This document shows, in pieces, positions 1-55,555 of a stretch of DNA of 55,555 nucleotides. How positions within the stretch are numbered: position 1 is the stretch's first letter; every line of letters begins with the position of its first letter. Source of the stretch: Scytonema sp. RU_4_4 (GTDB lineage Bacteria; Cyanobacteriota; Cyanobacteriia; Cyanobacteriales; Nostocaceae); the NCBI GenBank assembly GCA_012031965.1, contig JAAUSC010000019.1, positions 1 to 55,555 of the forward strand. Direction: 5' to 3'. The translations under genes were made by a program, and so were the position numbers. The notes beneath the pieces were generated by a model that saw nothing but the letters and a program-made list of their open reading frames with translations, made no database searches and was not told the origin of the DNA.

Positions 1-60
1 TTTAGCTATAAAACAAACCAATGATAAAAGTATAGGACTAGCCCTTTCAAGGTAACTCGA

Positions 61-131
61 ATGGCGATACGCGGAGCGTCAAGCCTCTGGCTTATCGCCC
101 AGAGCAAGAGACGCACCAGAGGTGTATCGCC
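61..131. repeat. folded palindromic repeat element
   Basis: The outer arms GGCGATAC (63-70) and GTATCGCC (124-131) are exact reverse complements. Nested arms CCTCTGG and CCAGAGG lie inside, so the element can fold into a long branched hairpin. This resembles the small dispersed palindromes common in Nostocales genomes. Mobility is not shown by the sequence. Confidence 0.6.
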
Positions 132-299
132 ACCCGTCTGACGGTAAGTGTCAAAAGCCTGGAACAACCAAATTACGTTCATACACATGATGTCCCATTT
201 ATGAGCGTGCGTAAGTCCTAAAATATTGCTTAGGTCAATCTGTTCTAAGAGAGGTTAATCACCTCTGTTAGAGGATGTTTGAAAAGTATAGTTTTTGTC

Positions 300-470
300 A
301 TGCTGTTCGCGTAGCGTGCGCCTTAGCGCATACGTAGCGCAGCGGAGTGAAGCATCTCAGCCTCAACGAAAAATTGGGATTCTGAGGCTATGCCTAACGG
401 CAGGCTTCGCCAACGCCGCGCCAAGGCGTTAGCGTAGCGTCTGGTGAAGGAGATACGCTCCATTTCATTC
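300..470. repeat. cluster of GCGTAGCG-type short palindromic repeats
   Basis: Repeated units such as TTCGCGTAGCGTGCGCC, TACGTAGCGCAGCGG and GGCGTTAGCGTAGCG crowd this block. Related units occur at 34100-34150 and inside the NRPS gene at 45537-45563. They look like cyanobacterial REP-like elements. Confidence 0.6.
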
Positions 471-735
471 CGTAAGAAAGCGGGAAGCCGCAAAGCGTCT
501 ACAGAATGACAAATTGTACTTATCTTGGACTTTCCAAACATCCTCTTAGAGCTTTCTTAAAGAAAATACACAATATTCTGGTGAAGTGAAGCTTCTATAT
601 TCGGTAAAGATTACTCTTTAGACTATAAAAAGTAGCAGTTCAATTCAGCGGGTGATTTACCCAATATGACTAGGTAGATCTCCCCTTTTAGTTTGTGATG
701 TTGAACAGGTATTGACAACTGGTTTAAAATGACTC

Positions 736-1326
736 ATGACTAAACGCATCATCGGGTTAACAGGAGGCATTGCTACAGGCAAGACAACTGTTGCTAATTA
801 TCTGGCTAATGCTTACAATTTACACATTTTAGACGCAGATACCTATGCCAGAGAAGCTGTATCTGTCGGTTCACCGATTTTAAAAGACATTGCTCAACGT
901 TACGGAAAACAAATTTTACTCACAGACGGTAACCTCAACCGTCAAAAGCTGGGTGAGATTATTTTTAACAATCAAGAGGAACGCCACTGGGTAGAACATT
1001 TGATTCATCCTTATGTGGGCGATCGCTTTCTAGAAAAAATTGCCGTATCACCTGTACAAACATTGGTGTTAGTTGTCCCTTTGCTATTTGAAGCGGGAAT
1101 GACCGATTTAGTGACAGAAATTTGGGTCGTCAGTTGTTCAGAACAACAGCAACTGCAAAGATTGATGGAGCGGAATCATTTCACTTTAGAGCAAGCACAA
1201 GCACGTATCACAAGTCAAATGTCAATAGCAGAAAAAGTAGCCCGTGCAGATGTTATGTTGGATAATTCTTCCACTCTGGAGGTTCTGCTCAAACAAGTAG
1301 ATACAGCCATTTCAGAGATTTTGTAG
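736..1326 (+). CDS. coaE: dephospho-CoA kinase CoaE
   Basis: Catalyses the last step of coenzyme A synthesis, ATP-dependent phosphorylation of the 3'-hydroxyl of dephospho-CoA, in the cytoplasm. The 196-residue length is normal for the family. The N-terminus has the P-loop GLTGGIATGKTT (residues 7-18), followed by LDADTYAREAV (the DAD substrate motif near residue 33) and VPLLFEAGM, all typical of CoaE. The ATG start places the P-loop at the usual distance from the N-terminus. It converges with the photolyase-like gene, with only 26 bp between stops. Nothing looks unusual. Confidence 0.95.
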   Translation: MTKRIIGLTGGIATGKTTVANYLANAYNLHILDADTYAREAVSVGSPILKDIAQRYGKQILLTDGNLNRQKLGEIIFNNQEERHWVEHLIHPYVGDRFLEKIAVSPVQTLVLVVPLLFEAGMTDLVTEIWVVSCSEQQQLQRLMERNHFTLEQAQARITSQMSIAEKVARADVMLDNSSTLEVLLKQVDTAISEIL

Positions 1327-1352
1327 CTGTGATCACTTTAGTTTTACCAGTT

Positions 1353-2207
1353 TCACCTTTTGCTTTTCTTTCCTTTTTGCCAACTTTGACTATTAGGTTG
1401 TTTCGTAAATTCGCCTTTAGGAAACAGCCGCGCTTCTAACTCTTCATAGCTTCCTTCAAAGTCACACTTACCATATAAAGGACATTTTCGACAATAAATG
1501 CCTTCAGTGTAGCGTTCCAGGTTTTCGCGGTTGAAAAAATAGGGTTTATGGCTAAAGGTGCTGGCTACCCACTGCCATGACATATTATTACTTGCTGGAT
1601 CACCATCTAAAAGATGTTCGAGAAACCACTTTGCCCCCGCTTGCCAACGAGTACGTTGCCAATGGATGATGTAAGCTGCCATCCACATGCGTGCATGGTT
1701 GTGCAAGTATCCAGTTTCTCGTAAGTCCTGATTGAAGCTATCAATGCACACTCGTCCTGTGGTGCCTTGTTTGATATCATCAGGTAATTCAGACGCATAT
1801 TGTGCAACAGTGTACCCAGTTTTATATTCCTCTTGGTCTTTCCAGATGTGATCCCCTAGCTTGACATAAAGCCTTTGCCAGTAGTCACGCCAACCCAACT
1901 CGTTAATGAGTTTATTTGCATCGTCTTGGTGTTTGACGCGCCCAAGAACATGATCCCGAATTTCTCGTAAGCTGAGAACCCCATAGCGAATATAGGGTGA
2001 TAATCGCGTTACCGCACCTGTGAAAAAGTTACGTGTTTTCCCGTAACGTACAGGATCTACTTTTTGCAGTGCTTCAACAGCAGCTTTGCGTCCACCCACG
2101 GTTTCGCTAGTGTGGTCATCGCGTTGTGAGGCTTTGGGGAATTGTTCGCGGAGGTAGGCTACCAACTCATCGCGGTTGGCAAAGTCGCGTCGCATATCTT
2201 TAGTCAT
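1353..2207 (-). CDS. photolyase/cryptochrome-like FAD-binding protein lacking the antenna domain
   Basis: The 284 residues match the C-terminal alpha-helical FAD-binding domain of the photolyase/cryptochrome family: SPYIRYGVLSLREI, NELGWRDYWQRLY, the HNHARMWMAAYIIHW helix, and DGDPASNNMSWQWVAST. The usual N-terminal alpha/beta domain of about 200 residues that binds the antenna pigment is absent, and the upstream DNA does not encode it. Near the C-terminus lies a C-x2-C-x5-C cluster (CRKCPLYGKC), which could bind metal or Fe-S. It may be a DNA-repair enzyme or a light-sensing flavoprotein. The family is clear; the activity is not. Confidence 0.85.
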   Translation of the reverse strand: MTKDMRRDFANRDELVAYLREQFPKASQRDDHTSETVGGRKAAVEALQKVDPVRYGKTRNFFTGAVTRLSPYIRYGVLSLREIRDHVLGRVKHQDDANKLINELGWRDYWQRLYVKLGDHIWKDQEEYKTGYTVAQYASELPDDIKQGTTGRVCIDSFNQDLRETGYLHNHARMWMAAYIIHWQRTRWQAGAKWFLEHLLDGDPASNNMSWQWVASTFSHKPYFFNRENLERYTEGIYCRKCPLYGKCDFEGSYEELEARLFPKGEFTKQPNSQSWQKGKKSKR

Positions 2208-2898
2208 TGTGCGTTAAAGTTGCAGGTTTGAGATTGCCGGATAACTCAAGTCGTGGCTAGACAAACAAAGCTTGCGGAGGCAGTCTAACTCCCTATTATT
2301 GCGTGTCTTTAGATAAAAGCTTCAAGCTTGACCGCTTGACACTACTTTTTACCATAATTTTTTATTGAGTGTTGAAAATCTGTGATTTTTTTAGTTTATA
2401 CTGAATTTTAAACTAAATCCTGTATCAGTCAAGGCTTCTTCATTCAAGCTTTATATATCATTTAAAAATCTGACAAGAAGAGTGAATTCTTAATAAAGAT
2501 GCAATATAAAACAAAGTCATAAAAAATGAGAACAATCATCAATATTTCTCTCGAAAAAGTATTTATTGAGAGAAATATTTTTGGTTATCTTGTTGAAATT
2601 AACAACCTATTTATGAAACAATACGGTTCAGTTCAAAACACAGCCCCGAGCTTGGAGCTATATACAGCAGTTTGCCACTGAGCGAGGTACAGAACCCAGA
2701 TTCAAGACCGGCAAAAGTAGGCTTTGTTCCAAAGGCTGTTAACTTTGCACTATACGCGGGTGACATCTACCGTGAACCGTATCAATTTCTAAAATTCGTT
2801 TCTTTTGTCAATTTTGTATGACAACTTGAAGAGAACGAAGTTTATGCCAAGCTTTTTTCAAAGGAGAAGAGAGTGTTAAAAATTAAGGGAGTTTCAAG
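2208..2898. other. long intergenic region upstream of hypX
   Basis: There is no gene across about 690 bp between the divergent photolyase-like gene and hypX. It is AT-rich and contains one strong hairpin (2541-2579). The string ATACGGTTCAGTT near 2620 recurs near 34625 in another gene-poor region. Confidence 0.6.
2541..2579. repeat. 12-bp perfect inverted repeat (hairpin)
   Basis: AATATTTCTCTC (2541-2552) and GAGAGAAATATT (2568-2579) are exact reverse complements around a 15-nt AT-rich loop, followed by TTTTGG. It could be a terminator-like or leader structure about 320 bp upstream of hypX. It is too far from the photolyase-like gene to be its terminator, since that gene reads away from here. 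Confidence 0.5.
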
Positions 2899-4716
2899 GT
2901 GAAGATTTTATTTTTAGTAACCGCATACAATAGTTTGACTCAACGTGCGCATATAGAGGTTACAGCTCGCGGTCATGATGTTTCAATTGAATTAGCTATA
3001 AGTGACAAGGTTATGGCTGAAGCAGTTGAACTGTATCAGCCAGATTTGATTATTGCGCCAATGTTGAAAACTGCAATACCGGAAAATATTTGGCAACACC
3101 ATTTGTGTATTATCATTCATCCTGGAATTAAGGGAGATAGAGGTCCCTCATCTCTAGATTGGGCAATCATGACTAACACAGAGAATTGGGGCGTAACAGC
3201 CTTACAAGCGACCGCAGAAATGGATACTGGTGACATCTGGTCGTCTCAAACCTTCCAAATGCGTCAGTGTAGTAAAAGTTGTTTGTACAGAGCAGAAGTG
3301 ACTGAAGCTGCTATCAAAGTTCTTCTAGAAACTATTGAACGTTTCCAAAGTAGAAACTTTGTACCAGAACCGCTAGATTATAGACAAGAGGATGTCAAAG
3401 GTTGTCTGCGTCCATACATGAGACAAAATGTCAGAGCCATTGACTGGGCGTCAGAATCAATGTCCAATATTATCAGAAAAATTCGTGCGGGTGATAGCCA
3501 GCCTGGTGTACTAGATACAATTTACGGAGAAGAATATTACCTCTATGGCGCTCATGAAGAAGATAGTTTGAAAGGAACTCCTGGAGAAATTATTGCTCAA
3601 CGGTACGGTGCTATTTGCCGCGCAGCTCGTGATGGTGCTGTTTGGATATCACATCTGAAAAAGAGAAAGAAAGAAAATCAGTCATTTGTTAAATTACCAG
3701 CAGCATTAGTGTTAGGCGAACATTTAAAAAATATTCCTGAACTCCCCTTGCCTTTATACGTTTCTTCTACTGATAGAACATATAAAGAGATATGGTATCA
3801 AGAAAAGAACAATGTAGGATACCTACATTTTGATTTTTATAATGGGGCAATGAGTACTGACCAGTGCCATAGATTAAGAGATGCCTTTCTCGATGTGTGC
3901 AATCGGGATACAAAAGTGATTGTCTTAATGGGAGGTTATGATTTTTGGTCAAATGGAATTCATCTTAACGTTATTGAAGCAGCAGAAAACCCTGCAGAGG
4001 AATCATGGCGCAATATTAACGCCATGAATGACCTGGTTTATGCAATTCTCACAACGAATACACACCAAGTTATTGCAGCTCTGCAGGGAAATGCAGCTGC
4101 TGGAGGTGTTATGCTGGCATTAGCTGCAGATATTGTTTATTGCCGCAGAGGAATTGTTTTAAACCCACACTATAAACAAATGGGATTGTACGGTTCTGAG
4201 TATTGGACATATTCACTGCCTAAACGTGTAGGTACAAAAAAAGCCATTGAACTGACAGGTAATTGTATGCCGATGGGTACACAAGTAGCTAAAGAGATAG
4301 GACTGATTGACGATTTCTTTGGAGAAAATCATATTATTTTCCAAAAAAAAATTGAGCTAATTGCAGAAGAAATTGCTAAAAATCCTAATTATGAAAATAA
4401 ATTGACCTTAAAGATTGAGAATCGGCTCACAGATGAGCAATATAAACCTCTGGAAGATTATCGGAAAGAGGAATTGGAAAAAATGAAAATAAATTTCTAT
4501 GAGCCAGATCAGAGTTATCACACTGCCCGTTATAATTTTGTTTACAAAGTAACCCCTTTAAAGACTCCACTGCATCTAGCAAAACATCGTCAAATTGGTC
4601 ATACTTTAGAACAGTGTGCTTTATTACCGTCAGAAGAATCTATCAAAATCCATTATTTAGACTTTGAACAAACTTGTTCGCTTGCTCAAGCAAGCGAACA
4701 AGTAGAAGAACACTAG
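2899..4716 (+). CDS. hypX: HypX/HoxX-type hydrogenase maturation protein (formyltransferase-enoyl-CoA hydratase fusion)
   Basis: HypX makes the active-site CO ligand of some [NiFe] hydrogenases: it moves a formyl group from formyl-tetrahydrofolate to CoA and then decarbonylates formyl-CoA. The 605-residue protein has the two expected halves. The first is a formyltransferase-like half (residues 1 to about 270) with HPGIKGDRGPSS at 74-85 and DTGDIW at 109-114. The second is a crotonase-fold half (about 290-520) with the oxyanion-hole-like stretch GNAAAGGVMLALAADIV. The start is GTG, preceded by AAGGGAG. No hydrogenase structural or hyp genes are in this window, so its partner must be elsewhere or its role differs. 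The last codons lie inside a 15-bp inverted repeat. Confidence 0.87.
   Translation: MKILFLVTAYNSLTQRAHIEVTARGHDVSIELAISDKVMAEAVELYQPDLIIAPMLKTAIPENIWQHHLCIIIHPGIKGDRGPSSLDWAIMTNTENWGVTALQATAEMDTGDIWSSQTFQMRQCSKSCLYRAEVTEAAIKVLLETIERFQSRNFVPEPLDYRQEDVKGCLRPYMRQNVRAIDWASESMSNIIRKIRAGDSQPGVLDTIYGEEYYLYGAHEEDSLKGTPGEIIAQRYGAICRAARDGAVWISHLKKRKKENQSFVKLPAALVLGEHLKNIPELPLPLYVSSTDRTYKEIWYQEKNNVGYLHFDFYNGAMSTDQCHRLRDAFLDVCNRDTKVIVLMGGYDFWSNGIHLNVIEAAENPAEESWRNINAMNDLVYAILTTNTHQVIAALQGNAAAGGVMLALAADIVYCRRGIVLNPHYKQMGLYGSEYWTYSLPKRVGTKKAIELTGNCMPMGTQVAKEIGLIDDFFGENHIIFQKKIELIAEEIAKNPNYENKLTLKIENRLTDEQYKPLEDYRKEELEKMKINFYEPDQSYHTARYNFVYKVTPLKTPLHLAKHRQIGHTLEQCALLPSEESIKIHYLDFEQTCSLAQASEQVEEH
4672..4703. 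repeat. 15-bp perfect inverted repeat inside the 3' end of hypX
   Basis: ACTTGTTCGCTTGCT (4672-4686) pairs exactly with the following AGCAAGCGAACAAGT (4689-4703), with only CA between the arms. It encodes part of the HypX C-terminus and sits 13 bp before the end of the stop codon. It is not followed by a T-run, so a simple intrinsic terminator is not supported. Confidence 0.7.
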
Positions 4717-4850
4717 CTGATGCTGATAATGTTAGATTTTAAATTAATCCAGGTACGACTCCTCATCACACAGATTTATTGCAGGTTGTGTATCAGAGGG
4801 CAGTGTATTTTCTATCCTAGGTTATAAGGAAAACACTCTTAACGTTGATA

Positions 4851-5405
4851 TTACTCAAACACGGGAGGCCATATTTCAGAAATCGCGATTTCCCAACCAG
4901 AAAATAACTCTGGAATAGTTAGTTTCTCCTCACCCGCCAACAGTTCCACTTCACCAACTGGACGATATACACTCACAGTTAGCTTATCTGGATTAATCAG
5001 TATCCCAACTTGTGCTCCCAATTGCAAAAATAACTTTATTTTCTCTTCAATTGGACGAACACGGTCTGTTTTCGATTTAATTTCCACAACCAAATCTGGA
5101 ACCAAGTTGGCAAAGTCACGCACGGTGCGTTTCAATCTTTGTGCTGATACAAAGGAAACATCCGGTGCTCGTAAGTCAGTATTAGGCATGATGAAGCCAC
5201 CACTGGAATCAAATATTCTTCCAAGTCGGCGAGGCTTAACCCAGTTACCCAGCAGTCTGATAAACTCAGCCCCAATTTCGCTCGATTCAATATCTGATGG
5301 TCCCATGACAATGATGTTACCTTCTTGTAATTCCAGCTGGTAGTCGCGCTGGTCTTCTTGTAGTTTTTCTTGCAGTCTTTCTAAGTCCTGGATGGTGAGA
5401 GTCAT
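4851..5405 (-). CDS. Uma2 family endonuclease (DUF820)
   Basis: The 184 residues have the Uma2/DUF820 layout, a PD-(D/E)XK nuclease fold abundant in cyanobacteria. There is an N-terminal helical segment, DLRAPDVSFVS (the conserved aspartate region), PDLVVEIKSKTDRVRP (E-x-K catalytic pair), then KIKLFLQLGAQVGILINPDKLTVSVYRP. The physiological role of this family is not established, although many copies sit in variable regions. It starts at ATG 5405 and is divergent from the next PD-(D/E)XK gene, with 125 bp between the starts. Confidence 0.88.
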   Translation of the reverse strand: MTLTIQDLERLQEKLQEDQRDYQLELQEGNIIVMGPSDIESSEIGAEFIRLLGNWVKPRRLGRIFDSSGGFIMPNTDLRAPDVSFVSAQRLKRTVRDFANLVPDLVVEIKSKTDRVRPIEEKIKLFLQLGAQVGILINPDKLTVSVYRPVGEVELLAGEEKLTIPELFSGWEIAISEIWPPVFE

Positions 5406-5530
5406 GGAAACCTCAACAGTGAGTCTGCTCCTACAACTATCTTACTCGTCAATGATTAAACGTACAATTTTGCCAAAATGGAATATGACATCAGAATTTA
5501 ACATCAGATAATAGCTAGTTTCAAAAAACT

Positions 5531-6160
5531 ATGATTCAAGTCATCCAAGCTCAAAATGTCACTCTTGCTTATCTAGAAGAAAGATTTGGGCTACAACAGG
5601 CTGAGAATGAAGATTTTTTTATAGAATGGTTTGATTCCTTACCAGAGATTACAGATTTAGAAAAGCAGTCTTTAGACAAAGTAAAATATCATTTTCTTCG
5701 TTTAGTCAAACGTCCTCCTTTATTGGAAGAAGCAGTGAAATTAGTGGTGTTATCTCCCTTGCTGAGTTTAGCTGGATTTTATGATGAACCTTTTTTTCTT
5801 AAAAGTGAACAATCTATAGAAATTTCTTTGGAGGATGAAGGAGAAATTGTACGTGGGCGTATTGATGTGTTAGTTATTAAACAACAGTTTTGGTTACTTG
5901 TTATCGAGTCTAAGAATGCCGGATTTTCTCTTATGACAGCAATACCACAAGCACTAGCTTATATGTTCAGTAACCCTAACCCTGAACAACCAACTTTTGG
6001 ATTAGTACTCAATGGTAGTCATTTTACTTTTCTTAAACTGACTAAGCAAGATACACCAAAATATGCTTTGTCAGATGAATTTACACTATTAAAGCGCGAA
6101 AATGAATTATATAAAGTTCTCAGTATATTAAAAAAGCTCAGTCAAATTCTGAGTCAATAG
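5531..6160 (+). CDS. PD-(D/E)XK nuclease-fold protein (type I restriction R-subunit N-terminal-like)
   Basis: The 209-residue protein belongs to a cyanobacterial family usually annotated as restriction endonuclease subunit R-like. The core GRIDVLVIKQQFWLLVIESKNA gives the D...E-x-K nuclease signature around residues 115-140. The following PQALAYMFSN is the usual helix after the active site. No methylase or specificity subunit is adjacent, so a working restriction system is not supported. The stop is only 2 bp before the cysteine desulfurase start, so the two genes are probably co-transcribed. Confidence 0.75.
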   Translation: MIQVIQAQNVTLAYLEERFGLQQAENEDFFIEWFDSLPEITDLEKQSLDKVKYHFLRLVKRPPLLEEAVKLVVLSPLLSLAGFYDEPFFLKSEQSIEISLEDEGEIVRGRIDVLVIKQQFWLLVIESKNAGFSLMTAIPQALAYMFSNPNPEQPTFGLVLNGSHFTFLKLTKQDTPKYALSDEFTLLKRENELYKVLSILKKLSQILSQ

Positions 6161-6162
6161 CC

Positions 6163-7329
6163 ATGTCTCAACGCCCTATCTACCTCGACTCTCACGCTAC
6201 TACACCCGTGGATGAACGGGTACTAACAGCAATGCTACCCTACTTCAGCGAACACTTTGGTAACCCCTCCAGCATCAATCATCTTTATGGCTGGGAAGCA
6301 GAAGCTGCTGTCAAACAAACGCGGGAATTTCTCGCAGTAGCCATCAACGCCACACCAGAAGAAATTGTTTTCACCAGTGGCGCGACAGAAGCGAATAATT
6401 TAGCTATCAAAGGTGTTGCAGAAGCCTATTTTCAGAAAGGACAGCATATTATTACTGTTGTAACAGAACACAGTGCTGTTCTTGACCCTTGCAAATATCT
6501 TAAAACTCTTGGTTTTGAAATCACCATCCTCTCAGTCAAAAAAGATGGACTGATTGATTTGACTGAGTTAGAAAAAGCTTTCCGTCCTGACACAATTCTC
6601 GTTTCGGTGATGGCTGCGAATAACGAAATTGGGGTTTTGCAACCATTGGCAGAAATTGGTACTCTGTGTCGCGATCGCAATGTCCTTTTCCACACCGATG
6701 CAGCACAAGCTATTGGTAAAATTCTTCTTGATGTGCAAGCGATGAAAATTGACATGATGTCGCTAACCGCACATAAAGTATACGGTCCCAAGGGGATCGG
6801 TGCGCTGTACGTCCGCCGCCGCAACCCCAGAGTACAACTTGCGCCTCAACAGCACGGTGGTGGACACGAACGAGGTATGCGTTCTGGCACTTTGTATACA
6901 CCGCAAATCGTAGGATTTGGTAAAGCGATTGAGATTGCTTTAGAAGAACAAGCCAGAGAAAACCAACGCCTGACACAGTTAAGACAAAGATTGTGGAAAA
7001 AACTTTCCCAATTAGAGGGAATTCATCTTAATGGACATCCTACTCAGCGACTCCCAGGAAATTTAAATCTCACTGTTGAGGGGGTAGATGGATCTGCACT
7101 ATTGTTAGGATTACAACCAGTTATGGCAGTCTCTTCTGGATCTGCTTGCTCCTCGGTAACGATTGCACCTTCCCATGTTCTCATGGCACTTGGACACTCG
7201 GAACAACAGGCTTACGCGTCGATACGATTTGGTATAGGACGCTTTAATACCCTTGAGGAGATTGACAAAGTTGCAAAACACACTGTTTCTACGATTAAAA
7301 GTTTACGCAAGCAGACTTTGAAGGTGTAA
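6163..7329 (+). CDS. cysteine desulfurase (NifS/IscS family)
   Basis: A PLP-dependent enzyme that moves sulfur from cysteine to an active-site cysteine, feeding Fe-S cluster assembly or thio-modification. The 388-residue length is normal. Visible motifs are YLDSHATTPVD at the N-terminus, TSGATEANN, TEHSAVLDP, the PLP lysine in LTAHKVYGPKG (about residue 204), and the catalytic cysteine in SSGSACSS (about residue 329). It follows the PD-(D/E)XK gene with 2 bp spacing. No iscU or suf genes are adjacent. Which cyanobacterial paralogue this is cannot be settled by eye. Confidence 0.92.
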   Translation: MSQRPIYLDSHATTPVDERVLTAMLPYFSEHFGNPSSINHLYGWEAEAAVKQTREFLAVAINATPEEIVFTSGATEANNLAIKGVAEAYFQKGQHIITVVTEHSAVLDPCKYLKTLGFEITILSVKKDGLIDLTELEKAFRPDTILVSVMAANNEIGVLQPLAEIGTLCRDRNVLFHTDAAQAIGKILLDVQAMKIDMMSLTAHKVYGPKGIGALYVRRRNPRVQLAPQQHGGGHERGMRSGTLYTPQIVGFGKAIEIALEEQARENQRLTQLRQRLWKKLSQLEGIHLNGHPTQRLPGNLNLTVEGVDGSALLLGLQPVMAVSSGSACSSVTIAPSHVLMALGHSEQQAYASIRFGIGRFNTLEEIDKVAKHTVSTIKSLRKQTLKV

Positions 7330-7443
7330 ATGAAACCTCTTGCACTCTCAAGGGCTGGTAACAATGTATGAATCTGATAGGGTTAAGACCCACAAGTCTT
7401 TACAATAAACCCAGGTAGGTTAATAAAAAGTGATAGCAAGCCA

Positions 7444-7902
7444 ATGCCTAAAACAGTTGCCGATATCATGAGCCATGCTCCAATCGTCGTCCGACCAGAA
7501 ACTCCTTTACAGGAAGCGATTAAAATCCTGGCGGAACGACGTATTAGTGGGTTACCTGTTGTGAATGACGCTGGGAAGTTAGTTGGTATTATCTCGGAAA
7601 CAGACTTGATGTGGCAACAAACTGGTGTGACTCCTCCGGCTTACATCATGTTTCTTGATAGTGTTATCTATTTGCAAAATCCGGCAGATTATGAACGTGA
7701 CTTGCACAAGGTACTTGGGCAAACTGTTGGCGAAGTCATGAGCAAAAACCCTATCACCATTGCTCCTAACAAAACTATCACAGAAGCTGCTAGACTCATG
7801 CATGATCGCAATGTCCACCGCTTACCAGTACTTGACAGCGAGAGCCAAGTTATTGGTATCCTCACTCGTGGTGACATCATTCGGGCAATGGCAGCTAGTT
7901 AA
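7444..7902 (+). CDS. tandem CBS-domain protein
   Basis: The 152 residues are essentially two CBS domains: VADIMSHAPIVVRPETPLQEA...GLPVVNDAGKLVGIISETDL (about 4-60) and VGEVMSKNPITIAPNKTI...HRLPVLDSESQVIGILTRGDI (about 95-148). Paired CBS domains form a Bateman module that binds adenine nucleotides and regulates a partner or acts alone, for example on thioredoxin in plants. No enzymatic domain is fused. It is 114 bp downstream of the desulfurase with its own leader. Confidence 0.9.
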   Translation: MPKTVADIMSHAPIVVRPETPLQEAIKILAERRISGLPVVNDAGKLVGIISETDLMWQQTGVTPPAYIMFLDSVIYLQNPADYERDLHKVLGQTVGEVMSKNPITIAPNKTITEAARLMHDRNVHRLPVLDSESQVIGILTRGDIIRAMAAS

Positions 7903-7935
7903 GATGAGTGTTAGTCGTTAAGTGATAAGTTATAA

Positions 7936-7963
7936 GTCACTAGTTCATTATTGGACTAGTGAC
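7936..7963. terminator. hairpin between the CBS gene and nblB
   Basis: GTCACTAGT (7936-7944) and ACTAGTGAC (7955-7963) form a 9-bp stem with a 10-nt loop, 34 bp after the CBS stop codon. The nearest T-run (TTTTTT) starts about 17 nt later, so termination is possible but not classical. Confidence 0.4.
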
Positions 7964-8015
7964 AATCAATTGTTAACTATTTTTTGAAAACATCTTTGAA
8001 AATTGGGATCATGAA

Positions 8016-8681
8016 ATGAGTGTTACTCCTGAATCTGTTAAACAACTGCTGAATTCTGAAGATTTAGGCGATCGCCTGCGAGCAATTAACCAAATCCGTC
8101 AACTCGATCCAGCTATGGGTTTTGAATTAATTCAAAATGCTGTTAACGATAGCAATTCCCGTGTACGGTACTCAGCTGTTAGTCAGTTGGATACACTGGG
8201 TCAACAAGATTTAAATTTATCTCTGAATATATTGCGCGATCGCTTGCGCAATGATCCCGAACCCGATGTCCAAGCAGCCGCAGCAGATTGTTTGGGTGCT
8301 CTTAAATTGCATGAGGCTTTTGAAGATTTACAACAACTCTACCAAACTAGCAACGAGTGGATTGTACAATTCAGCATCATCGCTACGTTAGGGGAGTTCA
8401 ACGATCCAAGAGCTTTGGAGTTGCTAAAGACGGCACTCTCTTCAGATAATGACTTAGTTAAAACTGCAGCTATTAGTTCTCTTGGCGAGTTGGGAGATTT
8501 GCAGGCTATTCCCTTGTTAGCTCCCTATGCGACAGATCCAGATTGGCAAGTTCGCTACAGGCTGGTACAAGCCTTGAGTCGTTTAGGCGGTACAGATGCA
8601 AAGCCCATATTGGAAACTTTAGCGAATGATGAAGTAGAGGCTGTTGCAACTGAAGCTAAAAAATCTTTAACCGAGACTTGA
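8016..8681 (+). CDS. nblB: HEAT-repeat protein, NblB-like (phycobilisome degradation)
   Basis: The 221-residue protein consists of HEAT/PBS-lyase-like repeats: AINQIRQLDP, VRYSAVSQLDTLG, VQAAAADCLGAL, VKTAAISSLGELGD, VRYRLVQALSRLGG. NblB is a member of the CpcE-like family of the same size that helps dismantle phycobilisomes by acting on phycocyanobilin. The assignment rests on length, repeat type and position just upstream of nblA. A generic HEAT-repeat or bilin-lyase-like protein is the alternative. The start is ATG 8016. Confidence 0.75.
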   Translation: MSVTPESVKQLLNSEDLGDRLRAINQIRQLDPAMGFELIQNAVNDSNSRVRYSAVSQLDTLGQQDLNLSLNILRDRLRNDPEPDVQAAAADCLGALKLHEAFEDLQQLYQTSNEWIVQFSIIATLGEFNDPRALELLKTALSSDNDLVKTAAISSLGELGDLQAIPLLAPYATDPDWQVRYRLVQALSRLGGTDAKPILETLANDEVEAVATEAKKSLTET

Positions 8682-9312
8682 AGCGTCTAGCTTTACAATG
8701 ACTCAGTGAACCGTATTGCTCCATACCACTCACAATTTGTTCATACTGAGCTTTTTTCCCATTTACAGTTTGATACATATACTTCTAGCCTCTTAAAGTT
8801 TCTAACTCAGGAGGTTAACTATTGTATTTTGTGTAATTGACATCTTGCACCCAATAAAGTAGAGCGAATATAATTCACTCTTACTTACCTTAAATACCCT
8901 AAAAAAACAGGGTTTATGGAACAAGAGGGCAATGCTTATGCCTGTATTCAGTGTAGCGGTGTAAAAATCTCTACACCTTGAAAAACACCCCAATCTCAAA
9001 TTAGGGAAAACTAAGGGAGTTGCTGCCAAAAAAAAAGGTTCAAAAACCAATAATTTCCCGGAATCTGCTCCAACAGACTTGGGATCTATATCAATTGGCT
9101 TAAGAACATGGTGTCACAATCCAAAACTTACCCACTAGGGTATGAAGCACAATCCAAAAACCACCCATTAGGGTGTGGGCAATCTGTCAAACAATTGTTA
9201 TCGTTCGTAATACGGAGGTACAAATGTTTTAGACAAAAAAAGTCTAGCCATATACCCTATTAGCTAACTAACAGATATATCACCTTTACTTTTTTGTTTT
9301 TAGGAGTTTATT
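8682..9312. other. long leader/intergenic region upstream of nblA
   Basis: About 630 bp contain no gene. The stretch holds two adjacent 33-bp imperfect repeats (9115-9180) about 130 bp before nblA and a long A-rich tract. I found no exact GTA-N8-TAC NtcA site; GTA-N9-TAC occurs at about 9210. Confidence 0.55.
9115..9180. repeat. two tandem 33-bp imperfect repeats upstream of nblA
   Basis: Both units begin CACAATCCAAAA and continue with ACCCA-TAGGGT-TG. The first is 9115-9147 and the second 9148-9180. Each contains the small inverted motif ACCCA..TAGGGT. The position before nblA suggests a regulatory or structural leader role, which is inferred. Confidence 0.6.
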
Positions 9313-9513
9313 ATGCACCAACCAATCGAACTGACTCTCGAACAGCAATTCAACATTCGCTCATTTGCCACTCAAGTGCAGCACATGAGTCATGAGCAAG
9401 CCCAAGACTTTTTGGTCAAGCTTTATGAACAAATGGTTGTTCGGGAAGCTACTTATAAGGAGCTTCTCAAGCACCAATGGGGATTAGATTCTGGTCCCAG
9501 TTGGGCAGCATAG
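9313..9513 (+). CDS. nblA: NblA phycobilisome degradation adaptor
   Basis: NblA is a small protein that binds phycobiliproteins and the Clp chaperone, directing phycobilisomes to degradation during nitrogen starvation and similar stresses. The 66 residues match the family along their length: LTLEQQFNIRSF, QAQDFLVKLYEQMVVRE and YKELLKHQWG. A good ribosome-binding site (TTTTTAGGAGTTTATT) precedes the ATG. It lies downstream of the nblB-like gene, separated by a long leader. Confidence 0.96.
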   Translation: MHQPIELTLEQQFNIRSFATQVQHMSHEQAQDFLVKLYEQMVVREATYKELLKHQWGLDSGPSWAA

Positions 9514-9972
9514 AGTACTAACGCCTCAGTAGGCGACCTCCTTCTCTTGCTCAGTTCCAAGGAGGAAAAGAGCTGGGGATGCCGGGGCGTCAACTAAGAT
9601 TAGCAACTCTGACTAGAGACTTTACCAACGATAATTTATCTAAATCAAGTGATTAAGTGAATTTCAGTTCTTAACCTATATTGCTTAGGTTAACATTGGG
9701 CTTGACTAGCTTTATGCACTCATGTACTAAACCGCTGCTTAGTTGCAGGTTTTGGACGATAAATGCAATGACACGTGCTTTGTCAAACAGCATTTCACTT
9801 ATTTGAGCTAATCTAAGCCCAGTCATTAGTTTACCTAAATTTTACCGCTTGTCATCTTCATATTTATATTTCTTATCAATTTATTTATTATTCTATACAA
9901 AAGAAATTAGAAAAGGTTACACAAGAGTTTCATGATGTGACATGAGTTACTGCTTTTAACAGTATATTCCTC
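9514..9972. other. intergenic region between convergent nblA and kinase gene
   Basis: About 460 bp with no gene. Near 9538-9570 the arms CCTCCTT and AAGGAGG can pair shortly after the nblA stop, possibly a processing or termination structure. No T-run follows. Confidence 0.5.
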
Positions 9973-11529
9973 CTAGCTGGAAAGGTCAAATGAGGAATTT
10001 GTATCCGTTGCTTGCATCTTTGTCAAAATATAGGGCTTAATTTTTTCATACTCAGTTTTAAGTAAAGTTTTACTAAATTGCGGTTCGGCAGATGATACTA
10101 GCGTGTTGCTCATCATCACCCAGTGATGCAACCACAGGCGTTGTGTAGAGACAATATTTGAAAGTAATACATGAACACAACGATTTGGTGTCTCTCGAGC
10201 AAAGAACAGTATCGGGTAAAAACCTGTTTGTCTGAGTAAACAAGTGATTTCTTGCCCGAAAGTTGTTTTTAGATCAAGGTAGTATGGTAGCCATTTGGCA
10301 CCATGCTTATGGTTATAGATAAGGGTAATCCATAGCAGCATGGGGTGAGGAGCAGTCATGAAAAGAAATTGATTATAGCGCTTACACACCAAACGCTTTT
10401 GAATTTCCACATGCGGTAGCATCACCCACAAGGCTGGTAAAACCTTTCCATTAAAACAGAGGGGATTGGGAAAGACGATATCGGCGATGGGTTTATTCGA
10501 GGGCCAAGCAACTTGCTGTGCAATTTCATCTATCAATCCAGATGATAGCGTTAATGTCTGGCTTTTGTACTCAAGATCTGTTTTTGCTAAGGGAGAGATC
10601 GTCAGAGGTTTATCAATGTGTGACCAAGTTTCGCTTGTGTCGTAACACTGTTCTAAAGGTGCTAAAACTTGAAGGATTTCGTTTATACTTTGGGGTCGTG
10701 AGCTTGGTACCTTAGCTAAACAACTCATGACCAAATTTTCCACTTCTTCTGGTAGTTGTAGATTGGGTGCAACCTCAGCAAAGGAAGGTGGTTGTTGATA
10801 ATGGTGTACTTTGTACCATGCTCCAAAGGAGTTGGTTGGTGCTACCAAAGGAATTTTACCCGTAAGCATCTCAAACATCATGACTCCCAAACTATAAATA
10901 TCAGTACGGTTATCTAATTCTTTACCATCTATCTGTTCGGGAGAAGAATAAGCAAGAGTCCCTAAATAGCAGTTTGTGTGATTGTTATCTGAATGTAGTA
11001 ACTTAGCGATACCAAAATCTAAAACTTTGACTAATTCGCCCAAACTATGGTCTTGAATGACCAGCATATTACTCGGCTTAATATCGCGGTGGATAATTGG
11101 GCATATCTTATCGTCAACTAAGATACCATCATGAGCACACTGTAACCCCAAACAAATTTGACGCACCATACTCAAAAATCTTGGTAAGGAGAGTTGTTGC
11201 TGGCGGATAACATTGCTCAGGCTGGTTCCTTGCAGGTATTCCATCACATAGAACGGAGTCTTATTCTCGTCTACGCCATAGTCCATCACTCGGATAATGT
11301 GGATGCTTTTTTGTCCAAGTAAGGCACAGGTTTTTGCTTCTTGCTCAAAGCGCTCTTGCACTCGCAGATTTTGATTTTGGGTGGATAGAGTCAGAAACTT
11401 GACTGCAACGGGTACGCCACCCAACAAAATATCATTAGCACGATAGACTCTACCCATCGCTCCAGTACCAATTATCTCCTGGAGTTCGTAGCGTTTGCCG
11501 AGCACACGACCAATGTTGGAGTCTGACAT
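9973..11529 (-). CDS. Ser/Thr protein kinase with a C-terminal extension of unknown function
   Basis: The 518-residue protein carries a Hanks-type kinase domain at residues 15 to about 285. It shows the glycine loop GTGAMGRVYRA (21-31), the ATP lysine in VAVKF (K44), catalytic loop HRDIKPSNM, DFGIAK, and a substrate-loop GTLAYSSPEQIDG. All catalytic residues are present, so it should be active. No transmembrane helix is visible. The C-terminal 230 residues carry no domain I recognise but look structured, with aromatic stretches such as LWVMLPHVEIQKRLVCKRYN. It stands alone and its substrate is unknown. Confidence 0.9.
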   Translation of the reverse strand: MSDSNIGRVLGKRYELQEIIGTGAMGRVYRANDILLGGVPVAVKFLTLSTQNQNLRVQERFEQEAKTCALLGQKSIHIIRVMDYGVDENKTPFYVMEYLQGTSLSNVIRQQQLSLPRFLSMVRQICLGLQCAHDGILVDDKICPIIHRDIKPSNMLVIQDHSLGELVKVLDFGIAKLLHSDNNHTNCYLGTLAYSSPEQIDGKELDNRTDIYSLGVMMFEMLTGKIPLVAPTNSFGAWYKVHHYQQPPSFAEVAPNLQLPEEVENLVMSCLAKVPSSRPQSINEILQVLAPLEQCYDTSETWSHIDKPLTISPLAKTDLEYKSQTLTLSSGLIDEIAQQVAWPSNKPIADIVFPNPLCFNGKVLPALWVMLPHVEIQKRLVCKRYNQFLFMTAPHPMLLWITLIYNHKHGAKWLPYYLDLKTTFGQEITCLLRQTGFYPILFFARETPNRCVHVLLSNIVSTQRLWLHHWVMMSNTLVSSAEPQFSKTLLKTEYEKIKPYILTKMQATDTNSSFDLSS

Positions 11530-11780
11530 AAAAATCGATTCCAGTGTTTAACAGTCATAAAAGAACCCTGTTGGGCTAACAACTGATAAGTTGATGCAGA
11601 TAACAGGGTTTAGTATTTTAACTTACGAAAGTGTGCTAAAAAACACTTGTATTCTGATTTATTGTGCCCAAAATTAAGCAGCTAATTAACGTGAGGTGTG
11701 TAAAAAATGATGAATGAGTCGTGAGTTGTACTTATTGTGTCAATACAATGAACTGATGTGCTGAAACTTAAGATATTCTT

Positions 11781-12734
11781 ATGAAAGAACGCAACTTTCG
11801 TACTATCAAGACGAACGGGGTTAGTCTGAAGACGGTTGTTGAGGGTACCGGACCTCTGGTCATTTTGCTTCACGGTTGGCCTCAATGCTGGTACCTGTGG
11901 CGTCACCAAATCGACCCGCTTGTGGAAGCAGGCTTCCAGGTGGCTGTTCCCGACCAACGAGGTTATGGTGGTAGCGATGCTCCAGAAGAAATTAATGCTT
12001 ATGACATCATCCATTTAACTGGAGACGTTGTTGGCATTGCTGATGCGCTTGAGTATGAAACTTTCACTGTTATAGGACATGACTGGGGTGCGCCTGTAGC
12101 ATGGAACACAGCACTGCTGTATGAAGAACGAGTAAATGCTGTTGTCGGAATGAGCGTTCCCTACTTTCGTTACCCAATAGGAGCATTAACAAACCAGGAG
12201 AATTTTGGGGACAACTTTTGGTACATGGTCTACTTCCAAGAGCCTGGAATTGCCGAAGCTGAGTTTGAAGCAGACATCCGCCGTTCGTTGCGGATGATTT
12301 ATGCTAGCGTGAGTGGCTCCGCTCCGGAAGGAATCTTCTTCAACCCTAAACCATCAACTTCTGGTTTTCTGGATGGATTAATCGATCCTGAGCAGCAACC
12401 ATTGGGGGTGACCCAAGAGGATCTAGATTATTATGTAGAACAGTACAAACGCAGTGGTTTTCGTGGCGGATTAAACTGGTATCGGAATATTGACCGGAAC
12501 ATGGAAATGACTCCTGATCTCAAAGATAAAAAGATATCGCAACCAGCATTGTTCATTGCTGGCGAAAAAGACCTCGTGCTCAAGTTTCCAGGAGTGAGTC
12601 TTGATGGAATGACCGAGTGGGTTCCGAACTTGAAAGGACAAGTCATCATCAAGAATGCTGGTCACTGGGTAAGCGTAGAGTATCCCGAAGCAGTCAATGA
12701 AGCGTTACTTGGCTTCTTAAAGGATTTTCGCTAA
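11781..12734 (+). CDS. alpha/beta hydrolase, epoxide hydrolase-like
   Basis: The 317-residue protein has the alpha/beta-hydrolase fold of the epoxide hydrolase/haloalkane dehalogenase group. It shows the oxyanion motif HGWPQCWYLW near residue 31, DQRGYGGSD, the nucleophile elbow VIGHDWGAPVAW (nucleophile Asp), and a C-terminal catalytic histidine in NAGHWVSVEYP. An acid (aspartate) nucleophile with HGWP favours epoxide hydrolase over esterase. The substrate is unknown. It stands alone, with a TPR-gene remnant immediately downstream. Confidence 0.88.
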   Translation: MKERNFRTIKTNGVSLKTVVEGTGPLVILLHGWPQCWYLWRHQIDPLVEAGFQVAVPDQRGYGGSDAPEEINAYDIIHLTGDVVGIADALEYETFTVIGHDWGAPVAWNTALLYEERVNAVVGMSVPYFRYPIGALTNQENFGDNFWYMVYFQEPGIAEAEFEADIRRSLRMIYASVSGSAPEGIFFNPKPSTSGFLDGLIDPEQQPLGVTQEDLDYYVEQYKRSGFRGGLNWYRNIDRNMEMTPDLKDKKISQPALFIAGEKDLVLKFPGVSLDGMTEWVPNLKGQVIIKNAGHWVSVEYPEAVNEALLGFLKDFR

Positions 12735-12765
12735 CGGTAACTGCTGCAAAATCTCTACTAACACC

Positions 12766-12888
12766 CAGCACCACTTGGGAATGGTAGCCCAAGAAAAGCG
12801 GGAGTTTGACAAGGTAAGGCGTCATTACCAACTCGCTTTGCAAATCAAAATCGAATATGGCGATCGCTACTCCTATACCAGCACTTAC
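12766..12888 (+). pseudogene. remnant of a TPR-repeat protein
   Basis: Translation from 12766 gives QHHLGMVAQEKREFDKVRR followed by HYQLALQIKIEYGDRYS, a near-consensus TPR unit of the kind repeated in long cyanobacterial NB-ARC/TPR proteins. Only about one repeat remains, with no start or neighbouring repeats, wedged between two convergent intact genes. A decayed or transferred fragment is the simplest reading. Confidence 0.7.
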
Positions 12889-12904
12889 GTTGCTTGTGAA
12901 CCTA

Positions 12905-14098
12905 CTATACCAACTGACAAAATTGTTGAATTCCTTCAATCAGTTTGTCCATTTCCGATTCTAAAGTCAAATAATGAACACAGGCACGTACGCAGTCAGG
13001 GTCAGCTATTGTTCGAGTGAATAACCCTTGTGATTCAAGAAAAACAACCAATTGACGGCTAGCGTTGGGTGTTTGATTTGTCAGTTGAAACGAAACTAAA
13101 CCGCTTTCTGGCGGAGAAGTTCGCAAACATTTGACATCGGATAACACTTGTAATTTTCGCCATAAGTATTCACTATTGTGGCAAATTTGTTGATAACGTT
13201 CCTCTGGTGTGCCCCACTGCTGATGAATAGCGATCGCCTCCCTTAGCCCTGTGTAAAGTGGATAGTTAGATGTTGCTACTTCATAGCGTTTCCCATCGCT
13301 TTCCCAATCGACAGGCTTTGCTTTACTGTCAGAAATAACACCGCGCCAACCGATAAATGTAGGTTTCAAACTGTCTCGAACTTCTGGTCGGACATACAAA
13401 CCTCCCACACCACCAGGACCGCACAGCCATTTGTGACCTGTAAAGGCGTAAAAATCAGCTCCCAATTCAGTGAGATTTAAAGACAGTAAGCCTACAGATT
13501 GAGCCGCATCTATCAAAAGTTTGACTGATTTCTCTCCGCACAATTCAGCAATTTTGTCAATTTGTAAAACTTGACCTGTATTCCAAAGAACATGACTCAA
13601 TATCACAAGACGAGTCTTTGGACGCAAGTGTTGAGCAATGACTTCAACAGGGTCGCCTTCATTTAAAGTAGCCATTAGGGGACAGGTGGTTACTTCAACA
13701 CCGAACCTACGCCCGATTTCTTGAGCCGTTGCAATAATACCAGGATGTTCGCAGTCGCTAAGCAGTATATGGTCCCCACGGAGCCATTCAAGACCCCACA
13801 TTGCAATATTACAGCCAACAGTGACATCCTCAGTGAGGGTGATTGTTTCGGCTGGGACATTTAACTCACAGGCGATCGCATTTCTCGCAGCTTTAATTTC
13901 CTCTATTATCCAGCTGTTCACCTCAGTCCCAAAAGGACCTATTTGTTGGATATAAGCTTGCGCGTGAGAGATAGCATCCAAAGCCGTTTGTGGCATTGGT
14001 CCTTGACCACCGTAGTTAAAATATGCTTTATTTGCCAAACCTGGAAAGAACTGTCGATGGTGATGCAACTTGGTTAATGATGCAGAAACACTAGTCAT
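12905..14098 (-). CDS. class V aminotransferase-fold PLP enzyme, cyst(e)ine lyase (C-DES)-like
   Basis: The 397-residue protein is a fold-type I PLP enzyme of the aminotransferase class V group. Motifs are YFNYGGQGPMP at the N-terminus, TEDVTVGCNIAMWG (cofactor phosphate site), LIDAAQSVG (PLP-ring aspartate) and the Schiff-base lysine in FTGHKWLCGPGG. The pattern resembles the cyanobacterial L-cysteine/cystine C-S lyase C-DES, which releases persulfide sulfur for Fe-S assembly. An isopenicillin-N-epimerase-like or other class V enzyme is the alternative. It is preceded on the minus strand by the glycerate kinase gene, with a gap of about 100 bp. Confidence 0.82.
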   Translation of the reverse strand: MTSVSASLTKLHHHRQFFPGLANKAYFNYGGQGPMPQTALDAISHAQAYIQQIGPFGTEVNSWIIEEIKAARNAIACELNVPAETITLTEDVTVGCNIAMWGLEWLRGDHILLSDCEHPGIIATAQEIGRRFGVEVTTCPLMATLNEGDPVEVIAQHLRPKTRLVILSHVLWNTGQVLQIDKIAELCGEKSVKLLIDAAQSVGLLSLNLTELGADFYAFTGHKWLCGPGGVGGLYVRPEVRDSLKPTFIGWRGVISDSKAKPVDWESDGKRYEVATSNYPLYTGLREAIAIHQQWGTPEERYQQICHNSEYLWRKLQVLSDVKCLRTSPPESGLVSFQLTNQTPNASRQLVVFLESQGLFTRTIADPDCVRACVHYLTLESEMDKLIEGIQQFCQLV

Positions 14099-14200
14099 CA
14101 GTCATCAAGATGTTTAGTCATGACATATTTATTCTGATACATTTATGCGAAGAGCGGGATAATGCGACAATCGCAACACCGTCATGACTGTCACCTTTCG

Positions 14201-15364
14201 TCATCTAGCAAGGGTAATTTGCCGTCCAACTAAAAGTAAACGCGCTACTTGTTCCGCAGCATTTGTTAACAGAGTTGTAGTTTGGGCGATCGCCTCACTC
14301 AGTTGACAGGGGTGAGTCAAAATGCTGTTGTAATAATCTATTCCTTGACGTAAATTTATCTCGGCATCCTTACCAACAGTTCCCACAAGAGCAATGACAG
14401 GCAATTCATAGCGTTTTGCTCGCTTAGCAACTTCGGCGGGAATCTTACCCCGTGGTGTTTGGTAGTCTATGCATCCCTCAGCAGTAATTACCAAGTCTAC
14501 TTCCGGAATCAGATTATCTAATTCCAGATACTGCATAACAATATCATATCGCGAGTGTAATTTTGCGCCTATTAATGCGTGTAAACCCGTACCTAAACCA
14601 CCAGATGCACCACTACCGGGCATTTCTCTGACATCAATACCTAAATCAGTTTCAATGACTGCGGCGTAGTGTTCCAGCGCTAAAGCCATCTGTTCCACGA
14701 TTTGGGGGGATGCACCTTTTTGAGGACCAAACACCCTGGCGACACCTTTATCACCACACAAAACATTATGCCAATTGCAAGCCACGTCAATCTGTACCCG
14801 TTCGAGACGTGAATCTTTTTCTGAAAAATCAATCCGTTTAAGTTTAATTAACTCACCACAACCCAACCCTAACTGCTTTCCAGAGTTATCTAGTAACTTC
14901 ACACCCAAAGCTTGCGCCATTCCTGCACCACCATCATTGGTGCCAGAATCACCACAACCAACTAAGATACGCTGTGCGCCAGCATCTAACGCCGCTTTAA
15001 TTAACTCACCAACACCATAGGTCGTTGTGATCATCGGGTTCCGCATATCTGAGGGTACAAGACGCAACCCAGCCGCCGCCGCCATTTCCAAGACAGCGGT
15101 TTTCTGAGTAGTTCCACCAAGAAAGCCAAAGTGAGATTGCACTTTTTGTCCGATCGGTCCAGTCACTTCCAGGTGATGTAAAGTACCACCAGTAGCAGCC
15201 ACTAGAGTTTTCGTAAAGCCTTCACCTCCATCAACTAAAGGAGCTTTACAGATACTAACATCCGGTAAAACTCTCAAAATACCTGTAGCAATACAATCAG
15301 CTACCTGTTCTGCATCAAGACTTTCTTTAAATCCAGATGGCGCAATGAGAATTCTTAATGTCAT
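14201..15364 (-). CDS. glxK: glycerate kinase
   Basis: Phosphorylates D-glycerate, a photorespiratory and carbon-salvage intermediate, with ATP. The 387 residues match the type-1 glycerate kinase family (GlxK/GarK): LIAPSGFKESLDAEQVA at the N-terminus, PLVDGGEGFT, GCGDSGTNDGGAGMAQALG, GSGASGGLGTG and DLVITAEGCID. It is third in a minus-strand set after an SLC13 anion transporter and a sensor kinase, separated by 176 bp from the kinase. The set suggests uptake and use of an organic acid such as glycerate; this is inferred. Confidence 0.93.
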   Translation of the reverse strand: MTLRILIAPSGFKESLDAEQVADCIATGILRVLPDVSICKAPLVDGGEGFTKTLVAATGGTLHHLEVTGPIGQKVQSHFGFLGGTTQKTAVLEMAAAAGLRLVPSDMRNPMITTTYGVGELIKAALDAGAQRILVGCGDSGTNDGGAGMAQALGVKLLDNSGKQLGLGCGELIKLKRIDFSEKDSRLERVQIDVACNWHNVLCGDKGVARVFGPQKGASPQIVEQMALALEHYAAVIETDLGIDVREMPGSGASGGLGTGLHALIGAKLHSRYDIVMQYLELDNLIPEVDLVITAEGCIDYQTPRGKIPAEVAKRAKRYELPVIALVGTVGKDAEINLRQGIDYYNSILTHPCQLSEAIAQTTTLLTNAAEQVARLLLVGRQITLAR

Positions 15365-15468
15365 GGCTGTTTTATTTGTTCAAAAAGTGTGAGAAAGTGT
15401 GAGCTTGAAAAAGAACTGCAGACGTAAAAAGTTAAAAGTTAAAAAAATCTTTTAACCGCAACGCTCTT

Positions 15469-15486
15469 GCTGCCTACGGCACGCTG
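15469..15486. repeat. GCTGCCTRCGGCACGCTG repeat, copy 1
   Basis: The 18-mer GCTGCCTACGGCACGCTG recurs with one change at 17073-17090, in the same orientation. The two copies flank the histidine kinase gene on either side. They belong to the small dispersed repeats common in this genome type. Confidence 0.6.
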
Positions 15487-15540
15487 CGCTAACAAGGGCA
15501 TGCTTTTGAATGCGTGACTTTTGACTTATCTTTGACTTAT

Positions 15541-16989
15541 CTACGCTCCTAGTGGTAAGACAAGTTGCACGTATGTGCCTTGTTCTGGTTCGCTTTTGAG
15601 GGTTATTTCACCACCGTGTTGTTGGATGATGGCTTTGGTTAATGCCAACCCCACACTTGCTGTCTTGCCATCTTCGCTGGCTAGTGGTGTAAAAGCTTGC
15701 TCAACTAATGGTTGCTTGATACCTTTGCCGTTATCAGCAACTTCAATTTTCAGTTCCGTAGCATCTTCACTAACAGTAGTTCGCACTCCCAGGCGTCCAC
15801 CTTCTTCTGGTAGTGCATTCAAGGCGTTACGTATGAGTTCACCCAGCGCAGAACGCAATTTCAAACGGTCTACTACGGCATAATGGACTCTTGGATCAAT
15901 GTCAAATTCAATACTGACTGCCCGCTCGATTAATTCCGGTTGAAAACGCTGGATAACTTCGCAGACAAGAGTACGGATGTTAGTGCGAGCTAAATTCAAA
16001 TCCAAAGGAAAGCCGAATTCAGCGATGCGCGAGACAGCTTGTAAAAGTAAATCCAGTTGGGCGATTAATGCTTTTTTATCTTCAATGGTGTTGTCATAAC
16101 TTAAATGAGCGACACGCGATCGCAACTGCGACACCATCTGATGCAACATGACCCGCGACGACATTTTTTGCCAATGTGAATCTTTTTTTAAATCACTCAC
16201 GGGAATAGTAGCAAGTTCTACCACTTGCTGACGGGATGCCATCTCCTCCAACATCTGGTTAAAAGCCACAGCGATCGCACCAAACTCATCAGTTCGTTCT
16301 TCGTCTAAGCGGCGTTGCCAGTTACCCCGCCTTGCATCGTCCAGCGCCTGCTTAAGCTCACGCAAGGGTGTGAACAAGTCAGAAGCAAGATAACCCGCTA
16401 GCAGCAATACCAGAGAAATTGTGCCGAAAGCAACAATTGAAAGAGCTAATTGAGCTGTTCGCCTAGCATTCTGAACTTGCGCCCTAACCACTCTGCGGTT
16501 CTGTCGGTCAGATTCTATCGCCGCTTCAGTGACCTTTTCAAAATCCTCAAGAACCCCTTCTTCTACGTGGTCGTCCAGCAGAATTAAAGCCTCCTTGCGG
16601 CGTCCAGCCTCAACCAAGTCAAAAACTTTATGAGCCTGTTTGAGTAACGTTTTATAGCTATTGCGGACTTGCTGCACCTGTTGGCGTTCTTGGTCGTTGT
16701 GGGCTAACGCTGCCCACTGTTGGAAGTCTGGTGTGGTTACTGCGATCAATTCGTCAAACTCTTCTCGTGCATCCATGTCACCGCCTGTCACCGAATCTGG
16801 TAGTTCTTTAAAAGCACGAAACGTCGTTGCTTGCACTTCCTTAACCAGCAGACTACGCTCGTAGTGTTCTTGAAGTAGTCTTTCACTATTTCTCCACTTG
16901 TTGAGTGTCCACGTGGTCATTCCAGCCGTTACTAAGGTTAGTAACGCCAAGCCACCAAAGGTTGTAAGGAGTTTTTGTCGCAGATTCAT
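15541..16989 (-). CDS. HAMP-containing sensor histidine kinase with an atypical H-box
   Basis: The 482-residue membrane protein has an N-terminal TM helix (about 8-28), a helical extracytoplasmic domain to about residue 180, a second TM (about 185-205), HAMP (FTPLRELKQALDDARRGNWQ to about 260) and a C-terminal HATPase_c domain with N-box ELIRNALNAL, G1 VADNGKGI and G2-like SVGLALTKAIIQQHGG. The phosphoacceptor region reads WQKMSSRVMLHQMVSQ; compared with the WQ..ARRVAHE pattern the histidine is displaced by one position and the following acidic residue is Gln. No response regulator is adjacent. It probably senses the solute handled by the neighbouring transporter. Confidence 0.85.
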   Translation of the reverse strand: MNLRQKLLTTFGGLALLTLVTAGMTTWTLNKWRNSERLLQEHYERSLLVKEVQATTFRAFKELPDSVTGGDMDAREEFDELIAVTTPDFQQWAALAHNDQERQQVQQVRNSYKTLLKQAHKVFDLVEAGRRKEALILLDDHVEEGVLEDFEKVTEAAIESDRQNRRVVRAQVQNARRTAQLALSIVAFGTISLVLLLAGYLASDLFTPLRELKQALDDARRGNWQRRLDEERTDEFGAIAVAFNQMLEEMASRQQVVELATIPVSDLKKDSHWQKMSSRVMLHQMVSQLRSRVAHLSYDNTIEDKKALIAQLDLLLQAVSRIAEFGFPLDLNLARTNIRTLVCEVIQRFQPELIERAVSIEFDIDPRVHYAVVDRLKLRSALGELIRNALNALPEEGGRLGVRTTVSEDATELKIEVADNGKGIKQPLVEQAFTPLASEDGKTASVGLALTKAIIQQHGGEITLKSEPEQGTYVQLVLPLGA

Positions 16990-17016
16990 AAGCGGAAGTA
17001 GAAAATAGGAAGGTAG

Positions 17017-17037
17017 AGACGTTGGATTTCAACGTCT
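17017..17037. repeat. AGACGTTG hairpin repeat, copy A
   Basis: AGACGTTG-GATTT-CAACGTCT is an exact 8-bp stem in the context GTAGAG...GTATA. A sister element with compensated arms occurs at 24342-24362, in the context AAGAG...GTAC. This is a dispersed palindrome family with conserved ends and a variable stem. Confidence 0.6.
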
Positions 17038-17072
17038 GTATATATGGGGAGTTACGATTTGATTCAAAACTC

Positions 17073-17090
17073 GCTGCCTGCGGCACGCTG
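17073..17090. repeat. GCTGCCTRCGGCACGCTG repeat, copy 2
   Basis: GCTGCCTGCGGCACGCTG differs at one base from the copy at 15469-15486. It lies in the gap between the SLC13 transporter and the histidine kinase. Confidence 0.6.
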
Positions 17091-17116
17091 CTAACACATT
17101 CAAAATTCAAAACTCT

Positions 17117-18631
17117 TTACAATGCCAACCCCAGCCAGCGCCAGTAACCGTAGTAGAAGATTAAAATGAGCGCTAAGTGAACTAGCAGCATTACCGAACT
17201 CAGACGCAGCAAGTCTGCTCCTTTGTAGGTTTCGCCGTCGAGTTCTTGGAACATCAACAAAGCTTTGGAACTTACTGGAAAGGTGAGACAGTAGTCCATC
17301 CCCACGGTGCTAATAAATAAAACTGCCGTCGGATTTAGCTTTAAGCTGGTTGCCAGGTACAAAATTGCTGGTACTAACGCTGCTGCACGAGCAGTATGGG
17401 ATGTCATGTATATGTGGGAAGTGAGGCAAATGAGCGTCAGTAGCAATAAAATCAGCAAGCGAGATTCGGTATTGACGATACCGCTGATGTTGAATAGGTT
17501 ATCAATGATCCACTGTGCTGCACCAGTCTCGATTAACGCTTTTCCTAACACTAACGCCGCACCGACAAAGATAATTAAATTCCACGAAACAGCTTTCAGT
17601 GCGTCTTTCCATTTCAAAACCCCGATATTGGGTGCAGTCAGCAATAGAGCACCTACGACTGTAACGGTGGCTATCTCTAACTTGTGCCAGCTTTCCGTTA
17701 GCCACAGTACTACCATCACCGCCACAATTATCAAAGTCGCCCATTCTGCATTGGAAAGGGGTTTATTTTTGGTTTGGGGTAGTGTAATCGGACGTTGTAG
17801 GCGCTTTTTATCTAAAAAAAGTCGCATAATCACCCAGCAGGAAATATAGCTGGCGATAATCCCAAAGGGTGTACCGTAAAGCACCCACTCTGTAAAGGAA
17901 ATTTGCTGTTTGGAGATTTGATAAAGCAAGTCATTAGCGACCAGGTGCGAACCTGCAGCAATTATCGTACCGATGGTGGATACTAGAATCACCGTCGGCA
18001 TGAGTATGGCTATTGCCTTGGTAACGCGCTTGTCATTGGCAGCATTAGCGATACTGTGAAAGATGGGAATGACCACTGCTGCTCTTCCAGAAGTTGAAGG
18101 AATAAAGAAAGACAGTGGAATGATCATCGTTGTCAACAACCAGAGGACACTACCAACAGTACGCGCACGAGAAACGACAAGCTGAGCAAATCTGGCGGCT
18201 AAACCAGTTTGCTGCACCGCACTACCCAAGATAAACGCACCAATCATCAGCCACACCACATCTGAAGCTAAAGATTCATACAGCTTTTCTTGAGGGACAC
18301 CACCAGTTAACACGAGCAAAATGACTGCTGCTAAAGCAACAAAAGCAGCATTGAAAGATGTGGTTGACCACAAAATTACCGCCAGCGCAAACACAAATAA
18401 TGACAACCGTGCGCTTGTAGACAATGATTCTGGCAGTAGAACAGCCACGCCAGTGACGGTTGTCAGCGTCAGTGGTAGTACGGCATTGACAACCCAACCA
18501 AATCCTTTTTTGTGAGTCCTTGCAATTTTAGTGGGAGTGCTTTTACTGCTTGCTTCTGTTTCAAAGTTTCTCCACACACTGAATGATTTAGCTGTTCTAC
18601 CGCCTATCTTGCCAGAAATTGCTTTTGTCAT
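17117..18631 (-). CDS. SLC13/DASS family anion transporter
   Basis: The 504-residue polytopic inner-membrane protein belongs to the divalent anion:Na+ symporter family, which carries sulfate, dicarboxylates or related acids. Evidence is the repeat-type hydrophobic layout with two re-entrant signatures: FIPSTSGRAAVVIPIFHS in the first half (Ser-x-Ser-like substrate loop) and LTSHIYMTSHTARAAALVPAIL in the second. The first 45 residues are a polar cytoplasmic extension, longer than usual; GTG or ATG starts further in are possible. It is the first gene of a set with the sensor kinase and glycerate kinase, so glycerate or a similar acid is a plausible but unproven substrate. Confidence 0.88.
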   Translation of the reverse strand: MTKAISGKIGGRTAKSFSVWRNFETEASSKSTPTKIARTHKKGFGWVVNAVLPLTLTTVTGVAVLLPESLSTSARLSLFVFALAVILWSTTSFNAAFVALAAVILLVLTGGVPQEKLYESLASDVVWLMIGAFILGSAVQQTGLAARFAQLVVSRARTVGSVLWLLTTMIIPLSFFIPSTSGRAAVVIPIFHSIANAANDKRVTKAIAILMPTVILVSTIGTIIAAGSHLVANDLLYQISKQQISFTEWVLYGTPFGIIASYISCWVIMRLFLDKKRLQRPITLPQTKNKPLSNAEWATLIIVAVMVVLWLTESWHKLEIATVTVVGALLLTAPNIGVLKWKDALKAVSWNLIIFVGAALVLGKALIETGAAQWIIDNLFNISGIVNTESRLLILLLLTLICLTSHIYMTSHTARAAALVPAILYLATSLKLNPTAVLFISTVGMDYCLTFPVSSKALLMFQELDGETYKGADLLRLSSVMLLVHLALILIFYYGYWRWLGLAL

Positions 18632-19298
18632 TTTTTCTTAGTAAATGCAAATCAATACATTTAGCGAACTTGAGCTGTACCGTTGATAACTTAATTATTT
18701 GCTTACTTAAACTTATACATTATTTAAGGATGCTTTAACTTTCTCTTAGAGTTTATCTGGTAAGAGGAATAGTAAAAAATATAACCTTAAGTGCAGGTGT
18801 TGAAACTGTAGGTTTGATGGCAATAGTTGCAATATTTATCCTTTGATTTGTATGATTTTGCAGCTAATTTAGGCGAACGTGTCATTTTATAAGTGTTCGG
18901 ACTTAATCTTGAAAAATGACAACAATAGTACTCAGAAAAAATACTATAAATGATGAGAAAACTCTCATACAAGTCTCATAATTTTTTCATGAGAATTTTC
19001 TCATGAAACTGATATTTTCAAGCCTGCACCAGTTCTATCTGATTTAACTATTTTTGAGGTAACAATCCTTATTTTTATTACTTGACAGGGCGGCATATTG
19101 GTTAAATAATATTTTGATGTTAGCACTACAATTTACTTTGAAGAACATAAATAAAGCTGCTATAAATCTGGTTTCTTCGTTCGTGTTTGGTTGCAAAACA
19201 GACGATTTTTGGTAGAAACCGGGTTTCTTTGCGTATTGGGGTGATAAAGTGAGGGATAGGCGTTTTGGTTACAAGTAAATCAAAATAATATATAAACA
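18632..19298. other. divergent intergenic region between the transporter and porin genes
   Basis: There is no gene in about 670 bp. It contains a cluster of TCTCAT/ATGAGA hexamers (18953-19006) and, near 19213-19230, the common cyanobacterial palindrome AGAAACCGGGTTTCTT. Both divergent genes start from this region. Confidence 0.55.
18953..19006. promoter_or_regulatory. cluster of TCTCAT/ATGAGA motifs with a 9-bp inverted repeat
   Basis: ATGAGA occurs at 18953 and 18989; TCTCAT occurs at 18963, 18974 and 18999. The last pair forms TCATGAGAA-TT-TTCTCATGA (18987-19006). Five copies of a hexamer in 54 bp, between divergent promoters, suggests a binding array; the regulator is unknown. Confidence 0.4.
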
Positions 19299-20885
19299 AT
19301 GAACAATTGGTTTAACTCTTTAATATTTGCTTCCAGCTTTATCATCGCTACATTATCTATATCAACTCAGGCTTTAGCCGTAGAAAATAAGTCGCAATTT
19401 TCTCTAGAAGAAATATCACAATTAACATCGGTTTCTCAACTATCTGACATTAGACCTACAGACTGGGCATTTCAAGCTTTACAATCTCTAATAGAACGCT
19501 ACGGTTGTATTGCTGGCTATCCAAACGGGACGTATCGCGGTAATCAAGAAATGACACGATATGAATTTGCAGCCAGCTTAAATACTTGTCTGCAAAGAGT
19601 GCAAGAATTGATTGCTACTGCTAAGGATAATTTAGTCACTAAAGAAGATTTAGCCTTACTGCAAAAACTACAAGCTGAGTTCTCCACAGAATTGGGAATA
19701 CTACGCCGTCGGGTAGATGTGTTAGAAAGTAAAACCGCTGAATTAGAAGCCAATCAATTTTCTACCACTACCAAACTAGGAGGAGAAGTCATTTTTGCAA
19801 CCGCTGGAGTTTTTGGTGAGAATGCTGCCGATAGTGATGACAATCCAAATAATAATCCAGATAATAATTCAGAACTAGATGAAAACATCATATTTGCCCA
19901 GCGCGTACGTTTAAATTTTGTGACTAGCTTTACAGGTAAAGATGGTTTAAACGTGCGCTTAGAATCGGGAAATATAACTGAATTGGATGACAGCATTACA
20001 GGAACGCGAATGACCCGTTTGGGATTTGATGAAGATACAGATAATGATGTCGTCTTGGATGAAGTATATTATTTTTTCCCCATTGGCGACAGGGTAAAAG
20101 TAACAGTAGCTGCAACGGAAATGGAATTAAATGATATTGCCGAACCTCTTAATCCTTTGGCAAGTAGTAGTAGTGGTGGCATTTCCCGATTTGGCAGGTA
20201 TAATCCAATTTTACGGAGTGTTGATGGAACAGGGTTAGGCATCAACTATCAATTCAGTAAAAGTGCGAATCTTGCGTTCGCCTATATGACTAATAATGCC
20301 CAACTGCCGACGGACAAAAATGGACTATTTAATGGAAATTATGCTGCTCTTGGAAATTTGACTTTTCAACTATTTAATAATTTAGGGATTGCTTTGACTT
20401 ACCTTCATTCTTACTACGCGGGAGGCAGTGATAGTGGAGTGAATTTGACAGGTAGTACAGGTAGTCTAATTGCCCGCAGACCATTTGGTAATGTTTCTAC
20501 CACAGCGAATTCATTTGGTTTAGAAACTAGCTGGCAAATGAGTCCAAAATTTATCCTTTCTGGTTGGATTGGTTATACAAAAGCAGAATCTAAAGTCAGT
20601 GATGATAACGCAGACATTTTGAATTATGCTGTGAGTTTAGCTTTCCCAGATTTGGGAGGTAAAGGTAATTTAGCAGGTTTTGTTTTTGGGATGCCACCAA
20701 AAGTTACAGATAGTAGCCAAATAGCCGATAAAGATACCTCTTTACATCTAGAAGGTTTTTATCGGTTTCAAGTCACAGATAATATTTCGATAACCCCTGG
20801 TTTATTTGTGATTATTAACCCCGAACATAACGATAATAACAACACTATTTTTGTTGGCGCTATCCGCACAACTTTTAAATTTTAA
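19299..20885 (+). CDS. SLH-domain OprB-type outer-membrane porin (iron uptake porin family)
   Basis: The 528-residue protein has a signal peptide (to about ALA at residue 27) and a short SLH domain (SQLSDIRPTDWAFQALQSL... to about 105), which anchors to the peptidoglycan-linked polymer. A coiled coil follows (about 108-155, LRRRVDVLESKTAELEAN), then a C-terminal beta-barrel of the OprB/SomA type ending in a terminal phenylalanine (FKF). Cyanobacterial members form the main outer-membrane channels and some are needed for inorganic iron uptake. Substrate specificity cannot be read from sequence. It is a single gene. Confidence 0.9.
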   Translation: MNNWFNSLIFASSFIIATLSISTQALAVENKSQFSLEEISQLTSVSQLSDIRPTDWAFQALQSLIERYGCIAGYPNGTYRGNQEMTRYEFAASLNTCLQRVQELIATAKDNLVTKEDLALLQKLQAEFSTELGILRRRVDVLESKTAELEANQFSTTTKLGGEVIFATAGVFGENAADSDDNPNNNPDNNSELDENIIFAQRVRLNFVTSFTGKDGLNVRLESGNITELDDSITGTRMTRLGFDEDTDNDVVLDEVYYFFPIGDRVKVTVAATEMELNDIAEPLNPLASSSSGGISRFGRYNPILRSVDGTGLGINYQFSKSANLAFAYMTNNAQLPTDKNGLFNGNYAALGNLTFQLFNNLGIALTYLHSYYAGGSDSGVNLTGSTGSLIARRPFGNVSTTANSFGLETSWQMSPKFILSGWIGYTKAESKVSDDNADILNYAVSLAFPDLGGKGNLAGFVFGMPPKVTDSSQIADKDTSLHLEGFYRFQVTDNISITPGLFVIINPEHNDNNNTIFVGAIRTTFKF

Positions 20886-21456
20886 TCCAGCAATCCTAAA
20901 TTCTAAAAATTAGAGGTTATTTATAAAGTAAAAATACAATTCCTGTAGGGTGTGTTAAGCGCATATTTCGATCTGATTTGTCACGAAAAATATGATTAAA
21001 GCGCTTAACGCACCGTCAGTAACATGGTGCGTTATGACTCAATACGGTTGCTGTTAAGACATTTATTCGTTGAGAGCTATTATGCACTTCACCGAATGCT
21101 CAATTCTATTTTGTTGTCGGTAATCTTTAAAACATGCTGCTAATCGGGATGTGATTTCTCTTTTTCGGTCTAGCTCTGCAATTAAGGTTAATCCAACATC
21201 TAAGTGTTACAGTCTCACCCTTGAAATTAACTATGACTGGACATGACTTTACCTGTTCAAATTGGAATTGTTCCGGTATACAATCTGTTTGATTTGGGAT
21301 CGTCATGCAATAAAGCTGCTGGAATTCTTGTGCAACATACATTTTGGCAGTTTTTGGTCTTTCTTTTCTCAGTCTTTGTCAGAAATCCGGGAATAACATT
21401 AACTTTAGTTATCTGGGTCACTGCCAGAAAGTAATAATTCTTGTTACATTAAAAGA
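20886..21456. other. intergenic region with a cyanobacterial inverted repeat
   Basis: No gene is recognised in about 570 bp. It holds the GGGTGTGTTAAGCGC...GCGCTTAACGCACC element described separately. Confidence 0.5.
20948..21014. repeat. GGTGYGTTAAGCGC inverted-repeat element
   Basis: GGTGTGTTAAGCGC and GCGCTTAACGCACC are reverse complements except for one G-T compensated position and enclose about 38 bp. A partial third arm, GGTGCGTTATGAC, follows at about 21026. This is a familiar type of dispersed, possibly MITE-derived, repeat in Nostocales. Confidence 0.6.
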
Positions 21457-23007
21457 ATGTTAATTAATGCTGAACTACTCCTGCAATACCAACGCTGCAA
21501 GCGCCGACCCTTTTTAGACGCTCACGGGGATAAAAGTCGTCGAGAGCTTGAGAATGACTTGCTGTCGAAACTGTACCAGGACAGGGTTGCTCATCAAATG
21601 AGTATTTTGACACAATTTACGTATCAGCAACCAGTCTATCGACAGGGAGACTGGAAAGCAGGAGTCAGAGCAACCTTAGAGTTAATGCAGCAAGGGGCTG
21701 AGTGCATTTATCAAGGGGTGCTAGTAAGTTATTCTCAAAGACATATACTACTAAGCCGTCCAGATCTTCTCGTTAAGCATAGAGGGGAGTCTTGCTTTGG
21801 AGATTGGCAGTACTTTCCGGTCAGCATTGAACTGGGTAAACGTCCTAAACAAGAGTATCAGGTTGTAGCAGCATTTCACGCATATGTCTTGGCAATGGTG
21901 CAACAAAGTGAGTGGGAAATCGCTTGGCTGATGTTGCGTGGTAAAGAGGCGGGCTATTGTGTGGATCTACTTAAATGGATGCCACAAATGCATTGTATTC
22001 TGGAAGAGTACATTCAGACTCTAGAAACAGACGAAGCACCTGAAGTTTTTATCTCTCGTCAACGGTGCAATCTTTGCCCTTGGCACAATTATTGTTACAC
22101 TGTTGCCCAATCTCAGAAACATCTTTCTTTGTTACCAGGAGTGACACCTGTGCGCTACACACAACTGCAAGCATTGGAGATAACAACAGTAGAATCTTTG
22201 GCAAAAACTCATCCCACTCAACTAGAAAACCTACCAGGTTTCGACAGAATAGTCGCACCCAAGCTGATATTACAAGCAAAATCTGTTCTGGAAAACCGTC
22301 CGTTCATCATACCGTACTTGTCACTAAAGCAAGAATATATAGTTAACTCTTGTGCTGTTGACACTTCTGTTTGCCTCGACACAAGTATAGAAATTGATAC
22401 AGAGGCTATACAGTTGCTTTTCCCTAAGGATGATATCCTATTTACAGCGCCTGTAGAAATCTTTTTTGATATTGAGGCGCAACCAGACTTGAATTTAAAT
22501 TACTTGTTAGGGGTTTTAGTCGTTGATAAGCAAGCTAAAACAGAACAGTTTTATTCCTTTTTAGCAGAAAACCCAGAAGAAGAAAAATTGATTTGGCAGC
22601 AATTTCTGGATTTGGTTTGGCAATATCCAGATGCACCAATTTATCATTTTTGTGTTTACGAATTTGATACAGTCAAACGACTCGCCAAGCTCTACCAGAC
22701 TCCACACACCTCTGTATCAGCCGTACTGAGTCGCTTTTTGGATGTGTATGAAATCTTAACGCAAAACGTGGCGTTGCCTATAGAAAGTTATGCTTTAAAA
22801 GCAATTGCTCGATGGTTGGGGTTTGAGTGGCGTAATCCACAAGCTAGTGGAGCTAAGTGTATTTACTGGTATGATGAGTGGTTAAAAACAGGCGATCGCT
22901 CTTTACTTGAAATTATCCAACGCTACAACGAAGACGACTGCTACGCAACCCGCAGTGTGAAAGACTGGCTGATGAACTTTCTTCAAAAAAATAGTGGTTT
23001 GTCGTGA
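21457..23007 (+). CDS. TM0106-family RecB-like putative nuclease with RNase H-like domain
   Basis: The 516-residue protein matches the TM0106 family. The N-terminal half is RecB/Cas4-like: LLQYQRCKRRPFLD at the start, VSYSQRHILLSRPDLLVKH, FPVSIELGKRPKQEYQVVAAFHAY, and a cysteine cluster CNLCPWHNYCYT typical of the 4Fe-4S nuclease class. A helix-hairpin-helix-like stretch (LQALEITTVESLAKTHP) follows. The C-terminal half is RNase_H_2/DEDD-like (EIFFDIEAQPDLNLNYLLGVLV, EFDTVKRLAKL, YNEDDCYATRSVKDWL). It probably processes DNA or RNA; the precise function is unknown. Confidence 0.87.
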   Translation: MLINAELLLQYQRCKRRPFLDAHGDKSRRELENDLLSKLYQDRVAHQMSILTQFTYQQPVYRQGDWKAGVRATLELMQQGAECIYQGVLVSYSQRHILLSRPDLLVKHRGESCFGDWQYFPVSIELGKRPKQEYQVVAAFHAYVLAMVQQSEWEIAWLMLRGKEAGYCVDLLKWMPQMHCILEEYIQTLETDEAPEVFISRQRCNLCPWHNYCYTVAQSQKHLSLLPGVTPVRYTQLQALEITTVESLAKTHPTQLENLPGFDRIVAPKLILQAKSVLENRPFIIPYLSLKQEYIVNSCAVDTSVCLDTSIEIDTEAIQLLFPKDDILFTAPVEIFFDIEAQPDLNLNYLLGVLVVDKQAKTEQFYSFLAENPEEEKLIWQQFLDLVWQYPDAPIYHFCVYEFDTVKRLAKLYQTPHTSVSAVLSRFLDVYEILTQNVALPIESYALKAIARWLGFEWRNPQASGAKCIYWYDEWLKTGDRSLLEIIQRYNEDDCYATRSVKDWLMNFLQKNSGLS

Positions 23008-23126
23008 GTGCTGACAGTGCTTTTTATTTGCATACACAACAAACGACATGGTAGAAGCCTAGCTACCAAATTCATTGCTAGCATGATATCGTGTTTGTGA
23101 TTTTCCCAGTTTAGCAATGACTGAAA

Positions 23127-24311
23127 ATGCATTTCATCAAAAAGATTTTTAAGTTTCCACGAATTATTTTCTTTTTTATTCCTATTCTAATTATCAGTAT
23201 CTTTTTCATTAATGTACCTGCTCCAAATTTTCCCATCACTGGAATTGATTTTATAGGTTCTGCAACTTTTCCGACTGGTTTTTCTTTCCAAAAAACCCCA
23301 ATGGGAGGGTTTTCTGGAATCACCTACGATGCTAAACACCAACTTTATTACACGATATCTGATGATCGCAGCGAAAAAGCTCCTGCTCGCTTCTACACAC
23401 TAAAAATTGACCTGACCAATGAACCACTAACAGATAGTGAGGTTGTACCTGTTGGTGTTACTACACTCTTAAATGAAAATAGTCAAACTTTTCCTAATGG
23501 TCGTATTGACTCAGAAGGTATCGCCATAACTAACAAAGAAACTGTATACATTTCTTCTGAAGGTGATAATCGTAAACAAATCAAACCTTTTCTTAAAGAG
23601 TTTTCAATCTCTTCTGGAAAGGAATTGAGAACACTACCAATTCCCAATAAGTTTTTGCCAGATAAGAGTGCTCAACAAGGTGTCCGCAATAACTTAGTGT
23701 TTGAATCTCTTACTATCACACCTAACAACAAGTCTCTGTTTCTCGCTACAGAAAATGCTCTGATTCAAGATGGTCCAGAAGCGAAACCAAAAATCAGTAG
23801 CCCTTGCCGCATTTTGCAATACAATCTACTCACTCAGCAACCAGAGAAAGAGTTTCTTTACAAAACTGAAGCAGTGACGCCGTTTTTGAATATTTCTCCT
23901 CAATTTTCCAGTGGTTTAACTGATTTAGTTGCTCTTGATAATCAAGGTCATTTCCTAAGTTTGGAGCGAACTTTTACTGGCTTGGGATTTTCTATTTCAT
24001 TATTTCAGATTTCCCTAGAAGGTGCTGACGATATTCATAATATTGACAGTCTTTTGACTGTTGACCTTAACAAAATCGAACCTACTGACAAAAAGCTACT
24101 TTTGAATTTGAGAAAACTAGATGTGGCGCTAGACAATATCGAAGGCTTAACTCTTGGTCCTAAGCTATCTAATGGTCAGCTTTCATTAATCCTTGTGAGT
24201 GATAATAACTTTAATCCTCTTCAGAGAAGCCAGATACTCGCCTTTAAACTGAAGATGGAGCCACCGCTTATCAGGTTATTTCGGCGTTTTGTTCCCAATT
24301 TTAATCGTTAA
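23127..24311 (+). CDS. esterase-like phytase-family protein
   Basis: The 394-residue protein fits the 'esterase-like activity of phytase' family, a beta-propeller-like extracytoplasmic group. It has an N-terminal hydrophobic segment (FFIPILIISIFFI) acting as a signal/anchor. Family features are FSGITYDAKHQLYYTISDDR, NGRIDSEGIAI, VYISSEGD, FESLTITPNN, and near the C-terminus LDNIEGLTLGPKL. Family members may hydrolyse phosphate or other esters; the substrate here is unknown. It is followed by a palindromic repeat and tRNA-Asp. Confidence 0.85.
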   Translation: MHFIKKIFKFPRIIFFFIPILIISIFFINVPAPNFPITGIDFIGSATFPTGFSFQKTPMGGFSGITYDAKHQLYYTISDDRSEKAPARFYTLKIDLTNEPLTDSEVVPVGVTTLLNENSQTFPNGRIDSEGIAITNKETVYISSEGDNRKQIKPFLKEFSISSGKELRTLPIPNKFLPDKSAQQGVRNNLVFESLTITPNNKSLFLATENALIQDGPEAKPKISSPCRILQYNLLTQQPEKEFLYKTEAVTPFLNISPQFSSGLTDLVALDNQGHFLSLERTFTGLGFSISLFQISLEGADDIHNIDSLLTVDLNKIEPTDKKLLLNLRKLDVALDNIEGLTLGPKLSNGQLSLILVSDNNFNPLQRSQILAFKLKMEPPLIRLFRRFVPNFNR

Positions 24312-24341
24312 TGATAATAGGTAGTAGAAGGTGGTGGGAAG

Positions 24342-24362
24342 AGACGTCCCGGCGGGACGTCT
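24342..24362. repeat. AGACGTCCC hairpin repeat, copy B
   Basis: AGACGTCCC-GGC-GGGACGTCT is an exact 9-bp stem with a 3-nt loop, flanked by AAGAG and GTAC. It resembles the element at 17017-17037 with a different but still self-complementary stem core. It lies 30 bp after the phytase-like stop and could serve as that gene's terminator. Confidence 0.6.
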
Positions 24363-24486
24363 GTACGAGGATATGGAGATGGGAAAGTGGAGAGAAAAAA
24401 TAATAACTACATAACTAATAACGAATTTCAAAAAAAGCTTGACATTTTTTCAAGAAATAGTCATAATAAATAAAGTGACCAATTAA

Positions 24487-24560
24487 GGGACTGTAGTTCA
24501 ATTGGTTAGAGCACCGCCCTGTCACGGCGGAAGTTGCGGGTTCGAGCCCCGTCAGTCCCG
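24487..24560 (+). tRNA. trnD: tRNA-Asp (GUC)
   Basis: The 74-nt sequence folds as a complete cloverleaf. The acceptor stem GGGACTG pairs with CAGTCCC, with discriminator G73, an identity base for aspartate. The D-arm contains AGTTCAATTGGTTAGAGC, the anticodon stem-loop CCGCCCTGTCACGGCGG has anticodon GTC, and the T-arm has GCGGGTTCGAGCCCCGT. CCA is not encoded. It lies 130 bp upstream of gltX, in the same direction. Confidence 0.97.
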
Positions 24561-24689
24561 TTTAAAGTTATGAGTGCTGATTACTGAGTCGTGAGTGAAA
24601 ATAGCTCAGTTCTCAGCACTCATTGGTGAGGACTTAATATTAAGCTACATGAGTTATCGTTTGCAAAAAACAGAAGAGAGAAAACGCCC

Positions 24690-26132
24690 GTGACTGTTAG
24701 AGTCCGTATTGCCCCTAGCCCAACTGGGAATTTACACATTGGAACAGCTAGGACGGCTGTATTTAATTGGTTGTTTGCCCGCCATCACGGCGGTCAGTTT
24801 ATTCTGCGCATTGAAGACACAGATAGCGAGCGATCGCGTCCTGAATACACCGAAAATATTCTTCAGGGACTGCATTGGCTAGGATTGACATGGGATGAAG
24901 GACCATTTTTTCAAACTAAGCGTCTGGAAATTTACAAACAAGCGGTTCAAACCCTCTTTGATAAAGGATTAGCATATCGCTGCTACACCACAGCAGAAGA
25001 ATTAGAAGCAATGCGCGAGACTCAAAAAGCCAAAGGTCAGGCTCCTCGCTATGATAACCGTCACCGCAACCTCACGCCAGAACAAGAAGCCGCATACAAG
25101 GCTCAAGGGCGTAACTTTGTCATTCGTTTTAAAATTGATGATGACCGGGAAATTGTTTGGAATGACCTGGTACGGGGAAAGATGGTTTGGCGAGGTAGTG
25201 ATTTAGGCGGTGATATGGTCATTGCTCGCGCCGCAGCAGATGGTATTGGTGTCCCACTGTACAATTTTGCTGTTGTGGTGGATGACATGGATATGCAAAT
25301 TACCCATGTCATTCGGGGAGAAGACCACATCGCCAACACTGCTAAGCAAATTCTGTTATATGAAGCTTTTGGGGCAAAAATGCCAGAGTTTGCCCATACG
25401 CCCTTGATTTTGAATCAGGAGGGACGCAAGCTTTCCAAGCGGGATGGAGTCACATCTATTTTTGACTTTAAGCAAATGGGCTTTACTGCTGAAGCTATGG
25501 TGAATTATATGACATTGCTGGGTTGGTCAGCCCCAGACTCGACTCAGGAAATTTTCACCTTGGAAGAAGCAGCCAAGCAATTTGGCTTTGAGCGCGTCAA
25601 TAAAGCTGGGGCAAAGTTTGATTGGGCAAAGCTGGATTGGATAAACAGTCAGTATATTCATAATATGCCAGTGGATAAGCTGACAGATTTACTCATTCCA
25701 TACTGGGAAGAAGCTGGATATCAGTTAACAGGAGAACGTAACCGTCCTTGGTTAGAGCAACTTGTCGCTTTAATTGGTCCCAGCTTGACTCGCCTTGTCG
25801 ATGCAGTTGCTATGAGCAAACTGTTTTTTACAGAAACAGTTGAATTTAGTGACGAAGCATGTGCTCAATTAAAACAGGAAGGTTCTTGCACAACTCTCAA
25901 CAGTATCATTGCTGCTTTGGAGAACCATCAACTGACTCAAACCAGCGCTCAAGAAATGATTAAGCAGGTGGTTAAAGAACAAAACGTCAAGAAAGGCTTG
26001 GTCATGAAAGCACTTCGCGCTGGCTTAACAGGAGATTTGCATGGTCCTGATTTGATTCAATCATGGTTACTCTTGAATCAAATTGGTTTAGACAAGCCGC
26101 GCTTGATTCAGGCGGTAAAAGAAGCTTGTTAG
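24690..26132 (+). CDS. gltX: glutamyl-tRNA synthetase
   Basis: Charges tRNA-Glu (and, in bacteria lacking GlnRS, tRNA-Gln) with glutamate. In cyanobacteria Glu-tRNA also feeds tetrapyrrole synthesis. The 480-residue class I synthetase has the HIGH-like signature [16 protein letters not shown] at residues 8-23 and the KMSKS-like KLSKRDG (about residue 248). [14 protein letters not shown] is also conserved. The start is GTG, 16 bp after a purine-rich AGAAGAGAGAAA; the N-terminus begins at the normal [13 protein letters not shown]. It is followed by a hairpin. Confidence 0.96.
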
Positions 26133-26168
26133 CAGCAATTATCCTTCGCGAAGTATTTATTTAATAGT

Positions 26169-26192
26169 AGGGGTGCATGAATATGCACCTCT
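26169..26192 (+). terminator. hairpin downstream of gltX
   Basis: AGGGGTGCAT (26169-26178) and ATGCACCTCT (26183-26192) pair over 10 bp with one G-U and a GAAT loop, 37 bp after the gltX stop. There is no clear T-run after it, so it is only a candidate terminator. Confidence 0.4.
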
Positions 26193-26346
26193 GCTCAGAA
26201 TGTGAATTTACTTCTATTAGTTAGTTGACAATTAGCCGATTTTTTGGTGAGGAAAAAGTAAGAAAGCTAGTCAAATACCCTCGCGTTGGGAACTTCGAGA
26301 GTCATATTCATGTCTCTAAAAATACTTACAAAAGTCTGTTATTGGA

Positions 26347-26844
26347 ATGCTGACAAAAGAGATATCTCGAGGGATAAGATTATCTTTGATGATAGCTGCG
26401 CTGGTGATTGCGTCAGCAATCAATGCAACATGTCATGCAGAAGAAACGCCTCCAGCTATTTTTGGAGATGTCACAATCGGTCAAAAGTTTACCCCAAATC
26501 CCTTAACCGTTCGTGGTATGAGTGGCGGTTCCATACCGGGGAGGGATATTGCTGGTAGAAGTGAAACTCCTACAGGTGCCTGTACTGGATATTTTGATGA
26601 AGAACCAGACCATACCATTGAGCTAACAAGTAAGTTTGACTACTTAAAATTGGAAGTGGAAAGTCCTGAGGATACCACCTTAATTGTTAGTGGTCCTGGG
26701 GGTAGCTGGTGCAATGACGATTTTGATGGCAAGAATCCTGGCATGATTGGAGAATGGCTATCAGGAACATACTATGTATGGATTGGTTCGTACAAGAAAG
26801 ATAAGTATTTTCCCTACACCCTACGAATTACAGAAGTTAAGTAG
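26347..26844 (+). CDS. secreted hypothetical protein, PPC-like beta-sandwich
   Basis: The 165 residues start with a signal peptide (positively charged start, hydrophobic LMIAALVIASAINA, cleavage near CHAEE). The mature part contains TGYFDEEPDHTIELTSKFDYLKLEVESPEDTTLIVSGPGGSWCNDDFDG and a final strand GTYYVWIGSYKKDKYFPYTLRITE. The pattern of acidic loops and the final GTY.VWIGSY strand resembles pre-peptidase C-terminal (PPC) domains, but I cannot assign a function. It is a single gene between gltX and ftsH. Confidence 0.7.
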   Translation: MLTKEISRGIRLSLMIAALVIASAINATCHAEETPPAIFGDVTIGQKFTPNPLTVRGMSGGSIPGRDIAGRSETPTGACTGYFDEEPDHTIELTSKFDYLKLEVESPEDTTLIVSGPGGSWCNDDFDGKNPGMIGEWLSGTYYVWIGSYKKDKYFPYTLRITEVK

Positions 26845-27264
26845 AGGGCACAGCATTGCCCTATCTTCTAAGCAACAGAAAACTTCTCATGCAACACCAT
26901 CTGCATGAAAGTCAGATACTGCAAAACATGTATTTATTGATACAGAAAAGAAAATAAATTTTTTATCAAACGCCAATTAGCAAAATTTTGAGCTATTGAC
27001 ATAAACTTAAGAAACTTAAGAGCTAAGCAGTGTTGGCAGTGAATTTGCATATTCACACCAAAATACTTATAGTAAAACGAAGCAAAATTAAGTTAAATTT
27101 AATTAAGATTCTTAATGATGTTTCGGCTCGTCAGCTCTAAAGCTAACGATGAACTCATTATGTGTCATAACATTGGATAAAAAACGCAGTTATAGACATC
27201 GGTTTGAAAAGCTCTATCTGTGGGCTGCTCATTTGTTGTATATGAATCTAGAGGCAAAATTAAG
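26845..27264. other. intergenic leader upstream of ftsH
   Basis: No gene in about 420 bp. It is AT-rich with a palindrome CTTAAG-AAA-CTTAAG at 27006-27020 about 245 bp before the ftsH start. A clear promoter could not be fixed by eye. Confidence 0.5.
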
Positions 27265-29151
27265 ATGAAATTCTCCTGGAGAGTCCTACTACTCTGGACA
27301 TTGCCTGCATTGGTCATTGGCTTTTTCTTCTGGCAAGGGGCATTTTCTGGTGCTCCGGCGGACATGAGTAAGAATACAGCCAGTACCCGCATGACCTATG
27401 GTCGCTTTCTAGAATACTTGGACGCTAATCGGGTAACCAATGTTGATTTATATGAAGGCGGTAGGACGGCAATTGTGGAAGCCGTCGATCCAGACCTCGA
27501 CAACCGTGTACAACGCGTACGGGTGGATCTGCCGACTAATGCTCCTGAGGTGATTAGCAAGCTAAAAGAAAAAGGAGTGAGTTTTGACGCCCATCCTATG
27601 CGGAATGATGGGGCAATTTGGGGACTGCTAGGTAATCTTATTTTTCCTATTTTATTGATTACCGGACTGTTTTTCTTGTTCCGTCGTTCTAGCAACTTGC
27701 CTGGTGGTCCTGGTCAAGCCATGAACTTCGGAAAATCAAAAGCTCGCTTCCAGATGGAGGCAAAAACCGGAGTGAAATTTGACGATGTTGCAGGTATTGA
27801 AGAAGCTAAAGAAGAACTGCAAGAAGTCGTGACTTTCCTGAAACAACCAGAAAAATTCACTGCTGTAGGCGCACGCATTCCCAAAGGAGTGCTCTTAGTC
27901 GGACCTCCGGGAACAGGTAAAACACTCTTAGCAAAGGCGATCGCCGGTGAAGCAGGCGTACCATTCTTCAGTATTTCTGGTTCGGAATTTGTAGAAATGT
28001 TCGTAGGTGTGGGTGCATCCCGCGTCCGCGACCTCTTTAAGAAAGCAAAAGATAACGCCCCCTGTATCATCTTTATTGATGAAATTGATGCCGTAGGACG
28101 GCAAAGAGGTGCAGGTATCGGTGGCGGAAATGATGAGCGGGAACAAACCCTCAACCAACTACTTACCGAAATGGACGGTTTTGAAGGTAACACCGGCATT
28201 ATTATCATTGCTGCTACCAACCGTCCTGACGTTTTGGATGCAGCACTGTTACGTCCAGGACGGTTTGACAGGCAAATCATTGTCGATGCACCCGACGTTA
28301 AAGGACGTTTGGAAGTTTTAAAAGTCCATGCCCGTAACAAGAAACTAGACCCCAATGTTTCTTTAGAAGCAATTGCCCGTCGTACCCCTGGTTTTACAGG
28401 TGCAGACTTAGCAAACTTGCTCAATGAAGCTGCCATTCTCACAGCCAGACGCCGTAAGGAAGCGATCGGCAACGTAGAAATCGATGATGCTGTGGATCGG
28501 GTTGTTGCTGGTATGGAAGGCACGCCTTTGGTTGATAGTAAGAGCAAGCGTTTGATTGCTTATCACGAAATTGGACACGCCATAGCAGGTACATTACTCA
28601 AAGACCATGACCCAGTGCAGAAAGTAACCTTGGTTCCAAGAGGACAAGCACAGGGATTAACTTGGTTTACTCCTAATGAGGAGCAAGGTTTAATCACTCG
28701 CGCTCAACTCAAAGCCAGAATTACTGGTGCTTTAGGCGGTCGTGCTGCAGAAGACGTGATTTTTGGTTCTGCAGAAGTCACCACTGGTGCTGGAGGTGAC
28801 TTGCAGCAAGTCAGCAGCATGGCACGGCAAATGGTGACAAGGTTTGGGATGTCTGATTTAGGACCGATCTCCTTAGAAAGCCAGCAGGGAGAAGTCTTCT
28901 TGGGTCGTGACTGGATGACTCGCTCAGAATATTCAGAGTCAATAGCGGCTCGTGTTGATGCACAAGTTCGCGTTATTGTTGAAGAATGCTACGCGACAGC
29001 AAAGCGGTTCATACAGGAAAATCGCACTGTCATGGATCGGTTAGTAGATTTGCTGGTTGAGAAAGAAACCATTGACGGTGAAGAATTCCGTCAAATTGTT
29101 GCTGAGTACACTAGCGTACCTGAAAAGCCGCAGTATATGCCCAGTCTCTAA
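27265..29151 (+). CDS. ftsH: FtsH2-like ATP-dependent zinc metalloprotease
   Basis: A membrane-bound AAA+ protease; the sequence closely resembles cyanobacterial FtsH2, which degrades photodamaged photosystem II D1 in the thylakoid. Numbered from MKFSWRV, it has TM1 (about 6-23), a lumenal region, TM2 ([15 protein letters not shown]), Walker A GPPGTGKT (about 212), Walker B IIFIDEID, the SRH ending [10 protein letters not shown], and the zinc site HEIGH (about 434). The start at 27265 is preferred over an upstream in-frame ATG (27220) because family members begin MKFSWR and GAGG lies 10 bp before it. A clear terminator follows. Confidence 0.95.
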
Positions 29152-29190
29152 TCTTAATTTTGGTAGGTTATAGTCCTACTTTACTAAATG

Positions 29191-29219
29191 GGGATGGTCT
29201 ACACCATCCCTATTTTTGT
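29191..29219 (+). terminator. intrinsic terminator of ftsH
   Basis: GGGATGGT (29191-29198), loop CTAC, ACCATCCC (29203-29210), then TATTTTTGTTTT. This is a perfect 8-bp GC-containing stem followed by a T-rich tract, 40 bp after the ftsH stop. Confidence 0.85.
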
Positions 29220-29336
29220 TTTCATGCATCTAGTGTCAACTAATACTAAATTAACGTGATTCATTTCTGAGGTTTCCTCTTGTCAAGGGGGTTGAGCAAT
29301 TACGAAATTTTTTATGTATCTCTGTCATTTGGCTCT

Positions 29337-30170
29337 CTAATGTTGATGTGGTGGTAAAGCTTTTAAAGTAGAAAATTCACAGATTGAGTGAAATGGACAA
29401 AAGCGGCAGTGAGATCCAGGATTTGGAGGAAAAATCTTGCTGAACTCACTGCTTTTTTCTTGATATTTTTGTAAATCCTGCTGATGCTTTCTGGCAATCT
29501 CGGCTAATTCGCATTCTATTGTGTCTAATTCACTCTTTGTAACACTAATTATCTCAGATTTTTTGCAAAGTTCTAAATTATAAAATGAAGCGATTGCCTG
29601 ATGTCTGGGGTAAAGATAACGAGCCGCAAGCAAATAAACTAAAGCCTGTCGTCGGTCAAAAGCGGATTTGCCAGTTTTAAAATCTATAATATGCAACATG
29701 CTATCGGACTCAATAAATACACAGTCCATCGCTGCATACAAACGAAAGCGATAACGTTGTTGTGAAATCAAAATCGGTTTGGGAAAACCCTCATCACCGC
29801 GAGTTAGTAAAATGATATGTTTGCCTAAAAGTAAAGGAGCATCGTAATATTTTTTCAAAATTTGTAATACGCGCTCTTTAACTTCACCAGTTGAGTGACT
29901 GAGTTTCAAAAGCTGTGCAACTTTTTCTACACCATCAGATTGATTTAACAGATGGATGTGGTGATGAAATTCATAAACGCCTTTTTGTGCCAATAAACCA
30001 ATACGCTGCGATGCTGTCGCTTGTGTCAAAAGCGCTTTGACTTGTGGTTCCTGTTGTCGGGCTTTAATGAAACCCCTTCTCATCTGGCAATGCCAACGTT
30101 GTTGCCATGCGGCTGGGGTAACTAAAGACCAAAGGTGATAACTGGCAAAGGGCTGATCAAGAGATGACAT
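29337..30170 (-). CDS. PD-(D/E)XK nuclease superfamily protein (Cas4/AddB-like)
   Basis: The 277-residue protein has a RecB-type nuclease core: YAAMDCVFIES...HIIDFKTGKSAFDRRQALVYLLAARYLY, giving the D...DFK catalytic set and the QxxxY helix. The C-terminal CRFCPFHSIC is the cysteine cluster of 4Fe-4S nucleases such as Cas4 and AddB, with one or more upstream cysteines (for example in ELCKKSE) as possible fourth ligand. No CRISPR array or other cas gene is nearby, so a CRISPR role is not supported. It is a single gene that converges on ftsH. Confidence 0.82.
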   Translation of the reverse strand: MSSLDQPFASYHLWSLVTPAAWQQRWHCQMRRGFIKARQQEPQVKALLTQATASQRIGLLAQKGVYEFHHHIHLLNQSDGVEKVAQLLKLSHSTGEVKERVLQILKKYYDAPLLLGKHIILLTRGDEGFPKPILISQQRYRFRLYAAMDCVFIESDSMLHIIDFKTGKSAFDRRQALVYLLAARYLYPRHQAIASFYNLELCKKSEIISVTKSELDTIECELAEIARKHQQDLQKYQEKSSEFSKIFPPNPGSHCRFCPFHSICEFSTLKALPPHQH

Positions 30171-30576
30171 TGCTCAGAATTGGTGAGAGAAAATATGGTG
30201 GGGAGACAGTTGTGGCTACATTCGGTTAGCGGTAAATCTCTTGCTTGTCGTCTTAAGGATGTACGAGAGAAATTGGCAATTATGGGTGTTAGTAGTTATT
30301 CCGGTAAAATAAAATTCGGTATCTATGGTTAGTGATAATTTGCCGATGACTTAACTTTCCCTAGTGTACAAAACCCGACACGAGCGCTTGTAAGTTACTT
30401 GGAAACAGTGTATGACAATAGACCAATGAGTTGTCGTTGCCTACGATACTTACTTTCTAGCTGTTGCATTTGCAAGCCACACAACCCAAGTCTTAACTGA
30501 CTTGAGTTAGAGGTAAAAATCACTGATTCAGGATTGCCTCACACCAGTTATCATTTACAACACCCCTTACCTGAAT

Positions 30577-30678
30577 TCAGTCGGGGCGATAATATTCACC
30601 GCAACCTAATAATCCAACACTATCTTGTGGGATCAAATAGATTTGCCATTGTGCTGGTTCAACTACTCCATAAATGAC
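30577..30678 (-). pseudogene. possible C-terminal gene remnant
   Basis: On the minus strand, 33 codons read VIYGVVEPAQWQIYLIPQ followed by DSVGLLGCGEYYRPD and a stop. The composition looks like a real protein C-terminus, but it is preceded directly by a stop and has no start codon. No family is assigned. Confidence 0.35.
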
Positions 30679-30963
30679 TTATACTATTGTGGCAAATTTA
30701 TTGAGGGTGTATCAAATGCGCCTTTTATATTTAGCAATTCTGGTCGCTCAATTTCTGCCTTTAGTTGATCCTAAACAGATTGATCTATACCTTGCCAGAC
30801 ATAGAAAGAATTCGCTGTACTCTATCTCTGGGAGACATTAGATGAAGTTTTGCAACACTACTGCTTGAGATCAGAACTTTCCATCCTAGTATCAAGCAAA
30901 TGTAAAGAAATAAGAGTTTTTGTTAACAAAATCATGACTTGAAATTGCCCTCTGGCAAAATAA

Positions 30964-30990
30964 AGCGATCGCCCCTGTGAGGCGATCGCT
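30964..30990 (-). terminator. HIP1-bearing hairpin, probable terminator of the zds transcript
   Basis: AGCGATCGCC (30964-30973) and GGCGATCGCT (30981-30990) are exact reverse complements around a 7-nt loop. Each arm contains a full HIP1 octamer. Read on the minus strand it is followed by TTATTTT and lies about 115 bp past the SRPBCC stop. Confidence 0.55.
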
Positions 30991-31105
30991 CTGCGCCGTC
31001 ACGCATTTGCGCAGCGTATCTCATAACCTACTGGAACAGGAGCAAATTATGCACAGACTTCATTTTTTTTAGAAACTACAGTGGTAGGCGCTCTGCGCAT
31101 CTTAC

Positions 31106-31555
31106 CTAAGATGCATTCGATTTCGCCTCAAGAGCGTATTCTCGAAACTTTTCCATATCAGCCTTAAGAGTTGATTCAACTGCCCGTCCCAAGAACAAAT
31201 TATCCATAATTTTCCCTAAAATACCAGGGATCGCATAAGCAACCGTCAGTTTAACAATACTACTACCGTGGCGATCATAAAAACGTATTGCCCCTTGATT
31301 CGGCAAACCATCAACTGATTCCCACTGGATGATTTGGTTGGGGACAACTTTAAGAATGCGGGATTTCCAAGTAAACTCCAAACCCCTAGTATCAAGTTTC
31401 CATATCGATATTTCTGGATTATCCTCCGGAATTTTCACCGAATCAATCCATTTCATCCAGCGGGGCATCTGCTCTAAATCAGACCATAAGCTCCAGACTA
31501 ACTCTATAGGAGCCTCTACATCAACTTGCACACTATGCTCTAACCAATCTGCCAT
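31106..31555 (-). CDS. SRPBCC family protein (polyketide cyclase/dehydrase-like)
   Basis: The 149-residue START/Bet v1-fold protein opens with HSVQVDVEAPIELVWSLWSDLEQMPRWMKWIDSV, the standard SRPBCC beginning, followed by FTWKSRILKVVPNQIIQWESVDGLPN and a C-terminal helix. The fold binds hydrophobic ligands. It follows the zeta-carotene desaturase gene by 61 bp on the same strand, an arrangement familiar in cyanobacteria, so a role in binding or handling carotenoid intermediates is plausible but inferred. Confidence 0.88.
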   Translation of the reverse strand: MADWLEHSVQVDVEAPIELVWSLWSDLEQMPRWMKWIDSVKIPEDNPEISIWKLDTRGLEFTWKSRILKVVPNQIIQWESVDGLPNQGAIRFYDRHGSSIVKLTVAYAIPGILGKIMDNLFLGRAVESTLKADMEKFREYALEAKSNAS

Positions 31556-31616
31556 ATTGTTATTCCTTGGTGTCCTAGCTTACGGCATACCCTGCGCTTC
31601 TAAGGCACTTTGCGGT

Positions 31617-33056
31617 TCATTTCTTCACAGTTTCTAAAATCGCTTTCGCTGCACGCCTTCCCGAAATTGTTGCACCTTCCATACTATCGATATAGTCCTG
31701 CTGGGTATAACTACCTGCTAGGAAGAAATTGGAAATTGGCGTTTTTTGCTGAGGACGATAAACATCCACTCCTGGAGCTTCTCTGTACAAAGACTGAGCA
31801 AGTTTCACAACACTGTACCAAGTCATGTTGAGTTCTCGCGAGGAGGGGAATAACTGATGTACTTGGTTAAGGACATGCTGGGCGATCGCCTCATTACTTT
31901 GCTTAATAAACGGATCACCGGGTGTCAGCACAAGCTGCAATAGTGAACCTTCCCCTTCCCTGTAGTAATCACTAGGGCTAGTCAATGCCAAATCAGCAAA
32001 ACAAGAAAAGTCAGCATCGGCAGTATAAAGCAAATTATCAATTCCGGCTGCATGATTGAGCTGTTTGCGCTCTTGAGTATCATGCAGCTCTGTCACCCAG
32101 CCATCAAACCGCAACTGAACTGTTGCGACTGGCACACATTCCAATTTGTATATATTGTCAAACTCCGACCACTTGCGCCATTGTTGAGGTAACAAACGCT
32201 GAATTCCTGGGACATCACAAGCTGCGACATAAGCGTCAGCAGTGATTATATCTTCTGTCTCACCATCAGCTATGACCATACCAGTGACACGGGTTTGCTG
32301 TTCCTCCTCAGTAAACTGTATTTCTCGTACTCTTCTACGAGTGTAAACTTTTGTTCCCTTAGTTTCTAGATATTCCAAGATAGGTTTGTGCAGGTACTCA
32401 TAGGGGGAACCTTCCAGCATTCGCAGCTTTGAGGCTTCGGTTCTGACTGCAAATAGCTGAAAGATTGTCAACATACAACGGGCAGAAATTTGTTCGCAAT
32501 CGATAAAACCGAGGGCGTAAGCGATGGGGTTCCACATCCGCTTAATACTACCCTCATTACCGCCGTGACTACGAAACCAGTCAGCAAAGCTAACTTTATC
32601 CAAGTCACGGATGTTTTTCATAGCGCCGTTAAAGTCTACCAAACCACGTACTATCGGGCTAGTTCCTAATGCCACTGCATTTTGGAGCTTATCCAGTAAC
32701 GAAAGTTGGGAAGTCGTGAAAAACGCTTTTAATCCATTCAAAGGTGCACCCATGATGAAGCGGAAATCTAAAGCACCAATTTTTCCCCCTTGATTGATGA
32801 AGGTATGAGCATGCTCTTTTGGACGCAGGTTTTCCAACGTCCCTACTTTCTTCATCAATTCCAAAAGCTGGTAGTAATTGCCAAAAAAGACGTGCAACCC
32901 CATTTCAAGATGATTGCCATCGTCATCAACCCAACTGCCCACTTTCCCGCCAACAAACGGGCGGGACTCAAAAATGTGGACTTCACATCCAGCATCTGAT
33001 AAATCGACAGCGGTTGCTAGCCCAGCCAGTCCCGCTCCTACGATCGCAACGCGCAT
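31617..33056 (-). CDS. zds: 9,9'-di-cis-zeta-carotene desaturase (CrtQ/Zds)
   Basis: Converts zeta-carotene through neurosporene to prolycopene in the plant-type carotenoid pathway. It has the N-terminal dinucleotide-binding motif [21 protein letters not shown], the long plant-type conserved stretches [20 protein letters not shown] and [20 protein letters not shown], and the C-terminal FAD segment [23 protein letters not shown]. The start at 33056 (MRVAIVGAG) gives 479 residues and has AAGGAAAG upstream. In-frame GTG/ATG at 33083 and 33080 would add nine residues. It is co-directional with the SRPBCC gene. Confidence 0.95.
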
Positions 33057-33177
33057 TCCGTCTTTCCTTTTCAGTTTCATCACAAATTGTAACTGGGTTG
33101 GTGTCGGAATTTGCCACTCAATTCAAGTGCTGGGTTGTTAGTTGTCAGTTGTTTGACAAACTACTAACCACTCCTAC

Positions 33178-33351
33178 TCACCTGCTTACTTCTGCAGCCT
33201 CCTCAGAGGAGAGTGGTAATCCACGGATCAGCTCCCGGATAACATCCGTTGCTGGTCTGCCTGTCTGCTGACAGTACCTCTCAAGTTTTTCTGCTTCCTG
33301 TGCTGCTAAGTTCACAGTAATACGTTTGACAGCCCATTTCTTATTTGTCAT
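33178..33351 (-). CDS. small ribbon-helix-helix (CopG-like) protein
   Basis: A 57-codon frame begins MTNKKWAVKRITVNLAAQEA, continues EKLERYCQQTGRPATDVIRE and ends LPLSSEEAAEVSR. The pattern (KRITVNL beta-strand, then two helices with TGRPATDVIRELIRG) is a CopG/Arc-type DNA-binding fold, common among antitoxins and small regulators. No toxin gene is adjacent. The stop lies about 120 bp upstream of the zds start, so it might share that transcript or regulate it. Confidence 0.75.
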   Translation of the reverse strand: MTNKKWAVKRITVNLAAQEAEKLERYCQQTGRPATDVIRELIRGLPLSSEEAAEVSR

Positions 33352-34666
33352 TTTATTCTGCTATCTGCTGGTTGTTAACATCATCACAAAAAACTAACTA
33401 GAGCATGGAAACGATAAGATTATCAGAGTTTTTGTCAGGAAACAAGAATTTAGTTAGGACTAAAAGTATGTTTTGTTTTGTAAAAGTATGCTTCATTGTT
33501 CAGTCAATTCTAAAAAAAGAACTGTTTTAATTACTCTTGTGACAAGAAAAAGAGTGTACACTCGTTACTATAAGAATGAGAACAGTAACAAGATGAACGA
33601 AGATATCTAGTGAATTTTATAAGGTTAATGAAGAACTTTTCTGTCAACAAAATAACGAATTTCGGTGTTTGGGGTGACAAAAGTCTTTCACTTTGTCTAT
33701 AGCCCAAGATAAGCATACACTTTAGATATAAAATCATAATCATGTTTTATCGCTACCTTGTATGCACATTCCAGTCGGCTCCATTTGACCGGAACTCCGG
33801 AGTAGGCGTGGCTCCGCTTCTGACCGGAACTCTGAGTAAGCAGGGGAAACGCTCAGGAATTGCTCTTGTATATTAGCAGTACTCTCTTAGTGAAAGCGTG
33901 CAGTTTCGGGAGCATCAGTATCTATCTAGTATTCTGTCAAAACAAGTAAAAAGAACCAAGTCAAAAGCAAAAAGAAAGACAATCCCCACAGATTAATCAG
34001 GGGGCTGATAGCAAGGATACCTTTTTTCTCTTTCCATAGATGAATTCAGGGGCTTGCTACATGATGCTTTCTTTTAATTTTTAACTTGAAGCATAAGCGC
34101 AAAGCGCAGGCTCCGCCAACGCGCAGCGTTCGCGAGTGCGACGAGCGCGACGGTTAATAGCTTTGAAACCATAACAGCCTTGAAATTCAGTCCGATCATA
34201 CTTTTCTTTTTTTAAGACTCTAACTTATCAACAAAAACCTTTCATAAGAACTAAATTTATTTTCATCGTATTGCATCAACAAAAACATCTATTTCTTAGA
34301 GTGTATATCCTTTATAGGAAAAAATCTCATCCTTTATTAATTTTTTATCATTTTTGTGATACTTAGGTTTTTTCTTTATGTACAAGAAAAAAATAAAGCT
34401 GCTTTCAAAATTTAATATTGTTCCTTTACTTTTTCGATAAATTAGGTTGATGAAAAAAATATCATAATAAATCAAATAATTAAAGCTTCCATGAAATTTA
34501 TAAATGATACGATAGGATCTAGTCATCTGAGTTAAAGTTAGTTATAGCTTCCTAAATAGCTATCTATCAAATTTGCATTTCTAAGTGGATACTGATCATT
34601 GTAGAGAAGTCGAATAAGACCTAATACGGTTCAGTTAAGCCTCAAAGTCAGGTAAAATAAGCATTG
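33352..34666. other. gene-poor AT-rich region with short repeats
   Basis: No gene is recognised in about 1.3 kb. It contains a direct repeat TGACCGGAACTC (33786-33797 and 33821-33832), a GCGCAGCGTTCGCGAGTGCGACGAGC-like palindromic block at about 34090-34150, and a very AT-rich stretch at 34200-34560. The string ATACGGTTCAGTT recurs here near 34625. It looks like degraded sequence at the edge of the metallophore locus. Confidence 0.55.
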
Positions 34667-34963
34667 TTACTCAACAGAGAAATTAAGTGTGGTGTATCTC
34701 AAAGAGTCGATTTCATCAATAAATAATACCAATGGTCGCTCTGATGCTTGCGCCCAAACCTGCAAAGCACCTTGAATTCTTCGTCCTGGCTGTGCAGTAT
34801 TCCAATTGTCGGGAGGGCGTAAATCTTCTGGTAAATCAAACTGCGCGCTCGCTTTCCAAGAATCGAGAATAAGTATTTCTGCCGTGGCTGGCTCGTGACT
34901 GAAAGGTGCGCCTACCTCCGCCGATACCATAGCTGCTGCATAACGCCCGCTTTCTGTTATACT
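34667..34963 (-). pseudogene. remnant of an AAA-like ATPase gene
   Basis: Minus-strand translation gives ESGRYAAAMVSAEVGAPF, then GRRIQGALQVWAQASERP and LVLFIDEIDSLR, matching the internal part of large cyanobacterial AAA-like proteins, including the Walker B (LFIDEID). The Walker A region upstream is lost (stop at 34964-34966), and after DSLR the frame ends in unrelated residues. It is therefore a decayed fragment next to the MFS exporter gene. Confidence 0.75.
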
Positions 34964-35178
34964 TTAAACGGTTATAAACTGAGCTTTATTAAAAGTCTGA
35001 AATTTGAGACGAAGCAAGGAATTTAATTCCTTTGTATGTGTTTTGTGTGCAGTATCTATAAAATTAGAAATGGCTAGTTTAAATTCAGAAAACTCTGGAT
35101 AATACTTTGAATACAAACATTGTTTTTTGACCAATTTCCAGAATCGCTCTATAGCCTAAGTCAATCTGGAGGTCGAAC

Positions 35179-36492
35179 TCAATTTATCGTGCGTACCGAT
35201 GCATTTGCCGCCAATAAGACACTCGCAATCAGCATGATGCTGCCTGTCGCACAGAAAAGAATTGTAAGATTTAAATCAGCTAATAAACCAGCTAAAGCAT
35301 AGGAAAAAGGAGCAACCCCAAAGGAAGAAAGCATCCCCAAACTCATGACTCTCCCTAACATCTCAGGTGAAGTTTGCTTTTGAATCCAGGTAATTCCTAC
35401 AACAGTAAAAAAGCCGCTGCAATAACCCAGTACAGCGATTGTCACGCTAGCCCATACTATATTTGGGATGAAGCCAAGCAGGAGGAGACCAAAACCTTGT
35501 ATACTAGCAAGACTCAGCATCAGGACTCCGAGGCGTGGAAGACGCCGCAGTACTCCAGGCATTAGCGTTCCTAATAGCCCACCACCACCCCAAGCTGAAT
35601 TCATTATGCCTAAAGCAACAGCACCCCCTGGAAAGCGACTTTGAGCCAGTGATGCGATGCCAACTTGTAAAGGACCAATGAAAACCAAGTTTAACATCGT
35701 TATGACTAGCAAAACCGCTCTTAGCGAAGGGTTATGCCATACATAGTTGAGTCCTTCACGAATACCAGCAATTAAACCAGCAAGATTGCTCCTAGTGGTC
35801 GGTTTTCTCATAGACGAGTCAAGAGGCTTTTCTAACTCGCCAGTCAACGCTGTTTCTTTAGTCCTGACAACACTTTGCTTACGGCTGTTTTTCATCAGCA
35901 AAAGTGTCACGGTTGTGACTAGGAAAGTAGCGGTATCAATTGCAAATGCTGTCTGAATACCTATTGTAGCAATTAGCAAACCGCCGAAAGCAGGTCCAAT
36001 CAGCATTAGGAGTTGAGTCGTTCCCTGGCTCAAGGCGTTACTCGCTGCCAACAATTCCTTTGTGACTAGGGTAGGTACAATCGACTTCGCGGCTGGGATA
36101 AAAAAGCCATCGACAACTCCAAAGCTTAAGGCAAACAAGTAAAGATGCCACAGTTGCGTCGTCCCCAATGCAACCAGGACTGTCAGTAATCCTGTCAGTA
36201 CTGCACGGAGGGCATTGGAAACAAGCATGATAAACCTGGGTGAAAGGCGATCGCTGACGACACCACCAAGCAGCAGAAAAACAGCACGGGGAACTGCAGC
36301 AGCCATTAGCACTGTGCCCAAGCTGACGGGAGAGTGAGTTAACTGGATAGTCAACCAAGGCAATGCCACTAAGTAAAATTGATCGCCCAGGAGTGAAATG
36401 CTTTCACCGATATACAGAAGTAGGAAGTCGCGTACCAAGAGCGGCTGCCAAATCTGCAGTTGGTCTTTGCTAGAAACTGTTGATTTTCCCAT
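35179..36492 (-). CDS. MFS exporter, EntS-like (putative metallophore efflux)
   Basis: The 437-residue protein is a 12-helix major facilitator of the MFS_3/EntS-like drug and siderophore exporter group: LLYIGESISLLGDQFYLVALPWL in helix 1, VSDRLSPRFIML as the loop 2-3 motif, and NALSQGTTQLLMLIGPAFGGLL. A polar central loop (residues about 200-235) separates the halves. It is divergent from the TonB receptor across a 510-bp shared promoter region, so export of the product made by the neighbouring NRPS operon is a reasonable inference. Other substrates cannot be excluded. Confidence 0.8.
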   Translation of the reverse strand: MGKSTVSSKDQLQIWQPLLVRDFLLLYIGESISLLGDQFYLVALPWLTIQLTHSPVSLGTVLMAAAVPRAVFLLLGGVVSDRLSPRFIMLVSNALRAVLTGLLTVLVALGTTQLWHLYLFALSFGVVDGFFIPAAKSIVPTLVTKELLAASNALSQGTTQLLMLIGPAFGGLLIATIGIQTAFAIDTATFLVTTVTLLLMKNSRKQSVVRTKETALTGELEKPLDSSMRKPTTRSNLAGLIAGIREGLNYVWHNPSLRAVLLVITMLNLVFIGPLQVGIASLAQSRFPGGAVALGIMNSAWGGGGLLGTLMPGVLRRLPRLGVLMLSLASIQGFGLLLLGFIPNIVWASVTIAVLGYCSGFFTVVGITWIQKQTSPEMLGRVMSLGMLSSFGVAPFSYALAGLLADLNLTILFCATGSIMLIASVLLAANASVRTIN

Positions 36493-37002
36493 TATTGAAC
36501 CACTTTATCAGCATTGTTCATGACGCGTGATTCTTGATGAGGGTTGATTGGTTGACGCACACCAGCCTTAAGTTCCCTAGCTCAATTGTTAACAATTGAG
36601 CGAAAACTTTGCTTATACGTCCATTATTTTTGAGTTGCAGAAAAGCTCCACTTATTATGAATGAGGCAGCTAGCTACGTCAAACGACAGCCTGTCAAATT
36701 TGACATTAATCTTAATAATTTTATAAGGACTATATCAAGCGATAAATAGTTCATTTTTTGCTATTTTTTCAAATTTCTTAGTTTTGTACCAGACCGGATT
36801 CTTTGGGCTAAATCCATAGGATTGATTTTTTGAAACTCAAAGAGAGAATGTGACGGCTTTGTTGCAACTTAAATGCACATTAACTTGAGGATAAAGTTTG
36901 ACAGCTTGTCTTTTGACACTAACAGCTGCTTGACATACATTGATATAGTTTTTCCGACTGTGTACTGGGTGTAGTCTGCCATAAAGGATGTGAGGAATTG
37001 AG
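36493..37002. promoter_or_regulatory. divergent promoter region of the metallophore locus
   Basis: This 510-bp region separates the exporter and receptor genes. It contains a perfect 14-bp palindrome (36692-36705) and three closely spaced TTGACA boxes at 36898, 36913 and 36930, which are possible -35 elements for the receptor operon. I could not find a convincing -10 partner or a good 19-bp Fur consensus. Metal-responsive control is expected from the gene content but not demonstrated. Confidence 0.45.
36692..36705. promoter_or_regulatory. perfect 14-bp palindrome TGTCAAATTTGACA, candidate operator
   Basis: TGTCAAA and TTTGACA are exact reverse complements with no spacer. It sits about 200 bp from the exporter start and 300 bp from the receptor start, in the shared promoter region. 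It is not a standard Fur or Zur box; the regulator is unknown. Confidence 0.4.
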
Positions 37003-39555
37003 GTGAAGCAACAGAAATTATCTCATTGGATGTGGTTGAGTTTGACAGCATCAGTCTTTGTAGCTTTTCCCGCCAAGGCTGACGAGGTACAACAGAGCGC
37101 TGTACAGCCCAACACTTCCAACTCTCTATCCCCTATCACTAAAATTAAGCGACTCAACGAAATTACTATTCCTGCCACCACCATTAAACAGTGGCTGTCT
37201 CAATCCCCGACTCCCAATTCCCAGTCCCAATCCCTGATTCAGATAACGGCTGTACGACTCAATTCAACAGCTGATGGCATTAATGTCATCCTAGAAACTG
37301 CTGGAGGTAAGGCACTTGCTGGTTCTACCTCCACTGAAGGAAATAGCCTGATTGTTAATATTCCTAATGCTCAGTTGCAGTTACCAGAAGGCAAGGAGTT
37401 TCGTCAGGAAAATCCTATTGAGGGTATTGCTGCTGTCACCGTGACTGCTGTTGATGCCAAGAGTGTACAGGTGAGTGTCACTGGAATTGACAAGACACCT
37501 GTAGGGAAGGTGGTTCAAAGTCAGCAAGGCTTGATTCTGAACTTGACGACTGCATCAGAGCCAGCAATTGAACTCCTTGTCACAGCCGAAAAGAGACCTG
37601 AAGACGTGCAGGATGTTCCGATCAGCATCACCGCCATCCCAAGAGAAGAAATCGAAGATGCTGACATAACTTCACTGAGTGATATTGCTGCCAATACTCC
37701 AAATTTTTCTACCTTCACACCGAGCCGCAACTTTATTTATTACAGTCTTCGGGGCTTAAGTAACTATAACTTTCTCTCTAGAGACCCAGTCGCGTTCTAT
37801 GTAGATGATGTCCCCTATGATTACACAGGTTTTTTAGATACAGACCAACCCGATATCGAACGAGTGGAAGTGCTGCGGGGACCTCAGGCTACCCTCTATG
37901 GCAGAAACGCCCAAGCAGGTGCAGTTAATATTATTACCCGCAAGCCAACTAACAAATTTGAAATTAACGGCAGTGCCAGTTACGGCAATTATAACAACCT
38001 CGATCTGCGGGCTGGTATGAGTGGACCTCTAGTTGAAGATAAACTGTTTTTCCGGCTGTCAGGTAAATATGGCTCACGAGACGGCTATCTAAAAAATACT
38101 TTTACAAATAGAGATGTGGATGACCAATCCGGTGGAACAGGTCGCGCTCAACTGCAATGGACTCCCTCGGAGGATTGGGACGTTTCTTTGAATGCTTCCT
38201 TTGATGATTATCGAGATGGTGCTTCCCTTAATTTGCTTGGATTCGATCCCTTTAAGGTAGAGCAAGACGTCGATGGTTTTAATGACCTCAACTCTAATAC
38301 TCAATCACTAAGAGTAGCCTACAAACAGCCAGACTTTCGCTTGACTTCGATTACTGCTCGACGTTTCTCGCACCAAAAGTTTGAAAATGAATCTGATGTA
38401 ACGACAAGAGATATTCTTACACAATATGGTGACATTGATTCAACGGTGTTTAGCCAGGAAATTCGCCTGCAATCTCCTGAAGAGGCAAAAAGCTTCCAGT
38501 GGTTGGTTGGAGGTTATTTTGAATCCAGAGATTTCAACGTCGGTGCTGATGCTTTCAAATACGGGGCTGACTCAGTATCATTAGGTTATACCCCTGGAAG
38601 GGATCAGGTTAGCGCCGAAATTAACGAAACCACCAAGGCTGTTTTTGCTCAGGCTAGTTATAAACCCATGAATGCACTGACGCTGACAGCAGGATTGCGG
38701 TATGAATCTTTCAATAGCACTTTGGACAACAGAGAACGTACCTTCATCCCAGCTGATGGTTCCGCTTCCTCCCGCAGTGGGCAATTTAATGATATCGAGA
38801 AAGACGGAGATATACTTTTACCTCGTTTTGTTGTGGAATATCGCTTTAACCCCAACATCATGGTGTATGGTTCTGTTGCTAGGGGGTATAAACCGCCAGG
38901 GGTGAATTATCGAGCCGACAGTCAAGAATTATTGACATATGAGGCAGAAAAATCTTGGAATTACGAAGTGGGTTTGAAGTCATCTTGGTTGGATGACCAA
39001 TTAGCAGTCAATTTGGCTGTGTTTCATAACCCAGTGAATGACTATCAGGTACCTGTACCTAATGCTACAGGTTTTTTTGCAGACATTGCCAATGCGGAAG
39101 TTAGTATTACAGGTTTTGAAGTGGAGGTGAAAGCAACTCCGATGGATGGACTGACTGCAAGTGCTGGATTTGGCTTTACCGATGCTGAATTTAGTAACTA
39201 CACTAACCCCTTCACTCTTCAAAACTATAACGGGAAAAAGGTTCCTTATGCGCCAAATTTTACCTACAATCTAGCCTTGCAATACCGCGCTCGCATTGGT
39301 CTATTTGCCAGGGTTGAGCTTCAAGGATTGGGGACAACGTTCTTTAATGAGGCTAATAATCTCAAACAAGGCTCTTTTGCACAGCTCAATGCTCGTTTGG
39401 GATATGAATTTGAGAATTCAGGAATCTACTTTTTTGCTAATAACATTACCGATGTTGAGAATCTAACCACCGCAGCAGCTTTCCCTGGCTTCGGGACTTT
39501 TGTGACCTACGGTGCTCCAGCCACCTATGGCGTTCAAGTAAAAACTCGATTTTAA
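37003..39555 (+). CDS. TonB-dependent metallophore receptor with N-terminal AMIN domain
   Basis: An outer-membrane receptor of 850 residues. Order: signal peptide (to about AKA, residue 26), AMIN domain (about 75-185, containing NVILETAGGKALAG and LIVNIPNAQLQL), TonB-box-like ELLVTAEK, plug (VPISITAIPREEI, RNFIYYSLRGL, IERVEVLRGPQATLYGRNAQAGAVNIITRKP), then a 22-strand-type barrel ending in KTRF. The AMIN fusion is a cyanobacterial variant of siderophore receptors. The start is GTG with GAGG 7 bp upstream. It is the first gene of the metallophore operon, 19 bp before the permease gene. The cognate ligand is presumably the NRPS product. Confidence 0.93.
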   Translation: MKQQKLSHWMWLSLTASVFVAFPAKADEVQQSAVQPNTSNSLSPITKIKRLNEITIPATTIKQWLSQSPTPNSQSQSLIQITAVRLNSTADGINVILETAGGKALAGSTSTEGNSLIVNIPNAQLQLPEGKEFRQENPIEGIAAVTVTAVDAKSVQVSVTGIDKTPVGKVVQSQQGLILNLTTASEPAIELLVTAEKRPEDVQDVPISITAIPREEIEDADITSLSDIAANTPNFSTFTPSRNFIYYSLRGLSNYNFLSRDPVAFYVDDVPYDYTGFLDTDQPDIERVEVLRGPQATLYGRNAQAGAVNIITRKPTNKFEINGSASYGNYNNLDLRAGMSGPLVEDKLFFRLSGKYGSRDGYLKNTFTNRDVDDQSGGTGRAQLQWTPSEDWDVSLNASFDDYRDGASLNLLGFDPFKVEQDVDGFNDLNSNTQSLRVAYKQPDFRLTSITARRFSHQKFENESDVTTRDILTQYGDIDSTVFSQEIRLQSPEEAKSFQWLVGGYFESRDFNVGADAFKYGADSVSLGYTPGRDQVSAEINETTKAVFAQASYKPMNALTLTAGLRYESFNSTLDNRERTFIPADGSASSRSGQFNDIEKDGDILLPRFVVEYRFNPNIMVYGSVARGYKPPGVNYRADSQELLTYEAEKSWNYEVGLKSSWLDDQLAVNLAVFHNPVNDYQVPVPNATGFFADIANAEVSITGFEVEVKATPMDGLTASAGFGFTDAEFSNYTNPFTLQNYNGKKVPYAPNFTYNLALQYRARIGLFARVELQGLGTTFFNEANNLKQGSFAQLNARLGYEFENSGIYFFANNITDVENLTTAAAFPGFGTFVTYGAPATYGVQVKTRF

Positions 39556-39574
39556 CGAGAGTGGGTATAACAGC

Positions 39575-40756
39575 ATGAAAAAATTGGGATTACTCGCTAG
39601 CTTGTACGTGGTACAGTTTTTGCCCGTCGCTTTCTTCATGCAAACCCTACCCGTGTTTCTACGGCAACAAGGTGTTTCTTTAGAAGCAATCGGGCTAACC
39701 AACTTGCTCAGTTTACCCTGGACGCTGAAGGTACTTTGGTCACCCTTTGTTGATCGCTACGGTTGGACAAGATGGGGACACTATAAATCTTGGATTTTGG
39801 CGATGCAGAGTCTTTTATTTGTGACACTTATCTTTTGTGCATCATTGAACATTCAAACTCATTTTGTACTCCTTATCGTAGGTATGCTGTTAGCTACTTC
39901 ATTTGCAGCGACTCAAGATATCGCTACTGATGCTTTGGCTATTGGATTGCTCGAAGAGTCGGAACGGGGTTGGGGGAATAGTATTCAGACTGCTGGAGGT
40001 TATCTCGGCGGGATTCTAGGAGGCGGTGGACTTCTGGTGCTGCTAGATTATTGGGGCTGGACGGGGAGTTTATTGACAATGGCATTAAGTGCGTTATTGC
40101 TACTTATTCCTGTACTATTCCATCGCGAGAAATTAGCTGGTTATACGCCTAACCAAAACCTGAGTTGGACAGTGTTTGTTAAGTTCTTCCGCCGTCCGGG
40201 AATGGGACGCTGGATACTGATTTTATTGCTCTACATGATGGGAGTTACTATTGCTAATACAATGTTTCGTCCATTGCTAGTCGATCTGAAACTGTCTTTA
40301 GCACAGATTGGGATAATGAACGGGATAGTCGCCTACAGTGCAGGGATTGTGGGAGCTTTTGTCGGCGGATTTTTGATGAAACCTTTGGGACGAAAGCAAT
40401 CTCTGATTATATTTGGCGTGTTAATGGCGATCGCCAACGCCGCTTTTATTTTACCTACCCTAGGGTTGACTAGCTTACCCGTTCTCTATCTAGTCAGCAT
40501 TGGGTTTCAGTTTGCGTACAGCATGGCGTTGATCCCGATGTACACCGTCATGATGGACAAAAGTCGGTTAGGAACTGCTGGATTTGACTACACTTTGCAA
40601 GTTTCAATTGTTTTCGTTGGTAGCTTGATAGCTGGCGCGATGAGTGGCTTTATAGCTAAAGCGATTGGTTATCAGGGAGCGTTTGCTTTTAGTGCGGCGA
40701 TCGCTCTTGTTAGCGTTGCTGTCATTGTTAAAACCTTTGATGACTCTTACGCCTAG
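39575..40756 (+). CDS. RhtX/FptX-family siderophore permease (MFS)
   Basis: The 393-residue, 12-helix transporter resembles the RhtX/FptX and AmpG-like group, single-protein inner-membrane permeases that take up siderophores such as rhizobactin and pyochelin. Support: the N-terminal FMQTLPVFLRQQGVSLEAIGL, LPWTLKVLWSPFVDRYGWTRWGHYKSWIL, and SFAATQDIATDALAIGLLEESERGWGN, all typical of this branch. It directly follows the TonB receptor, giving an outer- plus inner-membrane import pair with no ABC system needed. Import of the intact chelate is inferred. Confidence 0.85.
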   Translation: MKKLGLLASLYVVQFLPVAFFMQTLPVFLRQQGVSLEAIGLTNLLSLPWTLKVLWSPFVDRYGWTRWGHYKSWILAMQSLLFVTLIFCASLNIQTHFVLLIVGMLLATSFAATQDIATDALAIGLLEESERGWGNSIQTAGGYLGGILGGGGLLVLLDYWGWTGSLLTMALSALLLLIPVLFHREKLAGYTPNQNLSWTVFVKFFRRPGMGRWILILLLYMMGVTIANTMFRPLLVDLKLSLAQIGIMNGIVAYSAGIVGAFVGGFLMKPLGRKQSLIIFGVLMAIANAAFILPTLGLTSLPVLYLVSIGFQFAYSMALIPMYTVMMDKSRLGTAGFDYTLQVSIVFVGSLIAGAMSGFIAKAIGYQGAFAFSAAIALVSVAVIVKTFDDSYA

Positions 40757-40831
40757 TGCCGATATATAGACTCTTCTTATATAAAGAACGCTTTCTTGAA
40801 AGGTTTAAGTTCAAGAAATCAGGAGAAAATG

Positions 40832-41728
40832 ATGAAAATCAATAGACCACCTTCAGAATGTATTGGTGCTGAGATTTTAGATGTAGATGTTGTTTCAGTC
40901 ATGGAAGCAGAAATCAACATAATTAAACAACTTGTATACGATTATAAATTGGTGGTTTTCAGAGATCAGAATCTTAACGAAGACCAATATTTAGAATTTG
41001 CTCGCAAAATTGGTACACCACAAATCTATCCTCAAGACAACTATCATCACCCAGATTATCCAGAAATTTTTGTGTCTTCTAATGTTCCCAAAGATGGAAA
41101 GAAATTTGGAGTTCGAGGGACTGGTAGATACTGGCATACTGACTGTGCATTTCTTGCTGAACCTCTGCCATTTACTATGCTATACCCGCAAGTCTTACCA
41201 AGTTCAATTAGAGAAACTTACTACATTGATATGCAGCAGGTTTATAAAAAACTGCCTTCAAAATTAAGAAGTTATGTCGATGAAAAATATCTGGTACACG
41301 AGGCGAAATGGCGTTATAAAGTGCAAGAGTGGGATATCGACAGAGCAGTCATAGATATTATGAATGATTTTGAAAAGAAATTTCCCCCTGTTAAACATCC
41401 AGCTATCATTACGCACCCCGTTACTCATGAAAAAATCTTGTACATGAATCAAGGTTTTACCACTGGAATCGTGGGTTTAAATTATGAAACGAATCAAGAA
41501 CTGTTGCAAGAATTATTCTCATTTATTGAATGTGAGGAGCATATTCATACGCATGTATGGAAAGACGGTGACATTCTTTTATGGGAGAACAGAACTCTGA
41601 ATCACAAAGCATCTATAGTACCAGAAGGAGAGAAAAGTGTCAGCTACCGTATCGGTCTTTACGATGGCTTACCATTTTATGTTTCTTCTAAACGGGTAAA
41701 AGAACAGTCAGAAATGCCTACGAAATAA
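40832..41728 (+). CDS. ScoE/Rv0097-type non-heme Fe(II) dioxygenase (isonitrile-forming, TauD fold)
   Basis: In the isonitrile lipopeptide pathway this 2-oxoglutarate-dependent enzyme converts an N-carboxymethyl-3-amino fatty acid to a 3-isocyano fatty acid by oxidative decarboxylation. Numbered from 40832, the metal triad is H102-x-D104 in RYWHTDCAF and H258 in TLNHKA, with R273 (SYRIGLYD) as the 2-oxoglutarate anchor. The segment EIFVSSNVPKDGKKFGV and the YPQ(V)LP region match ScoE rather than ordinary TauD. AGGAG at 40821 is 6 bp before ATG 40832; an ATG at 40829 and one at 40796 are in frame but less well placed. It lies 38 bp before the FcoT-like gene. Confidence 0.85.
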   Translation: MKINRPPSECIGAEILDVDVVSVMEAEINIIKQLVYDYKLVVFRDQNLNEDQYLEFARKIGTPQIYPQDNYHHPDYPEIFVSSNVPKDGKKFGVRGTGRYWHTDCAFLAEPLPFTMLYPQVLPSSIRETYYIDMQQVYKKLPSKLRSYVDEKYLVHEAKWRYKVQEWDIDRAVIDIMNDFEKKFPPVKHPAIITHPVTHEKILYMNQGFTTGIVGLNYETNQELLQELFSFIECEEHIHTHVWKDGDILLWENRTLNHKASIVPEGEKSVSYRIGLYDGLPFYVSSKRVKEQSEMPTK

Positions 41729-41766
41729 AGATTGTAGTAATTTACAAAGAAGTGGATAAGTGAGTT

Positions 41767-42363
41767 ATGGATATCAACCAGAAATTTACTAGGGTAGATG
41801 ATGTAGGTCAAGATTTATTGGATGTGTTTCTTGAGCCATATAAAGAGAATTGTAAGTATCTGAATCATGCTCATTTTCAATATACAGAGCCAAGTCATTT
41901 CGTTCATGAATCGACAAGCGCTCATCAAGGTTTATGGTTGATAAAAGCTGATTTTTCCATTCCAGAATCTTGCTATATTGAGGACACTGGTCACTTTAAT
42001 TCGGTAGAATTCAATATTTGCTATAATCAATTATTTTATATCATGATTGCTTATTTACTGAAAAATAAGTTATTTGAGGTGATGAAAGACTGGGATTTAG
42101 AAACTTATAAACGCCGTCAACTGAGTGACTTTCTGATTGTTAGATTTTCCAGCACTTTTAAAAAACCAATCAATTCTAAGAATTTTCAAGGAACTCTATC
42201 AATTAACAAATACTCCGCTCGTAGCAATTTGATTCTGTTAAAGACCTCGTGTACCTTTTTTGATAAAAATGGTGGTTGGTCTGAAGGTGATGTGACCATC
42301 GCTATATTGAATAGCGAGTCAGAAAAAACTGTTACTCATTCTCATGAATCTGTACCAGCTTAA
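41767..42363 (+). CDS. FcoT/ScoD-type hotdog protein (glycine adduct formation / thioesterase)
   Basis: The 198-residue protein matches the FcoT family (Rv0098, ScoD). In isonitrile lipopeptide assembly ScoD adds glycine to an alpha,beta-unsaturated acyl-ACP and releases the product. The recognisable core is DFSIPESCYIEDTGHFNSVEF followed by NICYNQLFYIMIAYLL; later FLIVRFSSTFKKPIN and WSEGDVTIAIL fit the hotdog strands. Its place between the ScoE-like dioxygenase and a free ACP reproduces the Sco/Rv0097-Rv0101 order. The assignment is from remembered family patterns, not a search. Confidence 0.78.
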   Translation: MDINQKFTRVDDVGQDLLDVFLEPYKENCKYLNHAHFQYTEPSHFVHESTSAHQGLWLIKADFSIPESCYIEDTGHFNSVEFNICYNQLFYIMIAYLLKNKLFEVMKDWDLETYKRRQLSDFLIVRFSSTFKKPINSKNFQGTLSINKYSARSNLILLKTSCTFFDKNGGWSEGDVTIAILNSESEKTVTHSHESVPA

Positions 42364-42403
42364 ACGTTAGTCGTTATTTTTCCAGAGCGTAAATTTTTCT
42401 GCC

Positions 42404-42811
42404 ATGCACTCTAAACTTGTTGGTGACACCGAACCAAAAAAAGAAGTCGAGCAGTCCATAGTACAGCCGCATGAGCTTTTACTAAAATGGGCGGAGATAA
42501 CTGCAAGTGAACGTCAAGCACTCTTAAGAGCTTATATTCAAGAGCAGATTGCCAAAGCGGTAGGGATAAGCGCATGCGATTTAGATGTGCAGCAGCCTCT
42601 TCAGTATTTAGGAATTGACTCGCTGATAGCCGTTAAGCTGAGGAATCGGCTGAGAACTGACTTGGAAGTGGACGTGTCTGCAGTGAAATTTATGGAGGAT
42701 TTCAGTGTTACCAGTCTGGCTACGCAACTGAGTGAACAGATCCTCTCTGAAGATAAAGAACACCTCAGGCAAAATGCAATGAGTGATGATTGGCTAGAAG
42801 GTGAGATATGA
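42404..42811 (+). CDS. stand-alone acyl carrier protein (ScoB-like)
   Basis: The 135-residue carrier protein has the phosphopantetheine site LGIDSLIAV, with Ser73 as attachment residue, preceded by a helix LLRAYIQEQIAKAVGI. It is longer than a bare ACP, with an N-terminal extension of about 35 residues and an acidic C-terminal tail. It would carry the fatty acyl chain during isonitrile formation, like ScoB. The stop overlaps the NRPS start as ATGA, suggesting translational coupling and a role in delivering the acyl starter to the first condensation domain. Confidence 0.85.
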   Translation: MHSKLVGDTEPKKEVEQSIVQPHELLLKWAEITASERQALLRAYIQEQIAKAVGISACDLDVQQPLQYLGIDSLIAVKLRNRLRTDLEVDVSAVKFMEDFSVTSLATQLSEQILSEDKEHLRQNAMSDDWLEGEI

Positions 42812-45800
42812 ATTTAGTTGAGTTTCTCAAAGATCTCTCGGTGCAGAATGTCGAGTTGTGGCTTGATGGTGACCGACTGCGTTATCGTGGTCCCAAAGAA
42901 GCATTGACTCCCATACTGTTAAATAAAATTAAGCAGCATAAATCAGAAATTATACAGTTGCTGCGCGAGGGTTTTCACATCTCTAAATCCTATCCCCTGA
43001 CCCACGGTCAGCAAGGTTTGTGGTTTTTGTATAAGCTGGCACCTGAGAGTGCGGCTTACAACATTGCTTTTACCGCACGCATATGCTCCGATTTAAATGT
43101 TCCAGCTTTGCAACGGGCTTTTCAGGCGTTAATAGTTCGCCATGCAACACTACGTACTACATTTAGTCAACGAGATACTGAACCCTTTCAAGAGGTTCAT
43201 GAATACCAGGAAGTTTGCTTTGAGGAGATTGACGCTTCCACTTGGAACTCTTATGAGCTTACCCAAAAGGTGATTGAGGTATATCGGCGTCCCTTCGATT
43301 TGGAACGAGGACCCGTGCTGCGCTTGTGTCTGTTTACTAGCTCTGCACAAGACTACGTGCTTTTACTGACAATTCATCACATTGCTGTCGATGGCTTCTC
43401 ATTTGGCATTCTTCTGGATGAGTTGCGCTTGCTCTACCAGTCGGAAAATACTGGTCAAGCGGTATCTCTACCTCCCATTAACTGGCAATATAGGGACTTT
43501 GTACAGTGGCAACGCTCAATGTTGGCAAGTCCTGTTGGAGATAATCTTTGGACTTATTGGCACAAACAATTAGCTGGTGAACTACCAGTATTAAAATTGC
43601 CGAGCGATAGACCTCGACCGCCAATTCAAACCTATCAAGGAGCTTCTTATACCTTTGAACTGCCCTTAGAGTTAACTACCAAGCTAAGGGAAATGGCGAA
43701 GGCTCAAGGAGCAACCCTTTACATGACTCTCCTGACAGCCTTTCTAGTGCTGCTTCACCGCTACACGGGTCAGGAAGATATTATAGTTGGCTCTCCCACT
43801 GAGGGGAGAAGTCAGCCTGAATTCGCCGGAACTGTGGGCTTTTTTGTCAATATGCTTGCTCTGCGAGTCAATATTACTGGCAATCCCACGTTTTGTGCGC
43901 TTTTATCCCAAGTGCGCCAGACGGTATTAAGCGCGATCGCCCATCAAGATTATCCCTCTCCAATATTGATCGAGCAATTGCAAGTAAACCGCGATCCCAG
44001 CCTTCCAGGACTTTTCCGAGTTTCATTTAATCTCTTGAGATTGCTGGAAATTGCGGAGAACTATGAATTATCTGTATCCAATCAAACAAGAATTAGAGAA
44101 GATTGGGGAGGATTAACGCTAGAGCCGTTTGTCATACCACAGCAGGAAGGACAGAATGATTTAGTCTTCGACATGATGGAGACAAAGGAATTGCTGCTTG
44201 GTATCTTCAGGTACAACACAGATCTATTTGATGCGACGACAATTAGCCGAATGGTTGGTCATTTCCAAACCTTACTGGACTGTATTGTTACTAATTCAGA
44301 GCAGCAAATTTCGTCATTACCCCTGCTAACCGCAGCCGAACAACATCATTTACTGTTGGAGTGGAACAATACGCAAGTAGAGTATCCCCAGGATAAGTGT
44401 ATTCATCAGTTGTTTGAGAGCTTTGTAAAAATGACCCCAAATGCGGTAGCAGTGGCATTTAAAGACCAGCAACTGACTTACCAACAGTTAAACATCCGAG
44501 CAAATCAACTGGCACACTACTTACAAAGGTTAGGGGTAAGACCAGAAGTACTAGTGGGCATTTGTGTCGAACGCTCCCTAGAGATGGTCGTGGGATTACT
44601 GGCGATTCTCAAAGCGGGTGGGGCTTATGTGCCATTAGACCCCGCTTACCCCAAAGAGCACTTGACTTTTATGCTTAAAGATGCAGAGGTGTCGGTGCTG
44701 TTGACTCAGCAAAGACTAGTGGAATATCTTCCAGAGCAGAGCGCACGTGTCGTTTTCTTAGACAAAGACTGGGAGGTCATTTCCCAGGAGAGCCAAGCAA
44801 ATCTGCTTAGCAATGCTACATCCCAAAATTTAGCCTACGTGGTTTACACATCGGGTTCTACAGGCAAGTCTAAGGGTGTGATGATTGCTCATCGCAGTCT
44901 GGTTAATGCATATCAGGTTTGGGAAAACGCATATCAGCTTCGGTCCCTGACTAGTCATCTCCAAATGGCTAGTTTTTCTTTTGATGTTTTTTCAGGGGAT
45001 TTGATTCGCGCTCTTTGTTCTGGGGCGAAATTAGTGTTATGCCCGCGTGAGTGGCTTTTGGAACCTCAGGAACTGTATAAACTGATGCTAGCCCAGAAGA
45101 TTGATAGCGCAGAGTTTGTTCCGGCTGTTCTGAGGAACTTGGTTGAGTATCTGGAAAGAACCAAGCAAAATCTTCACTTCATGCGGTTGCTAGTAGTAGG
45201 TTCAGATAGCTTGTATGTTAAGGAGTATGAGGAATTTCAGCGTTTGTGCGGTCCTGATACTCGCTCTTATAATTCCTATGGGGTCACTGAAGCCACCATT
45301 GACAGTACGTATTTTGAAAGTAAAAAAGTTAACTTGCCTGTTGATAGGTTAGTCCCGATTGGACGTCCGTTTGCCAATACGCAAATCTATATACTAGACC
45401 GTCATCTCCAAAGCGTTCCCATCGGAGTTCCTGGCGAATTGCATATAGGAGGTGTTGGTCTTGCCCGAGGTTACCTCAACCGACCGGACTTGACTGAGGA
45501 GAAATTCATCTCCAACCCCTTTAACAATTCAAAATCGCGAAGCGTTGCGAGCGAAGCGACGCAATCTCAAAATTCAAAATCTGATCGCCTGTATAAAACT
45601 GGGGACTTAGCTCGTTATCTTCCTGATGGTAACATCGAGTTTCTTGGTCGGATTGATAATCAGGTAAAGATTCGTGGCTTCCGCATCGAACTTGGGGAAA
45701 TTGAAGCGGTACTGAGGACACATCCTCAAGTACGAGAAGCGGTGGTGATTGCCCACCAAGAACAAGCGGACAACAAATCCCTAGTTGCTTATATTGTTTT

Positions 45801-46557
45801 TTACCAAGAGTTTCTAAGCATTCATGAGGTGCGTAACTTCCTTAAACAGAAGCTGCCGGAGTACATGGTACCATCTGCTTTTGTGATGCTAGAGGCTCTG
45901 CCTTTGACTCCCAACGGCAAGGTAGACCGACGTGCCTTGCCTGCACCAGATAGGTCACAGAATCGGATCTCAGACTTTGTACCACCCCGGACGCCTACAG
46001 AAGAAGCGATCGCCAACATTTTCGCCTCCGTCCTCAAACTAGAACAAGTGGGCATCGACGACAACTTCTTTGAGTTGGGAGGACATTCCCTACTCGCCAC
46101 TCAAGTCATTTCTCGATTGCAGCAAACCTTTAACGTCGAGTTTCCTCTACGCTGCCTATTAAAATCCCCCACAGTCGCTGAACTTCATCAGACTGTCTTA
46201 GAATACCGCCAAGTTGAATCCCCGCTTGCCCAAAAATCTTTTGTTCTTCTACCAACAATAGTACCTGCTCTGGAGCAGCGCTATCAACCCTTCCCCCTGA
46301 CTGACATCCAACAAGCTTACTGGCTGGGTCGTAATGAAGCCTTTGAGCTTGGCAACATTGCTGCTCACGGTTACATAGAGATTGACAGTAATAACTTAAA
46401 TCTGGAAAGGTTAAACCTGGCTTGGCAGAAACTCATTTTGCGTCATGATATGTTGCGAGCAGTGGTTTTACCAGATGGTCAGCAACAAATTCAAAAACAG
46501 TGCCTCCCTATGAGATTGAGGTTTTGGACTTGCGTGGACAGCCACCTGAAGCCATAA
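42808..46557 (+). CDS. NRPS 1, 5' part: TubC docking-C-A(Orn/Lys-like)-PCP-Cy(part), frameshifted
   Basis: First synthetase, read in the upstream frame. Domains: TubC-type docking (1-57), condensation (62-500, HHIAVDG near 190), adenylation (about 535-1045, A3 YTSGSTGKSKG), PCP (LGGHSLL, Ser near 1093), then the first 90 residues of a heterocyclization (Cy) domain starting FPLTDIQQAYWLGR at about 1161. The hand-read A-domain code is DVGELVSIDK, close to codes for ornithine/lysine-type amino acids. The Cy domain is cut by a frameshift near 46500, and the last 19 residues are off-frame. The two halves should be one protein of about 2,489 residues. By analogy with ScoA, the first module acylates a diamino acid with isonitrile fatty acid. 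Confidence 0.88.
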   Translation: MNLVEFLKDLSVQNVELWLDGDRLRYRGPKEALTPILLNKIKQHKSEIIQLLREGFHISKSYPLTHGQQGLWFLYKLAPESAAYNIAFTARICSDLNVPALQRAFQALIVRHATLRTTFSQRDTEPFQEVHEYQEVCFEEIDASTWNSYELTQKVIEVYRRPFDLERGPVLRLCLFTSSAQDYVLLLTIHHIAVDGFSFGILLDELRLLYQSENTGQAVSLPPINWQYRDFVQWQRSMLASPVGDNLWTYWHKQLAGELPVLKLPSDRPRPPIQTYQGASYTFELPLELTTKLREMAKAQGATLYMTLLTAFLVLLHRYTGQEDIIVGSPTEGRSQPEFAGTVGFFVNMLALRVNITGNPTFCALLSQVRQTVLSAIAHQDYPSPILIEQLQVNRDPSLPGLFRVSFNLLRLLEIAENYELSVSNQTRIREDWGGLTLEPFVIPQQEGQNDLVFDMMETKELLLGIFRYNTDLFDATTISRMVGHFQTLLDCIVTNSEQQISSLPLLTAAEQHHLLLEWNNTQVEYPQDKCIHQLFESFVKMTPNAVAVAFKDQQLTYQQLNIRANQLAHYLQRLGVRPEVLVGICVERSLEMVVGLLAILKAGGAYVPLDPAYPKEHLTFMLKDAEVSVLLTQQRLVEYLPEQSARVVFLDKDWEVISQESQANLLSNATSQNLAYVVYTSGSTGKSKGVMIAHRSLVNAYQVWENAYQLRSLTSHLQMASFSFDVFSGDLIRALCSGAKLVLCPREWLLEPQELYKLMLAQKIDSAEFVPAVLRNLVEYLERTKQNLHFMRLLVVGSDSLYVKEYEEFQRLCGPDTRSYNSYGVTEATIDSTYFESKKVNLPVDRLVPIGRPFANTQIYILDRHLQSVPIGVPGELHIGGVGLARGYLNRPDLTEEKFISNPFNNSKSRSVASEATQSQNSKSDRLYKTGDLARYLPDGNIEFLGRIDNQVKIRGFRIELGEIEAVLRTHPQVREAVVIAHQEQADNKSLVAYIVFYQEFLSIHEVRNFLKQKLPEYMVPSAFVMLEALPLTPNGKVDRRALPAPDRSQNRISDFVPPRTPTEEAIANIFASVLKLEQVGIDDNFFELGGHSLLATQVISRLQQTFNVEFPLRCLLKSPTVAELHQTVLEYRQVESPLAQKSFVLLPTIVPALEQRYQPFPLTDIQQAYWLGRNEAFELGNIAAHGYIEIDSNNLNLERLNLAWQKLILRHDMLRAVVLPDGQQQIQKQCLPMRLRFWTCVDSHLKP
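45524..45582 (+). repeat. palindromic repeat inserted in frame in the first A domain
   Basis: CAATTCAAAAT, then GCGAAGCGTTGCGAGCGAAGC, then AATTCAAAAT: a GC-rich palindromic unit bracketed by ATTCAAAAT copies. It adds about 18 residues (NSKSRSVASEATQSQNSK) where related A domains go directly from FNP to RLYKTGDL. It keeps the frame open. Confidence 0.75.
46495..46505 (+). other. frameshift site splitting NRPS 1
   Basis: The sister Cy domain in NRPS 2 continues QQILEKVPCYEISILDLRG. Here the upstream frame reads QQQIQKQ then CLPMR, while the next frame reads VPPYEIEVLDLRG. Inserting one G after 46500 (CAG-GTG-CCT-CCC) joins both halves exactly. No slippery heptamer supporting programmed frameshifting is seen. 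Confidence 0.9.
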
Positions 46558-49500
46558 CCGCACAGCTAGAAACCATTCGTCATCAGATGTCTCATGAAGT
46601 CTTGCCTGCACAGCAAGGACCTCTGTTCAAGCTTCGAGCCACTCGTTTAGATAAACAGCGCACTCGACTTCACCTCAGTTTTGACGCTTTGATAGGCGAT
46701 GCCTTGAGTCTGTTTGTGCTTGTCCGAGAGTGGAGTTTATTATACCAGAATCCTGAGCTTGTATTGCCGCCACTGGAAATCTCATTTCGGGATTATGTTC
46801 TTGCAGAGTTAGCTCTACAAGATACGCAACAATATCGGCGTTCTCAGGAGTATTGGTTCAGTCGCCTAGACACCTTACCTCCAGCGCCAGAATTACCTCT
46901 GGCTAAGAACCCCAGTTCCATAACCAAACCTCAGTTCAAACGTCGCAGTGCTGAACTGTCCCCAGCCCAATGGCAACAATTGAAAAACCGGGCTAACCAA
47001 GTCAATCTGACTCCTTCCGGAGTGTTGCTGAGTGCTTTTGCTGAAATCCTCAGCCAGTGGAGCAAAAGTGCAAAATTTATCATCAATCTCACCCTGTTTC
47101 ATCGTTTGTCCTTACACCCTCAAGTCAATGACCTTGTAGGAGATTTCACGTCACTGACACTTCTGGAAGTAGACAACTCAGTCTCTAATTCCTTTACGAT
47201 CCGTGCTCAACAATTACAGCAGCATCTGTGGCAGGATTTAGACCACGGCTATGTTAGTGGCTTGCAGGTTCAACGAGAACTAAGCCGTCAGCAACAGAAT
47301 TATCAATTTATGCCAGTTGTTTTTACCAGCACTCTGGGTTTGGACTCACTTGGTCACAACAGATCAATCCTGAATCAGTTAGGAGAGGTGGTCTACAGCA
47401 TTAGCCAAACACCACAAGTGTGGCTGGATCATCAAGTCAGTGAGCAAAATGGAGCGTTAGTATTCAACTGGGATGCGGTAGAAGAACTCTTTCCTGAAGG
47501 TCTTCTCGACGATATGTTTGGGGCTTACTGCCATTTTCTTGAGCAGCTAGCGACTTCTTCCTCAGCTTGGGTTGAGACTTACCGACAATTACTACCACAG
47601 GCTCAACTCTCCCAACGAACTGCGGTGAATGATACTGCTGCACCTGTTTTGTCACAAACCTTGCACGGTCTGTTTATCAACTCCGTTCAATTGCAAGCGC
47701 GATCGCCCGCAGTCATGACACAAGAGCGCACCCTCACTTACCAGCAATTGTACCAACTTGCCAGTCAGTTAGCACATCGATTGCGGCAGTTGGGAGCCAC
47801 TGCCAACACCCTGGTTGCTGTTGTGATGGACAAGGGGTGGGAGCAGATTGTCGCGGTACTGGGAATCTTAATGTCCGGAGCGGCTTATCTGCCCATCGAT
47901 CCGGGACTTCCTCAGGAGCGACAGTGGTACCTGCTTGCACAAGGGCAAGTCAAACTGGTTGTGACTCAGCCCCACCTTGATCGCCTCCTGTCTTGGCAAT
48001 CAGGTATTCAGCGTTTCTGCGTTGAGACTGAGGAGTTGGAACAAAGCAACTCTAGCTCCCTAGAATCAGTGCAGACTACTGATTTAGCTTATGTTACTTA
48101 CACTTCCGGTTCCACAGGTCTACCCAAAGGGGTGATGATTGACCATCGGGGTGCAGTCAATACCATCCTCGACATTAATCAGCGCTTTGGAATTGGACCA
48201 TCTGACCGCGTGTTAGCCCTGTCAGCGTTGAACTTTGACCTATCAGTGTACGATATCTTTGGGATACTGGCGGCAGGAGGAGCAATTGTCATCCCTGCAC
48301 AAGAAGCAACCAAAGACCCTGCTGACTGGCTAGAGTTAATGGTGTCAAGTCAAGTCACCCTGTGGAACTCAGTTCCGGCGCTGATGCAGATGTTGGTGGA
48401 ATATTTGTCCACACAGCCAGAAAAAGCACCAACATCACTGCGTTTGGCTTTGTTGAGTGGGGATTGGCTACCTCTTAGTTTACCAGAGCAAATTCAAGCG
48501 CTATGGTCAAATCTCAAGATAGTGAGTTTGGGGGGAGCAACCGAGGCTTCCATTTGGTCGATTTGCTATCCGATTTCGACAGTTGACCCAAATTGGAAGA
48601 GTATTCCCTATGGACAACCGCTGAAGAATCAACGTTTTTATGTTTTCAATGAGTTGATGGAACCATGTCCGGTGTGGGTACCTGGACAGCTTTATATTGG
48701 GGGGATAGGACTGGCAAAAGGTTACTGGCGGGATGAAGACAAGACAAAAGCCAGCTTTATTACCCATCCTTTGACTCAAGAGCGGTTGTACAAAACTGGC
48801 GATTTGGGACGCTATTTACCCGATGGCAATATTGAGTTTCTGGGGCGGGAGGATTTTCAGATCAAAATCAATGGCTACCGCATTGAACTTGGTGAAATTG
48901 AGGCGGCTTTGAAACATCATCCCATTATTAAGGAGGCGGTAGTCACTGCGGTAGGAGAGTCACAAAAAAACAAGCAGCTTGTGGCTTATGTTGTCCCCGA
49001 TCAAGAATCTATCTCTACCAATCCACTTTCACCAAATCAAAATTTAGTAGAAGCTTACCAACCCCGTCAACTTGAAGGAGTAGTGCTTGATCCTGTAGAA
49101 CGCATTGAATTTAAGCTTCAGCAACCAGGATTACGACAGCTAGAATCTTCTCAAACCAGTATCCAGTTGCCCAAACCTAAATTTGATGAAGCCCTAACCC
49201 AAGCATACCTTGAGCGTCAAAGTTATCGGCAATTTCTGCCTCAACCTATTTCTTTGGAACAGTTTAGCCAGTTTTTAAGCTGCCTTTCTCAGATGAAACT
49301 GGATGATTATCCTCTACCAAAATATCGTTATCCTTCTGCCGGGAGTCTCTATCCTGTGCAGACTTACTTGTTCATTAAACCCAACCGAGTGGAAGGTCTA
49401 GAAGCAGGTATATACTATTACTATCCTGCTGACCATCGTTTGCTATTACTTAATGCCATCAGCGAAATTGAGAGCAGTGTATATGGTGGCAATCAACTAC

Positions 49501-50276
49501 TTTTTGAGCAATCCGCCTTTCAGTTGTTTTTGATCGGCAAACTAAGTGCTATTACCCCGATGTATGGGGAACGGGCATTGGACTTCTGTCTCCTAGAAGC
49601 GGGTCATATCGGTCAGTTGCTGATGAACTCCGCACCAACACACCAAATTGGACTCTGTCCCATTGGCTACCTAGAATTTGCCGAACTGCAAGATTTATTT
49701 AGGCTGGAATCAAGCCAGGTTCTGCTTTATAGCTTTGTGGGTGGGAGAATAAATTTAACTCATACCAAGCAGTGGTTGTCGCCCAAAACGACTCAGAGGT
49801 CGCAGTCAATTTCTGACCAGTGGCGGGAATACCTTCAATATAAGCTACCAGAGTACATGGTGCCTTCTCAGTATATTCTCTTAGATATTTTGCCTCTCAC
49901 TCCCAATGGAAAGGTAGATCGCAAAGCATTACCTAGTCCCAATATAGCATCGAAGTTGGAAGTGGTCTTAGCGCCTCCAAAAACTGAAATGGAGCAAACT
50001 TTAGCCAAAATTGTGCAAGAACTCCTTCAGATAGAGGCAGTAGGTATCCATAATAATTTCTTTGAGTTGGGGATGGATTCATTGAAATTAGTTCAGTTGA
50101 GAAACCAGTTGCTTTCCTCACTAGGAGTCAACGTATCTATGAAGCAATTGTTGGTAGAAGCAACCAATATTGCAGAACTGGCTTTGACTGTGGATGAGCA
50201 ATTAACATTGGCAAAAATCAAACAAAAGCCCTTATCTACTCAACTTAGCGATGATAAGGAGAGATTCACATTATGA
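46500..50276 (+). CDS. NRPS 1, 3' part: Cy-A(Cys)-Ox-PCP, continuation after the frameshift
   Basis: This frame completes the first synthetase; the apparent start at 46500 is artificial. Domains in this frame: rest of the Cy domain with its DxxxxD motif (FDALIGD, D62/D67), adenylation (about 395-1185), and a terminal PCP (LGMDSLKL, Ser near 1194). The A domain has the classical cysteine code DLYNLSLIWK. Between its A8 and A10 motifs, at about 855-1100, an FMN-dependent SagB/McbC-type oxidase is inserted (YRYPSAGSLYPVQTYLF), as in thiazole-forming NRPSs. The module should therefore cyclise and oxidise Cys to a thiazole. The stop overlaps the next NRPS start (ATGA). Confidence 0.88.
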   Translation: MPPYEIEVLDLRGQPPEAITAQLETIRHQMSHEVLPAQQGPLFKLRATRLDKQRTRLHLSFDALIGDALSLFVLVREWSLLYQNPELVLPPLEISFRDYVLAELALQDTQQYRRSQEYWFSRLDTLPPAPELPLAKNPSSITKPQFKRRSAELSPAQWQQLKNRANQVNLTPSGVLLSAFAEILSQWSKSAKFIINLTLFHRLSLHPQVNDLVGDFTSLTLLEVDNSVSNSFTIRAQQLQQHLWQDLDHGYVSGLQVQRELSRQQQNYQFMPVVFTSTLGLDSLGHNRSILNQLGEVVYSISQTPQVWLDHQVSEQNGALVFNWDAVEELFPEGLLDDMFGAYCHFLEQLATSSSAWVETYRQLLPQAQLSQRTAVNDTAAPVLSQTLHGLFINSVQLQARSPAVMTQERTLTYQQLYQLASQLAHRLRQLGATANTLVAVVMDKGWEQIVAVLGILMSGAAYLPIDPGLPQERQWYLLAQGQVKLVVTQPHLDRLLSWQSGIQRFCVETEELEQSNSSSLESVQTTDLAYVTYTSGSTGLPKGVMIDHRGAVNTILDINQRFGIGPSDRVLALSALNFDLSVYDIFGILAAGGAIVIPAQEATKDPADWLELMVSSQVTLWNSVPALMQMLVEYLSTQPEKAPTSLRLALLSGDWLPLSLPEQIQALWSNLKIVSLGGATEASIWSICYPISTVDPNWKSIPYGQPLKNQRFYVFNELMEPCPVWVPGQLYIGGIGLAKGYWRDEDKTKASFITHPLTQERLYKTGDLGRYLPDGNIEFLGREDFQIKINGYRIELGEIEAALKHHPIIKEAVVTAVGESQKNKQLVAYVVPDQESISTNPLSPNQNLVEAYQPRQLEGVVLDPVERIEFKLQQPGLRQLESSQTSIQLPKPKFDEALTQAYLERQSYRQFLPQPISLEQFSQFLSCLSQMKLDDYPLPKYRYPSAGSLYPVQTYLFIKPNRVEGLEAGIYYYYPADHRLLLLNAISEIESSVYGGNQLLFEQSAFQLFLIGKLSAITPMYGERALDFCLLEAGHIGQLLMNSAPTHQIGLCPIGYLEFAELQDLFRLESSQVLLYSFVGGRINLTHTKQWLSPKTTQRSQSISDQWREYLQYKLPEYMVPSQYILLDILPLTPNGKVDRKALPSPNIASKLEVVLAPPKTEMEQTLAKIVQELLQIEAVGIHNNFFELGMDSLKLVQLRNQLLSSLGVNVSMKQLLVEATNIAELALTVDEQLTLAKIKQKPLSTQLSDDKERFTL

Positions 50277-53200
50277 ACAGAAATGAACTTTTAACTGAAC
50301 TCGACAAACGGGGTGTGAAATTATGGGTTGAAAATGACCAATTAAGTATTGAAGCACCAAAAGGAGTATTGACAAAAGAGCTGCTTGACTCATTGGCAAA
50401 GCATAAATTAGAGATTATCCGCTTGCTACGCTTAACCGATACAAACGCAACTTCTCTACCAGTCATTGAGCCAGATCCTAACAGGCGATACGAACCTTTT
50501 CCTCTGACTGACATCCAGCAAGCTTATTGGGTGGGGCGCAGTGGCATATTTGAGTTAGGCAATGTAGCCATTAATGGTTACATTGAATTTGAAGCTAGCA
50601 ATTTAGATCTGTCACGGCTTACATACGCTTGGCAGAAGTTAATTGAGCGCCACGATATGCTGCGAGCTGTCGTTCTACCTACAGGTGAGCAACAGATTTT
50701 AGAGAAAGTTCCATGCTATGAAATTTCAATATTAGATCTGCGAGGACTGGAAGGGAAAGAAGTAGACACTCAGCTAAAAGCCATTCGAGAAAAATTATCC
50801 CACCAAGTGTTACCGTCACACCAGTGGCCCTTGTTTGATATTCGAGCCACTTATTTGGACAAGCAGCGCGTCCGACTTCACATCTGTATAGATTTATTGA
50901 TGATGGATGCTGCGAGTATTCGGATTCTGTTTCAGGAGTGGAATAAACTTTACCAGAATCCTGGAATTTTCTTAACACCATTGGAACTATCATTCCGGGA
51001 CTATGTTACCAATAAGAAAGTCCTGGAAGATCCAGATTTGGTGAAGCTATCGCAGGATTACTGGTTCAGCCGTTTAGACACTTTACCCCCAGCACCAGAA
51101 TTACCTCTAGCTTATTTCCCTCGTGAGCTAAAAGACTATCGATTCAAACGTCGCCGTGCTCAACTGGAACCTAATACTTGGCAGCAATTAAAGCAGCGAG
51201 GAAAAAATGTCGGTTTGACTCCTTCTGTCATATTGCTTGCTGCTTTTGCCGAAGTTTTAACAGTGTGGAGCAAAAATCCTCGGTTTACTATCAATCTCAC
51301 TATATTTGAGCGTCTTCCCCTGCATCCTCAGGTTAATCAAATTATTGGAGATTTTACTAATACAAATTTATTAGCAGTAGACAATTCAGCCCAAGATACA
51401 TTTATTGTTCGTGCTTTGCGACTACAGCAGCAATTGCTACAAGATTTAGACCATCTTCATATCAGTGGGGTGCAGGTACTGCGGGAATTGGCTCGTCGCC
51501 GGAAAACTGGATTAACCGCAGTTATGCCAATAGTTTTTACCAGTATTTTAGGTTTAAATTCTTCTTCTGAGGAAGATTTAGAGTTCAATTTTTTGGGAGA
51601 AGAGGTCTACAGCATCAGCCAAACACCACAAGTATGGTTAGATCATCAAGTCACGGAGCTTCAGGGGGCATTAGTATTCAATTGGGATGTGGTAGAAGAA
51701 CTCTTCGGTGTTGGTCTTCTCGACGATATGTTTGGGGCTTACTGCCATTTCCTAAAGGAGTTGGCACAGGAGGATAAACTGTGGCATTCCCCGACGCGAG
51801 AACTTCTGCCACCAGCACAGGTGAAGCAACTAGTTGCTGTTAACACAACCGCTACACCAATTCCAGAAGCTGCCTTACTCCATACCTTGTTTTTTGAGCA
51901 AGTGCCTTGGCGTCCACAGCAGGCGGCTGTAGTTACCACCCATCGTACCCTAACGTATCAAGAGTTAGGCGATCGCGCAACTGAGCTAGCACATCAACTG
52001 CGACAACTGGGCGTTCGCCCTAATCAGCTGGTAGCGATTGTGATGGAGAAAGGCTGGGAGCAAGTTGTGGCTGCCTTAGGCATTCTTGCCGCTGGTGCTG
52101 TTTATGTGCCGATTGACCCTGGACTTCCAACTGAACGCCGATGGTATCTTTTGCAACAGGCAGAAGTCCAACTGGTGCTCACCCAGACCCGACTTGACAC
52201 CACCCTAGATTGGCCAGAGAACATACAACGCCTTTGTATAGATTCTAATTTCAAACAGTCGCCGGAAACATCTCTGCGTAAACAGCCATTAGAGGCAGTG
52301 CAAAAACCGGAAGACCTCGCCTATGTCATCTACACCTCTGGCTCTACAGGAATGCCCAAAGGTGTGATGATTTCGCATCAAGGTGTAGTCAACACTATCC
52401 TTGACATCAACCAACGCTTTCATGTCAATGCTGATGACCGAGTTTTAGCTCTCTCTTCTCTGAGTTTTGATTTATCGGTTTACGACATCTTCGGCACTTT
52501 AGCCGCTGGAGGAACTATTGTTATTCCAGAAGCTGCCAGCACTAAAGACCCAGTTCATTGGACACAACTCATTATAAAACACCAAGTTACAGTCTGGAAC
52601 TCAGTTCCTGCTTTAATGCAGATGTTAGTGGAGTATGCCTCAGCTCATCCTGAAATTGCATTCAACACTCTGAGGTTAGTCTTAATGAGTGGCGATTGGA
52701 TACCGTTAAGCTTACCTGACCAGATAAAAGCTTTGTCCAACTCTGTAAAAGTGATTAGCCTTGGAGGTGCTACCGAAGCATCTATTTGGTCTATTCTCTA
52801 TCCTGTGGGGGAGGTAAATTCAGTCTGGAAGAGCGTTCCCTACGGTCGTCCAATGGCTAACCAGCGCTTTTATGTGCTTAATGAAACGCTACAACCACGT
52901 CCGGTATGGGTTCCTGGACAGCTCTATATTGGGGGTATTGGACTCGCTAAAGGTTACTGGCGCGACGAAGAAAAGACCCAAGCTAGCTTTATTATTCATC
53001 CTCAGACCAAGGAGCGGTTGTATAAAACTGGCGACTGGGGTCGTTATTTACCCGATGGCAATATTGAGTTTCTGGGGCGGGAGGATTTTCAGGTCAAAAT
53101 CAATGGCTACCGTGTCGAACTCGGTGAAATTGAGGCGGCTTTGAAACAGCATTCTGCAATCAAAGAGGCAATCGTTACTGTTGTAGAAGAGCGAGGTAAG

Positions 53201-54556
53201 GTACTGATAGGTTACGTGGTTCCAGAACCTGGGAAAGTCTCCGAAATTTTTGATGTTCCTGAGACAGATTCACAACAGAAACCTAACACCACTCGCAGCG
53301 AACTGCGTCGCTTTCTCAAAGAAAAGCTACCAGAGTACATGGTACCTTCTGCCTTCGTGCTGTTAGAATCATTGCCGCTAACACCTAATGGCAAAGTGGC
53401 TCGTCAGGCGCTTCCTGCTCCCGAGCGCACGAAACCGGAGTTAGAAAAAACTTTTGTATCTCCTCGCGACAAAGTTGAGGAATTGCTGGTAGCAACTTGG
53501 ACTGAAGTATTCCGGCTTGAACGCATAGGCATCCATGACGACTTCTTTGAGTTGGGTGGAGACTCGTTTTTGGCGCTTCAACTTATCTCGAAAATTAATC
53601 AAAAACTTGGCACAAACCTATCGCTTGGTATACTTTTTCAGCATCCAACCCTGGCAGAGCTAGCAAATTATATCACAAAAAATACTGATACTTCAGTAAA
53701 ATCCACATATTTAGTTCCTATCCAAGTTGAAGGAACTCAGCCCCCGTTGTTCTGTATTCACCCAGCAGGGGGACAAGTGATGGTGTATCAGCACCTGGCG
53801 GCTTGTCTAGGACCAGATCAACCTGTCTACGGTATACAGTCTTGTGCTCTCAACGATCTAACTCAAGAGCATACTAGCATCGATAATATGGCTGTTGAAT
53901 ACACCAAGGTCATTCGCCAGCATCAACCCGATGGTCGTTATTATCTCATGGGTTGGTCTATGGGCGGGGTACTTGCTGTAAGTGTTGCTCAAGAGTTAGA
54001 GCAACAAGGACAGAAGGTTGCTTTTGTTGGACTTGTGGATGCCTTTTTAATTTCAGATAATACACCAACTTTTGAACGCGACCCCTTGCACGAACTGGCA
54101 TTGGTGTTCGGCGGTACTTTCGTTGATGCTTTCATGGCTCTGGATGCTGTTGAACAGCAGGGATTGCGAGACGAGCTTATAAGTTTGCTAACTTTAGAAC
54201 GTCTGCGGCGGATAATGGTCTGGGGACAAGAACGAAACCTACTCTCGACTGAGATTTCTGTGGAGTTCCTACAAAAACAAGTAAATCTCACTGAGATTCA
54301 CGAACAACTGCTTAGAGTTCACCGCGCACCTCAAATTCAAGCTAGGCTCTATGTCTGGTGGGCTTTGGATAAGCTCGACGGAGGACTGTCTCGTACCAAC
54401 TGGAGTCAATACACTACAGACGCAAGCTACACGGAAATTGTTGATGGTAACCACTTCACTGTAATGCGTACTCCACATATTCAGACCCTTGCTCAGAGAT
54501 TGCAAGAATGCCTTCGGGCTGTGCGCTCATCAGAGTTAAAGAGTCAGGAAAATTAA
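50273..54556 (+). CDS. NRPS 2: TubC docking-Cy-A(Cys)-PCP-TE
   Basis: The 1,427-residue second synthetase is intact. Domains: TubC-type docking (1-56), heterocyclization (about 76-510, DxxxxD as D207/D212), adenylation (about 540-1045) with cysteine code DLYNMSLIWK, PCP (LGGDSFLAL, Ser near 1099), and thioesterase (about 1150-1415) with GWSMGG nucleophile (Ser near 1228) and a catalytic His in GNHFTVM. There is no oxidase here, so the ring should remain a thiazoline. The TE releases the product by hydrolysis or cyclisation, unlike the reductive release of ScoA. It is coupled to NRPS 1 by a 4-bp overlap. Confidence 0.92.
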   Translation: MNRNELLTELDKRGVKLWVENDQLSIEAPKGVLTKELLDSLAKHKLEIIRLLRLTDTNATSLPVIEPDPNRRYEPFPLTDIQQAYWVGRSGIFELGNVAINGYIEFEASNLDLSRLTYAWQKLIERHDMLRAVVLPTGEQQILEKVPCYEISILDLRGLEGKEVDTQLKAIREKLSHQVLPSHQWPLFDIRATYLDKQRVRLHICIDLLMMDAASIRILFQEWNKLYQNPGIFLTPLELSFRDYVTNKKVLEDPDLVKLSQDYWFSRLDTLPPAPELPLAYFPRELKDYRFKRRRAQLEPNTWQQLKQRGKNVGLTPSVILLAAFAEVLTVWSKNPRFTINLTIFERLPLHPQVNQIIGDFTNTNLLAVDNSAQDTFIVRALRLQQQLLQDLDHLHISGVQVLRELARRRKTGLTAVMPIVFTSILGLNSSSEEDLEFNFLGEEVYSISQTPQVWLDHQVTELQGALVFNWDVVEELFGVGLLDDMFGAYCHFLKELAQEDKLWHSPTRELLPPAQVKQLVAVNTTATPIPEAALLHTLFFEQVPWRPQQAAVVTTHRTLTYQELGDRATELAHQLRQLGVRPNQLVAIVMEKGWEQVVAALGILAAGAVYVPIDPGLPTERRWYLLQQAEVQLVLTQTRLDTTLDWPENIQRLCIDSNFKQSPETSLRKQPLEAVQKPEDLAYVIYTSGSTGMPKGVMISHQGVVNTILDINQRFHVNADDRVLALSSLSFDLSVYDIFGTLAAGGTIVIPEAASTKDPVHWTQLIIKHQVTVWNSVPALMQMLVEYASAHPEIAFNTLRLVLMSGDWIPLSLPDQIKALSNSVKVISLGGATEASIWSILYPVGEVNSVWKSVPYGRPMANQRFYVLNETLQPRPVWVPGQLYIGGIGLAKGYWRDEEKTQASFIIHPQTKERLYKTGDWGRYLPDGNIEFLGREDFQVKINGYRVELGEIEAALKQHSAIKEAIVTVVEERGKVLIGYVVPEPGKVSEIFDVPETDSQQKPNTTRSELRRFLKEKLPEYMVPSAFVLLESLPLTPNGKVARQALPAPERTKPELEKTFVSPRDKVEELLVATWTEVFRLERIGIHDDFFELGGDSFLALQLISKINQKLGTNLSLGILFQHPTLAELANYITKNTDTSVKSTYLVPIQVEGTQPPLFCIHPAGGQVMVYQHLAACLGPDQPVYGIQSCALNDLTQEHTSIDNMAVEYTKVIRQHQPDGRYYLMGWSMGGVLAVSVAQELEQQGQKVAFVGLVDAFLISDNTPTFERDPLHELALVFGGTFVDAFMALDAVEQQGLRDELISLLTLERLRRIMVWGQERNLLSTEISVEFLQKQVNLTEIHEQLLRVHRAPQIQARLYVWWALDKLDGGLSRTNWSQYTTDASYTEIVDGNHFTVMRTPHIQTLAQRLQECLRAVRSSELKSQEN

Positions 54557-54601
54557 TAAACTTAGCTTGAGCAATATAGATGCAATTGTTGAGGAATGTC
54601 G

Positions 54602-55549
54602 ATGATATATAACGATGAAATCCAAACACTAGCAGATTTAGCACGCATGCAAGCGCATCAATTTCCAGAAGACAAGGCGTTAATTCTTAAGGATAAAGCG
54701 CTCACCTATTTACAGTTACATGTACAAAGTAATCGCGTTGCTAATGCACTTTTAGCGCATGGAGTTAAAGCGAAATCAAGAGTTGCATTATTGGCTAAAG
54801 ATTCACTCAAGAGTTATGAAATATTATTTGCGTGTAACAAGGTAAATGCTGTCTTGGTGCCTATTAATTGGCGTTTAGCTGCTGTAGAAGTGAGCTATAT
54901 TTTAAGAGATGCCAATGTTGAAGTTCTTTTTGTCGGACCTGAGTTTCACACGTTGGTTGAATCTATTAGAGATGAGCTTGATGGTGTTAAAAGCATTATT
55001 GCCTTAGAAAAAGCTGAACAGAACTGCCTAACTTACGATAATTGGTGCCAACAACATAGTGATGTTCAACCTAATGTCGTCGTTGAAGCACATCATGTAG
55101 CAGTGCAAATTTATACCAGTGGCACTACGGGACGACCCAAAGGTGTCCAACTGGCACATCACAGTTTCTTTGCTATTGCCAAAGAATTTGTTAAGCAAGG
55201 TAAAAGCTGGATAGGTTGGAGTGAAACAGATAAGAGCTTGTTGGTTTTACCTTTCTTTCATATAGGAGGTTTATGGTGGGCTATCCGTGGTTTAGCATCC
55301 GGTGCCGAAAATATTTTGCTGGAAACTTTTGATGGAATTGAGGTTCTCAAAGCCATTGAAAAATACCGCATCACAAAGACCTGTATGGTGCCCGCAATGA
55401 TTCAAGTTCTGTTAACTGAACCATTATGTAAACAAACGGATTTTCATCACTTGAATATATTGTTTACGGGGGTTCTCCTATTGCTGAATCACTACTTAAA
55501 GAGGCGATGGCAACATTTTCCTGCAACTTTGTGCAAATTTATGGCATGA
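54602..55549 (+). CDS. acyl-CoA/ACP ligase, ScoC/FadD10-like (partial at edge, frameshifted)
   Basis: An ANL-superfamily adenylating enzyme that in the isonitrile pathway activates the fatty acid and loads it on the ACP. It has the N-terminal A-type pattern DKALILKDKALTYLQL, the P-loop IYTSGTTGRPKGV, and VLPFFHIGGLWWAIRGL. ATG 54602 has GAGG 7 bp upstream; ATG 54596 is only 1 bp from it. The frame breaks at the G-run 55468-55472. Adding one G restores LFTGGSPIAESLLKEAM and FVQIYGMTE, open to the window end at 55555. The 55549 stop is thus off-frame and the true gene continues beyond the window. Confidence 0.85.
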   Translation: MIYNDEIQTLADLARMQAHQFPEDKALILKDKALTYLQLHVQSNRVANALLAHGVKAKSRVALLAKDSLKSYEILFACNKVNAVLVPINWRLAAVEVSYILRDANVEVLFVGPEFHTLVESIRDELDGVKSIIALEKAEQNCLTYDNWCQQHSDVQPNVVVEAHHVAVQIYTSGTTGRPKGVQLAHHSFFAIAKEFVKQGKSWIGWSETDKSLLVLPFFHIGGLWWAIRGLASGAENILLETFDGIEVLKAIEKYRITKTCMVPAMIQVLLTEPLCKQTDFHHLNILFTGVLLLLNHYLKRRWQHFPATLCKFMA

Positions 55550-55555
55550 CCGAAA

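Follow-up and report, generated by a model that had tools for sequence, protein, structure and literature searches.

The window (the whole stretch of DNA analysed, an entire contig of 55,555 nucleotides whose last base is 55555) carries a locus that probably makes, exports and re-imports an isonitrile-bearing ornithine-thiazole-thiazoline metallophore. Its gene content, its domains, its adenylation (A) domain codes, its ScoE/FcoT kinship and its association with transport genes are seen in the sequence itself. Based on Pfam and NCBIfam matches and on the open reading frames (ORFs), the genes named by the sequence-only reading, i.e., a dioxygenase, FcoT, a free acyl carrier protein (ACP), the NRPS ORFs and an AMP-ligase, were found where that reading had placed them, all on the + strand and inside 40832-55555. 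Three more upstream genes, for an exporter, a TonB receptor and an MFS permease, also belong to the locus. Chance is excluded as an explanation, because the same architecture recurs in many genomes. The features are the following:

35179..36492, - strand: MFS exporter candidate (Pfam MFS_1 and MFS_3; EntS-like), divergent to the other genes
36580..36601, no strand: perfect 22-bp palindrome in the divergent promoter region (sequence scan)
37003..39555, + strand: TonB-dependent receptor with an AMIN domain (PF07715 and PF00593, above cut-off; PF11741)
39575..40756, + strand: MFS permease of the AmpG / RhtX-FptX kind (TIGR00901, TIGR02718)
40832..41728, + strand: ScoE-like Fe(II)/alpha-ketoglutarate dioxygenase of a divergent branch (Pfam, NCBIfam, residues, tree, predicted structure)
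41767..42363, + strand: FcoT/ScoD-like enoyl-ACP glycyltransferase (PF10862, 195.9 bits; cut-off 27)
42404..42811, + strand: free ACP (PF00550, 41.5 bits; LGIDSL motif)
42808..46557, + strand: NRPS-1, with TubC dock, C domain (HHxxxDG), A domain (code DVGEVGSID), PCP and the start of a Cy domain
46500..50276, + strand: NRPS-2, with the remaining Cy (DxxxxDxxS), A domain (code DLYNLSLIW) with inserted Ox, and PCP
50273..54556, + strand: NRPS-3, with TubC dock, Cy, A domain (Cys code), PCP and type I thioesterase (GWSMG)
54596..55549, + strand: partial acyl-adenylate ligase in the ScoC/FadD10 position (PF00501, 196.3 bits)

The NRPS order is C–A(Orn)–PCP, Cy–A(Cys)–Ox–PCP, Cy–A(Cys)–PCP–TE, where the Ox of NRPS-2 is a nitroreductase-type domain. 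We take the first A-domain code, DVGE(I/V)GSID, to specify ornithine, and DLYNLSLIW presumably specifies cysteine. Terminal reductive release is a feature of ScoA/MmaA; no reductase domain was present among the Pfam matches of the NRPS ORFs, and a thioesterase stands in its place. Domains and codes thus uphold the earlier proposal of an assembly line that uses a diamino acid (proposed as ornithine or lysine, here taken as ornithine), a cysteine-derived thiazole and a cysteine-derived thiazoline and releases its product by a thioesterase. The similarity of the glycyltransferase to FcoT/ScoD, whose absence would have counted against the earlier reading, is clear from its PF10862 score and from its match to the Rv0098 structure 2pfc (E 2.2e-25); it scored 157.2 bits against the NCBI curated ScoD equivalog model, under the cut-off of 250. 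The ligase fragment reached 106.6 bits with the FadD10 model (cut-off 726), and another model matched it better; it is at most a candidate FadD10/ScoC-type ligase.

The most likely product is a short-chain mono- or di-(3-isocyanoacyl)-Orn–thiazole–thiazoline acid acting as a metallophore, for copper first. The calculated [M+H]+ of this acid is 396.1159 with one C4 isocyanoacyl chain and 491.1530 with two, and each further CH2 in a chain adds 14.0157; the calculation reproduces the published value of 323.2078 for the ScoABCE product. In the proposed pathway, the ligase would charge the free ACP with a fatty acid, and the FcoT-like enzyme, judging from its family, would attach glycine at the beta carbon; the dioxygenase would then oxidise and decarboxylate the N-carboxymethyl group to the isonitrile. 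The first C domain would transfer the 3-isocyanoacyl chain, probably short, to ornithine, probably to both amines; the later modules would convert two cysteines into a thiazole (with the Ox) and a thiazoline, and the thioesterase would release the product as an acid. Isonitrile formation, the number and length of the acyl chains, the metal and the directions of transport are what we infer from these genes.

Export of the product would be carried out by the MFS protein at 35179-36492. It scored 132.8 bits with the NCBIfam EntS model, under the cut-off of 324; its homologues (62-78% identity) occur in 18 of 28 other ScoE/FcoT loci, within the DNA examined around each, and its gene is 76% DNA-identical to a Westiellopsis MFS gene adjoining FadD. 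The metal complex would return through the TonB receptor (184.4 bits with the NCBI TonB siderophore receptor model, under the cut-off of 223.5) and the RhtX/FptX-type permease, which would serve inner-membrane uptake and whose scores with AmpG TIGR00901 (195.7; cut-off 350) and RhtX/FptX TIGR02718 (191.0; cut-off 356.15) are both below threshold. The palindrome in the divergent promoter region is a possible operator: it is the sole match in the window at up to 3 mismatches (0.01 expected), and a genome-wide search for its 20-bp core, allowing 2 mismatches, gives a single site. A rough scan for Fur/Zur-like sites found none in 36493-37002 and scattered weak matches elsewhere, a result given without a chance expectation.

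Analogy with the diisonitrile chalkophores makes copper(I) the most probable metal; iron or zinc would be the alternatives. Most thiazoline/thiazole chelators bind Fe, and the permease is partly RhtX/FptX-like; both points favour a siderophore for iron or zinc that resembles pyochelin and yersiniabactin and whose isonitrile would be incidental. The cyanobacterial lusichelins, which contain thiazoline and thiazole rings, point the same way in that they bind Fe as well as Cu, according to excerpts of PMC12210259. Against this, excerpts of PMC9600254 report that SF2768 and its congeners show strong binding of Cu(I) but no strong binding of Zn, and that nrp mutants of mycobacteria suffer under copper limitation and not under zinc limitation. 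The same alternative in its other form, an antibiotic and not a metallophore, is argued against, in the sense of a pure antibiotic, by the uptake genes present beside 13 of 15 heterocyclizing clusters. We consider this alternative, in either form, unlikely, though it is the strongest competitor of the copper metallophore.

Matching clusters, which the earlier reading suggested looking for, do occur in other cyanobacteria: 15 of the 25 cyanobacterial ScoE/FcoT loci compared carry Cys-heterocyclization modules. The earlier reading as a whole is partly supported. The genes of its five-part set of the isonitrile lipopeptide (INLP) type are there, the ligase as a fragment of tentative kind; the ScoE-FcoT combination is not specific to lipopeptide clusters, and the locus is not unique. 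Large ORFs adjoining ScoE and FcoT look PKS-like by eye at four loci (L077, L099, L091 and L104), two of which were tested and gave hardly any NRPS signal. A ScoE-like match accompanies FcoT at 48 of 54 loci (one match partial) and is missing at the other six; this count leaves out G543 (its FcoT is above cut-off but interrupted by three stops, and the DNA examined holds no ScoE match) and G416 and G223 (below cut-off).

The dioxygenase belongs to the TauD family (PF02668, 154.9 bits) and scored 268.7 bits with the NCBI curated ScoE equivalog model (cut-off 400). Whether it is ScoE-like or a generic TauD had been set beforehand as a deciding question, and tree and predicted structure agree on the former, which largely rules out a generic TauD identity. 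In the tree, it groups with ScoE and not with TauD, in a separate branch; 14 of 28 TauD-family loci and E. coli TauD served as outgroup, whose branches are long and were flagged by the tree program, and 17 of 36 non-cyanobacterial FcoT loci were used. In the structural comparison, isonitrile enzymes rank above TauD. Seven ScoE residues are conserved: the Fe ligands and substrate residues His132, Asp134, His295, Tyr96, Lys193 and Arg310, together with Arg157. ScoE His299, Arg195 and Tyr97 are replaced by Ile, Gln and Pro, respectively, and the three are missing from all 14 A-type cyanobacterial enzymes compared (that of the window and 13 others). They are also missing from four planctomycete/Bacteroidota relatives; the enzymes at such loci are of the A residue type, and the NRPSs there are distant (C domain 25-34% identical to that of the window). 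In published ScoE work, substitution of His299 abolished activity. Because the dioxygenase is below the ScoE cut-off and lacks these three residues, isonitrile formation is a probable reaction here and not a settled one.

An exchange of enzymes between clusters bears on this point. Two clusters whose DNA is about 90% identical carry different ScoE–FcoT pairs, one being of the A-type branch and the other of the canonical branch, and in its first C domain Westiellopsis shares 87-89% identity with ten B-type clusters; this swap beside a near-identical NRPS implies the same acyl donor. A concatenated NRPS tree of 14 clusters placed A- and B-type on opposite sides of one branch (99*), with no conflict with the pair tree; non-homologous letters entered its alignment from CHAB 5836, which runs into a contig end and was flagged as a long branch, and probably from Halotia, which has a transposase insert. 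A 13-cluster NRPS tree, to which Symploca SIO3C6 was added and from which SIO2E9 and CHAB 5836 were dropped (no Ox match), formally conflicts with the ScoE/FcoT tree; because the conflict becomes formal only once Symploca SIO3C6 is included, a second pair exchange rests on one MAG contig.

The missing residues, and a search that turned up no solved structure from this branch, would fit a dioxygenase that halts at a hydroxylated, imine or N-formyl-type product, giving an acyl-Orn-thiazole-thiazoline metallophore without isonitrile. Since the substrate-gripping ScoE residues are kept and the swap with a canonical pair implies the same acyl donor, we regard such an outcome as improbable. The A and B pairs look interchangeable, so that isonitrile formation is still the best reading of the sequences. 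Tentatively, and at somewhat less than even chances, we propose a joint reading: the A-type dioxygenases may form a separate isonitrile-forming branch that works without the supposedly essential mobile histidine site of ScoE, cyanobacteria may exchange the pairs like plug-in starter modules fitted to a common Orn-thiazole-thiazoline line, and the product may be a TonB-imported isonitrile-thiazole copper scavenger, of a compound class not yet described.

The window copy has two frame losses, which might indicate a decaying pseudo-cluster. The first Cys module begins in the ORF at 42808-46557 and continues in an overlapping one at 46500-50276, with a frame break near 46.5 kb, and the ligase gene, cut short because the contig stops at base 55555, also loses its frame ahead of that end, near 55470 (by eye; 55.47 kb). 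On the other hand, the remaining genes are open, and dN/dS was 0.13-0.29 in eight comparisons with Brasilonema sp. CT11. CT11 is open across the stretches matching both breaks: its counterpart of NRPS-1 and NRPS-2 is a single uninterrupted ORF of 3540 aa, so that intact copies of the split gene exist, and its ligase homologue has 525 aa. Westiellopsis prolifica, too, has open NRPS frames. The genome is a draft assembly of 400 contigs, which makes sequencing error a possible source of the losses. We judge decay slightly less probable still than a dioxygenase that stops short of the isonitrile. An ordinary TauD/SyrP-type hydroxylase adjoining FcoT by accident is very improbable, given the tree (in which SyrP is absent), the predicted structure and the recurrence of ScoE-like matches at FcoT loci.

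No cyanobacterial ScoE-type pathway was found among the literature results listed. Excerpts of PMC4558948 describe four orphan clusters from Subsection V cyanobacteria with genes for a taurine-dioxygenase-like dioxygenase and/or a glycosyltransferase, the dioxygenase genes preceding the NRPS genes; these are possibly an earlier, unrecognised sighting of such loci. A recent metallophore-mining paper (PMC12971057) leaves this kind of locus out: the terms isonitrile, isocyan-, copper and chalkophore are all absent from its main text. Work on isonitrile chalkophores has so far centred on Streptomyces and mycobacteria. If our interpretation is true, the locus would extend them to a Gram-negative phototroph that has an outer-membrane uptake route of its own and a ligand set mixing isonitrile and thiazoline. 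It would also offer a naturally occurring test of how ScoE works, in which two branches seemingly do the same job on almost the same NRPS, one without a residue reported as essential.

Among known systems, the INLP/diisonitrile chalkophore clusters, i.e., ScoA-E of Streptomyces coeruleorubidus, Sfa of S. thioluteus, Mma of M. marinum and Rv0096-Rv0101 of M. tuberculosis, share with the window the dioxygenase, FcoT/ScoD, the free ACP, a ligase and an NRPS with a diamino-acid first module. The M. tuberculosis INLP likewise has an Orn core and an NRPS extension (excerpts of PMC9600254). The window differs from these clusters in its two additional Cys-heterocyclization modules with Ox, its thioesterase in place of a reductase, its TonB receptor, permease and exporter, and a dioxygenase of a separate branch without His299, Arg195 and Tyr97. 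Pyochelin and yersiniabactin systems combine Cy domains and A domains specific for Cys with TonB/MFS genes for transport. The lusichelin systems, in the excerpts of PMC12210259, resemble the window in the same features. In contrast to all three, the window has no salicylate starter and possesses a ScoE/FcoT pair, its starter probably being a beta-aminated acyl chain on ornithine. Close counterparts are the B-type clusters (11 loci, including Nostoc linckia z4, N. carneum NIES-2107, Pelatocladus and a Halotia branconii plasmid), which have the same NRPS and draw their TonB receptor, permease, ligase and exporter from the same families. Their C1, Cy2, A2 and Ox domains, apart from those truncated at a contig end, are about 66-80% identical to those of the window, whereas their ScoE and FcoT belong to the canonical branch, each being 35-38% identical to its counterpart in the window.

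Our analysis covered contig C95, whose 55,555 bases are the entire window, from a draft genome of 7.3 Mb in 400 contigs; among named relatives, Brasilonema sp. CT11 (L062) comes closest at this locus. The sequence-only reading placed an isonitrile-lipopeptide (INLP)-type locus with a thiazole/thiazoline NRPS at 40832-55555, and every gene that it named is there. Transport genes lie upstream:

35179-36492, divergent: candidate MFS exporter
37003-39555: TonB receptor with an AMIN domain
39575-40756: MFS permease (AmpG, 195.7 bits; RhtX/FptX, 191.0 bits; each below the cut-off)

The candidate exporter is counted as a member of the system because a homologue was found within the retrieved DNA of 18 of the 28 other ScoE/FcoT loci. 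The divergent exporter and TonB genes are separated by a perfect 22-bp palindrome (36580-36601), the core of which was found just once in a scan of the genome allowing up to two mismatches. Upstream of the exporter, the region 33300-35100 holds only short ORFs, with no match in a Pfam search; an 87-aa piece at 34667-34930 resembles, by eye, an ATPase remnant.

Based on motifs and domains, the NRPS order is C(HHxxxDG)-A-PCP, Cy(DxxxxDxxS)-A-Ox-PCP and Cy-A-PCP-TE. NRPS-1 and NRPS-3 each carry a TubC docking domain, and the domain search detected no reductase domain. As read from the alignment, the pocket code of the first A domain is DVGEVGSID and that of the second and third is DLYNLSLIW, which we take to be the codes for ornithine and cysteine, respectively. 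The first Cys module is divided between two overlapping ORFs (42808-46557 and 46500-50276), and the ligase frame is lost just short of the contig end. These two breaks may be either draft-assembly errors or real; in CT11 the frames are open at both matching sites, and the nine dN/dS values against CT11 and the SIO2E9 cluster range from 0.12 to 0.29.

In published work on the enzyme ScoE (PMC7949033), the H299Q substitution abolished both succinate and isonitrile formation, substitutions of Tyr96, Tyr101 or Arg195 gave no product, and substitution of Tyr97 lowered it. The window dioxygenase retains Tyr96, Tyr101, the iron ligands, Arg157, Lys193 and Arg310 and has Ile, Gln and Pro at positions 299, 195 and 97. 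His299, Arg195 and Tyr97 are absent from all 14 cyanobacterial enzymes of this divergent type (A-type) and from four further relatives; each of the 25 actinobacterial and proteobacterial rows retained after filtering by length and score has all three. The canonical-branch (B-type) cyanobacterial enzymes all have Arg195 and Tyr97 (11/11), with Tyr299 in ten and His299 in one. Structure searches found no solved structure from the A branch. Residue 204 of Rv0097 is, going by the variant name G204F, Gly in the wild type; at the matching site the window enzyme and ScoE both have Phe, and this suggests a short acyl chain.

The comparison of Westiellopsis prolifica (A-type pair) with Pelatocladus (B-type pair) bears on whether the A-type enzymes form isonitriles. 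Their DNA is 90.9-92.5% identical over the permease and TonB genes and 90.5-90.7% over the ACP and NRPS genes; the intervening ScoE-FcoT stretch is unalignable as DNA, its proteins being 33% and 38% identical, and the FadD and exporter genes are relocated (74% identity). Symploca SIO3C6 presents the reverse case: its NRPS is the closest to that of the window (Cy2, 80%; Ox, 78%), and its ScoE and FcoT belong to the B type (75% identity to those of N. linckia). The B-type clusters do not form one clade in a 13-cluster tree built on Cy2+A2+Ox (p-AU 2.3e-6), and in the ScoE+FcoT tree A and B each form one group (support of 100 by a quick method). When SIO3C6 was left out, the NRPS tree did not conflict with this grouping. 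The simplest reading of these sequences is that the pair was replaced as a unit at least twice. Both pairs would then give the NRPS the same kind of acyl group. Short of an assay, this is the chief reason for supposing that the A-type enzyme still forms an isonitrile.

FcoT above the family cut-off was found in 2 of the 386 genomes of a phylum-wide sample and in 20/217 genomes of the window's family, including two of the seven listed from the same genus (window included). Among 84,980 species genomes, a pattern-based scan identified 54 relatives, of which 18 are cyanobacterial. Typed by ScoE/FcoT, the 25 cyanobacterial loci compared, window included, comprise 14 A-type and 11 B-type loci. Fifteen have a Cy2-type module; Ox, and likewise TonB plus permease, is visible in the retrieved DNA of 13 of these; in the remaining loci, contig or retrieval ends remove at least part of the region. 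Twelve clusters, including the window and Pelatocladus (whose A2 is one letter off), have the Cys code in two A domains behind Cy domains; SIO2E9 is a thirteenth with one A domain broken, and SIO3C6 has a single Cy module. Of the two-Cys clusters followed to their end, ten others have a thioesterase, to which Westiellopsis (L050 7695-11072) gave no match. In CT11 (L051 6186-16808) the Orn module is preceded by an additional one with the A code DAWKFGLID, and products therefore probably differ among close relatives.

Other A-type lines are C-A-TE or a C-A line in which TE matches only weakly (genomes G382, G509 and G421 and Nostoc FACHB-110), C-A-C-A (Scytonematopsis and the B12 bin) and three Orn-type modules (Leptolyngbyaceae SM1_3_5). 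No NRPS match was found within the retrieved DNA of Okeania and Symploca SIO2C1. The Okeania and Symploca MAGs (L066, L068) carry ScoE-FcoT-ligase, and their products are possibly free isocyano fatty acids. The B-type cluster of Halotia branconii (L117) lies on a 250-kb plasmid (NZ_CP124544.1); an IS701 transposase lies between parts of its last NRPS module, and upstream are CobW, DUF1636 and another TonB receptor. The SIO3C6 cluster adjoins a DNA gyrase B gene (L102 11739-16292) that contains an intein, as shown by its intein splicing and LAGLIDADG domains. In Planctomycetes and Aquimarina (L109, L114, L074, L106), A-type ScoE-like, FcoT and ligase genes lie near distant NRPSs. At L077, L099, L091 and L104 the pair adjoins large ORFs that by eye resemble PKS genes, so it may serve other assembly lines too.

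Given the adjoining TonB receptor and permease, the product is best read as a metallophore that is taken up again. By analogy, copper would be the first choice of metal. Diisonitriles of the Streptomyces type are ligands of Cu(I), and nrp mutants of mycobacteria fail when copper is limited (PMC9600254). Lusichelins, cyanobacterial compounds that contain thiazoline and thiazole rings, bind both iron and copper (PMC12210259).

Among the matches listed from CC-licensed full-text literature, no paper described a ScoE-type pathway in cyanobacteria. In the M. tuberculosis compound, one further NRPS module extends an Orn core (PMC9600254). We read the window locus as a combination of parts from two known kinds, together with an enzyme branch that is uncharacterised. 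A strict test would keep it out of the INLP clusters, since the cut-offs are not reached, the residues differ and reductive release is lacking, though it most likely works like one.

What the first reader, a model, noticed from the sequence alone, without database searches (positions are those of the whole stretch)
40832..55555. Cyanobacterial isonitrile-lipopeptide-type locus fused to thiazole/thiazoline NRPS logic
ScoE-like dioxygenase, FcoT/ScoD-like protein, free ACP, NRPS and FadD10/ScoC-like ligase form the five-part set known for isonitrile lipopeptides in Streptomyces and Mycobacterium (Rv0097-Rv0101). Here the NRPS does not end in a reductase; it adds two heterocyclization modules for cysteine, one with an oxidase, and a thioesterase. 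The inferred product is a (3-isocyanoacyl)-Orn/Lys-thiazole-thiazoline acid, a hybrid of isonitrile and pyochelin/yersiniabactin-like chelator chemistry. I know of no described compound of this type from cyanobacteria.
Basis: partly seen in the sequence, partly recalled or inferred. Interest (0 to 1): 0.95.

Follow-up and report, generated by a model that had tools for sequence, protein, structure and literature searches.

The report
Cyanobacterial isonitrile-thiazole metal-scavenger gene cluster
A cyanobacterial gene cluster appears to build a metal-grabbing small molecule that joins an isonitrile fatty acid to ornithine and two sulfur rings, using an isonitrile-type enzyme pair from a separate branch of the family whose activity remains to be tested.

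The parts
35179..36492 (-). MFS transporter (EntS-like export candidate); relatives of this gene lie beside FadD or ScoE in sister clusters
   Evidence: PF07690; 132.8 bits to EntS, below its cut-off; matches in sister loci
37003..39555 (+). TonB-dependent receptor with N-terminal AMIN domain (metallophore import candidate)
   Evidence: PF00593, PF07715, PF11741; TIGR01783 siderophore receptor 184 bits, cut-off 223.5
39575..40756 (+). MFS permease related to RhtX/FptX siderophore and AmpG permeases
   Evidence: TIGR02718 191 bits (cut-off 356), TIGR00901 196 bits (cut-off 350)
40796..41728 (+). type B ScoE-like Fe/2OG dioxygenase (ORF from TTG; ATG at 40829)
41767..42363 (+). FcoT/ScoD-like protein (putative glycine Michael addition to enoyl-ACP)
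   Evidence: PF10862 3.8e-58; NF049938 157 bits, cut-off 250; PDB relatives 5wsx/5wsy and 2pfc
42404..42811 (+). acyl carrier protein (LGIDSL); stop overlaps the NRPS start
   Evidence: PF00550; motif
42808..46557 (+). NRPS 1, first frame: TubC docking, C (42985-44355), A Orn (44413-45921), PCP (46006-46185), start of Cy (46294-46497)
   Evidence: frame break at 46491/46494
46500..50276 (+). NRPS 1, second frame: rest of Cy (46506-47591), A Cys (47688-49007), embedded oxidase (49212-49736), PCP (49995-50183)
50273..54556 (+). NRPS 2: TubC docking, Cy (50501-51772), A Cys (51893-53395), PCP (53486-53674), TE (53741-54484)
54596..55555 (+). acyl-CoA/ACP ligase (FadD/ScoC-like by position), frame change near 55,441-55,543, cut by contig end
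   Evidence: PF00501; frames against Brasilonema FadD

Best explanation
A thio-template pathway for a metallophore. Inferred steps, with analogy to the Sco pathway and to CmiS1/SAV606: the ligase loads an enoyl or fatty acid on the free ACP; the FcoT-like protein adds glycine to the beta carbon, giving an N-carboxymethyl-3-amino acid; the type B Fe/2OG dioxygenase oxidises and decarboxylates it to a 3-isocyano acid; the ligase and ACP reload it; C1 acylates ornithine (one or both amines, undecided); module 2 adds Cys, cyclises and oxidises it to a thiazole; module 3 adds Cys as a thiazoline; the TE releases the acid. The MFS protein may export the product, and the TonB receptor and permease may re-import the metal complex. 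Shown by sequence: gene content, domain order, A codes, fold, conservation of the line, exchange of the dioxygenase-FcoT pair. Not shown: isonitrile formation, acyl chain, number of acylations, product, metal.
Against: The dioxygenase fails the ScoE equivalog cut-off and the FcoT fails the ScoD cut-off. ScoE R195Q and H299Q were inactive and Y97F weaker (PMC7949033), and type B has no His at 299 in 36 of 36 rows and Arg at 195 in only 1 of 36. A tree with more outgroup rows left type A in two pieces and could neither show nor reject A+B as one clade (AU p 0.37). No Fur or Zur box stands above shuffles upstream, so the metal is open. The window copy has two frame breaks and a cut ligase.
Confidence: 0.6

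Rival explanations
1. Type B enzymes act on the same N-carboxymethyl-3-amino acid but stop elsewhere, for example removing the glycine carbons to leave a 3-amino acid (as CmiS2, a flavoenzyme, does in cremimycin) or giving an N-formyl or imine product. The product is then a beta-amino-acyl-Orn-thiazole-thiazoline without isonitrile.
For: Loss of three residues important in ScoE; type B-only invariant residues R at ScoE position 191 and D at 200, 36 of 36 each; failing equivalog score; CmiS1/CmiS2 precedent (passage).
Against: Exchange with type A pairs on the same NRPS line; retention of Y96, Y101, K193, R157, R310; structure nearest ScoE.
Confidence: 0.22
2. The cluster in this genome is decayed and makes nothing: the first NRPS and the ligase carry frame breaks.
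For: Frame changes at 46491/46494 and near 55,441-55,543; a cluster copy in Halotia has its second NRPS interrupted by an IS701 transposase gene.
Against: The surrounding frames are open and 72-88% identical to Brasilonema over whole proteins; the second break lies within about 120 bases of a contig end in a 400-contig draft, where sequence errors are common (inference); intact frames exist in relatives.
Confidence: 0.12
3. The product is not a metallophore but a lipopeptide with another role (for example antibiotic), the neighbouring TonB receptor and permease serving something else.
For: No metal-responsive box found; 8 of 20 loci show no TonB match in the stretch searched, though several are cut by contig ends; transporter models below cut-offs.
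Against: TonB and permease travel with the cluster in 12 of 20 loci, in two different orientations; known diisonitrile lipopeptides serve copper uptake (PMC9600254, passages); two Streptomyces plasmid relatives lie beside a heavy-metal P-type ATPase and a copper chaperone.
Confidence: 0.15

Closest known systems
ScoA-E / Rv0097-Rv0101 isonitrile lipopeptide (INLP) clusters
   Same: Fe/2OG dioxygenase next to FcoT/ScoD-like protein, free ACP, acyl ligase and an NRPS that starts with C and a basic-amino-acid A domain; dioxygenase fold nearest ScoE
   Different: Type B dioxygenase and FcoT below NCBI's ScoE and ScoD cut-offs; two Cy-Cys modules and an oxidase; TE instead of reductase; TonB and permease genes; Gram-negative host
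Lusichelins A-E of Lusitaniella coriacea (PMC12210259; abstract and passages seen), also leptochelins and fatuamide A
   Same: Cyanobacterial metallophores; lusichelins have Cys-derived thiazole and thiazoline rings from Cy and Ox domains, with TonB and MFS genes in the cluster
   Different: Salicylate-capped with PKS modules; the words isonitrile and FcoT do not occur in the lusichelin paper and isonitrile does not occur in the fatuamide paper
Pyochelin/yersiniabactin-type Cy metallophores
   Same: Two Cy-A(Cys) modules, TE release, TonB receptor, FptX-like permease
   Different: No salicylate or chorismate enzyme among the 10 ORFs scanned at 35179-55549; starter is an acyl-Orn
CmiS1/SAV606 dual-function thioesterases (cremimycin)
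   Same: FcoT fold and the conserved ESCYIxDTGHxNSVExNICYNQ block
   Different: Cremimycin uses a flavoenzyme, not a Fe/2OG dioxygenase, on the N-carboxymethyl amino acid (PMC11284099)

Membership tests
INLP (ScoA-E) cluster | dioxygenase is a ScoE equivalog (NF049937, cut-off 400) | tested here: not met
   window 268.7 bits; type B 0 of 9 tested pass, type A 4 of 4 pass; 3 of the type B and 1 of the type A were 270-aa pieces
INLP (ScoA-E) cluster | ScoE residues needed for activity (Y96, Y101, R195, H299) | tested here: not met
   Y96 and Y101 kept; R195 is Gln, H299 is Ile. Note that 8 cyanobacterial type A rows have Tyr at 299
INLP (ScoA-E) cluster | FcoT/ScoD-like protein | tested here: met
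   PF10862 3.8e-58; but ScoD equivalog NF049938 157 of 250 needed
INLP (ScoA-E) cluster | free ACP and acyl ligase | tested here: met
   ligase cut by contig end
INLP (ScoA-E) cluster | single C-A-T NRPS with reductive release | tested here: not met
   three modules and a TE, no reductase reported
TauD family proper | groups with TauD in a tree and in structure | tested here: not met
Cy-type (thiazoline/thiazole) metallophore line | Cy DxxxxDxxS motif and Cys A code | tested here: met
Cy-type (thiazoline/thiazole) metallophore line | salicylate-type starter genes | tested here: not met
   none among the 10 ORFs scanned at 35179-55549; rest of the genome not searched for it
Cy-type (thiazoline/thiazole) metallophore line | metal binding and uptake of the product | not testable with these tools
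   no Fur or Zur box above shuffles

The most novel reading that the evidence does not exclude
Type B is a second, mechanistically distinct subfamily of isonitrile-forming Fe/2OG dioxygenase, found in cyanobacteria, methanotrophs, Bacteroidota, Planctomycetota and a myxobacterium. It replaces the mobile His299 and the Arg195 network of ScoE with another 2OG-binding arrangement, perhaps using the type B-invariant Arg at ScoE position 191 and Asp at 200. In cyanobacteria this module has been exchanged with classical ScoE-FcoT pairs on an Orn-Cys-Cys NRPS, giving a class of (3-isocyanoacyl)-Orn-thiazole-thiazoline metallophores.
Probability: 0.5. Interest if true: 0.8.

Novelty: new variant of a known kind. 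Interest (0 to 1): 0.66.

Why it matters
If right, it adds a chemical class of cyanobacterial metallophore that combines isonitrile and thiazole/thiazoline donors, and it provides a natural exchange experiment: two divergent dioxygenase-FcoT pairs on one NRPS line. That makes a mechanistic question directly testable, namely whether His299 and Arg195 are required for isonitrile formation or only for ScoE's way of binding 2-oxoglutarate. The eLife metallophore-mining paper (PMC12971057) does not contain the words isonitrile or chalkophore in its main text, so detection rules like those described there would probably not flag this pathway by its starter (inference).

Tried and rejected
Metal identity by regulatory box: Fur and Zur consensus (recalled) scored no better than shuffles in 36493-37002 and upstream of the Brasilonema receptor. 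Own-genome TauD-like proteins as outgroup: not alignable, branch length 10, dropped. First NRPS trees gave 3 and 4 changes of pair type but included non-orthologous domains of clusters without Cy; the first NRPS tree was redone with those domains removed (2 changes), the second was not redone. The FadD tree was spoiled because six rows were A domains; redone (22 rows: 2 changes, starred branches force only 1, 0 of 200 bootstrap trees with 1). A first manual reading of the A1 code was off by one position; the aligned code is used. Rows dropped before counts: L067 (fragment) and L074 (intermediate: Arg at both 195 and 299) from the A/B residue counts; L118, L072 and L065 also from the tree (long branches). 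In one search, with them (L067 left out there too), A was 100/92 and B only 69/86. One search kept the best 80 of 173 loci, chosen with a cyanobacterial FcoT alignment, so phylum counts are biased. FcoT is rare in sampled genomes: 10 of 291 of the order (9 over cut-off) and 3 of 386 of the phylum (2 over cut-off), the own genome included in both. Stachelhaus Orn and Cys codes are recalled, not from a call.

Full report
What is there. The window is the whole contig C95 of a 7.33-Mb, 400-contig assembly. From 37003 to the contig end all cluster genes read on the + strand: TonB receptor with an AMIN domain, an FptX/RhtX/AmpG-like permease, a TauD-fold dioxygenase, an FcoT protein, an ACP, two NRPS genes and an acyl ligase. 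ACP stop and NRPS start overlap, as do the ends of the two NRPS genes. NRPS 1 is TubC-C-A-PCP-Cy-A(Ox)-PCP and NRPS 2 is TubC-Cy-A-PCP-TE, with the expected C, Cy and TE motifs. A codes aligned to the Cys anchor are DVGEVGSID (the Orn type, recalled code DVGEIGSIDK) and DLYNLSLIW twice (Cys). The first NRPS changes frame at 46491/46494, and the ligase between about 55,441 and 55,543 before the contig ends.

Relatives. FcoT homologues number 399 at E <= 0.001 (120 listed; the named ones seen in the listing are cyanobacterial). A scan of genome contigs confirmed 173 loci and kept 80: 34 Actinomycetota, 20 cyanobacterial (19 so labelled plus L060), 14 Pseudomonadota, 7 Planctomycetota, 4 Bacteroidota, 1 Myxococcota. 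Of the 20 cyanobacterial loci, 8 have the window's Orn-Cys(Ox)-Cys line: L003, L004, L007, L036, L041, L044, L053, L060. Two caveats: L004 has no TE on NRPS 2, and L003 has a frame break in A2-Ox. L002 (Brasilonema) has it plus an extra first module. L033 and L059 are cut by contig ends. L070 has a single Cys module. Six (L005, L009, L010, L011, L012, L013; L012 and L013 cut by contig ends) show no Cy domain. L006 and L008 show no matching NRPS domain nearby. The ligase is found in 17 of 20; L007, L012 and L013 lack it on their contigs. A complete relative lies on a plasmid of Halotia branconii, its second NRPS interrupted by an IS701 transposase gene. In sampled genomes FcoT is rare: 10 of 291 in the order and 3 of 386 in the phylum.

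Active site. All 36 type B and 38 type A rows keep H132, D134, H295, Y96, Y101, R157, K193 and R310 of ScoE. Position 97 is Tyr in 38 of 38 type A but Phe 25 and Pro 11 in type B. Position 195 is Arg in 38 of 38 A but Gln 31, Thr 4, Arg 1 in B. Position 299 is His 30 and Tyr 8 in A, and 12 kinds of residue without any His in B. In the ScoE paper (PMC7949033; sections 8 and 10 and passages read), Y96F, Y101F and R195Q gave no product, Y97F gave less, and H299Q gave neither isonitrile nor succinate. Type B has invariant residues of its own, Arg at 191 and Asp at 200 (36 of 36 each), which could carry a different network (inference). The Tyr at 299 in eight cyanobacterial type A rows shows that His is not universal even there.

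Exchange of the pair. In cyanobacteria, clusters with type A and type B pairs share the same NRPS line. On the tree of the orthologous first-NRPS domains (15 rows), pair type needs 2 changes, starred branches force 2, none of 200 bootstrap trees shows 1, and one clade of type A is rejected (p-AU 5.2e-6; the groups were fixed from the dioxygenase tree beforehand). L070 (A) is the sister of L003 (B) with 100/100. The ACP tree also needs 2 and the ligase tree 2, while the FcoT tree separates A from B with one change, 100/100. So dioxygenase and FcoT moved together as a pair. In L070 the pair even lies at the other end of the cluster, behind the ligase and exporter. This is the best sequence evidence that type B supplies an equivalent starter. 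It does not show the chemistry.

Comparison with what is known. Cyanobacterial thiazole/thiazoline metallophores in print are salicylate-capped (lusichelins, leptochelins, fatuamide A: PMC12210259 abstract and passages; PMC11877528 passages). Ten searches of the held library found no described isonitrile-thiazole compound or FcoT cluster from cyanobacteria (listings seen). The founding INLP paper, the SAV606 structure paper and a later ScoE mechanism paper are not held, and subscription journals are mostly absent, so 'not in print' is only as strong as that.

Verdict. Isonitrile formation by type B is probable, not proven; metal, chain length, mono- or di-acylation and whether the window strain's copy works remain open.

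Noticed in passing
L115 (Halotia branconii plasmid), 13566-35103: Complete type A cluster on a 250-kb plasmid, second NRPS gene interrupted by an IS701 family transposase gene, which suggests mobility of the pathway and decay of this copy.
   Followed up: partly
L052 10516-16410, L055 10671-16688, L026 10551-17552: Type B pairs outside cyanobacteria are followed by other long assembly-line genes: in Pedobacter a 1964-aa ORF that I read as ACP-KS-ACP-C-A-PCP-TE, and similar-sized ORFs in Methylobacter and a planctomycete (domains not scanned).
   Followed up: partly
L025 2443-4215 and L029 8153-9902: Methylomonas koyamae strains carry two type B dioxygenase genes in tandem before FcoT.
   Followed up: no
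L116 and L130 (Streptomyces plasmids): Type A INLP-like clusters lie beside a heavy-metal P-type ATPase and a PCu(A)C copper chaperone gene, in line with a copper role.
   Followed up: no
L128 and L129 (Okeania SIO3B5, Symploca SIO2C1): Dioxygenase-FcoT-ligase trio without a neighbouring matching NRPS; L129 has a 2188-aa ORF on the other strand with an ACP-like match.
   Followed up: partly
L074: A gammaproteobacterial dioxygenase with Arg at both ScoE positions 195 and 299, intermediate between types A and B.
   Followed up: no
window 1-35000: Upstream part of the contig holds unrelated-looking genes: FAD-binding photolyase domain, formyltransferase/enoyl-CoA hydratase fusion, protein kinase, class V aminotransferase, OprB porin, glutamyl/glutaminyl-tRNA synthetase type, FtsH, flavin amine oxidase (10 ORFs scanned).
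   Followed up: no
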